A stretch of 55,567 bases of DNA from contig CACKXA010000004.1 in NCBI GenBank assembly GCA_902604055.1, positions 1 through 55,567 on the forward strand. The letters are read 5' to 3'. Both the position numbers and the translations under genes were made by a program. Source of the stretch: an uncultured Pelagibacteraceae bacterium (GTDB lineage Bacteria > Pseudomonadota > Alphaproteobacteria > Pelagibacterales > Pelagibacteraceae). The notes beneath the pieces were generated by a model. The model did no database searches. It was not told where the DNA came from and was given only the letters and a program-made list of their open reading frames with translations. Below are positions 1-55,567 of this stretch, one piece after another (position 1 is the stretch's first letter; each line of letters starts with the position of its first letter).

Positions 1-512
1 GTAAAGAACTTTTATGGAGATGGACTCAAACTGACGAAGGTAAAAAAGACAAAGATTATGCTCCATTAAAGGTATTTGATATTATTGGTTATGCAAAAAC
101 AGCTTCATCTCCACAAGAGGCAATACCTTTAAAATTTTTAGATACTAATTATGAAGTAATGATTAATAGAAATAATCTTTTATCAAATGCAAGAGCTTTC
201 CTTCGAAACAATAAAGAATTTATACCTCCAAAAGAGTGTAAATTTAACTTATCAGGTGAACAAGTAAGAAAAAAAATGCACAAAGTTCTTGATGATTTGT
301 ATAATGATAAAAAAATTTTGGATCATGGTATGGAAGTTGGTAAAGAATTAGCATATGTTTTAAGCGGTGGTAATACGGGTCCAAATAACGAAGTAACAGA
401 AGACGAAATGTATAAACTAGAATTAGACAGCTTTATGAAATTAATAGAAACTAAAAATACACAAAAAAGGATAGCGCATACCCTTAAAACAGGTAAGCCG
501 CTAATTAATTAA
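1..512 (+). CDS. 3-hydroxyacyl-CoA dehydrogenase / enoyl-CoA hydratase, FadN-like, 3' end only
   Basis: Partial gene: the reading frame (first full codon at base 3) is open from the window edge, so only about the last 170 residues are present. The end resembles the C-terminus of FadN-type bifunctional beta-oxidation enzymes: a helical stretch, then 'KELAYVLSGG' and a terminal 'GKPLIN', matching the 'GKPLRN'-like end I recall for FadN. Such enzymes hydrate enoyl-CoA and oxidise the 3-hydroxyacyl-CoA with NAD. The next gene starts on the base after this stop. In this context it probably handles CoA thioesters with the acyl-CoA dehydrogenase and ligase that follow. A later internal ATG at 159 is not the start, because coding similarity continues upstream. 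The catalytic domains lie outside the window. Confidence 0.78.
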   Translation, partial: KELLWRWTQTDEGKKDKDYAPLKVFDIIGYAKTASSPQEAIPLKFLDTNYEVMINRNNLLSNARAFLRNNKEFIPPKECKFNLSGEQVRKKMHKVLDDLYNDKKILDHGMEVGKELAYVLSGGNTGPNNEVTEDEMYKLELDSFMKLIETKNTQKRIAHTLKTGKPLIN

Positions 513-2273
513 ATGACTACCTATAATGCACCAGTTGAAGATATGTTGTTTTTATTTAACCACCTTAAGGACAATAAGAATTATAATGAAATTGAAAAGT
601 TTAAAGAAATTAGTCCAGATCTAGTAAAAGATATTCTTGATCAGGCTGCTAAAATTAATCAAGAAATTGTGCATCCTTTAGCAAAAATAGGAGACGAAAG
701 CCCATGTATTTATGAAAATGGAATAGTCAGATCACCTCCAGGTTATAAAGAGGCTTATACAAAATTTATTAATGATGGTTGGACTTCTTTATCTTGTGAT
801 CCAAAATATGGTGGTCAAGGTATGCCTAAAACTGTTAGTACTTTTTTCGAGGAAATGTTATCCTCCGCTAGCTTATCTTTCAAGCTATATAGCGAGTTAA
901 GCATAGGAGCTTACAACTGTATTCTTCACCACGCAGACGAAAAAATTAAAAATTTATTTCTTCCAAAAATAGTTGAAGGCAAATGGAGTGGAACAATGTG
1001 TTTAACCGAGTCTCAATGCGGAACCGATTTAGGACTCATCAAAACTAAAGCAGTTAATCAAAACGATGGTTCGTTTTTACTTACAGGACAAAAAATTTTT
1101 ATTACTTCAGGTGATCATGATTTAACTGAAAATATTATTCATTTAGTTTTAGCAAAAATTCCAGGCGGTCCATCCGGTACTAAAGGAATAAGTTTATTTT
1201 TAGTTCCAAAGTTTAATGTAAACGACAATGGCTCAATTGGACCAAGAAATGGAGTAAATACACTTTCAATTGAAACTAAGATGGGCATTAAAGGCTCTCC
1301 AACTTGTGTTTTAAATTTTGATAACGCGAAAGGTTATTTAATTGGTCAAGAAAATAAAGGGTTAAGTTCTATGTTCACAATGATGAATCTCGAAAGAATT
1401 ATAGTTGGTATACAAGGACTTGGTATTGCGGAAACTGCTTATCAAAATTCTTTATCTTACGCCAAAGAGAGAAAGCAAGGAAAATCAAATAATAACAAAG
1501 ATAACAAAACAGATGAAATTATCAAACATGCGGATATAAGAAGAAGTTTGCTTGGTATGAAATCCATAATCGAGGGGCAAAGATCTCTAGCTTTTTGGTT
1601 ATCTCAACAAATAGATGTTAGTTTGAATCATAAAGAAGACAAAATAAGAAAAAATGCGGAAGAACTTGTTTCCTTAATGACCCCAGTAATAAAATCTTTT
1701 TTTACTGATATGGGATCAGAGATTACTAATGAAGCTATTCAAATTTTTGGTGGATATGGCTATACCAAAGACCAAGGAATTGAGCAACTTTACAGAGATA
1801 ACAGAATAACGCCCATATACGAAGGAACAAACTCAGTTCAAGCAATTGACTTGGTATTTCGAAAAGTTTTAGATAATAACTCTCTTTCAAAATTTATCTC
1901 AATTATAAAAGAAGAGGTTAAAACAAATCAAGCTTCGAACGGTTTAGAGAAATTTTCAAAATTATTAATAAGTAACTTAAAGTTACTCGAAGATTTTTCA
2001 AATTTATTAGAACAAATGAATAAATCTAATAAAGATGATGTAAGTTCAGCTTGTAACGATTTTTTAAAAGTTTTAGGTTATATTTCTCTAGCATACTCAT
2101 GGTTTAAGATATCAAAAATAAGCTATAAAAAACTTGATGAAAATAAAAATTTTTATGAGGAAAAAATAAACACAGCTAAATTTTACTTTGATAAAATTTT
2201 ACCTAGAGCAGAAATGCATTTTAATTCAGCTAAAACTGGAAGTGAAGTTATTATGAATGCCAAGTTTAACTAA
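513..2273 (+). CDS. Acyl-CoA dehydrogenase, DmdC-like (candidate methylmercaptopropionyl-CoA dehydrogenase)
   Basis: FAD flavoenzyme of 586 residues, the long form with an extra C-terminal helical domain (about 460-586) seen in DmdC and related dehydrogenases. The FAD/substrate motif 'CLTESQCGTDLG' lies near residues 163-174. The segment 'PIYEGTNSVQ' places the expected catalytic base at Glu437, where DmdC-type enzymes carry it. It would oxidise an acyl-CoA to the enoyl-CoA; for DMSP that is methylmercaptopropionyl-CoA to methylthioacryloyl-CoA. The start codon immediately follows the upstream stop and the ligase gene begins two bases after this stop, so co-translation is likely. The family call is firm. 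The DMSP substrate is inferred from dmdA five genes downstream and the adjacent DmdB-like ligase; a general fatty acyl-CoA role is the alternative. Confidence 0.82.
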   Translation: MTTYNAPVEDMLFLFNHLKDNKNYNEIEKFKEISPDLVKDILDQAAKINQEIVHPLAKIGDESPCIYENGIVRSPPGYKEAYTKFINDGWTSLSCDPKYGGQGMPKTVSTFFEEMLSSASLSFKLYSELSIGAYNCILHHADEKIKNLFLPKIVEGKWSGTMCLTESQCGTDLGLIKTKAVNQNDGSFLLTGQKIFITSGDHDLTENIIHLVLAKIPGGPSGTKGISLFLVPKFNVNDNGSIGPRNGVNTLSIETKMGIKGSPTCVLNFDNAKGYLIGQENKGLSSMFTMMNLERIIVGIQGLGIAETAYQNSLSYAKERKQGKSNNNKDNKTDEIIKHADIRRSLLGMKSIIEGQRSLAFWLSQQIDVSLNHKEDKIRKNAEELVSLMTPVIKSFFTDMGSEITNEAIQIFGGYGYTKDQGIEQLYRDNRITPIYEGTNSVQAIDLVFRKVLDNNSLSKFISIIKEEVKTNQASNGLEKFSKLLISNLKLLEDFSNLLEQMNKSNKDDVSSACNDFLKVLGYISLAYSWFKISKISYKKLDENKNFYEEKINTAKFYFDKILPRAEMHFNSAKTGSEVIMNAKFN

Positions 2274-2275
2274 AA

Positions 2276-3904
2276 ATGAGTTCTTACGAAACAAATCTAG
2301 ATAAAAATAGAGCAAATTTTGTTCCATTAACTCCATTATCATTTTTAGATAGAGCAAAAGATATTTATCCAAATTATGAAGCAATAATTTACGAAAATAG
2401 AAAATATACTTGGATTGAAGTTTACAAACGCTGTGTAAAATTTGCTAGCGCTTTATCAAAAATAGGAATAAAGAAAGGCGATACGGTTTCTTTTCTAGCT
2501 TTTAATACACCAGAGATATTTGAAGCCCATTATTCAGTTCCAATGACAGGGGCTGTTTTAAATACAATTAATATAAGATTAGATGCTAAAACTATTTCAT
2601 ATATTTTAGATCATAGTGAAGCAAAAGTTTTAGTTGTTGATAGACAATTACATGTAGAAGTTAAAAAAGCTCTAAGTACTTTAAACAAAAAAATTACTAT
2701 AATCGATATAAATGATAAACATGCAGATCAATCAAAATTACAAAAAATTGGTGATCTAGAGTATGAAGAATTTCTTAATACAGGTGATGAAAATTTCGAA
2801 TGGAAATTGCCTAAAGATGAATGGCAATCAATATCATTAAGTTATACCTCAGGAACAACAGGTAATCCAAAAGGTGTCGTATATCATCATAGAGGAGCCT
2901 ATTTAATGTCCACTGGCAGTGCTACTGCTTGGAATATGCCTAGTAGATTAAATTTTTTAACTATTGTTCCTATGTTTCATTGCAATGGCTGGTGCTATCC
3001 ATGGACTGTTCCTATGTTAAATGGTCGAACTATTTGTCTTAGAAATATAGATATTAAAAAGATATTTGAATTAATTGAAAAATATAAAGTTACTCACTTT
3101 GGGGGAGCACCAATTGTTCTAAATATGATAACTGGAGCTCCAGAAACAGATAGAAAAAAACTAAATCACAAAGTTTATGTACTAACAGCTGGAGCGCCAC
3201 CACCAAGTATAATTTTTAAAAAAATGAAAAATCTTGGATTTGAAGTTATGCACGTATATGGATTAACTGAAACTTATGGTCATGTAACTCAATGTGCCTG
3301 GAACGATGAATGGAATGATTTTGATGAAGAAAAACAAAATGAAATAAAAGCTAGACAAGGTGTTAGATATCCAAATACTGAAGGTATTACGGTCATGGAC
3401 CCAGAAACTATGAAAGAAGTTCCTCGTGATGGTAAAACAATTGGAGAAATTATGATTAGAGGAAACGTGGTGATGAAAGGTTATTTCAAGGATAAAGAGG
3501 CTACAGAAAAAGCGATGAAAAACGGATGGTTTCACTCAGGAGATTTGGCGGTAATGCACCAAGATGGTTATGTAAAGATTCAAGACAGATCAAAAGATAT
3601 AATAATTTCAGGAGGAGAAAACATTTCTTCTATCGAGATCGAAAATACTTTAGCCAAACATTCTTCCGTTTCGATTGCGGCTGTTGTAGCAAAACCAGAT
3701 GATAAATGGGGAGAAGTTCCTTGTGCATTTATAGAAATGGTAAAGGATAAACCAGTTACAGAAAAAGAACTAATAGCTTTTTGTAAGGAAACTTTAGCAA
3801 GTTTTAAAGTGCCGAAAAAAATAGAATTTTGCGATCTTCCAAAAACTTCAACAGGAAAAATTCAAAAATTTGAACTAAGAAAAAAAGCTAAAAATTTAAA
3901 TTAA
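2276..3904 (+). CDS. Acyl-CoA ligase (AMP-forming), DmdB-like
   Basis: Adenylate-forming CoA ligase of 542 residues, normal length. The P-loop-like A3 motif 'YTSGTTGNPKG' is at 190-200, 'VPMFHCNGW' follows, then the A5 motif 'YGLTET', 'GWFHSGD' and the C-terminal lysine motif 'PKTSTGKIQ' near 530. It activates a carboxylate with ATP and CoA. The family includes DmdB, the methylmercaptopropionate-CoA ligase, and medium-chain acyl-CoA ligases that look alike in these motifs. Lying between a DmdC-like dehydrogenase and dmdA supports methylmercaptopropionate as substrate, but this is inference from context. Start at ATG 2276, two bases after the previous stop. Confidence 0.83.
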   Translation: MSSYETNLDKNRANFVPLTPLSFLDRAKDIYPNYEAIIYENRKYTWIEVYKRCVKFASALSKIGIKKGDTVSFLAFNTPEIFEAHYSVPMTGAVLNTINIRLDAKTISYILDHSEAKVLVVDRQLHVEVKKALSTLNKKITIIDINDKHADQSKLQKIGDLEYEEFLNTGDENFEWKLPKDEWQSISLSYTSGTTGNPKGVVYHHRGAYLMSTGSATAWNMPSRLNFLTIVPMFHCNGWCYPWTVPMLNGRTICLRNIDIKKIFELIEKYKVTHFGGAPIVLNMITGAPETDRKKLNHKVYVLTAGAPPPSIIFKKMKNLGFEVMHVYGLTETYGHVTQCAWNDEWNDFDEEKQNEIKARQGVRYPNTEGITVMDPETMKEVPRDGKTIGEIMIRGNVVMKGYFKDKEATEKAMKNGWFHSGDLAVMHQDGYVKIQDRSKDIIISGGENISSIEIENTLAKHSSVSIAAVVAKPDDKWGEVPCAFIEMVKDKPVTEKELIAFCKETLASFKVPKKIEFCDLPKTSTGKIQKFELRKKAKNLN

Positions 3905-3908
3905 ATAT

Positions 3909-4358
3909 ATGTCTGAAATCTCAATAGATTTAACCTGGAAACTTGGAGAAGCAAAAATGACACCTGAAAATTACTCAAATGTACATGAAATTGTGTTTAC
4001 GCCCAAAATTAAGATTATTGGTGACTCAGCCCCTGATTGGAGGGGAAATGACTTGAATATCAATCCAGAACAAACACTAGCTGCCTCTTTAAGTAGTTGT
4101 CATATGATGACTTTTTTGGCTTTAGCAGCAAAAATGAATTGGCCAGTGTTAAGTTATAAGGATAGGGCTATAGCTACACTTGGAAAAAATTCAAAAGGCC
4201 TAATGTCAGTTATTAAAATACAACTGACCCCTAAGGTAGAATTTTCTAAAAATTTTACAGTCGAACCCAACGAGATGAAAAAAATTCAAGATAGAGCGCA
4301 TAGATATTGTTTTATTGCAAATTCTTTATCTGATGAAGTAAAAGTTTTGATTAATTAA
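3909..4358 (+). CDS. OsmC-family protein
   Basis: A 149-residue OsmC/Ohr-fold protein. The two family cysteines are visible: Cys64 in 'SLSSCHMMTF' and Cys134 in 'HRYCFIANSL', the redox pair that reduces organic hydroperoxides in OsmC and Ohr. It sits four bases after the CoA ligase gene and four before a crotonase-fold gene. An OsmC protein inside a CoA-thioester operon is unusual. In a pathway that releases methanethiol and acts on thioethers it could protect against peroxides or act on a thiol intermediate, but this is a guess. Family assignment is good; the physiological substrate is unknown. Confidence 0.82.
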   Translation: MSEISIDLTWKLGEAKMTPENYSNVHEIVFTPKIKIIGDSAPDWRGNDLNINPEQTLAASLSSCHMMTFLALAAKMNWPVLSYKDRAIATLGKNSKGLMSVIKIQLTPKVEFSKNFTVEPNEMKKIQDRAHRYCFIANSLSDEVKVLIN

Positions 4359-4362
4359 TTTT

Positions 4363-5172
4363 ATGAATACTACAAGAAACGATCTGATTTTAAAAACATC
4401 ATTAAACGAAGATGGCATTTATCGTCTAACTCTAAACAATCCAGTAAACCATAATGTGCTATCTGAAAAAATGATGTCTAATATGCAAGATGCCTTAGAG
4501 GAATCCATTAATAATAGAAAAATAAGAGTAGTAATTATTTCAGCAGAAGGGCCAACCTTCTCAGCAGGACATGATTTAAAAGAATTAACTAAAGGTCGTC
4601 AAAATTCGGATAAAGGTAAAAGTTATTTTAAAACTATAATGAAAAATTGTTCAAAATTAATGCAGACAATAGTAAATAACCCAAAGCCTATAATTGCCGA
4701 GATCAATGGTGTTGCTACTGCAGCAGGTTGTCAACTAATAGCAAGTTGCGATTTAGCTTATGCAAGTTCTCTATCTAAATTCGCTACACCTGGTGTTAAT
4801 ATTGGTTTGTTTTGCTCGACACCAATGGTAGCAGTATCAAGAAATATATCCAATAAGCATTCAATGGAAATGCTTTTAGCAGGAGACTTAATCTCTGCTG
4901 ACGAAGCTGAGACAATTGGATTAATTAATAAGTCAATTACAGCATCATTATTAAAAGCCAAGACTTTAGAGATAGCTAAAAAAATATCAAAAAAATCTGC
5001 TTTAACATTAAAGATCGGAAAAGAAGCTTTTTATAAACAAATTAACATGAATTTATCAGATGCTTACGACTACGCTTCAAATGTGATGGTGGAAAATATG
5101 TTAAAGCTTGACGCGGAGGAAGGAATTGAAGCTTTTATAAATAAACGTAAACCTAATTGGCAAGATAAGTAA
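4363..5172 (+). CDS. Crotonase-fold (ECHDC3-like) protein lacking both catalytic glutamates
   Basis: A 269-residue enoyl-CoA hydratase/isomerase superfamily protein. 'FSAGHDLKEL' (66-75) and 'GVATAAGC' (116-123) form the oxyanion region. The segment 'GVNIGLFCSTP' resembles the ECHDC3 subfamily. Where rat enoyl-CoA hydratase has Glu144 and Glu164, this protein has Gln124 ('AAGCQ') and Gly144 ('ATPGV'), so classical hydration is unlikely. In the DMSP pathway the crotonase DmdD hydrates methylthioacryloyl-CoA; this gene occupies the place where a DmdD could be expected but is a different subfamily. It may bind a CoA thioester with another chemistry or act as an accessory protein. Confidence 0.8.
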   Translation: MNTTRNDLILKTSLNEDGIYRLTLNNPVNHNVLSEKMMSNMQDALEESINNRKIRVVIISAEGPTFSAGHDLKELTKGRQNSDKGKSYFKTIMKNCSKLMQTIVNNPKPIIAEINGVATAAGCQLIASCDLAYASSLSKFATPGVNIGLFCSTPMVAVSRNISNKHSMEMLLAGDLISADEAETIGLINKSITASLLKAKTLEIAKKISKKSALTLKIGKEAFYKQINMNLSDAYDYASNVMVENMLKLDAEEGIEAFINKRKPNWQDK

Positions 5173-5194
5173 ATATTAATAAAAAAGGATATAT

Positions 5195-5971
5195 TTGGAT
5201 TTCTTAATCGACAACAATAAAGTTTTTTCAATGGATACCGGAGAAAATTATGATGAAAAAAAACATTCGATTATTCTATTACATGGGAGTGGTCAATCCC
5301 ATGTTGTGTGGTCTTTAACAGCACAATATTTTTCTGATGAAAATTATAATGTTTTTGCTTTAGACTTTCCTGGCCACGGTAATTCTGAAGGTAAAAGTTT
5401 AAAAACAATAGAAGAAATGGCTATTTGGTTAAATAAAGTCATAGAACATTTTGGTATAAAGGAACTTAATTTAGTAGGTCATTCACAAGGATGTTTAGTT
5501 GCTTTAGAATATGCGAGTAAATTTTCTAAAAACCTTCAAAATATAATCTTTGTAGCTGGTTCTTATCAATTACCAGTGAATAAAAGTCTTATTGATTTAG
5601 CTCTGTCCGGTGATATGGAGGCTCTAAATTTAATGATGAAGTGGGGATATGGCAATTCAAAACAATTTATTGGAGGAAATCCCCTACAAAAAATATTAAA
5701 TTCTGCGAGAGAGGTAAGAGAGGTTTTAGCAGTAGATTTAATCGCGTGTAATACTTATAAGAATGGAATAAATGCAATAAAGAAGATTGATTGTCCAACT
5801 TTTTTTATTTTTGGAGAATTAGATAAAATGATTAAAATTGAAAAAGGAAAAGAATTTGCTGAATTAATATCTAATTCTAAAACTCACGTAATTAAAAATT
5901 GTGGTCATATGATTATTTTAGAAAATGCCTTTGAAATGAGAGAAAAAATCTTAGAATTTTTAAAAAAATGA
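5195..5971 (+). CDS. Alpha/beta hydrolase, TTG start
   Basis: A 258-residue alpha/beta-hydrolase. The nucleophile elbow 'GHSQG' gives Ser97, with Asp210 ('FGELD') and His238 ('NCGHM') completing a triad; 'LLHGSG' (28-33) supplies the oxyanion loop. The start is TTG at 5195, chosen because AAGGAT lies just upstream (5185-5190); the next in-frame ATG would remove 12 residues before the first strand. The stop overlaps the dmdA start (ATGA), so translation of the two is probably coupled. It may hydrolyse a thioester or ester in the DMSP-derived route, but the substrate cannot be read from sequence. Confidence 0.8.
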   Translation: MDFLIDNNKVFSMDTGENYDEKKHSIILLHGSGQSHVVWSLTAQYFSDENYNVFALDFPGHGNSEGKSLKTIEEMAIWLNKVIEHFGIKELNLVGHSQGCLVALEYASKFSKNLQNIIFVAGSYQLPVNKSLIDLALSGDMEALNLMMKWGYGNSKQFIGGNPLQKILNSAREVREVLAVDLIACNTYKNGINAIKKIDCPTFFIFGELDKMIKIEKGKEFAELISNSKTHVIKNCGHMIILENAFEMREKILEFLKK

Positions 5972-7074
5972 AAACTATTATAACAAGATCTAGACGTTTA
6001 AGAGGAACATCATTTACTTCAAGGATTGAAGAACAAGGTGTAAAAAGTTACACGGTTTATAATCACATGCTTTTACCAACAACTTTTTCTACACCCGAAG
6101 AAGAATACAATCACTTAAAAAAATATGTACAAATATGGGATGTTTCTGTTCAAAGGGAAATTGAAATTACGGGAAAAGATTCTTCGCAACTTGTTCAACT
6201 TATGACTTGTAGAAATTTATCAAACTCAAAGATTGGTTTTTGTTATTACGCTCCTTTAGTTGATTCTGAGGGAGGTGTTATAAATGATCCGCTAATTTAT
6301 CGGTTAAGTGAAAGCAAATGGAGAGTATGTATAGCAGACTCAGACGTTTTACTATTTGCAAAAGGCATTGCATCAGCAAAAAAGTTAGATGTAAATATTT
6401 TTGAGGCAAAGATTGATGTTTTAGCAGTGCAAGGACCAAACTCTGATAAATTAATGGAAAAAGTATTTGGTGAAAGAATAAATAAATTAAAGTTTTTTAG
6501 ATTTGATTTTTTCGAATTTAATAAGAAAACCTTTCTAATATCAAGATCAGGATATTCAAAACAAGGTGGTTTTGAGATACATATTGAAGATATAGAAGCA
6601 GGATTAAACCTATATGACCATTTTTTTAAAATTGGTGATGTTTTTAACTTAAAACCCGGTACACCAAACCATCCAGAAAGAATTGAGGGAGGATTATTGT
6701 CATATGGAAGTGATATGGATATTAATGACAATCCTTTTGAGTGTGGATTTGACAAATATATAGACCTAGAATCAGATATAATATTTCTAGGAAAAGAAAA
6801 ATTAATTAAGATAAAAGAAAATGGAATTAAAAAGAGACTTATGGGTGTAAAAATTGAAGCTAAAGCAATAACTATTACAAAGGAAATACCTATGAAAAAT
6901 TCTGAAGGAAAAGTTTTGGGACAACTTAGATCTGCTGCTTTTTCACCTAAGTTTAAAAGGATAGTAGGTATAGCAATGATAGAAAAAGATTACTGCAAAC
7001 AACTACAAAAATTTCAAATAGAGATAAACAATAATGTTTTTTTAGGAGAAATTTGTAATTTACCAATAGAATAA
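5968..7074 (+). CDS. dmdA: Dimethylsulfoniopropionate demethylase DmdA
   Basis: A 368-residue GcvT-fold protein that matches Pelagibacter DmdA along its length as I remember it. Shared segments include 'YTVYNHMLLP' (28-37), 'VQIWDVSVQR' (54-63), 'LMTCRNL' (78-84), 'SRSGYSKQGG' (192-201) and 'NPFECGFDKY' (254-263). DmdA transfers a methyl group from DMSP to tetrahydrofolate, giving methylmercaptopropionate and 5-methyl-THF in the cytoplasm. The other DmdA-like features and length argue against glycine-cleavage GcvT, as no other gcv genes are near. It overlaps the hydrolase gene by four bases and is followed three bases later by a complex I-associated gene. Upstream dehydrogenase and ligase genes fit breakdown of its product. 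Confidence 0.92.
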   Translation: MKTIITRSRRLRGTSFTSRIEEQGVKSYTVYNHMLLPTTFSTPEEEYNHLKKYVQIWDVSVQREIEITGKDSSQLVQLMTCRNLSNSKIGFCYYAPLVDSEGGVINDPLIYRLSESKWRVCIADSDVLLFAKGIASAKKLDVNIFEAKIDVLAVQGPNSDKLMEKVFGERINKLKFFRFDFFEFNKKTFLISRSGYSKQGGFEIHIEDIEAGLNLYDHFFKIGDVFNLKPGTPNHPERIEGGLLSYGSDMDINDNPFECGFDKYIDLESDIIFLGKEKLIKIKENGIKKRLMGVKIEAKAITITKEIPMKNSEGKVLGQLRSAAFSPKFKRIVGIAMIEKDYCKQLQKFQIEINNNVFLGEICNLPIE

Positions 7075-7077
7075 GAT

Positions 7078-7362
7078 ATGAAGAAAGCTAAGATTTATAT
7101 TCCAACAAAAACTGCCATGCAATCGGGTAGGGGAAAACAAAAAAAATGGGTTTTAGAATTTGAAACCAAAGATACTAAGATTAACCCTCTTATGGGCTGG
7201 GAATCTTCTACAGATACTCTTGAAGAAGTAATTTTGAGATTTTCCACACAAGAACAAGCAGTTGAGTATGCAAAAAAAAATTCAATTTTATATAAAATCA
7301 TTGAACCTAAAAAAGAGAAATTTGTCATAAAGTCTTATGCTGATAATTTTCTTAAAAACTAG
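7078..7362 (+). CDS. NDUFS4-like complex I accessory protein (ETC_C1 family)
   Basis: A 94-residue protein of the NDUFS4/ETC complex I family common in alphaproteobacteria. Diagnostic segments are 'KIYIPTKTAMQSGRGK' near the start, 'WVLEFE', 'PLMGWESSTDT' and the terminal 'IKSYADNF'. In bacteria and mitochondria this protein is an accessory of NADH:quinone oxidoreductase on the matrix/cytoplasmic arm. It starts three bases after dmdA and precedes an SbmA-like gene by two bases. It normally sits apart from the nuo operon, as here. Its function is not specific to DMSP. Confidence 0.9.
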   Translation: MKKAKIYIPTKTAMQSGRGKQKKWVLEFETKDTKINPLMGWESSTDTLEEVILRFSTQEQAVEYAKKNSILYKIIEPKKEKFVIKSYADNFLKN

Positions 7363-7364
7363 AT

Positions 7365-8369
7365 ATGTGGCGTAGTTTTTTTAAAGATCAAAAATGGTAT
7401 TACTGGTCATACGGTGGTGGTTTTTTTATATTGTCTCTATTAGTGGCTCAAACTTATTTAGATGTGTTGTTTAACAGTTGGTACAAGGACTTTTACGATA
7501 TTCTTCAGACCGCTGAAGAAAGAGAAATATCTGAATTCTGGAGTTCTATTAAAAAATTTCTTTATATAGCTTTGCCTTATGTAACACTTTTTGCCTTTAC
7601 AAATTGGTTTACAAGACTTTGGGCTTTTAGATGGCGTGAAGCCATGACATTTTCTTATATGCCTTATTGGCGCGCAACTGAGTCAAAAGTTGAGGGTTCT
7701 TCCCAAAGAATTCAAGAAGATTGTATGAATTTCGCAAAGATAGTCGAGTCAATTGGTCTACAAGTTGTTAAAGCTATTATGACGTTAATTGCATTTATTC
7801 CAATACTTTGGGTTCTTTCATCAAATGTTTCTGTGCCTTTTTTAGATAATATTTCTGGTTCTTTAGTCTGGGTGGCGTTGATTTTAAGTATTGGAGGGAT
7901 TATCATTAGTTGGTTAGTAGGTATCAAACTACCAGGTTTAGAGTATAATAATCAGAAAGTAGAAGCGGCATTTCGAAAAGAATTAGTCTACGGTGAAGAT
8001 GATAGAAAAAATTATGTTCAAGCTCCTACAATTTTACAATTATTTACTGGCATTAAGTTTAATTATCATAAATTATTTTTACATTATGGATATTTTGATC
8101 TTTGGGCCATCTGGTATAGGCAATTATTCGTAATTGTACCTTTTTTAATTATGGCTCCAGGTTTATTTACTGCTGCATTTACATTAGGTGTGATGATGCA
8201 AGTCGTTAATGCCTTTGGAGAAGTAAAAGATGCTTTTTCTGTATTTTTATATAATTGGACTAGAATAACAGAACTAAGATCTATACACAAACGACTAATG
8301 GAGTTTGAAAACTCGATCAATTATACAAAGAAGTTGAGAAAACCAAGAAAATCTGATGTAAGAGTTTAA
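7365..8369 (+). CDS. SbmA/BacA-family transporter, N-terminally short
   Basis: Membrane protein of 334 residues matching the SbmA/BacA family: 'FRWREAM', 'RIQEDCMNFA', 'AIMTLIAFIPIL', 'GIKLPGLEYNNQKVEAAFRKELVYGEDD' is split across conserved blocks, and 'LGVMMQVVNAFG' near the end. E. coli SbmA is about 406 residues; this one lacks roughly the first 75-80, including the first membrane helices. It keeps the core helices and the loops. The family imports peptides and modified compounds using the proton gradient and in rhizobia affects very-long-chain fatty acids. It overlaps the next gene by one base. The short N-terminus appears natural because the start is only two bases after the previous stop. 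Confidence 0.86.
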   Translation: MWRSFFKDQKWYYWSYGGGFFILSLLVAQTYLDVLFNSWYKDFYDILQTAEEREISEFWSSIKKFLYIALPYVTLFAFTNWFTRLWAFRWREAMTFSYMPYWRATESKVEGSSQRIQEDCMNFAKIVESIGLQVVKAIMTLIAFIPILWVLSSNVSVPFLDNISGSLVWVALILSIGGIIISWLVGIKLPGLEYNNQKVEAAFRKELVYGEDDRKNYVQAPTILQLFTGIKFNYHKLFLHYGYFDLWAIWYRQLFVIVPFLIMAPGLFTAAFTLGVMMQVVNAFGEVKDAFSVFLYNWTRITELRSIHKRLMEFENSINYTKKLRKPRKSDVRV

Positions 8370-9268
8370 TGGATTTATATATTAAACTCTTTGATGTTCT
8401 TTTTCCCGTTTTTTTTGTTATTGGAGTAGGTTACTATTTAGGTGTAAAGGATCCAAAATTCGATACTAAATTTATCACAAATTTTGCTGGAAACATTGGT
8501 ACTCCAGCAATGATCTTTTATACTATTACTACTACTGGCGTAACTTTGAGTGTATTTATAGAATATTTTATATATGCTTTAATTATAATTGGTGGTTTTT
8601 CAATTGTTGGTCTTATATTTCTTTTGCTACTAAAAAAAGATATTATTAGCGAATTACCTCCCTTGATCTTACCGAATACAGGTAACATGGGTGTTCCTAT
8701 TTGTTTGTTTGCTTACGGGACAGCAGGGCTTGGAGTAGCCTCAGCGATAGCATCAGTTATTATACTTCTTCACTTTACAGTTGGTGTATTGTTGGCAAAA
8801 AAGAGTTTTTCATTAGATATTTTAATCAAAAATGTTCCTATTTACGGAATTATTGTTGCAGTAACTTTTTTGTATTTTGAATGGGAAGTTCCTGGATTTT
8901 TAGAAAACACTACTTTTTTACTTACCTACACAACTATATTTTTAGTATTGATGTCTTTAGGTATAGCTTTATCCAGATTTCAGGTAGTATCGTGGTCTAA
9001 AGCATCAATATTAGGAGCTGTAAGAGTTATTATAGGTCCAATTATAGGATTTAGTTTAATAAAATATTTGGATCTTGATGGATTTGCAGCTGGTGTTCTA
9101 TTAATTCAATCTTCAATGCCTAGTGCAGTTTTAACATATTTAGTAGGCTCCATGTATTCAGAGAAAGAAGTGGTAGATAGTGTTGCAAGTGTTATTGTAA
9201 CCTCTACAATGATGTCATTAATTACTGTTCCTATTGTAGTATTTTATAGTTTAAAATTTTTCCAATAA
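8369..9268 (+). CDS. AEC (auxin efflux carrier) family permease
   Basis: A 299-residue very hydrophobic protein with about eight to ten membrane segments and the AEC-family pattern: 'VLFPVFFVIGVGYYLG' at the N-terminus, the central 'LPNTGNMGVPI' and the late 'QSSMPSAVLTYLVGSMY'. AEC carriers transport organic acids such as malate or malonate; some act in efflux. It is the last gene of the long co-directional run, with ATG overlapping the previous stop by one base, and is followed by a 410-base gap before ogt. A role in moving a carboxylate linked to the preceding genes is possible, but substrate specificity is not visible. Confidence 0.85.
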   Translation: MDLYIKLFDVLFPVFFVIGVGYYLGVKDPKFDTKFITNFAGNIGTPAMIFYTITTTGVTLSVFIEYFIYALIIIGGFSIVGLIFLLLLKKDIISELPPLILPNTGNMGVPICLFAYGTAGLGVASAIASVIILLHFTVGVLLAKKSFSLDILIKNVPIYGIIVAVTFLYFEWEVPGFLENTTFLLTYTTIFLVLMSLGIALSRFQVVSWSKASILGAVRVIIGPIIGFSLIKYLDLDGFAAGVLLIQSSMPSAVLTYLVGSMYSEKEVVDSVASVIVTSTMMSLITVPIVVFYSLKFFQ

Positions 9269-9653
9269 ATACAATGACTTACAATTAGTTCTTTATGTTA
9301 TACGTTAATTTATTAGTAAGTATTACTGACGTATAATAGGAAATAGCTTAAAAAACATTGAAAATAAGAGCTAATTTAAGCTTCTTTAAAAGATTAAAAT
9401 AAAAAAAAAAAATGATTATTTAAAAAAACGACTAAAAATAAGGTAAAATAATAGAATGATGTTAAAAAAATTCAATAATACCAGGTGTTTTGGTCGACTT
9501 AAAAGGCTTGAATATCAACCATTCTAGGAGCTTTGCAGTATAGGAATATAGCGTTTAAAAGGCCATAGAGGGCGAATTTTTTGAGATTATACTATACAGA
9601 GTACAACTAACTGGTGAATCAAATAAAATAGCAAGCGTAGTGGGGTAGTTAGA
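9269..9653. other. Non-coding stretch after the DMSP run
   Basis: No convincing gene. It starts with an imperfect palindrome (9299-9335), followed by a very A-rich segment near 9405-9470, then a less AT-biased part (about 9480-9650). Only tiny reading frames occur, such as one of 23 codons from 9454. I did not recognise tRNA, tmRNA, 6S or riboswitch motifs. The more GC-balanced second half may be decayed sequence or an unrecognised small RNA. Confidence 0.5.
9299..9335. repeat. Imperfect palindrome overlapping a TATAAT box
   Basis: The outer arms TATACGT (9299-9305) and ACGTATA (9329-9335) are perfectly complementary, and inside them AGTAA (9315-9319) and TTACT (9323-9327) form a second short dyad. 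A perfect TATAAT (9332-9337) overlaps the right arm. This could be an operator on a rightward promoter or the base of a hairpin after the AEC gene. There is no T-run that would make it a clear terminator. Confidence 0.4.
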
Positions 9654-9683
9654 CTAGATCGCCCGTCAAATAACAATTCTAGA
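9654..9683 (+). repeat. Inverted repeat, left arm, at the 3' end of ogt
   Basis: This 30-base arm matches the reverse complement of 9943-9972 at 26 of 30 positions, with a perfect 16-base core (ATCGCCCGTCAAATAA, 9658-9673). All four differences are transitions. The arm overlaps the stop and last codon region of ogt, while its partner lies in the first codons of ogt. Read on the + strand it would encode LDRPSNNNSR, a close copy of the ogt N-terminal LNRPSNNDFR. Confidence 0.8.
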
Positions 9684-9978
9684 CGATTATACCCTCTCTT
9701 TTTAGTAGTAATTTCTTAGTTTTCAAACCACCCTTGCCCGAATACCCTCCTAATGAACCATCTGATCTAATTACCCTATGACAGGGTATTTTTGGTGCAA
9801 AAGGGTTTTTTCCTACAGCATTAGCTACAGCTCTTGAAGATTTTGGCTTATTTATAGCTATAGCGACCTGTTTATAGCTCTTTACGGTGCCTTTTCTTAT
9901 AGTCTTAAGATAATTCCATACCTTTTTTTGAAATTTAGTCCCTCTAAAATCATTATTTGACGGGCGATTTAGCTTCAT
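9679..9978 (-). CDS. ogt: Methylated-DNA--protein-cysteine methyltransferase, short form
   Basis: A 99-residue protein consisting only of the C-terminal catalytic domain of the Ogt/MGMT family. The active-site motif 'PCHRVI' places the methyl acceptor at Cys66. The helix-turn-helix with the arginine finger is seen in 'SSRAVANAVGKNP' (Arg49). 'GGYSGKGGLKTKKLLLKREG' is the usual end. It repairs O6-alkylguanine by irreversible transfer to the cysteine. Because Cys is present it is not an alkyltransferase-like protein. It overlaps the cupin-like gene by four bases (ATGA), so the two probably form an operon. Both ends of the gene lie in a 30-bp inverted repeat. Confidence 0.9.
   Translation of the reverse strand: MKLNRPSNNDFRGTKFQKKVWNYLKTIRKGTVKSYKQVAIAINKPKSSRAVANAVGKNPFAPKIPCHRVIRSDGSLGGYSGKGGLKTKKLLLKREGIIV
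9943..9972 (-). repeat. Inverted repeat, right arm, inside the ogt N-terminus
   Basis: Partner of the arm at 9654-9683 (26/30, perfect 16-base core at 9953-9968). It encodes ogt residues from Leu3, LNRPSNNDFR. The two arms bracket 259 bases that hold nearly all of ogt. Confidence 0.8.
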
Positions 9979-10364
9979 TTCGAGTATTTTGCAAACTGTT
10001 TAGAACCTTTATTTGGCCCCGCTAATAGCAGCGTCCAAGCAGGTTTACCATCAGGAATCTTTAAACTATGCCTATCTAAGGCTTTTCTAAAGCCTATATA
10101 GCCTGGACCTCTCCAAAAAGTCCCATTTTCATTGGTTTCCCAGTACCCACCTTTAAGTATAATTGTTATGTAAGGCCAATAATGATCATGCAAATCACCT
10201 AGATCACTCTTTAAAATTTTATGAAGAAGAATATTGAAAGGAAACCATTTAGGTCTTTTACGAAAAAGCAAATAGTATCTGATCATGAATGGCTCAGCTT
10301 TATCATAGTCCGGCCAGCTCGGACCGCGATCCAAAAGTAATCTTTTTCGATTCTCAAACATCAT
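9975..10364 (-). CDS. Cupin-like protein of unknown function
   Basis: A 129-residue soluble protein. It resembles small cupin-fold hypotheticals: 'DLHDHYWPYITIILKGGY' places a His-Asp-His cluster at residues 59-61, followed by 'RGPG' and 'DRHSLKI' with a later His99 and a final 'AWTLLLAGP' strand. Those histidines could bind a metal. No enzyme family can be named. It is the first gene of a two-gene minus-strand unit with ogt and is divergent from the recombinase gene, separated from it by 84 bases. Confidence 0.6.
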   Translation of the reverse strand: MMFENRKRLLLDRGPSWPDYDKAEPFMIRYYLLFRKRPKWFPFNILLHKILKSDLGDLHDHYWPYITIILKGGYWETNENGTFWRGPGYIGFRKALDRHSLKIPDGKPAWTLLLAGPNKGSKQFAKYSK

Positions 10365-10378
10365 TTTAATTTAAACAC

Positions 10379-10407
10379 TTGACACTAGAAATCATCTATT
10401 ATATTAC
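10379..10407 (+). promoter_or_regulatory. Putative promoter of the recombinase gene
   Basis: A perfect -35 TTGACA (10379-10384) is followed 17 bases later by TATTAC (10402-10407); TATATT at 15 bases is an alternative. Downstream, GATAA (10412-10416) and TTATC (10424-10428) form a small dyad that could be an operator. The start codon is at 10449. Confidence 0.45.
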
Positions 10408-10448
10408 TAACGATAATTAATGGTTATCAATAGTAATATTAAAAAATT

Positions 10449-11405
10449 ATGAAAAATTTAGTAACTGACTTAAAAGCATTACAAGAAGAAACTATTAAAA
10501 ACTTACAAAACTCTAAAGCAAATAATACTGTTAGAGCCTATAAATCAGATTTCAAGGACTTTGGTCTATTCTGTGTTCAAAACGGATTTAAAAATCTTCC
10601 TTCAGATCCAAAAATTGTATCCCTGTATTTAACTCATTTATCTACAAAAGAAGTAAAATTAAGCACAATTCGAAGAAGGCTAGTTTCTATTGGGGTAATT
10701 CATAAAATTAAGGGACATTATTTAGATATGAAACATCCAGTTATAGTAGAAAATTTATTGGGTATCAAAAGAAGAAAAGGAAGTGTTCAAAAAGGTAAAA
10801 AACCTATTTTAATCAATGAGTTAAGAAAAATTCTTAATGTTATAGATGAGCAAAATTCACCAGATATTAAAAAACTAAGAGACAAATCAATTATATTAAT
10901 AGGGTTTTCGGGAGGGTTTAGAAGAAATGAAATAATTTCATTGGATTATGAAGACTTGGACTTTGTATATGAAGGGTTAAAGATAACCATTAAAAGGTCC
11001 AAAACAGACCAATTTGGAGAAGGTACAATTAAAGCTCTGCCCTATACAAAGGAAAGCCCCTATTGTCCTGTAACAACTTTAGAGAGATGGCTTAAAATAT
11101 CAAAAATAAATAAAGGTCCAATATTTAGAAGATTTTCAAAGGGATCTAATTTATCAAAGAATAGATTAACTGATCAATCAGTAGCTATAATAATCAAAAA
11201 CTATCTAAATAAAGCTGGTATTGATAGTAAAAACTACTCAGGACACAGTCTCAGATCAGGATTTGCCACTACCGCAGCAGAGTCAGGTGTGGAAGAAAGA
11301 AGTATCATGGCTATGACAGGCCATAAATCTACAGAAATGGTAAGACGTTATATAAAGGAAGCAAATTTGTTTAAAAATAATGCTTTAAACAAAATTAAAA
11401 TTTAA
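10449..11405 (+). CDS. Tyrosine recombinase / phage-type integrase
   Basis: A 318-residue tyrosine recombinase with an N-terminal SAM-like core-binding domain (about 10-105) and a catalytic domain. The complete catalytic set is visible: Arg158 in 'GGFRRNE', Lys185 in 'SKTDQ', His266 and Arg269 in 'HSLRSG', His292 in 'GHKST' and nucleophile Tyr301 in 'RRYIKE'. It lacks the extra insert of integron integrases. It is not next to a xer-type chromosome gene set, so it is probably a mobile-element or island recombinase. It converges on the FkbM gene; the two stop codons overlap in TTAA. It sits at the left edge of the glycan island and beside the ogt inverted repeat. Start at ATG 10449. Confidence 0.9.
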   Translation: MKNLVTDLKALQEETIKNLQNSKANNTVRAYKSDFKDFGLFCVQNGFKNLPSDPKIVSLYLTHLSTKEVKLSTIRRRLVSIGVIHKIKGHYLDMKHPVIVENLLGIKRRKGSVQKGKKPILINELRKILNVIDEQNSPDIKKLRDKSIILIGFSGGFRRNEIISLDYEDLDFVYEGLKITIKRSKTDQFGEGTIKALPYTKESPYCPVTTLERWLKISKINKGPIFRRFSKGSNLSKNRLTDQSVAIIIKNYLNKAGIDSKNYSGHSLRSGFATTAAESGVEERSIMAMTGHKSTEMVRRYIKEANLFKNNALNKIKI

Positions 11406-12172
11406 AAATTTTTTAGGTAATAATCATTATTAATATCTTTTAAAAGTTTAAAATTTTTTTGATTAAGAAAATTTAGAATTTTATCTCGTAAATGAGGAAA
11501 AATTTCAATTTGCATAAAGATATTATTGTTTGACAAAAGATTAAGAGCTCCGTTCAAAACATTTAACTCATGCCTTTCTACATCAATCTTAAAAAAAAGT
11601 TTTTTATTAGTTAATTTGAAAAAATCGTCTAACTTAACACAGTTTATAGTTTCGTAAAAAATTTTATCATTGTTATATTTTTTTAATTCTTGATCGTTAT
11701 CTGTAAGAACCGAAGAACCTCCCAGCTTATTTTTATTAGTAAACCATAACTTTCGTTGATCCTTTTTATCTGAGCAAGCAAAATTATGACAAGATATTTT
11801 AAATTTATTAATTTCAACATTCTTTATTAACCTAGAATAGTTCAAGTTATTAGGCTCGAAAGCAACAGTATTTTTAACTAAATGATTAACGGCTAAAGAA
11901 TAATAACCTATATAAGAACCAATATCGAAAAAATAATCAAATGATGAGTCTTCACTTAAAACGTTCAAAACATAATTTATTTGTTTTGGTTCATAACAAC
12001 CTTTTAAAAAAATTTCTCTGTCTATTGAAGATCTTAGATAAAGTAAAATTTTGAAATTCGCAATATTTATTCTATGGGGAAGATTAAAAACTGACATAAT
12101 TCTTAACAATGAAGGAATAATTCTTCTTAAAGAATTAATAGAATAAAAATAGATTATTAATCTTCTAAACAT
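11402..12172 (-). CDS. FkbM-family methyltransferase
   Basis: A 256-residue SAM-dependent methyltransferase of the FkbM type. The SAM-binding motif is 'FFDIGSYIGYYSL' around residues 80-92, with 'AFEPNNLNYSRL' next and the FkbM signature 'FKIDVERHELNVLNGA' later. These enzymes usually O-methylate sugars or polyketides. It is the last gene of the minus-strand glycan island, overlapping the heptosyltransferase-like gene by eight bases, which suggests methylation of a surface glycan. The N-terminal 60 residues are basic and helical. Acceptor unknown. Confidence 0.8.
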   Translation of the reverse strand: MFRRLIIYFYSINSLRRIIPSLLRIMSVFNLPHRINIANFKILLYLRSSIDREIFLKGCYEPKQINYVLNVLSEDSSFDYFFDIGSYIGYYSLAVNHLVKNTVAFEPNNLNYSRLIKNVEINKFKISCHNFACSDKKDQRKLWFTNKNKLGGSSVLTDNDQELKKYNNDKIFYETINCVKLDDFFKLTNKKLFFKIDVERHELNVLNGALNLLSNNNIFMQIEIFPHLRDKILNFLNQKNFKLLKDINNDYYLKNF

Positions 12173-13181
12173 TTGATAAAATTTTTTTAAATTTTGATAG
12201 AAATTTACTAGAAAAAGGTCTTAAAATAAAAAAATTATAATTAGAATTATCTGGTTTGTATTCCCTAAAGGCGATTTTGTTAATTGTATCATCAAAAATA
12301 TCAATCACAGGAACACATAAAAATGAAGCAGCTACACTCATAGTGCCATGTGGAGCTATGACTAAAGATGATTGTCTAATAACATGAAAAAGGTCAATAC
12401 TTTGAACATTTTCTAAATAATTTATATCCTTTTTAATCATATTGGATATTTTTGATTTAACAAAATTTTCAAAGTTGTGTGTTGAATATATTTTCTTAAA
12501 AACATCATTGAATTCGGTTTTTTCAATGTCACTGGTTAATAAAATTTTATACTTATTATTATTTAGAATTTTGAATATCTCTTGTAGATGTTCAATTTTC
12601 CATTTATTTTTAACATAAATACTTTTTTTAAAATGAAAATGACAGTATCTATGTTTATCAAGAGTTAATAATTCTTTATTATAATCAGGGCTTAAATTTA
12701 ACAATGGTTTTCCGTGTACTTCTTCTGATTTACAAAGTTTATATATTAAATTCGATATGCTATCTCCTTTTTTCTTATTATTTCTGTCGTTTATTTGTTT
12801 TTTAAAAAGAAAATTTCGTAAATATTTATTTGGTCTAAATTTTTTTCCATCATTAACACAAATTCCATAAAATTTAATTCTTCTTTGAATAAAAGGTAAA
12901 AAAAAAAGAAATTTTTTTGGAGATAAAATATAAATTTTTTTTATTGAAGGATTAAAAATTGTAAATAATAAACTTATTTTGTCTATGAAACTAATTCTAT
13001 AATTTAGTATTTTGACTTTAATATTCTTTCTATCAAATAAAAAACTAAACCCTTTTGAATAATCTGACAAATATATATTAATTTGATATTCTAAATGTTC
13101 ATTCAGTATCTGATTAATACCTTTCAAGGAATGAAATAAATCACCTACCCTATCATTCTTAAAAATAAGTATTTTTTTCAT
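12165..13181 (-). CDS. Glycosyltransferase, GT9 (heptosyltransferase)-like
   Basis: A 338-residue GT-B glycosyltransferase candidate. The N-terminus 'ILIFKNDRVGDLFHSLKGI' matches the family-9 opening (R-G-D-followed by short helix), and the C-terminal 'VIRQSSLVIAPHGTMSVAASFLCVPVIDIF' region corresponds to the family-9 nucleotide-sugar site, in blocks. Family 9 adds heptose or related sugars to LPS core. It overlaps the gene before and after by a few bases. Sequence is strongly Lys/Asn/Ile rich, typical of this AT-rich island. Donor and acceptor unknown. Confidence 0.68.
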   Translation of the reverse strand: MKKILIFKNDRVGDLFHSLKGINQILNEHLEYQINIYLSDYSKGFSFLFDRKNIKVKILNYRISFIDKISLLFTIFNPSIKKIYILSPKKFLFFLPFIQRRIKFYGICVNDGKKFRPNKYLRNFLFKKQINDRNNKKKGDSISNLIYKLCKSEEVHGKPLLNLSPDYNKELLTLDKHRYCHFHFKKSIYVKNKWKIEHLQEIFKILNNNKYKILLTSDIEKTEFNDVFKKIYSTHNFENFVKSKISNMIKKDINYLENVQSIDLFHVIRQSSLVIAPHGTMSVAASFLCVPVIDIFDDTINKIAFREYKPDNSNYNFFILRPFSSKFLSKFKKILSNV

Positions 13182-14185
13182 TCTATAAACTTTTCAATCC
13201 AAGTATCCGCTATATTTGACCAATCGTATCTTAATCTACTTTTATACATATTCTCTTTTAGCTCTTTTAATAATTTGTCATCATTCATAATGTCTAGTGT
13301 GTAATTAGTAAATTCTTTTGAGTTTTTTGCTATAAATCCATTAAATCCATGTTGTACCCTCTCTTTAATTGATCCAGTTCCATATGTTACTACTGGTACG
13401 CATAATCTAATAGCTTCTTCAACAGTAAGAGTAAAAATATCAGATTTATGTCCTAAATATAACAAAACTCTAGATTCTTTTAACTCTTCTATCATTTGTC
13501 TTCTATTTCCAATTTTACGTAAAAAGATATTTTTTTCTTTATGTAAATCAGAATAATTAATAAGATTTGGAGTTATATTAAACCTGAGATTTTTATTTCT
13601 TGGATAAATATATTTTATCCATATTTCAATTAATTCATCTAGATTTCTGTTTGAGCGTATATTATAAATCGCATTTTTACTTGGAATTTTATTTATATCT
13701 ACTTTTTCATTAAGAAACATTTTATCGACAGTTATGGGTATAACTATCTTTCCATATGGAGATGTTATCTTACTCCTAAGTTCGTACTGATAATTACATA
13801 AAGTTACTATAACTGGTTTATAAATATAGGTTGATAAGAATTGTTTTTTTCTAATAAATTTTTCCAACGTTTGATTACTAACTGAAAATATAGCCTTTTT
13901 TCTTGACGATATATTTTTAAATAAATTAGCGTTGGATACAGCTATAGCTAAATTAAATATTTTCTTTAATGCATCAGAATTAAAATTTATATAATTAACT
14001 CCCCTCACCTTTTCTTCTTTTTGTGTGTTTGTAACAAAGAAAACGTCAATTTTCTTTTTTACAAACTCTTCAGCTAATAGAATCAACGATGTTTCTGTTC
14101 CCCTTAAAAACTCTCCTTCTAGATCATTTCCAGTGAATGATTGATTTGAATTATCTAATATTAAAATTTTTTTATTATTTTGCAC
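13178..14185 (-). CDS. Glycosyltransferase, GT4-like
   Basis: A 335-residue GT-B protein. The C-terminal half has the family 4/1 pattern: 'VLLYLGHKSDIFTLTVEEA' with the E-x-E-like nucleotide contact, then 'PVVTYGTGSIKERVQHGFNGF'. The N-terminal Rossmann half begins 'KKILILDNSNQSFTG'. It overlaps the GT9-like gene by four bases and the SDR gene by eleven. It likely transfers a sugar from a nucleotide donor during assembly of a surface polysaccharide. Specificity unknown. Confidence 0.75.
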   Translation of the reverse strand: MQNNKKILILDNSNQSFTGNDLEGEFLRGTETSLILLAEEFVKKKIDVFFVTNTQKEEKVRGVNYINFNSDALKKIFNLAIAVSNANLFKNISSRKKAIFSVSNQTLEKFIRKKQFLSTYIYKPVIVTLCNYQYELRSKITSPYGKIVIPITVDKMFLNEKVDINKIPSKNAIYNIRSNRNLDELIEIWIKYIYPRNKNLRFNITPNLINYSDLHKEKNIFLRKIGNRRQMIEELKESRVLLYLGHKSDIFTLTVEEAIRLCVPVVTYGTGSIKERVQHGFNGFIAKNSKEFTNYTLDIMNDDKLLKELKENMYKSRLRYDWSNIADTWIEKFIE

Positions 14186-15011
14186 TTGTATAGGATTTGA
14201 CTATTTTTCTGATATTTTTAAAATTTTTTAAACCAAGTTTTCTTAAAAGTTTATTATTTCCAAATATATTTTCACCTCTTTCGCTGTCAAAATATAATTT
14301 TTTATTAACTGTAAATTTATTTAATAGCTTACATATTTTGATTAAATTAATTTTTTTTCCACTTGAAATATTAATAGGTTTAGTGAAATGTTTATCTAAG
14401 ATTAAATATAATGATTTTGAAACATCGTCTATATGAATAAAATCTCTATATTGATTAATATTATTAATATAATTACTATTTTTTATTTTGGCTAACATGT
14501 CGGGAACAAAATTTCCTTTTTTTTGTCTTTTTCCAGTAGTATTAAATACCCTAGCAATCCCAATTTTGAAATTGTATTTTTTTTTGTTTTTCAAAATGTG
14601 GTCTTCAACAGTTTTTTTTGACTTTCCATAAACATTCATTGGTCTCCTAATTTTATTTTCTTTTATACTTTTATTAGAATATCCATATACGTGAGAACTT
14701 GAAATAAAAAGGAACATTTTAATGTAATTATTATTACTGTTAAGTGAATTTAGGATATTAATTGAAGAGTCTACGTTTATTAATTTAAGAGATTTATAAA
14801 ATTTATTGCTTTCATTTTTAGTTATTGCAGCAAAGTGTATAAAATAATGAAATTGATTCTTTATTATCCAACTGTTCATTTTTTTAAAATTTTCAATACG
14901 ATAAGGATATCTAAAAATTTTGAATTTCTTTTTAAATTTTTGATAAAAATGGGAACCTAAAAGACCTGATCCTCCTGTAATTCCAACTTTAATTTTAGAT
15001 GTTTTTTTCAA
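14175..15011 (-). CDS. NAD(P)-dependent sugar epimerase/reductase (extended SDR)
   Basis: A 278-residue extended SDR. The dinucleotide motif 'GITGGSGLLGSH' is at 10-21, and the active-site Tyr-Lys is in 'YGKSKKTVE', preceded by the Ser motif 'SSSHVYG'. It is shorter than typical 310-330-residue GDP-sugar epimerase/reductases. Next to GMD and a His-type DegT dehydratase it is well placed to be the reductase (or epimerase-reductase) that finishes a deoxysugar, as ColC does for colitose. This is inferred from context; it may also be a plain 4-reductase. Confidence 0.78.
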   Translation of the reverse strand: MKKTSKIKVGITGGSGLLGSHFYQKFKKKFKIFRYPYRIENFKKMNSWIIKNQFHYFIHFAAITKNESNKFYKSLKLINVDSSINILNSLNSNNNYIKMFLFISSSHVYGYSNKSIKENKIRRPMNVYGKSKKTVEDHILKNKKKYNFKIGIARVFNTTGKRQKKGNFVPDMLAKIKNSNYINNINQYRDFIHIDDVSKSLYLILDKHFTKPINISSGKKINLIKICKLLNKFTVNKKLYFDSERGENIFGNNKLLRKLGLKNFKNIRKIVKSYTSAK

Positions 15012-16194
15012 AAACTTTTACCAATTTTTTTACATTAATTTTTGTCATTAATTTAGTAGGCAATCCAATAAATAATCCATGATCATTAATATAATCAGAA
15101 TTTTTTAATTTTAAATTTTTGTTAAGTTTGTATTTCTTTATTGAAGGCTGTTTTAGAAAATTTCCACTGATAATCGGTCTTGTTTGCACACCATTTTTTT
15201 CAATTCCCTTAATAAAATTTTCTCTTGAGATCTTTTTAGATAATATAATAGGTATTCCAAACCATGAAGCTTTAACAAAATTATTTTCTTTGGTTATAAA
15301 TAAATTATTATTTACAATAAAATTTTTTTTAATTTCATTTATAATCATCTGTCTATTAGCTGTTCTTATTTTCATAAATTTATTTAAATCTCTGAATTGA
15401 CTTAAACCAATACTAGCTGAAACATCTGTTGGTCTTAAATTAAAACCAGAGTTGTAAAAAATAAATCTTTTATCAAGTTGTCTATTATTTTTTGCTATTT
15501 TTGTTTCATTCTTTAATCCTCTTGACCAACCGTGAGATCTTAGAGACTTAATAATTTCATAATCTTCATTATTTTGACAGCATAGCATTCCTCCTTCACC
15601 AGATGATATTTGATGTGAAGAGTAAAATGAAAATGTTGAAAACTCACCGAATGAACCAAGATATTTATTTTTAAATTTAGTACCTAGAGACTCACACGTA
15701 TCTTCTATCAAAATTAATTTATTCCTCTTTTTAATTTTCATTAATTCATTCATATCAGTGCAATTACCTAAAACATGCACTATTAATATAGCTTTAGTTT
15801 TTTTGCTTACCTTTTTTTTTAAATCTTCGATATTAATATTAAGAGTGTTGACATCTACATCTACAAACTTTGGAATTAAACCTGACTGAATTATAGGCCA
15901 TAAAGATGTTGACCAACATAAAGATGGAATTAAAACTTCATCTCCTCTTTTTAGTCTTTGTTTTCTGTACGGATTAATAAGACACTGTAAAGCCAATAAA
16001 TTAGCTGATGATCCTGAGTTTACCATTAATGAGAAATTTGTTTTTAATTTTTTTCTAAAAATATTTTCAAATTTGTTCGTTATTGGACCAATTGTAATTT
16101 TGTTAGTTTTCAAAACTTTAACAGCAGCATCAATATCTTTTTTTCTATAAGGATTTTCTACAAGAGGATGAAAAATATTTTTCATATTAATCAA
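14995..16194 (-). CDS. DegT/DnrJ-family sugar 3-dehydratase candidate (ColD-like, His in place of PLP Lys)
   Basis: A 399-residue DegT/DnrJ/EryC1/StrS-fold protein. The usual PLP Schiff-base lysine segment reads 'SFYSSHQISSGEGG', with His194 where aminotransferases have Lys. This substitution is the known hallmark of PLP-dependent sugar 3-dehydratases such as ColD and RfbH/E1. I do not see the cysteine cluster that holds the iron-sulfur centre in E1, which favours the ColD type. ColD removes the 3-hydroxyl of GDP-4-keto-6-deoxymannose, exactly the product of the adjacent GMD. It overlaps the SDR gene by 17 bases and the GMD gene by eight. Family certain, substrate inferred. Confidence 0.82.
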   Translation of the reverse strand: MINMKNIFHPLVENPYRKKDIDAAVKVLKTNKITIGPITNKFENIFRKKLKTNFSLMVNSGSSANLLALQCLINPYRKQRLKRGDEVLIPSLCWSTSLWPIIQSGLIPKFVDVDVNTLNINIEDLKKKVSKKTKAILIVHVLGNCTDMNELMKIKKRNKLILIEDTCESLGTKFKNKYLGSFGEFSTFSFYSSHQISSGEGGMLCCQNNEDYEIIKSLRSHGWSRGLKNETKIAKNNRQLDKRFIFYNSGFNLRPTDVSASIGLSQFRDLNKFMKIRTANRQMIINEIKKNFIVNNNLFITKENNFVKASWFGIPIILSKKISRENFIKGIEKNGVQTRPIISGNFLKQPSIKKYKLNKNLKLKNSDYINDHGLFIGLPTKLMTKINVKKLVKVFEKNI

Positions 16195-17236
16195 ATTTAG
16201 ATAATTCAGCTTCTATCATGTCATCTATAAGTTTTTCTGTTGTAATCGATGGTTTCCACTTTAGATATTTTCGTGCTTTAGAGTAATTTCCTTTTAAAAA
16301 GTCGACTTCACTAGGCCTAAAATGTTTCTTATCAATATCAATAATAATTTTTCCGGAATTTTGATCTACACCTCTTTCATACAGACCCTTTCCTTTCCAC
16401 TTAATATTCATAGAAAGTTTTTTTGCAACAGAATTAATAAAGCTTTTTACAGTATTTTCTTTATTCGTTGCTATAACCCAATCATCTGGCTTTTTATATT
16501 GAAGAATTTTCCACATAGAAACTGCATAATCTTTAGCGTGTCCCCAGTCTCTAATTGCGTACAAGTTACCTAATGTAAGTTTTTTTTGTATCCCTTTTTG
16601 TATTCTAGTTAAACCTTGAACAATTTTTTTTGTTACAAAGGTGGGTCCTCGCCTTGGAGACTCGTGATTAAAAAGAATACCATTGCTAGCAAAAATACCA
16701 TAAGCTTCTCGATAATGTACAGCAGTATGATATGCAAAAACTTTAGACACACCATAAATTGATCTTGGATGGAAAGGTGTCAATTCGTTTAAAGAGTTTT
16801 TATTTTTTACAAGCCCATACATTTCTGAGCTGGAAGCTTGATAATATTTTGTCTTTTTTAAATTTAAAATTCTAATAGACTCTAATATTCTTAATGCACC
16901 CAAAGCCGTTATATCAGCTGTGTATTCAGGTATATCAAAAGAAACTCTAACATGACTTTGTGCAGCTAGGTTGTAAATTTCATCAGGTTTAATCTTATTT
17001 ATTATATTTAATGTACTTGTACCGTCAGATATATCTCCGTAATGAATAAATATATTCTTGTTGTCAAAATTTACACTATCAAATAAATGATCTATCCTTT
17101 CAGTATTAGCACTTGAGGATCTTCTCTTAACCCCATGAATAATGTAATTTTTATTAAGTAACAACTCGGCTAAATAAGATCCATCTTGTCCGGTTATTCC
17201 AAATATTAAAGCTATTTTTTTTTTTAATTTTGCCAT
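16187..17236 (-). CDS. gmd: GDP-mannose 4,6-dehydratase
   Basis: A 349-residue extended SDR. 'ALIFGITGQDGSYLAELLL' is the GMD-specific nucleotide motif; 'GVKRRSSSANTERIDHL', 'NLAAQSHVRVSF' and 'YGVSKVFAYHT' with Tyr and Lys are also typical. It converts GDP-D-mannose to GDP-4-keto-6-deoxy-D-mannose, the branch point to fucose, rhamnose, perosamine and colitose. No GDP-fucose synthase is obvious; instead a His-type DegT enzyme follows. It overlaps the two-domain glycosyltransferase gene by 13 bases. Confidence 0.93.
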   Translation of the reverse strand: MAKLKKKIALIFGITGQDGSYLAELLLNKNYIIHGVKRRSSSANTERIDHLFDSVNFDNKNIFIHYGDISDGTSTLNIINKIKPDEIYNLAAQSHVRVSFDIPEYTADITALGALRILESIRILNLKKTKYYQASSSEMYGLVKNKNSLNELTPFHPRSIYGVSKVFAYHTAVHYREAYGIFASNGILFNHESPRRGPTFVTKKIVQGLTRIQKGIQKKLTLGNLYAIRDWGHAKDYAVSMWKILQYKKPDDWVIATNKENTVKSFINSVAKKLSMNIKWKGKGLYERGVDQNSGKIIIDIDKKHFRPSEVDFLKGNYSKARKYLKWKPSITTEKLIDDMIEAELSKFD

Positions 17237-19356
17237 AAAAATCTTTTTTTATTATTTAGATTCATTGTTTTATTAATTATATATTCGGCTACAAGGTCTG
17301 AATTAAAATATTTCATGTACTTTTCCTTTCCCTTTTTAGCTATGTTTCTTCTTAGTTTATCATCGTTTGAAATCTTAATTATTTTCTCAGACAAATCATT
17401 TATATTTTTATAAAAAACCATTTCACTATTACTAAAAAAATCTCTGTATTGAGTTTTTTCATCTATCAAACAAACTAAACCATTTCCAACTATTTGGGTT
17501 ATTCTATCACTACTATAATATTTAATAGTATCACCTCTGCTTAAATTCAAACCCATTTTCGCATTACTGATAGTTTTAAAATAATGATCTGCCCATATTG
17601 GTTGGATTTTATCTAAACCATATATATCAAATTTGGTATCAGGTGTCTTTTTTAGTAAATTTTTAATAAAAATTGATCTATCATCCATTTTACCAGTTTT
17701 TAAAACTCCTCTGTGAACACCATGGCTTAAAGCAAAAAACACATCTACAGGACAAGATTTATTAAAATTATTTAAGGTCTCAAAAGATTTATCACTCGGG
17801 TTTGGAATGTAAAAAGACTCATTATTTTTTGGTATAAAATTTAATGCAGATGGACTAGTGGTCATAAAACTTGCATCGACAGAGTCAATCTTGTCTAAAA
17901 TTCTTTGCTTATTTCTATTATAATCTGGTCCTTTTGGATTAAGAGGGTCTAAAAACCATTGTCCTATTCTAATGTTTGGATAGTCATCTCTCAATTCACT
18001 AATTTGATCTGATGAGATCAAGTCAGCATGGCCTAAGATAATTAAGTCAGGCTTATAATTATAACATGTTCTTTTAAGTTTATCGTTTAAAATTTTTGAT
18101 CCCTTAAAGTCATTAATAGATCTATAATATTTTTGAATGTCTCTATCACTGAATCCAAGAACACTGTGCCCCAATCTTATGAATCCATTATTAATTCTAC
18201 GACCGGTGTTGAAAAAAAGTCTTCCATCTAATCTTTCGTTAAAATTTGTTATATGCAAAATTCTTAGCTTTGATTTCTTTTTAGGTGTGTAAAATTTTTT
18301 TATATTTTCTATCTTATCTAACCTATAATTATCAATACTTTTAGAAACGAATTTATGTGATAAATAAAAATTTTTTATAGACAATTTTTGTAAATTTTTT
18401 CTTAGAGATTTATTCTTAATTAATTCATTTATTATTTTTGTTAATTCTGCGCTAGATAAATTCTTTAATATTTTTGCATTAGTTACGGTTTCTGGTAGCC
18501 CACCTTTGTTTGTTATTATAACAGCACAACCATTAGCTGAAGCCTCCAAACTAGTCCTTCCAAAAGGCTCTTCCCATCTCGAGCAGACAACAGCAATACT
18601 TGTTTTTTTAAAAATATTAATTACATCAACGTGTTTTTTAAAACCAAGTAGTTTCGCATTTTTATGTTTTAACTCGATTTTTTCTCTCTTTTCATCACCT
18701 ATTATCATAGCTTGCCAATCTAGATTTTTATCTAATACTTTTTTAATTGCTTTACAAAAAATATCGTAGCCTTTCGCTTTATTTAATTTACCGACAAAAG
18801 TTATCCATTTTTTTTTGCTTTTAACTAATGAAGGATTGCCTTTTTTTGCTGATTGATAAAATACAGATAGCTTATCACTATTTACAAATTTATTTTCCAT
18901 CCCTTCTAAAAATCTTTTTTTAGACCAATTACTATTAAAAATTATCTTATAACATTTTTTTAAAAGTAATTTTCTATCATCTATATTTTTTGATCCATCC
19001 ATCGATAAAGGATCGTTATGGAAATAAAGTGAGATAATTTTCTTTTTAAATATTGTGGATAAAATTTTTACGTAAGTAGGTCTATTGTGAATTTCTATTA
19101 TAGAAGATTTATTTTTCTTTTCTAAATCAATAAAATTATTGACATAATTTCTTGTTTGGCTTGATAAAATATTTTTTTTAATTTCAATATTAATATATTT
19201 AATGGGAAATTTTTTTTTAAAATCAGTATTTCCAAAAACAGTAATGTTTTTTCTAAATTTACTTATCTTAGTTGTTTCATAAACAAACAAAGACACTGCT
19301 CCAGGATACTCTGGAGAGAAATTTTCTTTATAGGGTAACAAAATCGATATTTTCAT
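17224..19356 (-). CDS. Two-domain glycosyltransferase (GT4 fused to CgeB-like GT)
   Basis: A 710-residue fusion. The N-terminal half (about 1-350) is a GT4 enzyme with 'VGKLNKAKGYDIF' and the catalytic 'EEPFGRTSLEASANG'. The C-terminal half (about 365-710) is a second GT-B unit of the CgeB / Glyco_trans_1_2 type: 'GRRINNGFIRLGHSV', 'GDTIKYYSSDRITQIVGNG' and a final helix. Two glycosyl transfers by one polypeptide are therefore likely, or one half is regulatory. The linker near 345-370 is basic. It is the first glycosyltransferase of the island in transcription order after a GIY-YIG gene that it overlaps by four bases. Confidence 0.8.
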   Translation of the reverse strand: MKISILLPYKENFSPEYPGAVSLFVYETTKISKFRKNITVFGNTDFKKKFPIKYINIEIKKNILSSQTRNYVNNFIDLEKKNKSSIIEIHNRPTYVKILSTIFKKKIISLYFHNDPLSMDGSKNIDDRKLLLKKCYKIIFNSNWSKKRFLEGMENKFVNSDKLSVFYQSAKKGNPSLVKSKKKWITFVGKLNKAKGYDIFCKAIKKVLDKNLDWQAMIIGDEKREKIELKHKNAKLLGFKKHVDVINIFKKTSIAVVCSRWEEPFGRTSLEASANGCAVIITNKGGLPETVTNAKILKNLSSAELTKIINELIKNKSLRKNLQKLSIKNFYLSHKFVSKSIDNYRLDKIENIKKFYTPKKKSKLRILHITNFNERLDGRLFFNTGRRINNGFIRLGHSVLGFSDRDIQKYYRSINDFKGSKILNDKLKRTCYNYKPDLIILGHADLISSDQISELRDDYPNIRIGQWFLDPLNPKGPDYNRNKQRILDKIDSVDASFMTTSPSALNFIPKNNESFYIPNPSDKSFETLNNFNKSCPVDVFFALSHGVHRGVLKTGKMDDRSIFIKNLLKKTPDTKFDIYGLDKIQPIWADHYFKTISNAKMGLNLSRGDTIKYYSSDRITQIVGNGLVCLIDEKTQYRDFFSNSEMVFYKNINDLSEKIIKISNDDKLRRNIAKKGKEKYMKYFNSDLVAEYIINKTMNLNNKKRFLWQN

Positions 19357-19601
19357 TTACTTTTATTTTTTATTATATTTCTTATTGTTCTATTGTGCTT
19401 TATATAATATTCTCTTGAAATTGCTTTACTTTTTGTACTGATTTTTTCTTTATAAATAAGCTTCCATTTTCTACCTTTGGTAAACTTTGCGCCCTTTCCA
19501 GAATTATGAAGCTTGATTCTTTTATCTAATGAATTTGTATAACCTACATAAGTTACAGGTATTCTTTCAACTGATTTGAGCATATAAACATAGTAGCTCA
19601 T
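19353..19601 (-). CDS. GIY-YIG domain protein (UPF0213/YhbQ-like)
   Basis: An 82-residue single-domain GIY-YIG protein. The signature is spread over 'YYVYMLKS' and 'TYVGYTNSLDKRIKLHN', followed by 'GKGAKFTKGRKWKLIY' and a basic end. Small YhbQ-type proteins have nuclease activity on branched or damaged DNA in some bacteria. It lies between ALDH (five bases away) and the glycan genes, which it overlaps. It may be a repair gene rather than part of the glycan pathway. Confidence 0.85.
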   Translation of the reverse strand: MSYYVYMLKSVERIPVTYVGYTNSLDKRIKLHNSGKGAKFTKGRKWKLIYKEKISTKSKAISREYYIKHNRTIRNIIKNKSK

Positions 19602-19606
19602 TAACC

Positions 19607-21046
19607 CTATTTTAAGCCTAGATGAGTATATTTAACGTTTAAGTAGTCTTTAATAGCCATAGAGCCGCCTTCTCTTCCATATCCAGTTTGTTTTATACCT
19701 CCAAAAGGTGCTTCTGGTAGCGCAACAACACCAGTGTTAACAGCAACAGTACCTGTTTCCATTAACTCTGAAGCTTTATGAGCTTTTTCAAGATTATTTG
19801 TATAGACATAACTAGCTAATCCAAGATCATTATTATTTGCTCTTTTCACTACTTCATCAAAATGTTTAAATGAGAGTATTGGAACTAGTGGTCCAAAAGG
19901 CTCTTGCTTCATAATGGTGAAATCATCTTTAACATTATCAAAAACAGTTGGTTCATAAAAATAACCTTTGTTAAATCCTGCTGGTTTTTTTCCACCTGAT
20001 AGAACTGTAGCACCTTCATTTTTAGTAACCTCCACTAAAGCTTCAACTTCCTCTAGCCTCTTTTTTGTCGTTAAGGGACCTAAAATAGTGTCTTGCTCCA
20101 TTCCATTTCCTATCTTTAATTTTTTCGTTTTTTCAACCATCATTTTTGTAAAAGCATCCTTTTTTTTTTCATGTATATAAAAACGACTAGGCGAAATACA
20201 TACTTGACCGTTATTTCTAAATTTAGCAAAAATTGCTATATCCGTAACTTTATCTATATCAGCATCTTCGAAAACTATGAAAGGTGAATGTCCGCTAAGT
20301 TCCATAGTAACTCTTTGGACCTTATCAGCTGCTTTTTTTAAAATTAATTTTCCTACTCGAGTTGAGCCTGTTATTGAAACTTTTTTTATTATATCAGATG
20401 AAAGTAACTGGTCAGAAATATATGCTGGATCACCGGATAATAAATTAACAACACCGGGAGGAACCCCTGCTTCATTGCAAATATCTACCAACTCCATTAC
20501 AGATCCTGGAGTTATAACGTCGGGTTTAACTATTACAGAACACCCTGCAGATAAAGCAGTAGAAATTTTTCTTGATGCAAGTGTTATTGGAAAATTCCAA
20601 GGAACAAGAGCAGCCACAACACCTACTGGCTGATACGAAACTTGAATTCTAGTATCAGGAGATCTTCCTTGTAAAGTTTCTCCGTAGATTCTTTTTGCCT
20701 CTTCAGAGCTCCATTCAAATATATCAGCTGCACCATTTGCTTCACCAGAACCTTCTTTGAGAGGTTTTCCTACTTCTAGTGTTAACCATTTGGCTAGAAT
20801 ATCATTTTTTTTTCTCATTAATTCTGAAATTTTTCTTATCACCTTAGATCTTTCCCATGGAGAGGTATTTCTCCAAATGTTAAAACCTTTTTCAGCGGAT
20901 TTGAGACATAAATCAATATCTTCTTTGTTAGCTTTTGATGCTTTTCCTATTACTTCTTCTGTTGCAGGATTTATTACGCTATAGGTTTCTCCACTAAAGG
21001 ATTTTTGCCATTTACCGTTTATAAATTGACCAAATTTTTCGTACAT
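19607..21046 (-). CDS. NAD(P)-dependent aldehyde dehydrogenase (semialdehyde type)
   Basis: A 479-residue ALDH-superfamily enzyme. 'VPWNFP' and 'VIVKPD' (Lys174) bind NAD(P), Glu249 in 'MELSGHSP' is the general base, and Cys283 in 'NNGQVCISP' is the nucleophile; 'PFGGIKQTGYGREGG' ends the oligomerisation region. Overall it resembles succinate-semialdehyde dehydrogenase (GabD) and 2-oxoglutarate-semialdehyde dehydrogenase; the substrate cannot be decided here. It faces leftward, with its start about 50 bases from the decayed tRNA-Glu copy. Its base composition is closer to core genes than to the glycan island. Confidence 0.85.
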   Translation of the reverse strand: MYEKFGQFINGKWQKSFSGETYSVINPATEEVIGKASKANKEDIDLCLKSAEKGFNIWRNTSPWERSKVIRKISELMRKKNDILAKWLTLEVGKPLKEGSGEANGAADIFEWSSEEAKRIYGETLQGRSPDTRIQVSYQPVGVVAALVPWNFPITLASRKISTALSAGCSVIVKPDVITPGSVMELVDICNEAGVPPGVVNLLSGDPAYISDQLLSSDIIKKVSITGSTRVGKLILKKAADKVQRVTMELSGHSPFIVFEDADIDKVTDIAIFAKFRNNGQVCISPSRFYIHEKKKDAFTKMMVEKTKKLKIGNGMEQDTILGPLTTKKRLEEVEALVEVTKNEGATVLSGGKKPAGFNKGYFYEPTVFDNVKDDFTIMKQEPFGPLVPILSFKHFDEVVKRANNNDLGLASYVYTNNLEKAHKASELMETGTVAVNTGVVALPEAPFGGIKQTGYGREGGSMAIKDYLNVKYTHLGLK

Positions 21047-21094
21047 AATTAATCTTAATAGTCAGACTATATTTAAAAATAACTTTTTTCAAGA

Positions 21095-21130
21095 TGGCGG
21101 TCTCAAGGGGAAACGAATCCCTCTTTGTTG
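21095..21130 (-). pseudogene. Partial, decayed copy of the tRNA-Glu 3' half
   Basis: These 36 bases match the 3' part of the intact tRNA-Glu (22425-22460) at 33 positions: CCA, the 3' acceptor strand, the T arm and part of the anticodon stem. Beyond this the sequence differs and the D arm and anticodon loop are missing. The orientation is the same as the intact gene. A 3'-end tRNA fragment in direct orientation is the usual trace left by a tRNA-targeting integrase. Confidence 0.82.
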
Positions 21131-21500
21131 ATCGTTATTCTAGGTCAGAACCGCTTTATTATCAATATTTTAGCATAATTCTTTTAAACTAACTAGAGCT
21201 TGATTGTAATTTGTTCACACTCGCAAAGGAAAAATGACTTGTATCAGAAAGCTACGAGACAAATAACAGGTAATAATAAGAAGTTAAAATTCCCCAAATA
21301 TTTCAAAGTTTTGCGTTTAGAAATTTTTAGCAAATAAATGTACAAAGGAAACGGAGTTTATTATGAAAAATGAACATTTCGAGTATTTATATTAACTTCC
21401 TCCTCAACCTTGATACAGCTGACTCAAAAGTTTCTTGCTTTGTTAACATTTAATGCTTAAGAATGATTAGAAAAAAAGAATTTATAGTAAAATTATTTCA
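21131..21500. other. Non-coding stretch inside the tRNA-Glu-bounded insert
   Basis: No substantial gene seen. It contains a candidate leader reading frame (21363-21395) and a second overlapping 11-codon frame from 21338. No clear terminator or riboswitch was recognised. Confidence 0.5.
21363..21395 (+). CDS. Possible leader peptide of ten residues
   Basis: The short frame MKNEHFEYLY has GGAG (21353-21356) six bases before its ATG, a better ribosome-binding site than most genes here possess. A CCTCC-containing segment (21398-21406) follows the stop and could pair with the GGAG. It lies 106 bases upstream of the exported-protein gene. A frame this short may be chance. Confidence 0.2.
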   Translation: MKNEHFEYLY

Positions 21501-22313
21501 ATGAAAAAAATAAATAAATTATTATATATCTTTTTAATCTTGACTTGGAGCAACATCAGTTTTTCCGAAGATCTTAAAAAGATAAATATTAGTCAATCTT
21601 TTATTCACTTTATGGTATCCGATGACATTGGGTGGAGAACAAATATTGAATCAGTATTAATCAGCAAAAATAAAAATATTTTTTTGGTCAAAGAGTGTAG
21701 AGCAGAATCAGTATCTCATCAACGACCTTTCTTTAGTCATCCATTTAGATATGAATTTCTTGCAATCGTAGAAAATGATAAAAGTCATTTTATTAGAACA
21801 TCTGCTACTGATGGAAATGACTCGAATATCATACTTGATTCCTCAATCAAAAATAAAAAATACATAACTGAAAGCAATGCCAATGATTTGAGTTTTGATG
21901 AAGTCTATGAAATACTTTTGTCTGGCAAAAAAAAAAATATTTATTGTAAAATCGATTATGAACACGAAGGAATTAAATATAGTTTAATTTCAGAATGTGA
22001 ATATATAAATTACGGTTCTGATAAAGATAATAATAAATATTTACAACCTATAATGGGATATACTCCTTTTTTTCATGAAAATAAAATTAGATATGGTTAT
22101 GCTGCTATAAATAAAAATAAAAAAAATAATGGAAGATTAGAATTTTTACTTAATGAAAAAAGTCCACTCTTCAATGTTTCTATAGATCAAAACTTATTTA
22201 AATTGTATATTAAAAAATTTTTGAATAAATTATTGTTTTTTTATAATAAAAATGATTTTACAGAATTAGTTTCCATTAAAGAGAGCAAAGTTAATTTTTT
22301 TTCATTTAATTAG
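21501..22313 (+). CDS. Exported protein of unknown function
   Basis: A 270-residue protein I do not recognise. Residues 1-22 look like a Sec signal peptide: basic start 'MKKINK', hydrophobic core and 'ISFSED' cleavage region. The mature part is polar and rich in Lys, Asn and Tyr, with mixed strands and cysteines at 'KECRAES', 'IYCKID' and 'SECEY', which might pair in the periplasm. It is the only sizeable gene between the decayed and the intact tRNA-Glu, and is on the opposite strand to its neighbours. This suggests acquired cargo. Confidence 0.6.
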   Translation: MKKINKLLYIFLILTWSNISFSEDLKKINISQSFIHFMVSDDIGWRTNIESVLISKNKNIFLVKECRAESVSHQRPFFSHPFRYEFLAIVENDKSHFIRTSATDGNDSNIILDSSIKNKKYITESNANDLSFDEVYEILLSGKKKNIYCKIDYEHEGIKYSLISECEYINYGSDKDNNKYLQPIMGYTPFFHENKIRYGYAAINKNKKNNGRLEFLLNEKSPLFNVSIDQNLFKLYIKKFLNKLLFFYNKNDFTELVSIKESKVNFFSFN

Positions 22314-22346
22314 TTTTGATGAATTGAAATAGATTTAATATTACTA

Positions 22347-22367
22347 TTTGATCGCAATCTGATCAAA
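22347..22367 (+). terminator. Hairpin after the exported-protein gene (weak terminator candidate)
   Basis: TTTGATC (22347-22353) and GATCAAA (22361-22367) form a perfect 7-bp stem with a 7-base loop, 34 bases after the stop. No T-run follows on the + strand, so intrinsic termination is doubtful. Confidence 0.3.
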
Positions 22368-22424
22368 ATAAGAAAAAAATGTTTTTAGAAAGAATTAATG
22401 TTTAAACCGATTTTCAAGTGGTAT

Positions 22425-22499
22425 TGGCGGTCCCAAGGGGAATCGAACCCCTCTTTGTTGGATGAAAACCAACTGTCCTAACCGATAGACGATGGGACC
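22425..22499 (-). tRNA. tRNA-Glu (UUC)
   Basis: Read on the minus strand it starts GGTCCCA, which pairs with TGGGACC, and ends in discriminator G plus an encoded CCA (22425-22427). The D arm includes GGTTAGGAC, the anticodon loop is TTTTCAT with anticodon TTC, and the T arm has GGTTCGATT. Its first 22 bases are also the last codons and stop of recJ. A 36-base partial copy lies at 21095-21130. Confidence 0.96.
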
Positions 22500-24262
22500 G
22501 TATTTTTGAATGTCTTGTTAACAGAAATATCATCAATAATAAACTCTACATTTGATTGCCCTTTCCACTCATTTAGGGATAATTTTCCTGCAATATTAAA
22601 TAACTTATTATCCTTTTTAAGTAAGTGAGCTCCTATTTCGTTTTCCAAAGAATTAAAAGCTATACTTTTTATAGTTGTTCCTTCCTGACCTATAAGAATC
22701 GATTTAATATGCTTATCTTTTAGTATTTTATTATTAACAGATTTTAAATTTTCTATTATAAATTTTGGTTCTGGGTTGCCCGATCCAAAAGGAGCTAAAT
22801 AATGAACTTTATTATAAAAATCTAGATTAACAGCAGAAGGAGCAACTATGCAATCTAGATATAAAGGTTTTTCTTTTGATGCTTGTTTAACGTTATTTCT
22901 AAACTTTTGAAAAATAAAATTTTTAAACTTTTCTATATTTTCAGTTTTTATTGAGAAACCTCCTGCCATTTTATGCCCGCCACCCTTTATCAATATATTT
23001 AATTGAACTGCTGCGATAATAATAGAACCAATATCAAAACCTACAATAGATCTAGCTGATGCTTTACCAACATTATTTTCGACTGAAATAATAATAACTG
23101 GCTTATTAAACTTATCTTTAATTCTTGATGCAACAATTCCTATAACACCCTCATGCCAGTTTTCCCCAGATAGAACTAGAACTGGATCTGAAAGTTGTTC
23201 TAAAACTTTTTTTGATATTTTTTGTAAAGCATCCTCTTCTAACAATTTTCTTTCTTTATTAAAATAATCTAACTCTGATGCTATTTTAAAAACTTCTTTT
23301 GGATTAGAATTAATCAATAAATTAGCACCGTGAGAAGATTTACCAACTCTACCACCTGCATTAATTCTTGGTCCTAAAACATATCCTAAATGATAAATAT
23401 TTGGGTTTGTTTCAATTTTACAAAGGTCCGACAAAGTTTTTAGTCCCAAATTATTTTTAGATTTAAAAACTTTTAATCCTTGTTTAACAATAGCCCTATT
23501 TAATCCAATTAATGGAACAACATCACATACAGTTCCTAAGGATACTAAATCCAAATACTGAATTAGATTTGGTTCATTAATATTGTTATTATCAAACCAT
23601 TTATTAAGTCTCAATTCTTTGTTTAAAGAAATTAAGAACATAAATGTTACACCGGCTGCACATAAATAGTTTAAATTTGACTTATCGTCTAAACGATTAG
23701 GATTGATTATTGAATAAGCATTAGGTAAATTGATTTCAGATTGATGGTGATCTAAAACTATTACATCTACATGATTTTTATTTGCATACTCTATTGCTTC
23801 AAAGGATAAAGTTCCACAATCTACAGTAAAGATAATCTTTATGTTTTTGCTAATCAATTTTTTAAATGCTTCTATAGATGGACCGTACCCCTCTTTTTTT
23901 CTGTCTGGTATATATATTTCATATGGTATTTTTAGTTCAGAAAAGTAATTTCCAAGTAAAGCAGTAGAAGTTGCTCCATCCACATCATAGTCACCAAAAA
24001 TTCCTATTTTCTCATTTTTTTTAATAGCCATGATAGTTCTTAAAGAGGATTTTTTCATGTCATTTAGAGACTCTGGATTTGGAAGAAAATTCTTTATTGA
24101 TGGGTCTAAAAAATTTTTAACTTCTTCTCTTTTAATATTTCTTATTGATAAAAGTTTTGAGGTTATTTCATCTAAAAACAAATTTTCTTTTAAGAAAGAT
24201 AAATCAGCTTGATTATATTTCTTTATAATCCATTGTTTACCACTTACCGAAAGTGAATTCAT
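22478..24262 (-). CDS. recJ: Single-stranded-DNA-specific exonuclease RecJ
   Basis: A 594-residue DHH-family 5'-3' exonuclease. 'FGDYDVDGATS' (89-99) and 'VLDHHQSE' (DHH at 171-173) are the metal-binding motifs; 'PRINAGGRVG' and the DHHA1 motif 'GGGHKMAGGF' follow, with an OB-like domain at the end. It acts in RecF-pathway recombination and mismatch repair. The start overlaps the glpX stop by four bases, in a hom-glpX-recJ order common in alphaproteobacteria. The last residues VPSSIG and the TAG stop come from the 5' part of tRNA-Glu, so the two genes overlap by 22 bases on the same strand. Confidence 0.95.
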   Translation of the reverse strand: MNSLSVSGKQWIIKKYNQADLSFLKENLFLDEITSKLLSIRNIKREEVKNFLDPSIKNFLPNPESLNDMKKSSLRTIMAIKKNEKIGIFGDYDVDGATSTALLGNYFSELKIPYEIYIPDRKKEGYGPSIEAFKKLISKNIKIIFTVDCGTLSFEAIEYANKNHVDVIVLDHHQSEINLPNAYSIINPNRLDDKSNLNYLCAAGVTFMFLISLNKELRLNKWFDNNNINEPNLIQYLDLVSLGTVCDVVPLIGLNRAIVKQGLKVFKSKNNLGLKTLSDLCKIETNPNIYHLGYVLGPRINAGGRVGKSSHGANLLINSNPKEVFKIASELDYFNKERKLLEEDALQKISKKVLEQLSDPVLVLSGENWHEGVIGIVASRIKDKFNKPVIIISVENNVGKASARSIVGFDIGSIIIAAVQLNILIKGGGHKMAGGFSIKTENIEKFKNFIFQKFRNNVKQASKEKPLYLDCIVAPSAVNLDFYNKVHYLAPFGSGNPEPKFIIENLKSVNNKILKDKHIKSILIGQEGTTIKSIAFNSLENEIGAHLLKKDNKLFNIAGKLSLNEWKGQSNVEFIIDDISVNKTFKNTVPSSIG

Positions 24263-25200
24263 TTTTTATATATGTTTTTAATAGTTTTATTTACTTTCTC
24301 GCTTTTATGAAGTGCAAAAGTTGACACCTCGTATTTATCACCTAGATCTTTAACTCCATCAGTTATATCTCCTGAAGTTACACCCGAAGCACAAAATATT
24401 ACATCTCCCCTAATCATATCATCCAAATTATACTTCGCATCGAAGTTTTCTATGCCTAAATTTTTTGCTCTTTTTTTTTCTTCCTCATCTAAAACTAAAC
24501 GACCTTGAATTTGACCTCCAAAACAAGATAGAGCAGCGGCTGCTAGAACGCCTTCTGGGCCGCCACCGGTACTATAATAAATATCATTTAATGGTTTTTT
24601 TCCTACCACACTTAGTGCACCTGCTATATCTCCATCAGTAATATAATTAATTGAAACATTTAATTTGTTCAACTCTTTAATAATATTTTCATGTCTCGGT
24701 CTTTTAAGTACACATGCTTTTAAATCAGAGATTTTTTTATTTTTGGCATCAGCTAATAATTCTATATTTTTTTTTACCCCATAATCTAAATCTAATAAAT
24801 TTTTTGGCAGACCAGATCCAATTGCAATTTTTTCCATATAGGTATCTGGGGCAGATAATAATTCACCTTTATTTGCTACTGCTATAACTGAAAAAGCATT
24901 AGGTTGATTATTTGCAGTAAATTTAGTTCCTTCAAGTGGGTCTACGGCTATATCAAATTTTGGTCCTTTTAAAGTTCCTAATTTTTCTCCTATATAAAGC
25001 ATAGGAGCTTCGTCCATTTCACCCTCTCCTATAACGATTGTTCCTTCCATATTTAATTTGTTTAGTTCATTCCGCATTGGGTCAACAGCACCTTTATCTG
25101 CTGCAATTTTATCTTTTTTTCCGACAAACCTTGATGCGCCTATTGCTGCTTTTTCTGTAACTTTTATAAATAAATCTAAAAACTTAGTATCAATTAACAT
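24259..25200 (-). CDS. glpX: Fructose-1,6-bisphosphatase class II
   Basis: A 313-residue GlpX-type phosphatase. Metal and substrate motifs are visible: 'DKIAADKGAVDPMR', 'IGEGEMDEAPMLY', 'DPLEGTKFTA' and 'YSTGGGPEGVLAAAAL'. It hydrolyses fructose-1,6-bisphosphate in gluconeogenesis in the cytoplasm. The start shares one base with the hom stop and its stop overlaps the recJ start by four bases, so the three are one operon. Confidence 0.95.
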   Translation of the reverse strand: MLIDTKFLDLFIKVTEKAAIGASRFVGKKDKIAADKGAVDPMRNELNKLNMEGTIVIGEGEMDEAPMLYIGEKLGTLKGPKFDIAVDPLEGTKFTANNQPNAFSVIAVANKGELLSAPDTYMEKIAIGSGLPKNLLDLDYGVKKNIELLADAKNKKISDLKACVLKRPRHENIIKELNKLNVSINYITDGDIAGALSVVGKKPLNDIYYSTGGGPEGVLAAAALSCFGGQIQGRLVLDEEEKKRAKNLGIENFDAKYNLDDMIRGDVIFCASGVTSGDITDGVKDLGDKYEVSTFALHKSEKVNKTIKNIYKK

Positions 25201-26486
25201 TAATTATCATCTATTCTAATCAGTTTAGGTTTTTTTAAAACATAGGTTTTATTATTAACTACTTTTATTATCTTATTCAGGTCTTTATCTTTAGATTCAT
25301 GAGTTATAATAACTATAGATGAAGAACCTTTATTTTTATTAGGATTTTGTATTAATCTTTTAATTGATACATTTTGTGTTGAAAATATACTTGTAATATT
25401 TGATAAAACACCCGACTTATCTTTAACTTCAAATCTTAAATAACCAGAAAAAGACCTATTTGAAATATCTTTAAATATAAGATTCTTTCTCTCCTTGTTA
25501 GATATAGAAAATGGAAATTTGATATTTCCCCTAAGTATGGAAGAAATATCTGAAACCAACGCTGAAGTAGTTGCTGCAGGACCTGCACCCTCACCTTGAA
25601 TTATACTTTGGCCAACAGGTAGACCATTAATTATTACCGCATTTAAAACACCATCAATGCTAGCTACATACGAACTTTTTTTAATTAGAGTTGGGTGAAC
25701 TCTTTGATAAATTATGTTGTTGAGTAATTCAGCATAACCTAATAATTTGATTTTATAACCAAGTTTATTGGCATTCTCTATATCATCTTTATCAATATTG
25801 TTAATACCTTCAACATGAATATTACTGTTCAAAAAAGAATTGAAACATAAGGAAGATAATATTTTGAGTTTAGCAGAAACGTCATCTCCATTTAGATCTG
25901 CCGAAGAATTACTTTCGGCATAACCTAACTTTTTAGCGGTGTCTAGAACCTCTTTAAAATTTTTATTTTGTTTATCCATAGATGATAAAATATAATTAGA
26001 AGTTCCATTGAAAATCCCGTGAACTTTGAGAATTTTATTTGCTATTAAACCTTCCTTCAAGGATCTAATTACAGGAACACCGCCACAAACAGATGCTTCA
26101 AATTCTAAATTAACATTATTTTTTTCAGCAATTTTAGCTAGTTGATCTCCGTATTTAGCTATAAGAGCCTTATTTGCTGTTACAACGTGTTTCTTGTTTT
26201 TTAAAGCGCTAAAGACCAACTTTTTTGCAGCCCCCTCAGCGCCACCAATTAATTCTACTATTACATCAACTTCTTTTAATTTTGTTGCATTTAAATAACT
26301 TCTAAGCCATTTCTTTTTATTTATTTTGATCTTTCGTTTTTTATTTTTATTTTTAGCTGAAACATAAATGACATTTGGTATACAATTATTTTTTTTTGAT
26401 AGTTTTTTTTTATTTATTTGTAAATATTTATATAAATAACTACCAATGTTTCCTAAACCAATAATTGCTATATTAAGTTTTTTCAT
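25200..26486 (-). CDS. hom: Homoserine dehydrogenase
   Basis: A 428-residue enzyme with an N-terminal NAD(P) domain ('AIIGLGNIGSYLY'), the catalytic part with 'GIFNGTSNYILSSM', 'LGYAESNSSADLNGDD' and 'EGAGPAATTSALVSD', and a C-terminal ACT domain (from about residue 350; 'KDKSGVLSNITSIF') for feedback control. It reduces aspartate semialdehyde to homoserine for threonine and methionine. It is the first gene of the hom-glpX-recJ unit, seven bases after the lipoprotein gene. Confidence 0.95.
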   Translation of the reverse strand: MKKLNIAIIGLGNIGSYLYKYLQINKKKLSKKNNCIPNVIYVSAKNKNKKRKIKINKKKWLRSYLNATKLKEVDVIVELIGGAEGAAKKLVFSALKNKKHVVTANKALIAKYGDQLAKIAEKNNVNLEFEASVCGGVPVIRSLKEGLIANKILKVHGIFNGTSNYILSSMDKQNKNFKEVLDTAKKLGYAESNSSADLNGDDVSAKLKILSSLCFNSFLNSNIHVEGINNIDKDDIENANKLGYKIKLLGYAELLNNIIYQRVHPTLIKKSSYVASIDGVLNAVIINGLPVGQSIIQGEGAGPAATTSALVSDISSILRGNIKFPFSISNKERKNLIFKDISNRSFSGYLRFEVKDKSGVLSNITSIFSTQNVSIKRLIQNPNKNKGSSSIVIITHESKDKDLNKIIKVVNNKTYVLKKPKLIRIDDN

Positions 26487-26493
26487 TTTGCCT

Positions 26494-27060
26494 TTAATTT
26501 TCTCTCATTGTTATATCAGGAAATTTTTTATCTCTACCCTGTTTTACCAAATATTTTGATATTTCATCGATACTACAATCGTCTAATATAGTACAAATAT
26601 CGGTAATTTTTTTACTTACTTTATTAACTATTTTCACTTGTTGTGAAGGTTCATTTTTAGATTTTTGTATTTTTTTTCTTTTAACAATCTCCGATTTATG
26701 AGATTTTTTTTTTACACTTTTTTCCTCATTTTTAATCTTTTTATTTTTCTTAAGAGCGACTTTTTTTTTTTTAATATCACTTTTAGTTAATACTTTTAAT
26801 CTTTGCTTTGTTTCCTTTTTTTTTGACAAAGTAATTTTCTTTTTTCCTTCAGAACCTTTATTGAGGTTAAGTTCAATAAGATTAATTTCATCTGATTTTT
26901 TTTCATCGATAATCTGAACTTCTAATGATAAGTTCTTTTCAAAATATTGTTCAGCTTCTGCTTTGTTTATGCATATATGATCTCCACATATCAAAACAGT
27001 TTTTGGTTTATTACAACTATAGAATAGTAATAAAATGATCAAAAACAATAAATTTTTCAT
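26494..27060 (-). CDS. Lysine-rich putative lipoprotein
   Basis: A 188-residue protein with a signal peptide and a lipobox at 'LLLFYSC', so Cys16 is the probable lipidation site. The folded N-terminal part has 'VLICGDHICINKAEAEQYF'. Residues about 75-150 are nearly a continuous run of Lys with Ser, Thr and Glu, and the C-terminus has two further cysteines ('ICTILDDCSIDE'). The basic linker could contact peptidoglycan, outer membrane or nucleic acid. No known family is recognised. It overlaps the argC start by four bases and lies seven bases before hom. Confidence 0.62.
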   Translation of the reverse strand: MKNLLFLIILLLFYSCNKPKTVLICGDHICINKAEAEQYFEKNLSLEVQIIDEKKSDEINLIELNLNKGSEGKKKITLSKKKETKQRLKVLTKSDIKKKKVALKKNKKIKNEEKSVKKKSHKSEIVKRKKIQKSKNEPSQQVKIVNKVSKKITDICTILDDCSIDEISKYLVKQGRDKKFPDITMREN

Positions 27061-28091
27061 TTTAAACCCATAGTTTCAGGAAATTTGTAAAGTAAATTCA
27101 TATTTTGAACAGCCTGTCCTGACGCGCCTTTTATTAAATTATCTATTGCAGAAAAAATTATTAATCTACTTTTAATTCTTGTTTCGCAAACAGAAATTTC
27201 ACAATTATTTGTATATATTACGTTTCCAGTACCGAGTTCTTTATTAAGACTTTTAATTTTAACGAATTTATCTTTTTTATAAAAATTCATTAATACTTTT
27301 CTTAATTTTTTTGAAGAATAGTTATTTTTTACTTCAATATATATAGAGGTTAAAATTCCTCTAAATGTAGGAAGTATATGTGGATTAAATGTATAGTTAA
27401 CTTTTTTTTTTGAATATCTTTTAAATTCCTGATCAATCTCCGCAGTGTGCCTGTGATTTTTTGTATTATAGGCAAAAGTTGAACTATATAAATTATTGTG
27501 AGTAAATTTTTTTTCAAAATTTTTACCTGCCCCTGAATAACCTGATTTAGAATCGATAGTTATCTTTTCTAGATTAATCAATTTTTTTTTGATCAACGGT
27601 ATTAGCGGAATTTGAATTGAAGTAGGATAACATCCAGGATTAGCTATAATTCTATATTTTCCTACTTCATTTTTAACGAATTCAGATATTGAGTAAATTG
27701 ATTTATTTATAAGATTTATTGCCTTGTGTTTTTGTTTATAATTTTTCTTATAAATCTTTTTATCATGAATTCTAAAATCTGCAGATAGATCAATGAATCT
27801 TATTTTCTTATATTTATAATAAACATTGTTTATTAAACTTTGAGCTTCGCCATTTGGCATTGATAAAAAGACTAGATCAATAATTGACCAATCTATCTTT
27901 TTAACAGATGAAATTCTTGGTAATTTTTTTTTGATTCTTTTGTCAAAATAAGAAATTTGTTTTCCTAATTTTTGAGTCGCACAAAGGTATAATATTTTAG
28001 CCTTAGGATGTTTGCTTAGTAAAAGAACTAAATCTAAACCTGTGTATCCCGTAGCACCTATGATTGCTATATTTATCTTATTCTTAGACAT
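27057..28091 (-). CDS. argC: N-acetyl-gamma-glutamyl-phosphate reductase
   Basis: A 344-residue NADPH enzyme of arginine synthesis. 'IAIIGATGYTGLDLVLLL' is the dinucleotide site, 'IANPGCYPTS' carries the catalytic cysteine, and 'KSGYSGAGK' and 'PHILPTFRGI' with a catalytic His follow. It is 44 bases from rpsI, consistent with the rplM-rpsI-argC order of alphaproteobacteria. Confidence 0.95.
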   Translation of the reverse strand: MSKNKINIAIIGATGYTGLDLVLLLSKHPKAKILYLCATQKLGKQISYFDKRIKKKLPRISSVKKIDWSIIDLVFLSMPNGEAQSLINNVYYKYKKIRFIDLSADFRIHDKKIYKKNYKQKHKAINLINKSIYSISEFVKNEVGKYRIIANPGCYPTSIQIPLIPLIKKKLINLEKITIDSKSGYSGAGKNFEKKFTHNNLYSSTFAYNTKNHRHTAEIDQEFKRYSKKKVNYTFNPHILPTFRGILTSIYIEVKNNYSSKKLRKVLMNFYKKDKFVKIKSLNKELGTGNVIYTNNCEISVCETRIKSRLIIFSAIDNLIKGASGQAVQNMNLLYKFPETMGLK

Positions 28092-28134
28092 AAAGTCTTA
28101 TAACATTGTCCTATTAATTAATAAATTTAAATGA

Positions 28135-28572
28135 TTATCTTTTAGAGAATTGGAAACTTCTTCTGGCTTTTCTATGCCCGTATTTCTTTCTCTCTACAAC
28201 ACGTGAGTCACGGGTGGTTAATTTGTCTTTTTTTAGATTCGTTTTTAAAGACTCATCATGAATAATTAATGCTTTTGAAATACCCAAAATTATTGCGCCA
28301 GCTTGACCTGACAACCCACCGCCTTTAACAGAACACTTTACGTCGTAATTACTTCTAACTTCAGAAATCTCCAAAGGCCTTGTTACAATAATCTGATGAA
28401 CAGGTCTCTTAAAATAGTCATTCATCTTGATACCATTAACGTAAATATTACCACTACCTTTTTTCACCCAAACTTTTGCAATTGATTTCTTTCTTCTACC
28501 AGTGGCGTATTTGCTATCTTTAAAATCTAATCTAATCTTTTTATTATCAGATGTATTATTTAAATTTTCCAT
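28135..28572 (-). CDS. rpsI: 30S ribosomal protein S9
   Basis: A 145-residue S9 protein with the typical 'YATGRRKKSIAKVWV' near the start, 'GGGLSGQAGAI' and the strictly conserved tail 'DSRVVERKKYGHRKARRSFQFSKR' present in blocks. The C-terminal tail reaches the ribosomal P site. It shares a base with the end of rplM, the universal partner. Confidence 0.97.
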   Translation of the reverse strand: MENLNNTSDNKKIRLDFKDSKYATGRRKKSIAKVWVKKGSGNIYVNGIKMNDYFKRPVHQIIVTRPLEISEVRSNYDVKCSVKGGGLSGQAGAIILGISKALIIHDESLKTNLKKDKLTTRDSRVVERKKYGHRKARRSFQFSKR

Positions 28573-29033
28573 TAATTTTTAACCAAATTTCTTTTATTCA
28601 ATTTTTCAAAATTTATTAGTTTAGGTTTTTGAATTTCGTGAGGATGTTCTTCACCATTATAAATTTTTAGTTTTGTAAGTTGTTTTTTTGCTAAAGGTCC
28701 ACCTGGTAACATTCTTTTAACTGCTAATTTAAGTATATCACTAGTTTTATTTTTTTCTTTTAATAATAAAGGGGTAATCTCTTTTATACCACCTGGGTGG
28801 CCCGTATGCTTATAGTATTTTTTATTCTTAAACTTTTTACCCGTGAATTTTATTTTATCTATATTAGTAACTACGACAAAGTCTCCATTATCCATGTGAG
28901 GATTATAAGTTGGTTTATTTTTACCTCTTAACACTCTTGAAATATAAGCTGCGAGTCTACCTACAGCAGCATTTTCTGCATCGATAATATACCAATCTTT
29001 TTTAATTTCTTTTTTTTTAATAAAAGGAGTCAT
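28572..29033 (-). CDS. rplM: 50S ribosomal protein L13
   Basis: A 153-residue L13. 'WYIIDAENAAVGRLAAYIS', 'LRGKNKPTYNPHMDNGDFVVV' and 'HTGHPGGIK' are in normal order. It is an early-assembly 23S rRNA-binding protein. First gene of the rplM-rpsI pair; 42 bases separate it from ctaA. Confidence 0.97.
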   Translation of the reverse strand: MTPFIKKKEIKKDWYIIDAENAAVGRLAAYISRVLRGKNKPTYNPHMDNGDFVVVTNIDKIKFTGKKFKNKKYYKHTGHPGGIKEITPLLLKEKNKTSDILKLAVKRMLPGGPLAKKQLTKLKIYNGEEHPHEIQKPKLINFEKLNKRNLVKN

Positions 29034-29075
29034 AATTTATGGCGATAGTTACTAATATTATTTAAAAAAGTCAAT

Positions 29076-30101
29076 TTATTTTAAGTGACAGTAATAAAGA
29101 TTAATCGCGCTTAATACAAGCAACAAACTGGTTAATTGATGTGCAGATGCAAGATACATATTTAAATCTGACAAAAGAGTTATTATACCTAAAAATACTT
29201 GAATTATAATCAGTGAGAACAATAAATAGTAAGCTTTAATTATCTTTTTAATCTTGTTTTTTAAAATAAAATATCCCAAAAATAAAATATATATAACAAT
29301 TAGATAAGCGATATTTCTGTGATAAAACTGTACTAAACTATGATTTTCAAAATTAAAAAATTCTTTAAAATTTGTAATATTTAAATCATTTGGAAAATAA
29401 GTATAGTTCATTAGTGGCCAGGTTTGATAAATTTTACCTGCATCTAAACCAGAAACAAAAGCTCCTATAACAACTTGAAAAAAAATAGAAAATATTAAAA
29501 TATAAAATAAGTAGTTTCCTTTCTTATTATTGAAGAAGAATTTAAAAGTATTGTTTTTGAAATTTATAACTAACCAAAATATTAAAACAGTAATTAAGAA
29601 TGCTATAGATAAATGAAGAGATAATCTATAATGACTAACAGTTGTATCGATTACTAAACCACTGCTTACCATGTACCATCCAACGAAGCCTTGAATAATT
29701 ATTAAAAATAAAATTAGATAACAAGTCGACAAATATTTAATATTAATCTTTTTTGAAAAATGAAAAATGATTAAAGGTATCAAAAAAAATAAACCTATTA
29801 ATCTTCCAAGTATTCTATGAAAATATTCCCAATAAAAAATTATTTTAAATTGTTCCAAAGTCATATCGCTATTTAATAGTTTAAATTGAGGAATTTGCTT
29901 GTATAGGAAAAAATAATTATCCCATGTTTCTTTTTTGAGTGGAGGGAGTATTCCGCTAAATAATTCCCACTCAGTAATTGATAAACCCGAGTTAGTAAGT
30001 CTGGTAAGCCCGCCAACTACAATCATACAAACAACCATAAATAAACTCACTAATAACCATTTATAAAACATTTTATTGATTTTATTATGAATAGTTTGCA
30101 T
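29076..30101 (-). CDS. ctaA: Heme A synthase (COX15/CtaA)
   Basis: A 341-residue membrane protein with about eight helices. 'VGGLTRLTNSGLSITEWELFSG' near residue 25, 'EYFHRILGRLIGL', 'GFVGWYMVSSGL', 'SHYRLSLHLS', 'QFYHRNIAYL' and 'ASAHQLTSLLL' give the conserved histidines that bind heme. It oxidises heme O to heme A for an aa3-type cytochrome oxidase. Confidence 0.94.
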   Translation of the reverse strand: MQTIHNKINKMFYKWLLVSLFMVVCMIVVGGLTRLTNSGLSITEWELFSGILPPLKKETWDNYFFLYKQIPQFKLLNSDMTLEQFKIIFYWEYFHRILGRLIGLFFLIPLIIFHFSKKINIKYLSTCYLILFLIIIQGFVGWYMVSSGLVIDTTVSHYRLSLHLSIAFLITVLIFWLVINFKNNTFKFFFNNKKGNYLFYILIFSIFFQVVIGAFVSGLDAGKIYQTWPLMNYTYFPNDLNITNFKEFFNFENHSLVQFYHRNIAYLIVIYILFLGYFILKNKIKKIIKAYYLLFSLIIIQVFLGIITLLSDLNMYLASAHQLTSLLLVLSAINLYYCHLK

Positions 30102-30152
30102 TAATTTAATATATATTTTATTAAGTATTCTTTATATTATTTTAATGTCGCG

Positions 30153-30434
30153 ATGGTAAATAAAAACACAATAAAAATCAGAAAAAAATTGGATAAACTA
30201 GATAATAGTTTCTTGAGTTTAATAAAAAAAAGAACACTTTTAGTCGATCAAATTTTAAAAAATAAGAGATTTAAAAAGGATATTATTGATAGAAAAAGAA
30301 TATCTTTAATTTTAAAAAGAATAAAAAGCAAATCTAAAAAGAAAAAAATAGATCAAAAAATTACAAAGAGAATATGGGTATCTATGATAAATGCCTATAT
30401 AGATTATGAGTATAGAAACTTTAAAAAAAAATAA
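30153..30434 (+). CDS. AroQ-type chorismate mutase, divergent
   Basis: A 93-residue all-helical protein that aligns to the E. coli AroQ mutase domain: 'IRKKLDKLDNSFLSLIKKR' with the first two active-site arginines, then 'DIIDRKR' for the Asp-Arg pair. The Glu after that Arg (E52 in E. coli) is Lys, and the Gln88 position is Glu. Catalysis is therefore plausible but not certain. It would convert chorismate to prephenate. It is divergent from ctaA and converges on rpmG with no gap (TAA followed by TTA). Confidence 0.65.
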   Translation: MVNKNTIKIRKKLDKLDNSFLSLIKKRTLLVDQILKNKRFKKDIIDRKRISLILKRIKSKSKKKKIDQKITKRIWVSMINAYIDYEYRNFKKK

Positions 30435-30626
30435 TTATTTACTATGAGGAGGAAGTTTTTTTTCAATAAAATATTCATGTTTTCTTGTATTAGGATTATA
30501 TTTTTTGAGTTTTAACTTATCTTTAACTTTTTCACCTTTTGTAGGTTTCTTAGCATAATATACGAATTTGCTATCAGGGTTTTTTTCAGGAACCATACGA
30601 ACCTTAAGATGAGTTTTTTTAGCCAT
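30435..30626 (-). CDS. rpmG: 50S ribosomal protein L33
   Basis: A 63-residue L33, slightly longer than the usual 55. 'LKVRMVPE' and 'KLKLKKYNPNTRKHEYFIEKKL' match the family. It lacks zinc-binding cysteines, so it is the Cys-minus type. Confidence 0.93.
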   Translation of the reverse strand: MAKKTHLKVRMVPEKNPDSKFVYYAKKPTKGEKVKDKLKLKKYNPNTRKHEYFIEKKLPPHSK

Positions 30627-30629
30627 AAT

Positions 30630-30986
30630 TTATTTTTTTAAACCTTTAATTTTCAGTAAAATATTTTTACTTTTACTTTTTAAATTTTGTTTAAAATAAT
30701 CTGCTTTTAAACTATAAGAATCATAATCGTCAAGAGTATTTATATTTGATTTAAGCACATTTTTGACGCCTTTTACTGTTAAACCTTTGTCTTTAAGTAA
30801 ATATTTAATTAGTTTGACTAATTCAATTTGTTTTACTGAATAATAACGTCTACCTTTTAAGATTGTTGGCTTTATTTGTTTAAATTCTTTTTCCCAAAAT
30901 CGTAAAATGTAGTTTTGTGGTTTATTTTCTTTATTAATTAAATTTAATAGTTTTGATAGATCGGTAATATTTATTAATTTTGTCAT
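30630..30986 (-). CDS. MerR-family transcriptional regulator
   Basis: A 118-residue protein with a winged helix of the MerR type: 'ILRFWEKEFKQIKP' and 'GRRYYSVKQIELVKLIKYLL'. The rest is a short helical tail, so no ligand domain is visible. In alphaproteobacteria a protein of this type follows ihfA, as here. Its stop is three bases from rpmG and its start shares a base with ihfA. Target unknown. Confidence 0.88.
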   Translation of the reverse strand: MTKLINITDLSKLLNLINKENKPQNYILRFWEKEFKQIKPTILKGRRYYSVKQIELVKLIKYLLKDKGLTVKGVKNVLKSNINTLDDYDSYSLKADYFKQNLKSKSKNILLKIKGLKK

Positions 30987-31285
30987 TATAATTCTTTTAT
31001 TTGTTTCACTATTTTTTTTGAAAAAATAACTTTTAATGATTTCATTGAATTAATCTTATAGGTCTTTTTACTATTTGGATCACGACCTATACGTTCTTTT
31101 TTATTTATAACTTTAAAAGATGCAAAGTTTTTAATATTGGTTGTTTTCTGTTTTATTTGAACTTTAAGAATATTCATTAAATCATCGATAATTCTATTTG
31201 TATAAAAAACAGGTAGTCCAGAAACTAGGTTTATTTTTTTTGATATGCTTTTTTTGGTGAGATTGGTTTTTTTAATCTTTAACAT
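30986..31285 (-). CDS. ihfA: Integration host factor alpha-like (HU/IHF family)
   Basis: A 99-residue HU/IHF-fold protein. 'FASFKVINKKERIGRDPNSKKTY' gives the beta-arm region with Arg and Pro (intercalating position) in 'GRDP'. The N-terminus 'LTKKSISKKINLVSGL' is the dimer helix. The position after plsX and before a MerR gene identifies it as ihfA. It overlaps plsX by 14 bases. The sequence is lysine-rich and divergent. Confidence 0.88.
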   Translation of the reverse strand: MLKIKKTNLTKKSISKKINLVSGLPVFYTNRIIDDLMNILKVQIKQKTTNIKNFASFKVINKKERIGRDPNSKKTYKINSMKSLKVIFSKKIVKQIKEL

Positions 31286-32309
31286 TTAAATGGTTTAAAT
31301 TATTTTTTATACGACCCATTAAATTACCTTTAATTATCTTATAACATAAATCAATTGAATGATAAAATCCAACGGAGTCTGTTGATCCATGACTTTTAAC
31401 CACTGGTCCATTCAAACCTAGAAATATAGCTCCATTATATTTTCTTGGGTCCAATTTTGATTTAAACTTCTTTAATGAAAAATAGGAAAATATAATTGAA
31501 AATTTTGAAAAAATATTTTCTGTAAGAGATTTTTTTAAACTATCAGTTAAAAATTTAGCTGTACCCTCAGCTGTTTTTAATGCTACATTTCCAGTAAAAC
31601 CATCTGTTACTATTACATTAGTATCCCCTTCCATTAAATTATTGCCCTCAATATATCCCTTAAAAATAAAATTTTCTTCGTTACTTAATTCTTTTAATCT
31701 AGCAAAAGCTTTTTTCAACATTTCAGTTCCTTTAATTTCTTCTGAACCAATATTCAATAGAGATAGATACGGTTTTTGATCAGGAAAAATTGATTTAAAT
31801 AACGCTGCACCCATCTCTGAAAAATCAATTAAATTTTTTTCATCACATTCAATGTTTGCTCCTAAATCCAATACAACAGACATACCTTGTTTGCTTGGCC
31901 ACAAACCAGCTAAAGCAGGTTTACTAACTTCTTTCATCATCTTTAAAATCATTCTGGATATAACTAATAACACACCAGTATTTCCGGCAGATAAACTTAT
32001 GTCTGCTCCGCCTTCCACTTGTGCTTTTACTGAATTCCACATACTAGTATTCTTAGCATTTTTAATCGCTGTCATTGGCGTATCTTCATCAGAAACAACT
32101 TCTTCAGTAGGTACAATAATTACTTTATCTTTTGAAATGTTAAATTTAGATAATTCTTCCTTAATTAAATCTTTCTTACCGTATAATTTAATTATAAAAT
32201 CATTTTTATCTTTATTCTTTCTTAAAAAAATATTTAAACCCTCAATATTTTTTTTTGGAGCATTGGAACCACCCATTGCGTCAATTGCAATAGTAATTTT
32301 TTGTGTCAT
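31272..32309 (-). CDS. plsX: Phosphate acyltransferase PlsX
   Basis: A 345-residue enzyme with 'IAIDAMGGSNAPK' at the N-terminus, 'SAGNTGVLL', 'ALAGLWPS', 'LDLGANIECDEKNLIDFSEMG' and 'VVKSHGSTDSVGFYH'. It makes acyl-phosphate from acyl-ACP for phospholipid synthesis. In alphaproteobacteria fabH normally follows, but here ihfA follows directly, overlapping by 14 bases. Confidence 0.95.
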   Translation of the reverse strand: MTQKITIAIDAMGGSNAPKKNIEGLNIFLRKNKDKNDFIIKLYGKKDLIKEELSKFNISKDKVIIVPTEEVVSDEDTPMTAIKNAKNTSMWNSVKAQVEGGADISLSAGNTGVLLVISRMILKMMKEVSKPALAGLWPSKQGMSVVLDLGANIECDEKNLIDFSEMGAALFKSIFPDQKPYLSLLNIGSEEIKGTEMLKKAFARLKELSNEENFIFKGYIEGNNLMEGDTNVIVTDGFTGNVALKTAEGTAKFLTDSLKKSLTENIFSKFSIIFSYFSLKKFKSKLDPRKYNGAIFLGLNGPVVKSHGSTDSVGFYHSIDLCYKIIKGNLMGRIKNNLNHLNVKD

Positions 32310-32318
32310 GTTGAATGA

Positions 32319-32492
32319 TTAAATATCTAGTATTTTTTTTCCGTTGTAAAAGCCGGATTTTAAATCTATGTGATGAGAAAGTTTGTATTCACCACTTTTT
32401 TTATCTTCAACTATATTAACAGACGTAAGCTTGTGATGAGATCTTCTCATTTTTTTTCTTGAGATCGATGTTTTTCTTTTTGGAACTGCCAT
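32319..32492 (-). CDS. rpmF: 50S ribosomal protein L32
   Basis: A 57-residue protein starting [19 protein letters not shown], the unmistakable L32 N-terminus, followed by '[21 protein letters not shown]'. It lies between the CBP3-like chaperone gene (one base away) and plsX (nine bases), the normal rpmF-plsX linkage. Zinc-ribbon cysteines are absent. Confidence 0.95.
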
Positions 32493-32493
32493 A

Positions 32494-32985
32494 TTAAACC
32501 TTAAAATTTAATGCATCTTTTATCATAGTTTCAGGATGTAATTCAAAACAAAAATTATAAAAATTAATGAAATATCGTTCAAAAAACAGGTATTTTTCTG
32601 TTTTAGAGTTATTCAAGTCAGCAAAATACTTTAAAACCAATTCTGAATTAAGCTCAAATACACTTTTAGATTTACTTATCTTTAAGAGAATATCATAAAA
32701 AATCTTATTTAGAATTTTCATTTTTTTATTTACAGCCACATCTCCTAAACCAAGTTCTCTTAAATTATTTTCAATAGAGTCAAACAATGAATCATAGGAA
32801 TTTTGGGGAAAGTTAACTTTTTTAAATTTATAAATTATTAGAATTGTAGAAAAATGCATAAACATTAGATAAACTCTTGTCTCGAAAGTATCTTTAAGTT
32901 TTATATTATTATAAAAAAATAGGTTTCGAGATAACCTTAATAATGTATTATAAAGATCTAAATTATGATTTTTTATTTTAAACAT
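32494..32985 (-). CDS. Ubiquinol-cytochrome c chaperone (CBP3-like)
   Basis: A 163-residue helical protein of the ubiquinol-cytochrome c chaperone family (Ubiq_cyt_C_chap). '[25 protein letters not shown]' and '[17 protein letters not shown]' are the recognised blocks. It helps assemble cytochrome b of complex III. Its 5' end overlaps the divergent bamE start by 21 bases. The DUF177 gene often found between it and rpmF in related genomes is not present. Confidence 0.83.
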
Positions 32986-33426
32986 AGTAAGAAAATCCTT
33001 CTTTCATTGTTTTTTATTTTATTAGGATGTCAATTACAAGAGCCAGCTCAAAATCATGGTATTTTATTTTTAGAAAATAGATCAAATAAACTAATGGTTA
33101 ATAAAAGCAACAAAAATGACGTTCTAAAAATATTTGGGCAACCTCATACAAAAACATTTAATGAGGATGATACATGGATTTATGTTGAAAGGACCTTATC
33201 AAAAGGCAAGTATCATAAGTTAGGACGCCATAAATTAAAGACTAATAATACACTTATTCTGAGTTTTGATAAATATGGGGTTCTAGTTTCAAAAGATTTA
33301 TATGATAAGAACAAAATAAATGAAATACAATTTTCCAAAAAAGAAACTGAAAATAACTTATCTAAAAAAAGTTTTGTTGAGACTTTTTTAAATAGCGTTA
33401 AGAAAAAAATGTACGGAAATAAATAA
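32965..33426 (+). CDS. bamE: BamE/SmpA-like outer-membrane lipoprotein
   Basis: A 153-residue lipoprotein. The signal peptide ends in 'FILLGC', with Cys22 lipidated. 'VNKSNKNDVLKIFGQPHTK' and 'DDTWIYVERTL' match the SmpA/OmlA fold. It assists outer-membrane protein insertion by the BAM complex. The only usable start is ATG 32965, inside the divergent chaperone gene; it converges on hppA with a one-base gap. Confidence 0.86.
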   Translation: MIFYFKHSKKILLSLFFILLGCQLQEPAQNHGILFLENRSNKLMVNKSNKNDVLKIFGQPHTKTFNEDDTWIYVERTLSKGKYHKLGRHKLKTNNTLILSFDKYGVLVSKDLYDKNKINEIQFSKKETENNLSKKSFVETFLNSVKKKMYGNK

Positions 33427-33427
33427 T

Positions 33428-35533
33428 TTAGTGAGCAATTACAGCTAATAATAATAAAGCAACAATATTGGTAATTTTGATCATTGGGTTAACAGCAGGT
33501 CCAGCTGTATCTTTATAAGGATCTCCTACCGTATCTCCAGTCACAGCTGATTTATGTGCTTCGGATCCCTTTCCACCAAAATTTCCATCTTCAATATACT
33601 TTTTTGCATTATCCCAAGCTCCTCCACCAGCAGTCATAGATATAGCCACAAACAGTCCTGTTATTATAACTCCCAATAACATAGCGCCTAAAGACGAAAG
33701 AGCGGCCTCTAAACCACCTATTTGTAAAATTATGAAGTACAATATAATCGGAGATAATACTGGTAATAGTGATGGTACAATCATTTCCTTTATAGCTGCC
33801 TTAGTTAATAGATCAACTAATTTTCCGTAGTCTGGTTTTCTTTTTCCTTTCATAATTCCAGGAATCTTTTTAAATTGTCTTCTGACTTCTATAACAACTG
33901 CACCCCCAGCTCTACCTACAGCTTGCATGCCCATAGAACCAAATAAATAAGGAAGCATTCCTCCTATAAGTAAACCAGCGACAACAAAAGGATTAGATAA
34001 ATCAAATGAAACATCAACACCCTCTAGCGCAGAGTTTTTAACTGTCGAAAAATATTTTATGTCTTCAGTATAAGCAGCAAATAACACTAAAGCACCTAAT
34101 CCTGCTGAACCAATAGCATAACCTTTTGTCACAGCTTTTGTTGTATTCCCTACTGCATCTAAAGCATCTGTTGTTTTTCTCACATTTTTTGGAAGTTTTG
34201 ACATCTCTGCAATTCCACCTGCGTTATCTGTAACTGGTCCGTACGCATCTAATGCCACAACCATTCCTGTAAGAGCTAACATTGAAGTTACTGCTATGGC
34301 AATACCAAAAAGACCTGCTAAACTATTTGTATATAAAATCCCAGCGACAATGATTAAAGCTGGAATAGCTGTAGCTTCCATTGAAATTGCTAGACCTTGA
34401 ATTACGTTAGTTCCATGGCCGGTTGTAGATGATTTAGCAACAGATTTTACTGGTCTATAATTCGTACCTGTATAATATTCTGTTACCCAAATTAGAAAGC
34501 CAGTGATAACAAAACCAACTACTCCGCATATATATAAATCCATACCAGAAAAAATTGCACCAGCATTATTATTGTAGGTGCTTTTTAAACCTACAACTGC
34601 TTCAGTCACTGGATACATGACTATTAAAGAAGTTATTGCTGTAACAATAAATCCTTTATACAAAGCACCCATAATATTTTTACTTTTACCTAATTTTACA
34701 AACCAAGTGCCAATAATTGAAGTTATTATACATGCTCCTCCTATAGCCAATGGGAAAACCATTAAATTATAATCTTGAGGAGAAAATATTGAGGCTAAAA
34801 CCATCGTAGCAACAATTGTAACTGCATAAGTTTCAAATAAATCTGCTGCCATCCCTGCACAATCTCCAACGTTATCGCCTACATTGTCTGCAATTACCGC
34901 TGGATTTCTAGGATCATCTTCTGGAATACCGGCTTCAACTTTACCTACTAAATCAGCTCCTACATCTGCACCTTTTGTAAATATACCGCCGCCTAATCTA
35001 GCAAAAATTGAAATTAATGATGCGCCAAAACCTAAAGCCACAAGAGCGTTAACGATCTCTCTACTATCTACATTTAAATTTATTAATATAATGTAATAAA
35101 TAGTTATCGATAATAAAGCTAAACCTGCAACTAATAAACCTGTGATTGCTCCTGATTTAAAAGCTATGGTCAAGCCAGATTGTAAACTTTTTCTTGAAGC
35201 TTCTGCGGTTCTGACGTTTGCTTTAACTGAAATTAACATTCCAACGTAACCAGCAATACCAGATAAAAATGCTCCAATAAAATATCCTAAACCAACAAGG
35301 TAATTAAAAAAGTATGTAACGATTGCCAATACAATTACTCCAACAACAGCTATTGTTTTATATTGTCTATTTAAGTAAGCTTTAGCTCCTATTTGTATTG
35401 CTTCAGCTATTTCCTGCATTCTAGCATTACCAGGACTAGCAGAGAGTATTTGTCCAGATAATAGATAGCTGTAAGCAACTGCTAAAACACCTGTAAAAGA
35501 TATTAGATATAATAATTCTAAATAATTAATCAT
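33428..35533 (-). CDS. hppA: K+-independent proton-translocating pyrophosphatase
   Basis: A 701-residue protein with about 16 membrane helices. The active-site loop '[18 protein letters not shown]' and '[19 protein letters not shown]' are intact, as is the final '[14 protein letters not shown]'. 'GNTTKA' has Lys where K+-dependent enzymes have Ala, so this is the K+-independent type. It pumps H+ using pyrophosphate. It is single, with an 80-base gap upstream containing no recognised motif. Confidence 0.96.
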
Positions 35534-35613
35534 TTGTAAAAGCGATATTTGCCAAAAATATGAAAAAAAGGCAAGTTAAACTTACAAAATTTATCAAAGA
35601 TATCGACATTTAG

Positions 35614-36012
35614 TCACTCTTTTCTAATTAACTTGGACAACTTGTCTAAAATAGCATTAAGATAACTAATTTGAGCCTTTTCCAAAAAAAATTCAGAGGC
35701 ACCTACATATTCACTAATAATAACTTTTTTTGGTGTATTATGCTTAAACATAAATTCAAAAACAGCAGAAAAAAGTATTATCTTTAATATTTTATCTGTT
35801 TTTTTTAGGTTTATATCATCTGAAATATTTTTTTCGATCGTTTCCTCTATTAAATCTATTCTTTCTAAAGTACCGGAAACAACGTCTTTTATATATTTTT
35901 TGTATTGATTTTTTGGATAAACAATTTCTTGATCTGGATTTAATAGATATCCATAAATTTTCTGAATAACTTTTACTCTTGGTGAGGAATTATTATCAGT
36001 TTTATGAGTCAT
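35614..36012 (-). CDS. nusB: Transcription antitermination factor NusB
   Basis: A 132-residue helical protein with the typical NusB ending: 'DKILKIILFSAVFEF', 'PKKVIISEYVGASEFF' and 'NAILDKLSKLIR'. It binds boxA RNA with S10 in rRNA antitermination. It overlaps ribH by eleven bases, the conserved ribH-nusB linkage. Confidence 0.92.
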   Translation of the reverse strand: MTHKTDNNSSPRVKVIQKIYGYLLNPDQEIVYPKNQYKKYIKDVVSGTLERIDLIEETIEKNISDDINLKKTDKILKIILFSAVFEFMFKHNTPKKVIISEYVGASEFFLEKAQISYLNAILDKLSKLIRKE

Positions 36013-36439
36013 TTTTTAAAACTTCAATTACAGCATTTGCTGACTCTAAACCCTTGCCTTTTTTGCGAGCCTTATTATTTAGTGCCAATTTTTTATTACC
36101 ACATCTTAGATTCGCTTGTATTTTATTAAGTGCAGTAATAATTCCGTTACCAATAGGTTTTTTATGTTTTATTGATAAATGCATTAAAGCATCAAAAGTA
36201 GATCTTGAGATATATTCAAAATGAGGGGTTTCACCTTTAATTACACAGCCTAAAGCTACAAATCCATCAAATTTTTTAATATTTCTTGAAATAACAACAG
36301 GAATTTCGAATATTCCTGGTACATTTATTATCTTAAAAATTATTTTAGATTTTTTAAGGACGTTTTCAGCATCATTCGTCAAAGATTTTGAGGTTTGTTT
36401 GTAATAATTAGCACAAACTATTAAAACTTTTTTTTTCAT
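36002..36439 (-). CDS. ribH: 6,7-dimethyl-8-ribityllumazine synthase
   Basis: A 145-residue lumazine synthase: 'VPGIFEIPVVISRN', 'GFVALGCVIKGETPHFEYIS' and 'KPIGNGIITALN'. The catalytic His is in 'ETPHFE'. Note that the usual 'GVLT' ahead of the end is 'GIIT'. It condenses the pyrimidine and dihydroxybutanone phosphate. Four-base overlap with ribB. Confidence 0.94.
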   Translation of the reverse strand: MKKKVLIVCANYYKQTSKSLTNDAENVLKKSKIIFKIINVPGIFEIPVVISRNIKKFDGFVALGCVIKGETPHFEYISRSTFDALMHLSIKHKKPIGNGIITALNKIQANLRCGNKKLALNNKARKKGKGLESANAVIEVLKNDS

Positions 36440-37494
36440 TTAATTATTTCTTGTTTTTTTATTTTTAAGCCAAAGCCCTCTAAACCTATTAGCTTTTTTC
36501 TACTTCTAGTTAAAAGTATCATATTTTTAACTTTTAAATCTTTTATTATTTGAGCACCAATACCATAGTATCGTAAGATAACATTATCTTTTTCACTTTT
36601 ATCTATTTTACTGTTATTTATTAATATTAAAGCAAAATTGGAGTATTTTGAAAGGTATTTAAGAGAATTTTTTACCTTAGGATTATTTATCATCGATTTT
36701 GATTTTCCTAATTTACCAGAAATTACTCTTATACGCATTGGTTTATTTAAATTAAAATTACCTTTTTTAATTACAAAATTTTTCGAGTAGTCTAGTTTAT
36801 TTTCATAAATAATGTATTCATACTCACCATATTTTTTATCGCTAATATTTTTTACAGATAATTTGCTAATTAAATTTTCATTTCTCAAACGATAAGCAAT
36901 TAAATCTTCTATTGATGCTATTTTAATCTTATGTTTAAGTGAAAATTTTTTAAGATCTTTTAGTCTAGCCATCCTGCCATCTTCATTCATTACTTCACAT
37001 ATAACTGCACTAGGATTTAAGTTTGAAAGTTTTGATATATCGACCGATGCCTCCGTATGTCCTGCTCTCTCAAGTACACCCCCTGATCTGGCTACTAATG
37101 GAAAAACATGGCCAGGAGAGACAATATCTTTTTTTTTAGTCTTAGGGCTAATAGCAACTTTAATTGTTTTAGCTCTATCATAAGCGGATATACCTGTTGA
37201 TATACCTTTTTTAGCCTCAATAGAGATTGTAAAAGCGGTTTGCATTCTAGACTTATTTGATCGAGACATTAAAGGAAGTTTTAATCGATCAATATGTTTT
37301 TTTGATAAAGCTAAACAAATTAGCCCCCTGCCATGTTTGGCCATAAAATTAATTATTTTTGAATTACACTTGGATCCAGCAACAATTAAATCACCTTCAT
37401 TTTCTCTATCTTTGTCATCTACTAAAATAAACATTTTACCTTTTTTTGCATCTCGCAAAATTTCATTTATTGGTGAAAAAATTTTTTGATTCAT
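36436..37494 (-). CDS. ribB: 3,4-dihydroxy-2-butanone-4-phosphate synthase with degenerate GTP cyclohydrolase II domain (RibBX-like)
   Basis: A 352-residue two-domain protein. The N-terminal RibB part (about 1-205) is complete: 'VDDKDRENEGDL', 'FPLVARSGGVLERAGHTEAS' and 'EVMNEDGRMAR'. The C-terminal half has the GTP cyclohydrolase II outline, ending 'YYGIGAQIIKDL' and 'GLEGFGLKI'. It lacks the zinc cysteines (C-x10-C-x-C) and the Arg-rich catalytic loop. This half is therefore probably inactive, as in RibBX proteins. A separate RibA would be required elsewhere in the genome. Forms the ribD-ribE-ribB-ribH-nusB operon. Confidence 0.9.
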   Translation of the reverse strand: MNQKIFSPINEILRDAKKGKMFILVDDKDRENEGDLIVAGSKCNSKIINFMAKHGRGLICLALSKKHIDRLKLPLMSRSNKSRMQTAFTISIEAKKGISTGISAYDRAKTIKVAISPKTKKKDIVSPGHVFPLVARSGGVLERAGHTEASVDISKLSNLNPSAVICEVMNEDGRMARLKDLKKFSLKHKIKIASIEDLIAYRLRNENLISKLSVKNISDKKYGEYEYIIYENKLDYSKNFVIKKGNFNLNKPMRIRVISGKLGKSKSMINNPKVKNSLKYLSKYSNFALILINNSKIDKSEKDNVILRYYGIGAQIIKDLKVKNMILLTRSRKKLIGLEGFGLKIKKQEIIK

Positions 37495-38094
37495 TTATTT
37501 AGAAAATTTTAAGATGTATTTGCTAAAAATATCTAATTCTATATTAACAATATCCTTACTTTTCAGATTACTCAGATTTGTAAGTTTTAGGGTGTGTGGA
37601 ATTACATTTATTTCAAAATACTTTTTTTTAACTTTTGATATTGTTAAAGACACACCATTTACGGAAATAGATGCTTTCTCTATTAATGATTTATATAAAC
37701 TTTTGTCTTTAAGATCTAATTTAATAATCCATGTTTTGTCTATTATCTTGATATTTATAACCTTTGCAGTCGTGTCAACATGGCCTTGAACATAATGACC
37801 AGAAATTTTTTGACCATGATTTAACGATTTTTCAAGATTTATCTTCTTTCCTTTTTTGGCATACTTAAAATTTGATCTTTTTAATGTTTCTTTTGATAAA
37901 TAAAAAAGAAATGATTTCTTTTTAATCCTAATTAAAGTTAAACATACTCCATCACAACAAACTGACTCCCCAATGTCAGATTTATTAAATTTAATGTTTG
38001 AAGTTATTTCAATTACAAGACTGCCCGTTACATATTTTGAGCTTTTTTGAAAATTTGTAATTACACCCTGACTATAAATTATTCCATTAAACAT
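37495..38094 (-). CDS. ribE: Riboflavin synthase alpha subunit
   Basis: A 199-residue protein made of two lumazine-binding repeats. The N-terminus '[12 protein letters not shown]', then 'GESVCCDGVCLTL' and 'GHYVQGHVDTTAKV' in repeat one and 'SISVNGVSLTIS' in repeat two are diagnostic. It disproportionates two lumazines to riboflavin. It starts eight bases inside ribD and abuts ribB. Confidence 0.95.
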   Translation of the reverse strand: MFNGIIYSQGVITNFQKSSKYVTGSLVIEITSNIKFNKSDIGESVCCDGVCLTLIRIKKKSFLFYLSKETLKRSNFKYAKKGKKINLEKSLNHGQKISGHYVQGHVDTTAKVINIKIIDKTWIIKLDLKDKSLYKSLIEKASISVNGVSLTISKVKKKYFEINVIPHTLKLTNLSNLKSKDIVNIELDIFSKYILKFSK

Positions 38095-39166
38095 TATTTA
38101 CATCTACCTTGTAAAGATTATCACCGTTTAAATTTACTTTAATTCTATTACTTAGTTTAAACTTTTTAATAATTTTGTTCGACGTATTATTTTTACCTCT
38201 AGTTTTTAGTTTCAAATGACTTTGAAATAAATATAAATTAGAGATTAATCCATTTACTAATAAATGGTTTATGAGAATTAAACCACTTTCAACTAAAATT
38301 CTTCCTAAATCAATTTTTTTGAAGTTTTTAAATAACTCCATGAAATCCTCTTTATTATTTAAAGACTTTTTATATATCATTATTATTCTCTTTTTTTTGA
38401 AATAATTATATTTTTTTTTATCTTTTACAGTTGTTACAATATATATTTTTCTTTTATTCTTGCTATTTTTAAAAATTTTTAGATTTTTTTTTATAATCAG
38501 GTTTCTATCTATTATGATTAAGTCAGGTTTATTATTATTGAAACCATTTAAACGACAGTTAAGCATAGAATTGTCACGATTAATAGATTTTGATGTAGAA
38601 ATTATAGCATCATATTCAGACCTAATTAAATGAGCTCTATCTCTTGAAAATATATTTGTAATCCATTTATTTTTCTTATCAATTGTATAATAGTCTTTTG
38701 ATAGTGCTATCTTAGCGTCAACTAAGGGCAGTTCTTCCTTTTTATTTAGAAAATATCCTTGGTAAAAATTACTAAACTTATCTATTTTTTTTTTGTAAAC
38801 TTTTATATTATTTTTGATTAACTTCGATTTAGATTTTTTTGCAGTTCTTTTATCTGTATCGTAAAAAGCAAAATAAACTTTTTTAATTTTTTTTTTTACA
38901 ATTAAATTAACGCAAGGTGGCGTTACACCATAATGTGTACAAGGTTCCATAGTTGTATAAATCGTTGATTTATCAAAATTTTTTTTTGATTTTAATGCAT
39001 TAAACTCTGCATGTGGTCTTCCGTTCACTGAAGTAATGCCAGATGATATTACTGAATTATCTTTTACCACTAAACAGCCAACAGATGGGTTTAGTTTAGT
39101 TTTACCTAAATTTATTTTTGCAATGTTAAAAGCAACTCTAAGGAAGTTATTATGATTTCTTTTCAT
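38087..39166 (-). CDS. ribD: Diaminohydroxyphosphoribosylaminopyrimidine deaminase / reductase
   Basis: A 359-residue bifunctional enzyme. The zinc deaminase part has '[10 protein letters not shown]' and '[15 protein letters not shown]'. The reductase part (about 145-359) has '[12 protein letters not shown]' and '[15 protein letters not shown]'. It performs steps two and three of riboflavin synthesis. It overlaps nrdR by 17 bases, the common nrdR-ribD linkage. Confidence 0.94.
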
Positions 39167-39611
39167 CTAAATTGCCTACAAATTGTTCAAAATCTTTTGC
39201 TTCTTTAAAATTTTTATAAACTGAAGCAAAACGAACATAGGCAACTTTATCTAAATTAGATAGACCTTCCATAATAAATTTTCCAATAGTAGGTGTTGGA
39301 ATTTCACTCTCCCCTAGACCTTCTAAGTTTCTTACTATTTTTGAAATAAATTTTTCTATTGTTTCAGAGTCTATAGGTCTTTTTCTTGTTGCAATTCTTA
39401 TTGATTTTGAAATTTTATCTCTATCAAAAGGTTCTCTTTTACCGTTACCTTTGATAACAGTAAGTTCTTGAAACTGCACTCTTTCAAATGTAGTGAATCT
39501 CTCTTTTCTATCACACCCACACAACCTTCTTCTTCTTATTGCAGTACCATCTTCTGTAGGCCTGGAGTCTACAACAGAGGTATCTTTTTCTCTACAAAAT
39601 GGACAAAGCAT
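39150..39611 (-). CDS. nrdR: Transcriptional repressor NrdR
   Basis: A 153-residue protein if started at ATG 39611, where the zinc ribbon '[17 protein letters not shown]' begins; the frame runs 19 codons further upstream but that part is hydrophobic, unlike NrdR. The second zinc pair lies in '[19 protein letters not shown]', and the ATP-cone follows. It represses ribonucleotide reductase genes with ATP/dATP. It lies 16 bases after glyA. Confidence 0.95.
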
Positions 39612-39627
39612 AGTATTTTTATTAAAA

Positions 39628-40929
39628 TTAATTACTATATATAGGAAAAGCAGAACAAAGATCAACAACCTCTTTTTGAACCTCTTTTTCTATTTTAGTG
39701 TTATTTGCACCATTTTGGCTCAATCCCTTAACTACTTTTGTAATTAAGTCAGCAACTATTGTAAATTCTTTAGGGCCAAAACCTCTTGTTGTGCAAGCTG
39801 GTGTTCCTAACCGTATTCCTGAAGTTATCATTGGACTCTGAGTATCAAATGGAATTCCATTTTTATTACAAGTTATATTTGACCTAACTAAAGAAGCTTC
39901 GGCATCTTTACCTGTTACATTAAAATCTCTTAAATCAAGTAACATCAAATGAGTGTCCGTACCTCCTGAAAAGATTTTAAAACCATTTTTTGATAATCTT
40001 TCTGAAAGAATTTTAGCATTATTTATCACATTTTTTGAATAAGATTTGAATTCATTAGATAGTGCTTCTTTAAAACAAACAGCTTTAGCAGCTATAACAT
40101 GCATTAAAGGGCCACCTTGAAGACCTGGAAAGATCGCACTATTAAATTTCTTTATTAAATCTTCTTTATTAGTAAGAATAATTCCTCCTCTTGGACCACG
40201 CAAAACTTTATGAGTAGTAGAGGTAACTACATCAGCATATTTTATTGGATTAGGATAAACTCCTCCAGCAACTAAACCTGAAAAATGAGCCATATCAACT
40301 AGAAAATAAGCGTTAACTTTATCGCAAATCTCTCTAAATCTTTTAAAGTCTATAACCCTTGAGTAAGCACTTCCCCCAGCAATAATCAGTTTAGGTTTGT
40401 TTTCTAAAGCTAATCTTTCTACATTATCATAATCAATAAGCCCTGTATCTTTGTTAACATCGTAATGTATAGCATTGAACCATTTACCCGATTGAGCAGG
40501 TTTTGCTCCATGAGTAAGATGACCACCAGAATTTAGACTCATACCTAATATAGTGTCTCCAGGTTTAATAAGAGCTAAGTAAACTGCACCATTTGCTTGA
40601 GCTCCAGAATGAGGTTGAACATTAGCATAGTTACAATTAAATAACTTTTTAGCCCTTTCAATAGCAAGCATTTCGGATAAATCAACATGTTCGCATCCAC
40701 CGTAGTATCTTTTTCCTGGATAGCCTTCAGCATATTTATTAGTCAGAACTGATCCTTGTGCTTCTAAAACTGCTTTAGAAACAATATTTTCTGAGGCAAT
40801 AAGTTCAATATGATTCTGTTGTCTTATAAATTCGTTTTTAACAGATTCATAAAGTTCTTTGTCTGATTCTTTTAAACCAATACTAAAAAAATTATTAATG
40901 AACTTTTCGAATTTTATTGCTGTGGACAT
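39628..40929 (-). CDS. glyA: Serine hydroxymethyltransferase
   Basis: A 433-residue PLP enzyme. '[19 protein letters not shown]', '[15 protein letters not shown]', '[12 protein letters not shown]' and the PLP lysine in '[15 protein letters not shown]' are present. It interconverts serine and glycine with tetrahydrofolate, supplying the cofactor that DmdA methylates. Adjacent to rpiB and nrdR, as often in alphaproteobacteria. Confidence 0.97.
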
Positions 40930-40930
40930 A

Positions 40931-41368
40931 CTATATCTTTTTAATTCTTCTTAAATGCCTTCCTCCTTCAAATTTCGTTTCTATAAATATAGAAACTAAT
41001 TTAAGAGCATCTTTTTTATTAGTTAATCTCGAACCTAAAGATATAATATTAGCATTATTATGTTGTCTAGACAATCTTGTTGATCTTAGATTATAGCAAA
41101 CAGCAGCTCTAATACCTTTCATTTTATTAGCACTTATTGCCATTCCGGTGCCTGACCCGCAAACCAAAATCCCAATATCACTTTTTTTTGATTTAATTCT
41201 ATTAGAAACTTTTTTAGCAAAGTCAGGATAGTCCACTGAGTCATTATTAAGTGGTCCTAAATCAATTATAGAGATATTCTTGCTGATTAAATAATCCATG
41301 ATATGCGACTTTAAGCTAAAACCCGCGTGATCTGAAGCAATACAAAATTTTTTGAATATCGGTTTCAA
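40931..41368 (-). CDS. rpiB: Ribose-5-phosphate isomerase B
   Basis: A 145-residue enzyme: '[11 protein letters not shown]', '[12 protein letters not shown]' and '[22 protein letters not shown]' carry the active-site Cys, and '[14 protein letters not shown]' is typical. It isomerises ribose-5-phosphate and ribulose-5-phosphate. One base from glyA. Confidence 0.95.
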
Positions 41369-41967
41369 TTTTTCTTAAAAGGATTTTCTAATACACATGC
41401 AACTAAGTGAATTCTTGATTGCTCTCCACCATTAAAAAAATTGTGGTATTTTGTATTATTTGTTATTGTAACATTTCCATCAGCTGGTAAATGTTTAGCA
41501 ATATTTTCTATCACCATAGAACATCCTAAATTAGTTATTATGGGTATATGAAGTCTCGGTTCTGGATCTTTATGCCAGCTTAATGTTGACCTAGGTTCTT
41601 TTAGGAGCAATCTAACTCTACCTAGTTTAAATTTTTTTTTAAGTGTATTATAAACTTCGTTAAAATAAGTATTTTCAAACTCTGGCAAAATTTGAGTATA
41701 CTTAGACTCATCTATCGGAACATCCCTCGCAACTTCTTTCCCTTTTTCATCAGGTATAGTCCAATAAATACCTCTTATATTGTTTCCTTTAATAGAACCT
41801 TCATCATTTGGAATTTGATTTAAGGGTATAGCGCCAAAATTAGTTACACCATTAGGTGATTTGAAACCTTTTTTCTTTAAAATAGTATCTAAATCCAACC
41901 TTAATTTTTTTATATCAAATTTAAGATTAGGTACTTGGTAAAAATCTGTAAAATTTAGGTGTGCCAT
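41365..41967 (-). CDS. Aspartyl/asparaginyl beta-hydroxylase-like Fe(II)/2-oxoglutarate oxygenase
   Basis: A 200-residue protein of the Asp/Asn hydroxylase type. 'SWHKDPEPRLHIPI' gives His132 and Asp134 of the iron-binding triad. His175 in 'TKYHNFF' and Arg185 in 'EQSRIHLV' complete the metal and 2-oxoglutarate site. Its four-base overlap with rpiB puts it in the rpiB-glyA unit, though a link is not obvious. The substrate could be a protein side chain or a free amino acid. Confidence 0.72.
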   Translation of the reverse strand: MAHLNFTDFYQVPNLKFDIKKLRLDLDTILKKKGFKSPNGVTNFGAIPLNQIPNDEGSIKGNNIRGIYWTIPDEKGKEVARDVPIDESKYTQILPEFENTYFNEVYNTLKKKFKLGRVRLLLKEPRSTLSWHKDPEPRLHIPIITNLGCSMVIENIAKHLPADGNVTITNNTKYHNFFNGGEQSRIHLVACVLENPFKKN

Positions 41968-42046
41968 AATTCTCTTTTATAATTACTTTAAATTTATTTA
42001 TAATATATCATTTGTCGCATCAAATAAAATTTAATAGTTTAAATAA

Positions 42047-43042
42047 ATGAAGATTTTAGGAAAATTTCCCAGCACTAGATTGCGAAGAGTTCGCAACTCT
42101 GAATGGATGAGAAAATTAATTTCTGAAAATCATCTTAGCACAAATGATTTGATTTTACCTATTTTTGTAAGAGAAGGAAAAAATAAGATTGAAAAGATAA
42201 AATCAATGCCTGGTATTAACAGATATACAGTAGACAAATTAGGACTAATAATTAAAAAAGCAAAAAAGCTAAAAATACCTATGATTGCAATTTTTCCTAA
42301 CACACCAAAAAATAAAAAAAATAGTGAAGGTAGTGAAGCATTAAGTGAAAACAACCTAGTTTGTAGATCGTTAAGGTTTATTAAAAAGAGATTTCCAAAA
42401 ATAGGCGTTATGTGTGATGTTGCGTTAGATCCTTACACAACTCATGGGCATGATGGTATAATTAGAAAAGGTAGAATTGATAATGATGAAACAATTAAAA
42501 CTTTAGTAAAGCAATCCTTACTGCAAGCTAAATTTGGCTGTGATGTTATTGCTCCGTCTGATATGATGGATGGAAGAATAGGTGCAATTAGAAAAGCTTT
42601 AGACAAAAACAACTTTCAAAATGTTTGTATACTCTCTTATTCAGCAAAGTACGCTTCAAATTTTTACGGACCTTTTAGAGATGCTGTTGGATCTAAAAAT
42701 AATTTAAAGTCTGATAAAAAAACTTATCAAATGGACTATAAAAATTCAAATGAAGCATTAAGAGAAATTGGTTTAGATATAAAAGAAGGGGCTGACATAG
42801 TAATGATCAAACCTGGTATGCCCTATTTGGATATAATAAAAAATATCAAAGATAAGTTTAAGATTCCAGTATTTGCATACCAAGTATCAGGAGAATATAG
42901 TTTATTAAAAAATGGTATTAAAATGAATTTAATAAAAGATGAAGCAATAATGGAGAGTCTAGTTGCCTTCAAAAGAGCTGGCGCTTCAGCAATTATCACT
43001 TACTTTGCTCTTGAAATAGCGAAAAAATTGAAGACTTTTTAG
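42047..43042 (+). CDS. hemB: Delta-aminolevulinic acid dehydratase (porphobilinogen synthase)
   Basis: A 331-residue enzyme: 'RRVRNSEWMRKLISE', 'CDVALDPYTTHGHDG', 'SDMMDGRIGAIR' and the Schiff-base lysine region 'LSYSAKYASNFYGPFRDA', with the second Lys in 'VMIKPGMPYLD'. The metal loop is ALDPY-type rather than the cysteine-rich zinc type, so it is probably Mg-dependent. It starts tetrapyrrole synthesis and converges on recO, with overlapping stop codons. Confidence 0.96.
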   Translation: MKILGKFPSTRLRRVRNSEWMRKLISENHLSTNDLILPIFVREGKNKIEKIKSMPGINRYTVDKLGLIIKKAKKLKIPMIAIFPNTPKNKKNSEGSEALSENNLVCRSLRFIKKRFPKIGVMCDVALDPYTTHGHDGIIRKGRIDNDETIKTLVKQSLLQAKFGCDVIAPSDMMDGRIGAIRKALDKNNFQNVCILSYSAKYASNFYGPFRDAVGSKNNLKSDKKTYQMDYKNSNEALREIGLDIKEGADIVMIKPGMPYLDIIKNIKDKFKIPVFAYQVSGEYSLLKNGIKMNLIKDEAIMESLVAFKRAGASAIITYFALEIAKKLKTF

Positions 43043-43719
43043 TTAAAATAACTTTCTAAAATCACTCTTGATTTGGGAAACATTAATTTGTTAGGTAAAT
43101 AAAATTTATTAAGAAAAACACTTCTTGTAAAAAATAATGATTTTCTTATTACCTCATTAGTTATTTTGTTTGGAATTTTTTGTTTAATCAAATAATTTGG
43201 GACCTCATAATTAAATTCGTCAATTCTTATTTTTTTATAATCAGTTATATTGTCAGAGATATTATTAAAATCTTTAAGATTAGTATCATAACCAAGTTCT
43301 TTAATAAGATTAATTTCAAAAAAAATATAAGTTAAAATCCAATTATCAAGATGTAAATTATCTAAAAACTTTTCAAAAGATTTATATAAAATTTTATATG
43401 GTTGAGATTCTGGCAAAAGAGAATTCATTAATGAACAAATAGAAATTAATGCAGACGTTTTTTCTTTGTCGTTAAAATAATTTGGTGAAATAGGTTGAAT
43501 CAGTTCAGTCTTAAAATATCCAATCTTATTTTCATTTTTGACATTATTTGAAACATAAAGCTTATTAGAAATCTGCAAATAATTTCTAATTTTTCTTGAG
43601 TTACCACCATAAACAATACCACTTACTCTACCTTTATTAGATGTAAAAACATTTATTATATTCGCATTTTCTCTAAATTTTCTTTTTGACAAAAGAAAAC
43701 ATTCATCTTCCCAATTCAT
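43039..43719 (-). CDS. recO: DNA repair protein RecO
   Basis: A 226-residue protein with the OB fold start 'EDECFLLSKRKFRENANIINVFT', 'GRVSGIVYGG' and helices after it. It loads RecA with RecR. The position after rnc identifies it. Divergent but consistent in length. It overlaps rnc by four bases. Confidence 0.88.
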   Translation of the reverse strand: MNWEDECFLLSKRKFRENANIINVFTSNKGRVSGIVYGGNSRKIRNYLQISNKLYVSNNVKNENKIGYFKTELIQPISPNYFNDKEKTSALISICSLMNSLLPESQPYKILYKSFEKFLDNLHLDNWILTYIFFEINLIKELGYDTNLKDFNNISDNITDYKKIRIDEFNYEVPNYLIKQKIPNKITNEVIRKSLFFTRSVFLNKFYLPNKLMFPKSRVILESYFN

Positions 43720-44384
43720 AAAATTTTAAGTGAATGTAACAATTTATTAGCTGCATTTTGTTGTGCAGACTTTTTGGATGCTCCTTGCCCGCTTATCTTT
43801 TTTGAATTAGGTATTTGTACAATTGTATTAAATGTTGGTTTGTGTTGAGGCCCAGTTTTCTTTTGGAAAGTATACTTTGGTAAAATTTTATATTCTTTCA
43901 AACTGTATTCTTGTAATTTACTTTTTGGATCTATCAATGTAAAAGTTGAGTCTTCTAAATTCTTCTTCCAAAGTTTTAAAACAAGTTTTTCTGCATTTTT
44001 TATACCTCCATCTGTATATATAGCTCCTATAAGAGCTTCTAAACAATCAGCAATTATTTTATCAGTAGATGACTTGGGTGATTTATAAGATAGTCCTAAA
44101 AACATATATTTTTTAATATTAATTTTTTTGGCGATTAATAAACAAGTTTTTTTATTTACTAAGTTTGCAAATTTTTTATCGATTATACCTTCATCTTCTA
44201 GTGGATATATTTCAATTAATTTCTTTGCAATTATTAAACCTAAGACTCGATCTCCTAAAAATTCAAGTTTTTCGTTGTTATCTTTATTGTTATAACTTTT
44301 ATGTATTAAAGATTGTCTAAGTATTTTTTGGTCATTGAAACTGTATTCTAAATATTTTTCTAAATCTTTGATTAAATTTTTCAT
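43716..44384 (-). CDS. rnc: Ribonuclease III
   Basis: A 222-residue double-strand RNase. 'NEKLEFLGDRVLGLIIAKKL' is the catalytic signature with the acidic residues; 'KIIADCLEALIGAIYTDGG' adds the second set. A dsRNA-binding domain (from about 150) ends 'GQGASKKSAQQNAANKLL'. It processes rRNA. Part of the acpS-lepB-rnc-recO block; four-base overlap with lepB. Confidence 0.96.
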   Translation of the reverse strand: MKNLIKDLEKYLEYSFNDQKILRQSLIHKSYNNKDNNEKLEFLGDRVLGLIIAKKLIEIYPLEDEGIIDKKFANLVNKKTCLLIAKKINIKKYMFLGLSYKSPKSSTDKIIADCLEALIGAIYTDGGIKNAEKLVLKLWKKNLEDSTFTLIDPKSKLQEYSLKEYKILPKYTFQKKTGPQHKPTFNTIVQIPNSKKISGQGASKKSAQQNAANKLLHSLKIL

Positions 44385-45121
44385 TTTATATTTTTGAATA
44401 GTCTATCAAATCTAAAAGACTCGTTTAAATTCCAAAATTTCAACAATCTGTTTTTAATTGTATCATTTGAAAAAAAAATTATTTGAGCTTTTCCTACTAA
44501 ATTTACAAAACTCACGTATCCAACACTTTCCAAATATCTGCTATCTTTTGAGCAATCCCTGTTATCTCCTAGTAAAAAAAAATGATTATATGGTACGCTA
44601 AATTTTTTTGTATTTTGTAAAGTACCTGCTTTATTATATACAGCTACATATTTGACTCCATTGGGTAATTCTTCCTCGAAGACATTTGTTTCAAGAAGAT
44701 TTTTTCCACATCTAATAGTTTGTATATTCTTAATTTTTTTTCTTTTAATTTTTTCATTATTGATAAGAATTTCACCTTCAACAAATTGTATTTCATCTCC
44801 GGGTAATCCAATTAGTCTCTTTATGTAGTCAGTTCTGTTATCAGCGGGAGTTTTAAATACGACAAGATCTCCTCGATTTGGAGCTTTATACTGTATTCTT
44901 TCATCAAAAAAATTTGGACTAAATGGAAACGAATGTTTGCTATATCCATAAGTATATTTTGAAACAAAAATTCTATCACCTATTAATAAGGTTGGTTCCA
45001 TTGATGATGAGGGTATGTAGAAAGGTTGAAAAATTAATGATCTTATTATTAATGCAATTATTAGAGCACCCAGTATTGTTTTAACATTGTCAATAATCAC
45101 ATTAATAATTTTTTTACTCAT
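44381..45121 (-). CDS. lepB: Signal peptidase I
   Basis: A 246-residue membrane peptidase. One N-terminal helix (about 15-32), then catalytic Ser40 in 'IPSSSMEPTL' and Lys101 in 'DYIKRLIGLPGD'. 'GDNRDCSKDSR' is the box E motif. It removes Sec signal peptides at the inner membrane. Confidence 0.95.
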   Translation of the reverse strand: MSKKIINVIIDNVKTILGALIIALIIRSLIFQPFYIPSSSMEPTLLIGDRIFVSKYTYGYSKHSFPFSPNFFDERIQYKAPNRGDLVVFKTPADNRTDYIKRLIGLPGDEIQFVEGEILINNEKIKRKKIKNIQTIRCGKNLLETNVFEEELPNGVKYVAVYNKAGTLQNTKKFSVPYNHFFLLGDNRDCSKDSRYLESVGYVSFVNLVGKAQIIFFSNDTIKNRLLKFWNLNESFRFDRLFKNIK

Positions 45122-45501
45122 ATTGAGATAATAACATTAGCGATAGCAAATTGTTTATCATCTGATAATGACAAAAAGATACTAAATTTTTTTTTTTTTA
45201 TAGTTTTAATAACAACTTTCTTAGTTTTTCCTAACAATTTAATATAAGGTTTTCCAGATTTTATATTGTAAACAATTATTTCATTAAAGCTTATTCCTTT
45301 AGCAATACCGGTCCCAATCGCTTTAGAAAAAGCTTCTTTTGCAGCAAATCTTTTAGCGTAACAGTTGGCTTTATTAAACAACTTATCACATTTTTTAATT
45401 TCATTTTTGCTAAACAATCTATTAATAAAATCTTTATTTTTTAAAGACTTTTTAATTCTATTTATACTGGTTATGTCATTTCCTATGCCATAAATTTTCA
45501 T
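45118..45501 (-). CDS. acpS: Holo-[acyl-carrier-protein] synthase
   Basis: A 127-residue AcpS: 'GIGNDITSINRI' with the Mg-binding Asp, 'RFAAKEAFSKAIGTG' and the 'SLSDDKQFAIANV' end. It transfers phosphopantetheine to acyl carrier protein. It shares a base with pdxJ and overlaps lepB by four. Confidence 0.94.
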   Translation of the reverse strand: MKIYGIGNDITSINRIKKSLKNKDFINRLFSKNEIKKCDKLFNKANCYAKRFAAKEAFSKAIGTGIAKGISFNEIIVYNIKSGKPYIKLLGKTKKVVIKTIKKKKFSIFLSLSDDKQFAIANVIISI

Positions 45502-46223
45502 TATTTAATAATCTTTTTGAATTGTTTAATACAATCACGTAATCCATAGAATATGGATTCACCAATTAGAAAATGACCTATATTGAATTCACTAATGCCT
45601 TTAACTTTACTCAAAATACTAGCTGATTTGTAAGTAAGTCCATGTCCGGCATGAACTTCTAAACCAATCTTATTACCAAGATTTACTGCCTTTTTAATTT
45701 TTATCAACTCATTTTTATAATTTCCATTCAAATTTACTAAATTACAAAACTTACCAGTATGAATTTCAACACAATCAGCATTCAAGTTTTTTGCTTCCAA
45801 AATATCTGAATTTTTAGGTTCAACAAATAAACTGACTCTTAAATTACTTTTTTTAAGTTTTTTAATTATATTTTTTAAAAAAAACTTTTTATAATTTAAA
45901 TTTAGCCCGCCTTCTGTGGTTATTTCTTTTCTCTTTTCAGGAACTATACATATAAATGGCGGCTTATGTTTTAAAGCAATTCTTAACATTTCGTTAGTAG
46001 CTGCTATTTCAAGATTTAAAGGAACTTTTAATCTAGATCTAATTGATTTTAAGTCATCATCATTGATATGTCTTCTATCTTCTCTTAGATGAATTGTAAT
46101 TGAATCTGCTCCATGTTTTTCTGCTAAAATTGCAGCTTTTAAGGGACTAGGATAAGTTTCACCACGAGCATTCCTTACTGTCGCCACGTGATCTATATTT
46201 ACTCCCAACCTAATTTTGTTCAT
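45501..46223 (-). CDS. pdxJ: Pyridoxine 5'-phosphate synthase
   Basis: A 240-residue TIM barrel: 'LGVNIDHVATVRNARG', 'ITIHLREDRRHIND', 'NLEIAATNEM', 'VPEKRKEITTEGGL' and 'GLEVHAGHGL'. It makes pyridoxine phosphate for PLP enzymes. The pdxJ-acpS-lepB-rnc order is classical. Shares one base with pyrE. Confidence 0.96.
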   Translation of the reverse strand: MNKIRLGVNIDHVATVRNARGETYPSPLKAAILAEKHGADSITIHLREDRRHINDDDLKSIRSRLKVPLNLEIAATNEMLRIALKHKPPFICIVPEKRKEITTEGGLNLNYKKFFLKNIIKKLKKSNLRVSLFVEPKNSDILEAKNLNADCVEIHTGKFCNLVNLNGNYKNELIKIKKAVNLGNKIGLEVHAGHGLTYKSASILSKVKGISEFNIGHFLIGESIFYGLRDCIKQFKKIIK

Positions 46224-46804
46224 TAAAGGTTTCTACTACCAGGTTTAATAGATTTAATTAGCGAAAGATCTTTTGGTAAATTTTCTTTTGTATAAGTTGG
46301 TATATCTAATTCTATTTGAGAAACTATTTTTTCTTTAATATCTGACTTACCATTAGATCTATCAATTATGCAGGCATAACCTACTATTTTAGCATGAGAA
46401 TTTTGTACTAATTTTGAGCATTCTAAACTTGATTTACCTGTAGTAATTACATCCTCTACTATTAGTACTTTATTGTTTTTTTTTATTTCAAAATCTCTTC
46501 TTAGTTTAAACTCTCCATTAACTCTCTCTGAAAAAATTGTCTCTTTTTTTAAAATTCTTCCTAATTCATAACCAATAATAATACCCCCCATAGCTGGAGA
46601 AAGAATCATATCGAAATCATTAAAAGTAAACTTAATTTTTTCTGCTAAAGAGTTACAAATTTTGTAAGCTTTTTCAGGTTTACTTAATAGCTGAGCACAT
46701 TGAACATAACTAGGACTGTGTAGACCAGACGACAAAATAAAATGCCCATTAATTAGGGCATTAGTTTCTTTTAAAATTTTTAAGGATTCTTCGTATGAAA
46801 GCAT
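46223..46804 (-). CDS. pyrE: Orotate phosphoribosyltransferase
   Basis: A 193-residue enzyme: 'INGHFILSSGLHSPSY' near the N-terminus, 'SPAMGGIIIGYELGR' and the PRPP motif 'VLIVEDVITTGKSS'. It makes OMP in pyrimidine synthesis. The start at 46804 fits family length; 44 bases overlap the end of the RelA/SpoT gene. Confidence 0.94.
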   Translation of the reverse strand: MLSYEESLKILKETNALINGHFILSSGLHSPSYVQCAQLLSKPEKAYKICNSLAEKIKFTFNDFDMILSPAMGGIIIGYELGRILKKETIFSERVNGEFKLRRDFEIKKNNKVLIVEDVITTGKSSLECSKLVQNSHAKIVGYACIIDRSNGKSDIKEKIVSQIELDIPTYTKENLPKDLSLIKSIKPGSRNL

Positions 46805-48509
46805 TTTTTTTCTCTTTATGGCGTACTATTTTAAAATTAAAATTACTTTGTTTTATTTCACTTATCAAGTTTGTGAAATTCTTCAAGTCCTTAACTTGGA
46901 CATCAAAACCAAATTGTAGATAGTCTTTTTGTTTTTTTAACATTTCTACATTTAATATATTCCCTTTGTTTATACCTATTAAAGAACTAATACTACCAAG
47001 AACGCCTGGCTTATGCGGTAAATCAACAACTATTGTGCTTGTATAAGTTTTGTTTTCAAGATCTTTATTTTTTTGAGATTTATCCTGCCAATATCTTCTA
47101 ACAGATGCTCTTGCCTTGCCAGTCTTAGATGAAGACAACCAATGAAGAGAGGGGGAAGCGTTTTTAGAAGTGGTGATTTTCACCATATCACCATTTTTTA
47201 AATCAGATTGTAAGGTAGAGTCTCTTCCATTAATACTGCACCCTACTGCACTATCACCAATTTTTGTATGCACAGCATATGCAAAATCAATAGGAGTTGC
47301 ATTTTTTGGCAACTTAATTACCGCACCTTTTGGTGTAAAGCAAAAAACGTTTTCTTGAAACATTTGAAGTTTTGTAAATTCATAATAATGCTCTGGGCTA
47401 TTACCGGTTTCTATAATTTCTACTAGATCTCTTAACCAATCATATTCTTTCCAAGATAACTCTGAGAATTTTTCTGAAGATTTGTATTTCCAATGTGAAG
47501 CTATACCTCTTTCAGCAAACTCATTCATATCATTAGTTCTAATTTGAATTTCAATTCGATTTTTTTTGGGACCAATCACGGATGTATGAATTGATTTATA
47601 TTTATTTATTTTTGGTGTTGAAATATAGTCTTTAAATTTTCCAGGTATTGCCGAGAATTTGTTGTGGAAGACTCCCAGAGTTTTATAACAATCTTCAACA
47701 CTATCAACCAAAATTCTAAAACCTATTATATCAGTTAATTGCTCAAGAGATATTTTCTTATTTTGAATTTTTCTCCATATTGAAAATGGAGTTTTCTCTC
47801 TCCCTGTAATAGTTGCATTAATTCCGTTGTCTTTAAGCAACTGGATCAATTCTGCCGAAATTATCTTAAACGTATCCTCTCTGTTACTTTTAATAAATTT
47901 TAATCTGTCTAGAATAAGTTCCCTTGCTGGCTTATTTAATACAGAAAATGAAAGATCTTCTAGTTCATCTCTAATTCTATTCATTCCCATACGATCCGCT
48001 AAAGGAGCATAAATTTCCATTGTTTCTTTTGCTTTTCTAATTATTTTTTCTTTATCATTTACAAATTGTATTGTTCGCATATTGTGCAATCTGTCAGCTA
48101 ACTTGACTAATAAAACTCTAATATCTTTTGAAGTAGCTAAAATTAATTTTCTAAAATTTTCAGCCTTAGAAATGTTGGATGCTTTATCTTCAAGTGCTGA
48201 TAATTTTGTTACACCATCTACTAAGTTTGCTACCTCTTCACCAAATTCTTTTTTTACTGTATCATACGTTACATTTGTATCTTCTATTGTGTCATGTAAT
48301 AAACCAGTAGTAATAGTAGCGCTATCTAGTTTTAATTCAGTCAGAATATTAGCAACAGCTAGAGGATGAATAATATAAGGTACCCCCTCTTCTCTTTTTT
48401 GGTTTTGATGAGCATCTAAAGCAAAATTATAAGCTTTGCTTAATGATTCAGAATTGAGGAACTTATTATAAGATTTTATCTTATCAATTAAATCTAGATT
48501 ATTTATCAT
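46761..48509 (-). CDS. spoT: Bifunctional (p)ppGpp synthetase/hydrolase, shortened RelA/SpoT
   Basis: A 582-residue RSH protein against about 720-740 for the usual long form. The HD hydrolase is intact ('LLHDTIEDT', His72-Asp73), the synthetase has 'FSIWRKIQNK', 'GFRILVDSVEDCYKTLG' and 'FKDYISTPKINKYKSIHT', and TGS (about 388-448) starts 'VFCFTPKGAVIKLP'. RFKD in place of ExDD suggests the dual-function type. ACT lies at about 505-570. The helical and zinc-finger/RIS regions between TGS and ACT are essentially missing. It governs stringent response with ribosome and starvation signals. Confidence 0.93.
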   Translation of the reverse strand: MINNLDLIDKIKSYNKFLNSESLSKAYNFALDAHQNQKREEGVPYIIHPLAVANILTELKLDSATITTGLLHDTIEDTNVTYDTVKKEFGEEVANLVDGVTKLSALEDKASNISKAENFRKLILATSKDIRVLLVKLADRLHNMRTIQFVNDKEKIIRKAKETMEIYAPLADRMGMNRIRDELEDLSFSVLNKPARELILDRLKFIKSNREDTFKIISAELIQLLKDNGINATITGREKTPFSIWRKIQNKKISLEQLTDIIGFRILVDSVEDCYKTLGVFHNKFSAIPGKFKDYISTPKINKYKSIHTSVIGPKKNRIEIQIRTNDMNEFAERGIASHWKYKSSEKFSELSWKEYDWLRDLVEIIETGNSPEHYYEFTKLQMFQENVFCFTPKGAVIKLPKNATPIDFAYAVHTKIGDSAVGCSINGRDSTLQSDLKNGDMVKITTSKNASPSLHWLSSSKTGKARASVRRYWQDKSQKNKDLENKTYTSTIVVDLPHKPGVLGSISSLIGINKGNILNVEMLKKQKDYLQFGFDVQVKDLKNFTNLISEIKQSNFNFKIVRHKEKKNAFIRRILKNFKRN

Positions 48510-48511
48510 AT

Positions 48512-49021
48512 TTAAATAATAACACTTTTATGCAACCTTGTAATCTCAATCCTTGAATTTTGATCTAATCGATTGATTAAAAAATCGACATTTTTCTTTA
48601 AAATTGGATGCGTCCATTTTGGATCAATTTCTTTAATTGGAAAAAGAACAAAATTTCTATTGTGACATCGAGGATGAGGTAAGCTTAAGTCTTTGTTATT
48701 TATAATAACTCCATTAAAATCAATTATGTCTATATCGCAAACTCTAGGATCATTTTTTTTTGATCTAATTCTGCCTATCTTTTTTTCTATTAATAAAATT
48801 TTCTTTATCAATTTTGAGCATGTGAATTCATATTCGCCTATAAGACCAATATTGGCAAATTTAGGTAATTCTTTATTGGGATATGAAGGTGTTTCATAAA
48901 AATTTGAAATTTTTTTAATCTTTATTTTAGCATTTACCAGCTGCTTTATAGCTATAGAAATATTATTAAATTTTGATCCATAATTTGAATTAAGATTTGA
49001 ACCAATATTAATATGTATCAT
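48512..49021 (-). CDS. folK: 2-amino-4-hydroxy-6-hydroxymethyldihydropteridine diphosphokinase
   Basis: A 169-residue HPPK. '[12 protein letters not shown]' opens the fold; '[19 protein letters not shown]' has the Mg-binding Asp pair and '[19 protein letters not shown]' is the signature. It pyrophosphorylates the pterin for folate synthesis. Overlaps smpB by four bases. Confidence 0.94.
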
Positions 49022-49491
49022 CTATTGTTCTTACTTAATAATCTTGCTTTTTCACGATTCCAATCTCTTGTCTTTTTAACTTGTCTTTTATCATATAATT
49101 TTTTTCCTTTAGCAACTGCTATTTGAACTTTAACTTTTCCTTTTGAAAAATACATTTTGGTTGGTATTATAGTCAAACCATCCTGATTAATTCTGCCAAT
49201 TAACTTATTTATTTCTTTTCTATTTAAGAGTAGTTTTCTATCTCCTTTAGGATTATGATTGTTGTATGAAGATTGCCTATATAATGGTATATGGGAGTTA
49301 ATCAAAAACAACTCCCCATTATTATCAATAGCGTATGCATCTGCTATACTACCCTTGCCATCTCTTAAAGATTTTACTTCGGAACCTTTTAAAGATATTC
49401 CAGCTTCAAGTGTTTCAATAAAAAAATAATTAAAACTGGCTTTTCTGTTTAAACAAATTATTTTGTGACCAGGAACTATTTTTTGTTTCAT
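49018..49491 (-). CDS. smpB: SsrA-binding protein SmpB
   Basis: A 157-residue OB-fold RNA-binding protein: '[29 protein letters not shown]' start blocks, '[14 protein letters not shown]', '[15 protein letters not shown]' and the basic tail '[20 protein letters not shown]'. It delivers tmRNA to stalled ribosomes. The tmRNA gene is not in this window. It shares a base with dapA. Confidence 0.96.
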
Positions 49492-50360
49492 TAAAGTAAT
49501 TTAGCTACTTTAAGTGCTTCTAAAACTTTTTGTTTAGTTTCATTTTTTATTTGTACTAAAGGCAGTCTAACATCTGGATTACACATGCCCAACAATGATG
49601 CAGCATATTTTACTGGTGATGGGTTGCTTTCAATAAACATTGCTGAATGTAAAGGTTGTAAATTTTGATCAAATTTGTCTGAGTCCTTAAAATTGTTTAA
49701 GCAAGATGCTTGAAACTGAGAACAAAGTTTAGCTGCAATATTTGCTGTTACACTTATGGACCCTACTCCTCCTCTTTTATTAAATTCTAAGGCGTTATCA
49801 TCATTTCCAGTTAATTGTATAAATTCTTTACCCATCGATTTTAATTGCTGATCAACTCTATTTAGGTCTCCAGTGGCATCTTTTACTCCAACTATATTTT
49901 TTAATTCATATAATCTAGCCATGGTCTCTACGGACATATCTATTACTGATCTTGATGGAATGTTATAAATAACAATAGGAACGCCTACGTTATCATTAAT
50001 CTTCTTGTAATGATGATATAAACCTTCTTGTGTTGGTTTATTATAATAAGGGGTTACAACTAATAAAGCATCTGAACCTGCTTTTTCTGCAAATTTTGAT
50101 AATTCTACTGCTTCATCAGTTGAATTTGACCCTGTTCCAGCAATAACTGGTATTTTTCCAGCACATTCTTTTACTGCAATCTCAATTATCTTTTTATGTT
50201 CGCTATGAGATAAAGTAGGTGACTCACCAGTGGTGCCACCAGGGACTACTCCATTTGTACCATTTTTTAAGTGATAATCTATCAACTTAACGTAATTATC
50301 TACATCGAGATTATCATCTTTAAAAGGTGTTATAATTGCTACAATTGATCCTTTAAGCAT
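49491..50360 (-). CDS. dapA: 4-hydroxy-tetrahydrodipicolinate synthase
   Basis: A 289-residue class I aldolase: '[13 protein letters not shown]', '[14 protein letters not shown]', '[18 protein letters not shown]', '[10 protein letters not shown]' with the catalytic Tyr and the Schiff-base lysine in '[11 protein letters not shown]'. It condenses pyruvate and aspartate semialdehyde for lysine and peptidoglycan. It is divergent from the lytic transglycosylase with 31 bases between. Confidence 0.96.
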
Positions 50361-50391
50361 AAAACATTATAAGATAGATATCCTTATACTT

Positions 50392-52626
50392 ATGCTTAAT
50401 AAATTAATTAGTCTAGTATTTTTATTATTAATTTTAAATAGCAATTTAGTTTATTCTGAAACAAATTTTCTTCTACCTCTAAAAAAACCCTCAATTTTTA
50501 AACAAACCAACAAAGAAATTAAGGAAACTATTAGCAAAAATTTACCAATACCCAAACCGAAAATTCAAGAACAAGAACAGCCAAAAACTGAAAAAAAGAA
50601 AGAAAAAAATAAAGTTGTACTTAAAGAAGAATTTAAAGAAAAGGTTTCATCCTCACTCTTTGTTTATCCAAAAAAAAAGCCTATAACTTACAGAGTCTCG
50701 TCTACACAATTTGAGAGTTCTAAAGTTCTTAATAAAAAAGATTTTGCTTACGCTAAGGAAACTATTAAATTTATAAAAGGAAAAAAATGGAATAGTGCTC
50801 TTAAAAGTGCTGAAAAAGTAAAAGATAGTGAGTTTAAAAATCTTATTAATTGGATGTATTTAAAAACTTCAAGAAATGGTGCTTCATTTGCTGACTATAA
50901 AAAATTTATAGAACAAAATAGCAATTATCCAAGAATAAATAGAATAAGATACTTATCAGAGGAAAAAATCTACTTAAGAAATAACTCACCATCTTCAATA
51001 ATTGGTTGGTTTGAAAAATATCCTCCTTTAGGCGGTATAGGAAAAATCAAATTAGCAGAGGCTTATCTTGAGCAAGGCAAATTAAATGATGTTGAAAAAC
51101 TTATTAAAGAAGGGTGGATAACTGCACAAATTAGAAAAAACGATCTTGGATATTATAGAGCCAAATTTAAAAAATTTTTAACTTCTGAAGATCATATTAA
51201 AAGAGCAGACTATTTAGCTTGGGAAAAAAAATACTGGGATCTTAAAAGAATGCTAAAATATCTGCCCAAAGATCAGAAAGCTTTATATAATGCAAGACAA
51301 ATATTAATGAGTAATTCTTACGGAGTGGACACTGCAATAAGTAAAGTTCCTCAATATTTAAAAAAAGATCCAGGTTTAGAATATGACAGGCTAAGGTGGC
51401 GTAATAGAAGAGGTAGACTAGAGTCATCATTAGAAATTTTATATCAAAATGCTAGTAGAACAGAATCTCAAATGATCAGACCAGACAAATGGTGGGAACA
51501 AAGAGAAAGTGTTGCTAGAAGTTTAATTTACAAAAAAAGATACAAAACGGCCTACAAAATTGCTAGCGAGCATTCATTGTCATCAGGACCTTCCTTTGCA
51601 GAAGCTGAATGGCTTTCTGGATGGATTGCATTAACATTTCTGAACTCTCCTGAGTATGCAATAAATCATTTTAAGAATTTTTATAATAACGTAGGATATC
51701 CAATAAGTTTAGCTAGAGGAGCATATTGGTTAGGTAAATCTTATAAAAAATTAAACGACGATAACACCGCAAAAACTTATTTTACAGAAGCAGCAATGTT
51801 CCCAATGACTTATTATGGTCAATTAGCATTTAATGAAATAAGACCTGGAGGGAATTTTCAGTTAGAAGATCAAAGCTTTTATGACAAAGAATTCGAAAAG
51901 GAATTTAAAAAAAATAAATTAATCAAACATGTAATACTTTTGCATGAACTCGATGCAAGTCAATATGCAAAAGATATACTTAAGCATCTTGCTGAACTAG
52001 ATATTGAAAAAGGAAGTGAAGTTTTAGCTGCAGAGTTATCAACTTCAGTTGAAAGATATGATTTTGCTATTCAAATTTCTAAAAAAGCATCTTATGAAAA
52101 ACGATTTATAAATAAATATAATTATCCTGTTATTGCTACCCCAAAAATTGTTAACAACAAACAAATGCCAAAACAAGAAATTGTATTAGCTATAATTAGA
52201 CAAGAAAGTGAATTCGATAGAAGAGCCAATAGCTGGGCTGGAGCTAGAGGCATGATGCAGCTGATGAAGTACACTGCAAAAATAGTAGCTAAGCAAGCTA
52301 AACTTCCTTACAGCATTAGTAGACTAACTCAGGACCCAGAATATAATATAAAACTTGGATCTTATTATTTTAATGGCTTGTTAGAAGATTATAACGGTAT
52401 CTTCCCTTTTGCTATAGCTGCTTATAATGCCGGACCAAATAGAGTAAAGACTTGGCGAAAAGTAAATGGTGATCCATCTAAAGGTCAAATTTCGTATGTT
52501 AATTGGATAGAACAAATTAGATTTGAGGAAACTAGAAATTATGTACAGAGAGTATTAGAAAATATTAATGTCTATAAATATATTTTAAGAAATGAACCTG
52601 TGCAAATAGATAGCTATTTTAATTAA
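50392..52626 (+). CDS. Soluble lytic murein transglycosylase
   Basis: A 744-residue periplasmic Slt-type enzyme. Signal peptide about 1-22 ('FLLLILNSNLVYSE'), a Lys/Pro-rich linker (25-90), a long helical superhelical region and a C-terminal SLT domain (about 590-740). The catalytic Glu lies in 'AIIRQESEFDRRA', followed by 'GARGMMQLM' and 'AIAAYNAGPNRVKTW'. It cuts glycan strands of peptidoglycan to anhydromuropeptides. The stop TAA is immediately followed by the 3' end of the convergent tRNA-Ser. Confidence 0.94.
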   Translation: MLNKLISLVFLLLILNSNLVYSETNFLLPLKKPSIFKQTNKEIKETISKNLPIPKPKIQEQEQPKTEKKKEKNKVVLKEEFKEKVSSSLFVYPKKKPITYRVSSTQFESSKVLNKKDFAYAKETIKFIKGKKWNSALKSAEKVKDSEFKNLINWMYLKTSRNGASFADYKKFIEQNSNYPRINRIRYLSEEKIYLRNNSPSSIIGWFEKYPPLGGIGKIKLAEAYLEQGKLNDVEKLIKEGWITAQIRKNDLGYYRAKFKKFLTSEDHIKRADYLAWEKKYWDLKRMLKYLPKDQKALYNARQILMSNSYGVDTAISKVPQYLKKDPGLEYDRLRWRNRRGRLESSLEILYQNASRTESQMIRPDKWWEQRESVARSLIYKKRYKTAYKIASEHSLSSGPSFAEAEWLSGWIALTFLNSPEYAINHFKNFYNNVGYPISLARGAYWLGKSYKKLNDDNTAKTYFTEAAMFPMTYYGQLAFNEIRPGGNFQLEDQSFYDKEFEKEFKKNKLIKHVILLHELDASQYAKDILKHLAELDIEKGSEVLAAELSTSVERYDFAIQISKKASYEKRFINKYNYPVIATPKIVNNKQMPKQEIVLAIIRQESEFDRRANSWAGARGMMQLMKYTAKIVAKQAKLPYSISRLTQDPEYNIKLGSYYFNGLLEDYNGIFPFAIAAYNAGPNRVKTWRKVNGDPSKGQISYVNWIEQIRFEETRNYVQRVLENINVYKYILRNEPVQIDSYFN

Positions 52627-52718
52627 TGGCGGAAGAGGAGAGATTCGAACTCTCGGTACGATGTTACTCGTACGGTTAGTTAGCAACCAACTGGTTTAAA
52701 CCACTCACCCACTCTTCC
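52627..52718 (-). tRNA. tRNA-Ser (GCU)
   Basis: Read on the minus strand: acceptor GGAAGAG pairs with CTCTTCC, discriminator G and encoded CCA (52627-52629). The anticodon loop is TTGCTAA with anticodon GCT, and the long variable arm has perfectly paired GTACGA/TCGTAC, typical of serine. It is 92 bases. Its 3' end abuts the stop codon of the convergent transglycosylase gene. Confidence 0.97.
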
Positions 52719-52792
52719 ATTAGTTTGTATGTTTATTTAGTACTAATTATTAATTAATTACCATATAAATCAAACAAAAAAATGGTCAAATA

Positions 52793-53662
52793 ATGAAAAA
52801 TCTATTCAAAGGTTCTCTATTTACAGTCGGAGCCTCACTTTGGTGGGGAGTTATAGGGGTTATATATTTCAAATTTGTTTCTTTCGCATCAGCTATTGAG
52901 TTAACAATACACAGAACTATTTGGACAGCTTTATTATTGATATTAACTACATCATATTATTCAAAATGGAATGAATTAAAGATAATTTTAAATAAAAAAG
53001 TAAATATCTTAATTTTTTTGATTACTGGCCTTTTAATATCAATTAACTGGTATACTTGGTTGTTCGCTGTAAAATCAAATAATTTACTAGACGCAGCTCT
53101 TGGTTATTATATTTTCCCTATTTTAAGCATCTTTTTTGGAATTATCTTTTTAAAAGAAAAATATAATAGAAATAAATTCATATCAGTTATTTTAGTAGTA
53201 ATTGCATTAATTTACTTACTAATTAAACTAGGTGAAGTACCTTGGATTGGCATTACAGTTGCTATTACGTTCAGCTTATATGGATTAATTAGAAAAAAAG
53301 TTTCTGTTTCTTCTGATACTGGTTTACTTATTGAAACCTTATTGTTGTTACCACTTGCAATAATAATTTTTATTTTTTTGTTAAAGAACAATACTAATAT
53401 TTTCTCTTTCAATGAACCTATTTTATCTTTCTACTTATTTTGGGCGGGTGTTATGACTCTAGTGCCTCTTTTTTGGTACACCAAAGGTATGCATCTTATA
53501 GGCATTGGACCTGCAAGCATGATATTTTTTTTAACCCCGACCGCACAATTTTTCTTAGGCTTATTCTATTTTAATGAACCACTAATTTTAGATGAGTTAA
53601 TTTCATTTGTTTTAATTTGGATTGCTGTAGTTATTTATCTAAATGAATTACGTAAAGAATAA
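52793..53662 (+). CDS. rarD: RarD-like EamA/DMT-family permease
   Basis: A 289-residue permease with ten predicted helices. RarD-type blocks are 'GASLWWGVIGVIYFKFV', 'HRTIWTALLL', 'ISINWYTWLFAV', 'AALGYYIFPILSI' and 'GPASMIFFLTPTAQF'. Its substrate is unknown in general. It is divergent from tRNA-Ser by 74 bases, and its 3' end overlaps the convergent thiV gene by 28 bases. Confidence 0.9.
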   Translation: MKNLFKGSLFTVGASLWWGVIGVIYFKFVSFASAIELTIHRTIWTALLLILTTSYYSKWNELKIILNKKVNILIFLITGLLISINWYTWLFAVKSNNLLDAALGYYIFPILSIFFGIIFLKEKYNRNKFISVILVVIALIYLLIKLGEVPWIGITVAITFSLYGLIRKKVSVSSDTGLLIETLLLLPLAIIIFIFLLKNNTNIFSFNEPILSFYLFWAGVMTLVPLFWYTKGMHLIGIGPASMIFFLTPTAQFFLGLFYFNEPLILDELISFVLIWIAVVIYLNELRKE

Positions 53663-55086
53663 ATTAATGTAATTATGAGAGGAACAATAATTGAAATTAA
53701 GAAAGAAATAAATAACAAATTTCCAGTAATTAAAGGGTGAAATAATTCTTTTGATATCAAATTTCCTACTAGAATACTTGTTTGAAAATTCATACTTGGA
53801 AAAAAAAGTAAACCACTTAACAAACCAGCAACTATAGTTAAATAAGCCAATTTAGAGTTTATCTTTTTGTTAAAAAAACCATGAAAAATCGTAATCACAG
53901 CTGCACAACAAAACAAATCGGCCAATAAAAATAAATATAAGATACTATATCCTCTTGAGGCTAAGATAAAAACTATAAAGCTTAGAAATAGTATTATCAA
54001 ACTTGCTTTACTTTTAACTTCCTTGCCAGTTAAAGTTTTATTTATAACATTACCATCAACGATTAATAAGCTAGAGATTGCATTAATTAATGTATCTATA
54101 GTACTTAGTGTTAAAGACATGGCTAAAACCAAAATACTGATAATCAAAACTAAATTTTTATTTGCAAGTATTAAATCAAAAAATGCCAAATCGGGTATTA
54201 CTTCTTTGTTTAGAGAATATGATAATAGGCCTGTGTAACCCATCCAAAAAACTATAAAAAAAATAATTATTGAAGAATAAATTAGACTTGTTCTTAGAAT
54301 AAAATCATTTTTTGCTGAAAATACTCTTTGCCAATTTCCCTGATGAAAAAGATTAGTTGCAGCTACAGCAATAAAAAAAGTTATTCCAGCTGTATAGTTT
54401 GGTAGATATCTTTTATCAATCAAGTTAGGTGAATTTTTTTTGATTATATCGAAACTTGAATAATTTAAGTTACTCAAAATTATAACTAGTGTAGCTATGA
54501 TAATAAGTAAAATAAAACAAAATTGATATTTATCAGTTATTATTGAAAGTTTAAATCCTCCTTTTAAAATATATAGTAAACAAATAATCAAAGTTAATCC
54601 TGCTGTAATCCAAAGAGGAACTCCAGATATAAAGTTTAATAATGAGGCAATTGCGGTTACTTCTGCAATTAAAAATATTGTCAAATAAAATAGCATTAAA
54701 AATAGACATATTTTTAATATTTTTAAACCAAATCTTTTTTTTATAAACTCTGTAAGAGATAATCCTTTACTAAATTCTTTTCTTATTTTTGGTCCAAAGT
54801 TATATAAAAACATCATTGGAGCTGCTGTTCCTAATGAATATCCAATTATAGCTCCTATTCCACCCCAGGTTGCTGCCGATGCGGGCCCAAATAATATCCA
54901 GGCACCTAAGGCCGATGCAACTAGACTGGCAGTTAATGAAAATACATTTTCATCTCTTTCGCCAACAATATAGTTTTTTTTATTTAAGATTTTTTTTGAG
55001 TTAAAATATCCTAACCCAATGAAAAATAAACCTACTATAACCGTTACTATTAATGATGTTTGTATCGATATGTATGTTTTTTCCAT
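53635..55086 (-). CDS. thiV: Sodium:solute symporter, ThiV-like (thiamine-precursor uptake candidate)
   Basis: A 483-residue SSS-family symporter with about 13 membrane helices. 'SLVASALGAWILFGPASAATWGGIGAIIGY' blocks, 'GGFKLSIITDKYQF' and 'AVAATNLFHQGNWQRVFSAKN' fit the family. The TPP riboswitch directly upstream ties it to thiamine. In SAR11 the homologous gene, thiV, is proposed to import the pyrimidine precursor HMP. Start at 55086, with AAGGGA (55090-55095) just upstream. Overlaps rarD by 28 bases. Confidence 0.88.
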   Translation of the reverse strand: MEKTYISIQTSLIVTVIVGLFFIGLGYFNSKKILNKKNYIVGERDENVFSLTASLVASALGAWILFGPASAATWGGIGAIIGYSLGTAAPMMFLYNFGPKIRKEFSKGLSLTEFIKKRFGLKILKICLFLMLFYLTIFLIAEVTAIASLLNFISGVPLWITAGLTLIICLLYILKGGFKLSIITDKYQFCFILLIIIATLVIILSNLNYSSFDIIKKNSPNLIDKRYLPNYTAGITFFIAVAATNLFHQGNWQRVFSAKNDFILRTSLIYSSIIIFFIVFWMGYTGLLSYSLNKEVIPDLAFFDLILANKNLVLIISILVLAMSLTLSTIDTLINAISSLLIVDGNVINKTLTGKEVKSKASLIILFLSFIVFILASRGYSILYLFLLADLFCCAAVITIFHGFFNKKINSKLAYLTIVAGLLSGLLFFPSMNFQTSILVGNLISKELFHPLITGNLLFISFLISIIVPLIITLIYSLRNSFR

Positions 55087-55150
55087 AGTTCCCTTACTGA
55101 ATTACCGGTCAGGTTCGTCGGGTTTAATCTCAGTCCTAAAGACACCCCGT
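55087..55150 (-). promoter_or_regulatory. TPP riboswitch (THI element) controlling thiV
   Basis: On the minus strand the conserved TPP aptamer pieces are in order: ACGGGGTGTC (55141-55150), CTGAGA (55128-55133), ACCC, ACCTGA (55109-55114), a CTGA/TCAG hairpin and finally AAGGGA (55090-55095). GGGT pairs with ACCC in P2. The last conserved element is also the likely Shine-Dalgarno site, ending three bases before the ATG. Ligand binding should therefore directly hide the ribosome-binding site, switching thiV off at the level of translation when TPP is plentiful. Confidence 0.93.
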
Positions 55151-55158
55151 TTTTACAC

Positions 55159-55567
55159 TTATACATTTATTTTAGGCAAAAAGTCAAATGAAGCTGTGTC
55201 TATTTTTGATGAATGTTCTCTTCTCATCTTCCAACTTTTGTTAATTCCTGCTTGGGCTATACTAATGGCATTTCTTCCATATTTGGCATTTGTAAAATCT
55301 ATCGCCTTCATTAATGTTTGAGACTTATTTTCCATAATTGGTGCAAATAAATTAAATTCTTTTTCACTTTGTTCTTTTAATTTAGATAAGACAATTCCGG
55401 CTTTTTGATAAAAATATCCATATTTGTATATCTTTTTCAATCCATTAATTGAAACTTTTACTAATTCTAGACTATTATCTGTTGCTATCGGAAGGTCTAT
55501 AGTAATAGAATTTGAGTAATATTTTCTATTTTTATCAAATGGACTTGTTCTAATAAATACGGTTATT
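55159..55567 (-). CDS. umuC: DNA polymerase V catalytic subunit UmuC, C-terminal part
   Basis: The frame is open to the window edge, giving about 135 C-terminal residues. 'RTSPFDKNRKYYSNS' and 'LPIATDNSLELV' are UmuC blocks, 'GYFYQKAGIVLSKL' is the Y-family little-finger signature, and 'FTNAKYGRNAISIAQAG' and 'WKMRREHSS' complete the end. UmuC with UmuD' forms the error-prone translesion polymerase V of the SOS response. umuD and a LexA box lie outside. The stop is 72 bases before the thiV start, just ahead of the riboswitch. Confidence 0.92.
   Translation of the reverse strand, partial: ITVFIRTSPFDKNRKYYSNSITIDLPIATDNSLELVKVSINGLKKIYKYGYFYQKAGIVLSKLKEQSEKEFNLFAPIMENKSQTLMKAIDFTNAKYGRNAISIAQAGINKSWKMRREHSSKIDTASFDFLPKINV

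Follow-up and report, generated by a model that had tools for sequence, protein, structure and literature searches.

The window, by which we mean the whole 55,567-nucleotide stretch of DNA that was analysed, contains an intact tRNA-Glu(UUC) gene followed, on the same strand, by a partial copy of that gene. Read along the minus strand, the order is recJ, tRNA-Glu(UUC) (22499-22425), an insert, a tRNA-Glu 3' fragment (21130-21095) and ALDH, from 21046. The gene names recJ, ALDH and serA are presumptive, being our own assignments from the sequences, and 'serA-like' is the label that we presumptively give to a 318-aa ORF. The features of the locus are as follows.

22478..24262, minus strand: recJ (presumed), core gene upstream of tRNA-Glu; name assigned from sequence, with synteny
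22425..22499, minus strand: intact tRNA-Glu(UUC), the integration target; ARAGORN (anticodon TTC), Rfam tRNA at 59 bits
22425..22460, minus strand: attachment core on the tRNA side (intact 3' half of tRNA-Glu); 36-nt repeat, the same core terminating other cassettes
22350..22365, minus strand: left putative arm-type sites, class B, two TGATC/CGATC repeats at 11-nt spacing; 7/8 at lag 11
21501..22313, plus strand: cargo, a 270-aa predicted exported protein running opposite to the tRNA direction; ORF listing
21200..21221, minus strand: right putative arm-type sites, decayed, TGTGAAC..ACAATC where relatives have GTGATC..GTGATC; alignment
21131..21229, minus strand: conserved class B right end, with a remnant of the GACCTAGGGTC palindrome adjoining the core; alignment and model R1
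21095..21130, minus strand: distal attachment core, the tRNA-Glu 3' fragment, 33/36; repeat comparison
21047..21094, minus strand: chromosomal junction, corresponding to the sequence directly after tRNA-Glu in ALDH-type empty relatives; alignment against shuffles
19607..21046, minus strand: ALDH (presumed), first core gene past the insert; ORF listing and relatives
10449..11405, plus strand: Xer-like tyrosine recombinase, a genus core gene outside the cassette; Phage_integrase family match and genome counts

The recJ frame terminates inside the tRNA-Glu gene, giving a 22-nt overlap (22478-22499), and an Rfam search of the window returned only tRNA above the gathering score. The two copies of the 36-nt repeat (21095-21130 and 22425-22460) stand in the same orientation with their starts 1,330 bp apart and agree at 33 of 36 positions, just as an earlier note on this DNA had described them, and the significance of the fragment within the genome (E 5.4e-8) excludes a chance match. 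That note had also reported a single sizeable ORF, for an exported protein, and no integrase; the ORF list agrees, the 270-aa ORF being the only sizeable one, and a profile built from 12 integrases (that of the G104 element, described below, and its relatives) together with the window recombinase, run on all frames of at least 25 aa, found no recombinase frame within the insert.

Taken alone, the 36-nt repeat could be what is left of an old tandem duplication of tRNA-Glu that has since decayed. The homology of the fragment to tRNA-Glu, however, ends near tRNA position 40, and in alignment with relatives the sequence beyond it (21131-21226) is a conserved element end and not decayed tRNA; model R1, of which the window sequence itself forms part, scores it at 67.4 bits. 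The survey of relatives that follows, in which loci lacking a second copy dominate, refutes a duplication, and we leave it almost no probability. The earlier note had proposed that the same interval in every relative would point to such a duplication; instead, empty sites abound and the sequence after the fragment matches that after an intact tRNA.

A query made of tRNA-Glu and the adjacent recJ DNA matched 135 of 169 genomes of the window's Pelagibacteraceae (SAR11) genus, all of them draft assemblies and some labelled MAG. From these, 120 stretches were taken and, together with the window, gave 119 loci with a complete, orientable tRNA-Glu, L251 and L252 being dropped for want of a complete tRNA. 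When a locus is called empty if serA or ALDH lies no more than 60 bp from tRNA-Glu, 80 of the 119 are empty (serA at 53, ALDH at 27). At another 27 there are between one and four inserts, every one of which terminates in a 3' fragment of tRNA-Glu (21 single, three double, two triple and one quadruple, or 37 cassettes); cassettes thus stand behind the same repeat in 26 loci other than the window's, nearly all with different cargo, as the earlier note had suggested looking for. The remaining 12 are neither empty nor fragment-ended: one meets a contig end (L091) and 11 have extra genes with no recognisable fragment, so that gene gain at tRNA-Glu has not all come by the cassette route.

Distances and junctions agree with precise insertion. 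The next core gene is displaced by the length of the insert, ALDH lying at about 10,385 in empty loci and at 11,683 in L042, which has a 1,315-bp insert. At the window, the 48 bp 3' of the fragment align with the 33-54 bp that follow the intact tRNA in ALDH-type empty loci (best z 4.9 against shuffles), and in 18 of the 20 empty loci compared this alignment surpasses that of the insert's left end; about eight lower-ranked ones, of another intergenic type, are near chance. Both the empty sites and the junction uphold the view, put forward in the earlier note, that the insertion was tRNA-targeted and site-specific.

Several further arrangements were seen at these loci. Two empty architectures exist in the genus, tRNA-Glu followed by serA with ALDH about 10.38 kb on, and tRNA-Glu followed directly by ALDH; the block of about 10.3 kb by which they differ is present or absent with no tRNA fragment. 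L106 (G011) carries, at about 480-11350, a four-cassette array of classes A, B, A and A behind one tRNA-Glu. In L126 (G062), tRNA-Glu and ALDH are separated by 6.8 kb that encodes metabolic and transporter functions, again with no tRNA fragment, and this stretch is perhaps an ancestral operon. L251 (G042), outside the count because its tRNA is incomplete, has a class B right end and the fragment.

Inserts bounded by a terminal tRNA-Glu fragment number 38 in all, 37 in the genus and one in G214, from another genus. They range from 0.5 to 4.2 kb, or, when the G104 element is set apart, from 528 to 3,517 bp with a median of 1,488. The final 24 nt are identical to the host's own tRNA in 29 of the 37 genus cassettes, the window being among the eight exceptions with three mismatches. 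The ends are conserved across different cargo, and each bears two 11-nt direct repeats that we regard as putative arm-type sites. Best scores place 27 cassettes in class A, among them the tied L110 and the G104 element; the ends of this class read AAAACTTCAAAAACC...CTGTGTCACCAGTGTGTCATG on the left and TGTGTCCGTAGTGAGTCCGTTCTTGCC...AACAAAGAGGGG on the right. Class B, with 10 cassettes including that of the window, has GTGATC..GTGATC at either end and, adjoining the core, a palindrome resembling GACCTAGGGTC, while the G214 cassette constitutes class C, with GGGCACAC repeats on both sides. The arm classes at left and right coincide by best score in all 38 cassettes, of which 37 are decidable; the tie is L110, whose core-proximal sequence is closer to class B.

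The class motifs were picked after the ends had been inspected, which makes this within-class agreement descriptive; more independent checks are an excess of repeats at lag 11 and enrichment over core DNA. Among the 36 cassettes in hand before two further ones joined the set, lag-11 repeats occur at 25 left and 24 right ends, against 3.3 and 2.5 in shuffles and no more than 10 at any other lag. Pairs of TGTGTC number 4.7 per kb at left ends and 3.4 at right ends, as against 0.002 per kb and strand in core DNA (two in 644,856 bp, both strands); for GTGATC the values are 2.6, 1.7 and 0.008 (10 in the same 644,856 bp, both strands). The cassette interiors, 52,658 bp in total, hold one TGTGTC pair and no GTGATC pair. 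The class A right end occurs 22 times in 18 of the 169 genomes, in each instance within about 80 nt of the tRNA-Glu core, and the reversed pattern, used as a control, is absent among the matches listed. A search with the class A end pattern matched 17 genome stretches, all Pelagibacteraceae. The 24-nt core, with at most one mismatch, is present in 305 of 397 genomes of a family sample; genomes with more than one copy are frequent in the window's genus, and other genera offer few (G214, G270 and G195 among them). The cassette of G214, the only other-genus locus opened, is 1,493 bp long, contains three small ORFs and has arm repeats of its own.

The window copy is a worn member of class B. On its right side it scores 0.67 for class B and 0.58 for class A, the arm being recognisable mainly by alignment, and with a mutated right arm and three core mismatches it is probably no longer mobile. 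The suggestion of the earlier note that the insert might be a degraded satellite was therefore close: the decay stands, and the term is better replaced by non-autonomous cassette.

The integrase profile matches one element only, that of G104 (1 of 34 insert loci, 1 of 38 cassettes). Adjoining the core, this element (L046; 4,173 bp) encodes a tyrosine recombinase of 328 aa, which matches Pfam Phage_integrase at 9.5e-24 and whose best relative of solved structure is the HP1 integrase (2.1e-11); a primase-like protein of 477 aa (4.5e-10 to PHROG primase) and small ORFs are also present. Both ends of the element carry class A arms. Of its final 125 bases, 124 are shared with the end of a G117 cassette that lacks an integrase and has an ordinary class A left end and different cargo. 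On these likenesses, the HP1-like integrase is a candidate mobiliser for class A, and a better one than the recombinase at 10449. For class B, the profile over all 38 cassettes found no integrase.

The earlier note had offered the 10449 recombinase as a possible mobiliser, an idea that fits poorly with what the genomes contain. A tyrosine recombinase of this kind is indeed at hand in 119 of 169 genomes, as a single copy (likewise in 12 of the 14 most complete; G015 has a second, 58-residue partial match). That one copy, however, is present alike in genomes with empty and with filled tRNA-Glu sites, and the ends of the cassettes correspond to those of the G104 element, which encodes an integrase itself. 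The protein belongs to the Phage_integrase family and scores under the curated XerC and XerD cut-offs; sites of the arm type typically go with heterobivalent integrases like those of phages and not with Xer. It is an Xer-like core gene for which a role in moving cassettes is unlikely, indeed decidedly improbable in our judgement.

Seventeen pairs of cassettes, chosen for shared ORF clusters or ends, were compared together with their surroundings. L042 and L069 share a cassette at 94.9% over 1,321 nt beside recJ flanks at 73.7% and differing downstream genes; for L096 and L102 the cassette is 97.3% identical and the flanks 81.5% and 74.4%; for L131 and L091, 96.1% over 743 nt with a flank at 68.3%; and for L061 and L084, 99.8% with flanks at 86.1% and 90.6%. 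Over these four strongest pairs the cassettes are thus 95-99.8% and the flanks 68-91% identical; the remaining pairs are weaker, or have only part of a cassette in common. Near-identical cassettes in genomes with diverged flanks mean that, as far as sequence comparison goes, cassettes move horizontally, and integration in trans is the most likely route. For the window, the exported-protein gene is 84.7% identical over 818 nt to that in the third G117 cassette; because the recJ comparison covers 86 nt only and ALDH stands at 79.0%, transfer of this particular cassette is suggested.

Such spread might instead have come about by homologous recombination of flanks or cassette ends after DNA uptake, any site-specific step lying in the past. 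The G117 cassette that joins a class A left end to the right end of the G104 element is a hybrid of the kind expected, and the window and G117 have common cargo with different right-end subtypes. We nevertheless consider this route unlikely, since identity of 95-99.8% runs up to the core while recJ flanks stand at 68-86% and the downstream gene itself can differ (serA versus ALDH). A shade less likely again is that larger autonomous islands or prophages once occupied tRNA-Glu and that the cassettes are immobile deletion remnants of them. The decay of the window copy, the existence of one element that shares the arm type and encodes an integrase, and the islands lacking an integration module that are known in Dehalococcoides (from the portions of PMC3146451 available) all accord with remnants. 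Against them, cassettes with unrelated cargo have conserved ends, in 15 of 38 the first ORF begins at exactly +74, the coding fraction is 0.84, and integrase-less cassettes that are near-identical despite diverged flanks have moved without an integrase of their own.

We consider it probable, with some confidence, that 21095-22424 is a decaying non-autonomous cassette inserted at the 3' end of tRNA-Glu by site-specific recombination of the tyrosine-recombinase type, and that it belongs to a family integrated in trans. What is observed is that sites can be empty, that junctions are precise and cassettes accrete in tandem, that ends are conserved beside different cargo and arm classes match, that cassettes spread horizontally, and that 37 of 38 lack an integrase. 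In outline, each cassette is a mini-element in which one to a few genes stand between a left and a right arm, both made of two 11-nt direct repeats, with the tRNA-Glu 3' core after the right arm. A rare element would supply the integrase in trans, the candidate for class A being the HP1-like integrase that the G104 element (4.2 kb) encodes; the enzyme would bind the arms and circularise the cassette, and joining of the cassette core to tRNA-Glu would restore the tRNA. Most cargo genes would end up co-directional with the tRNA, from whose transcript they might be expressed. Action in trans seems the best reading of these data, at its strongest for class A and its weakest for class B, to which the window belongs. 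A wider proposal, which we hold tentatively and at somewhat short of even chances, is that tRNA-Glu in SAR11 acts as an integron-like platform on which cassettes with cognate arms of several specificities are integrated in trans by the integrases of passing satellites, stacked in tandem and expressed behind the tRNA, forming a shared pool of envelope and exported proteins.

The 38 cassettes contain 82 ORFs of at least 70 aa, 67 along the tRNA direction and 15, including that of the window, opposite to it. Hexamer promoter scoring of the cassette left ends did no better than shuffles, so expression from the tRNA transcript is something that we infer. By simple hydropathy, as distinct from a signal-peptide predictor, 40 of the 82 have a hydrophobic N-terminus, compared with 63 of 337 core ORFs downstream of 40 empty loci (odds 4.1, p 1e-7). 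Pfam matches among 20 ORFs from insert loci comprise a PrsW protease, a trypsin-like protease, a Z1/ResIII helicase, a glutaminase with ankyrins, DUF805, MORN, a weak alginate-lyase match and a glycosyltransferase from a fragment-less locus; several ORFs had no match. A defence role was considered and set aside, the PADLOC matches of other cargo being generic (helicase, ankyrin, protease) and the window ORF giving none.

The 270-aa window protein had no match in Pfam, PHROG, NCBIfam or PADLOC. Relatives occur in three of 169 genus genomes, its own included (76% identity in the G117 cassette, 37% in G078), and in 187 genomes sampled from the order no homologue besides itself was found. A structure prediction from an alignment of three sequences reached a mean pLDDT of 41.7. 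With dN/dS at 0.36 between the window and G117 genes over 269 codons, the gene is, judged by its codon changes, still under purifying selection, though the cassette is decaying. The G078 relative (L196, 1483-2277) has no signal-like N-terminus and lies on a contig other than that of tRNA-Glu; its neighbours, which by eye we take to be a NeuB-like gene and an ABC transporter, make a glycan locus probable.

SAR11 are the most abundant marine bacterioplankton, and to our knowledge few mobile elements have been recognised in them. The present data offer a testable route of gene gain, with a defined landing site, arm sequences, a candidate integrase and near-identical cassettes across species. If the interpretation is correct, this would be a natural minimal attP-type cassette system whose cargo travels without a recombinase, and the cassettes may account for part of the variable exported and membrane proteins of SAR11, which are candidates for interaction with phages or predators.

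Held against known kinds of element, the inserts share with genomic islands an intact tRNA, a same-orientation 3' fragment and an empty site. Such islands usually encode an integrase, although additive cassettes need not; the window insert has none, and among the 38 cassettes only one does. Like CIMEs, the window insert has att sites at both ends and no recombination or transfer genes (the latter judged by Pfam on the window ORF and 20 others), and the G104 element is a candidate helper for CIME-like mobilisation. Integration at a tRNA is shared with tycheposons, the tyrosine recombinase being confined to the G104 element and absent from the window insert. Of a prophage remnant there is no sign, PHROG on the window ORF indicating no phage structural or replication genes; of three other cassette ORFs, one had no PHROG match and two had weak ones, to a zinc-finger family and a family of unknown function.

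Additive flexible genomic islands made of cassettes delimited by tRNA fragments are described in Ca. Actinomarinales (PMC7771536) and at tRNA-Lys in Methylopumilus (PMC10872708). To judge from the available excerpts of both, these resemble the SAR11 inserts in repeated insertion at one site and, in Methylopumilus, in genes that are mostly unknown; for those lineages the same excerpts describe no conserved arm-type sites, matched arm classes or integrase-bearing element with identical ends. The tandem ssrA islands of Dehalococcoides, 15 without and 16 with an integration module (PMC3146451, in part), are similar in being tandem at an RNA gene with flanking att-type repeats, but use a serine recombinase module in a region of up to 100 kb, whereas the SAR11 cassettes have tyrosine-type arm sites, a median of 1.5 kb and nearly always no integrase. 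Prochlorococcus tycheposons, as summarised second-hand (parts of PMC10872708 and PMC11389934), span 4-200 kb with a tyrosine recombinase and tRNA targets; the streamlined marine host, the tRNA target and the type of recombinase are alike, and the G104 element, with integrase and primase-like protein, resembles one, although the other SAR11 cassettes are smaller and lack the recombinase. Akin to CALIN and integron cassettes as portrayed in the sections seen of PMC11389934, SAR11 cassettes are small, mostly in one orientation and arrayed, with the integrase elsewhere. Integron cassettes have an attC site that IntI recognises as a folded single strand; the architecture of the SAR11 sites is that of a tRNA core flanked left and right by arm repeats, as in a phage attP. 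A phosphonate-uptake operon next to tRNAs and tyrosine recombinases is also on record as laterally transferred in SAR11 (PMC12416821, in extract). In the limited literature searched, no description of integrase-less cassettes with matched arms at the tRNA-Glu of SAR11 came to light, and on present sequence evidence these may best be described as a CIME-like variant of the known additive tRNA cassettes.

No phage or viral contig among those searched carries the core as attP. The 35-nt core matched no viral contig, and the eight contigs that the 24-nt core matched have it within a complete phage tRNA gene. No viral contig contained the class A right end, and of the 18 phage records that it returned the tRNA part alone was matched. 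No relative of the G104 integrase occurs in the viral contigs; phages gave remote matches to it, below 30% identity in the best 20 of 473, and no DNA match to the whole element. Within bacteria the G104-type integrase is present in two of 169 genus genomes (E no greater than 1e-10), the second being only 33% identical and at another tRNA, and in 12 of 397 genomes of the family sample, these two included. The relatives lie at tmRNA (G326) or near other tRNAs. That of G099 is in a 5.1-kb stretch between tRNA-Met and its fragment (L211, 8518-13711), near both ends of which CGGCACAC repeats, noticed by eye, resemble the class C arms of G214.
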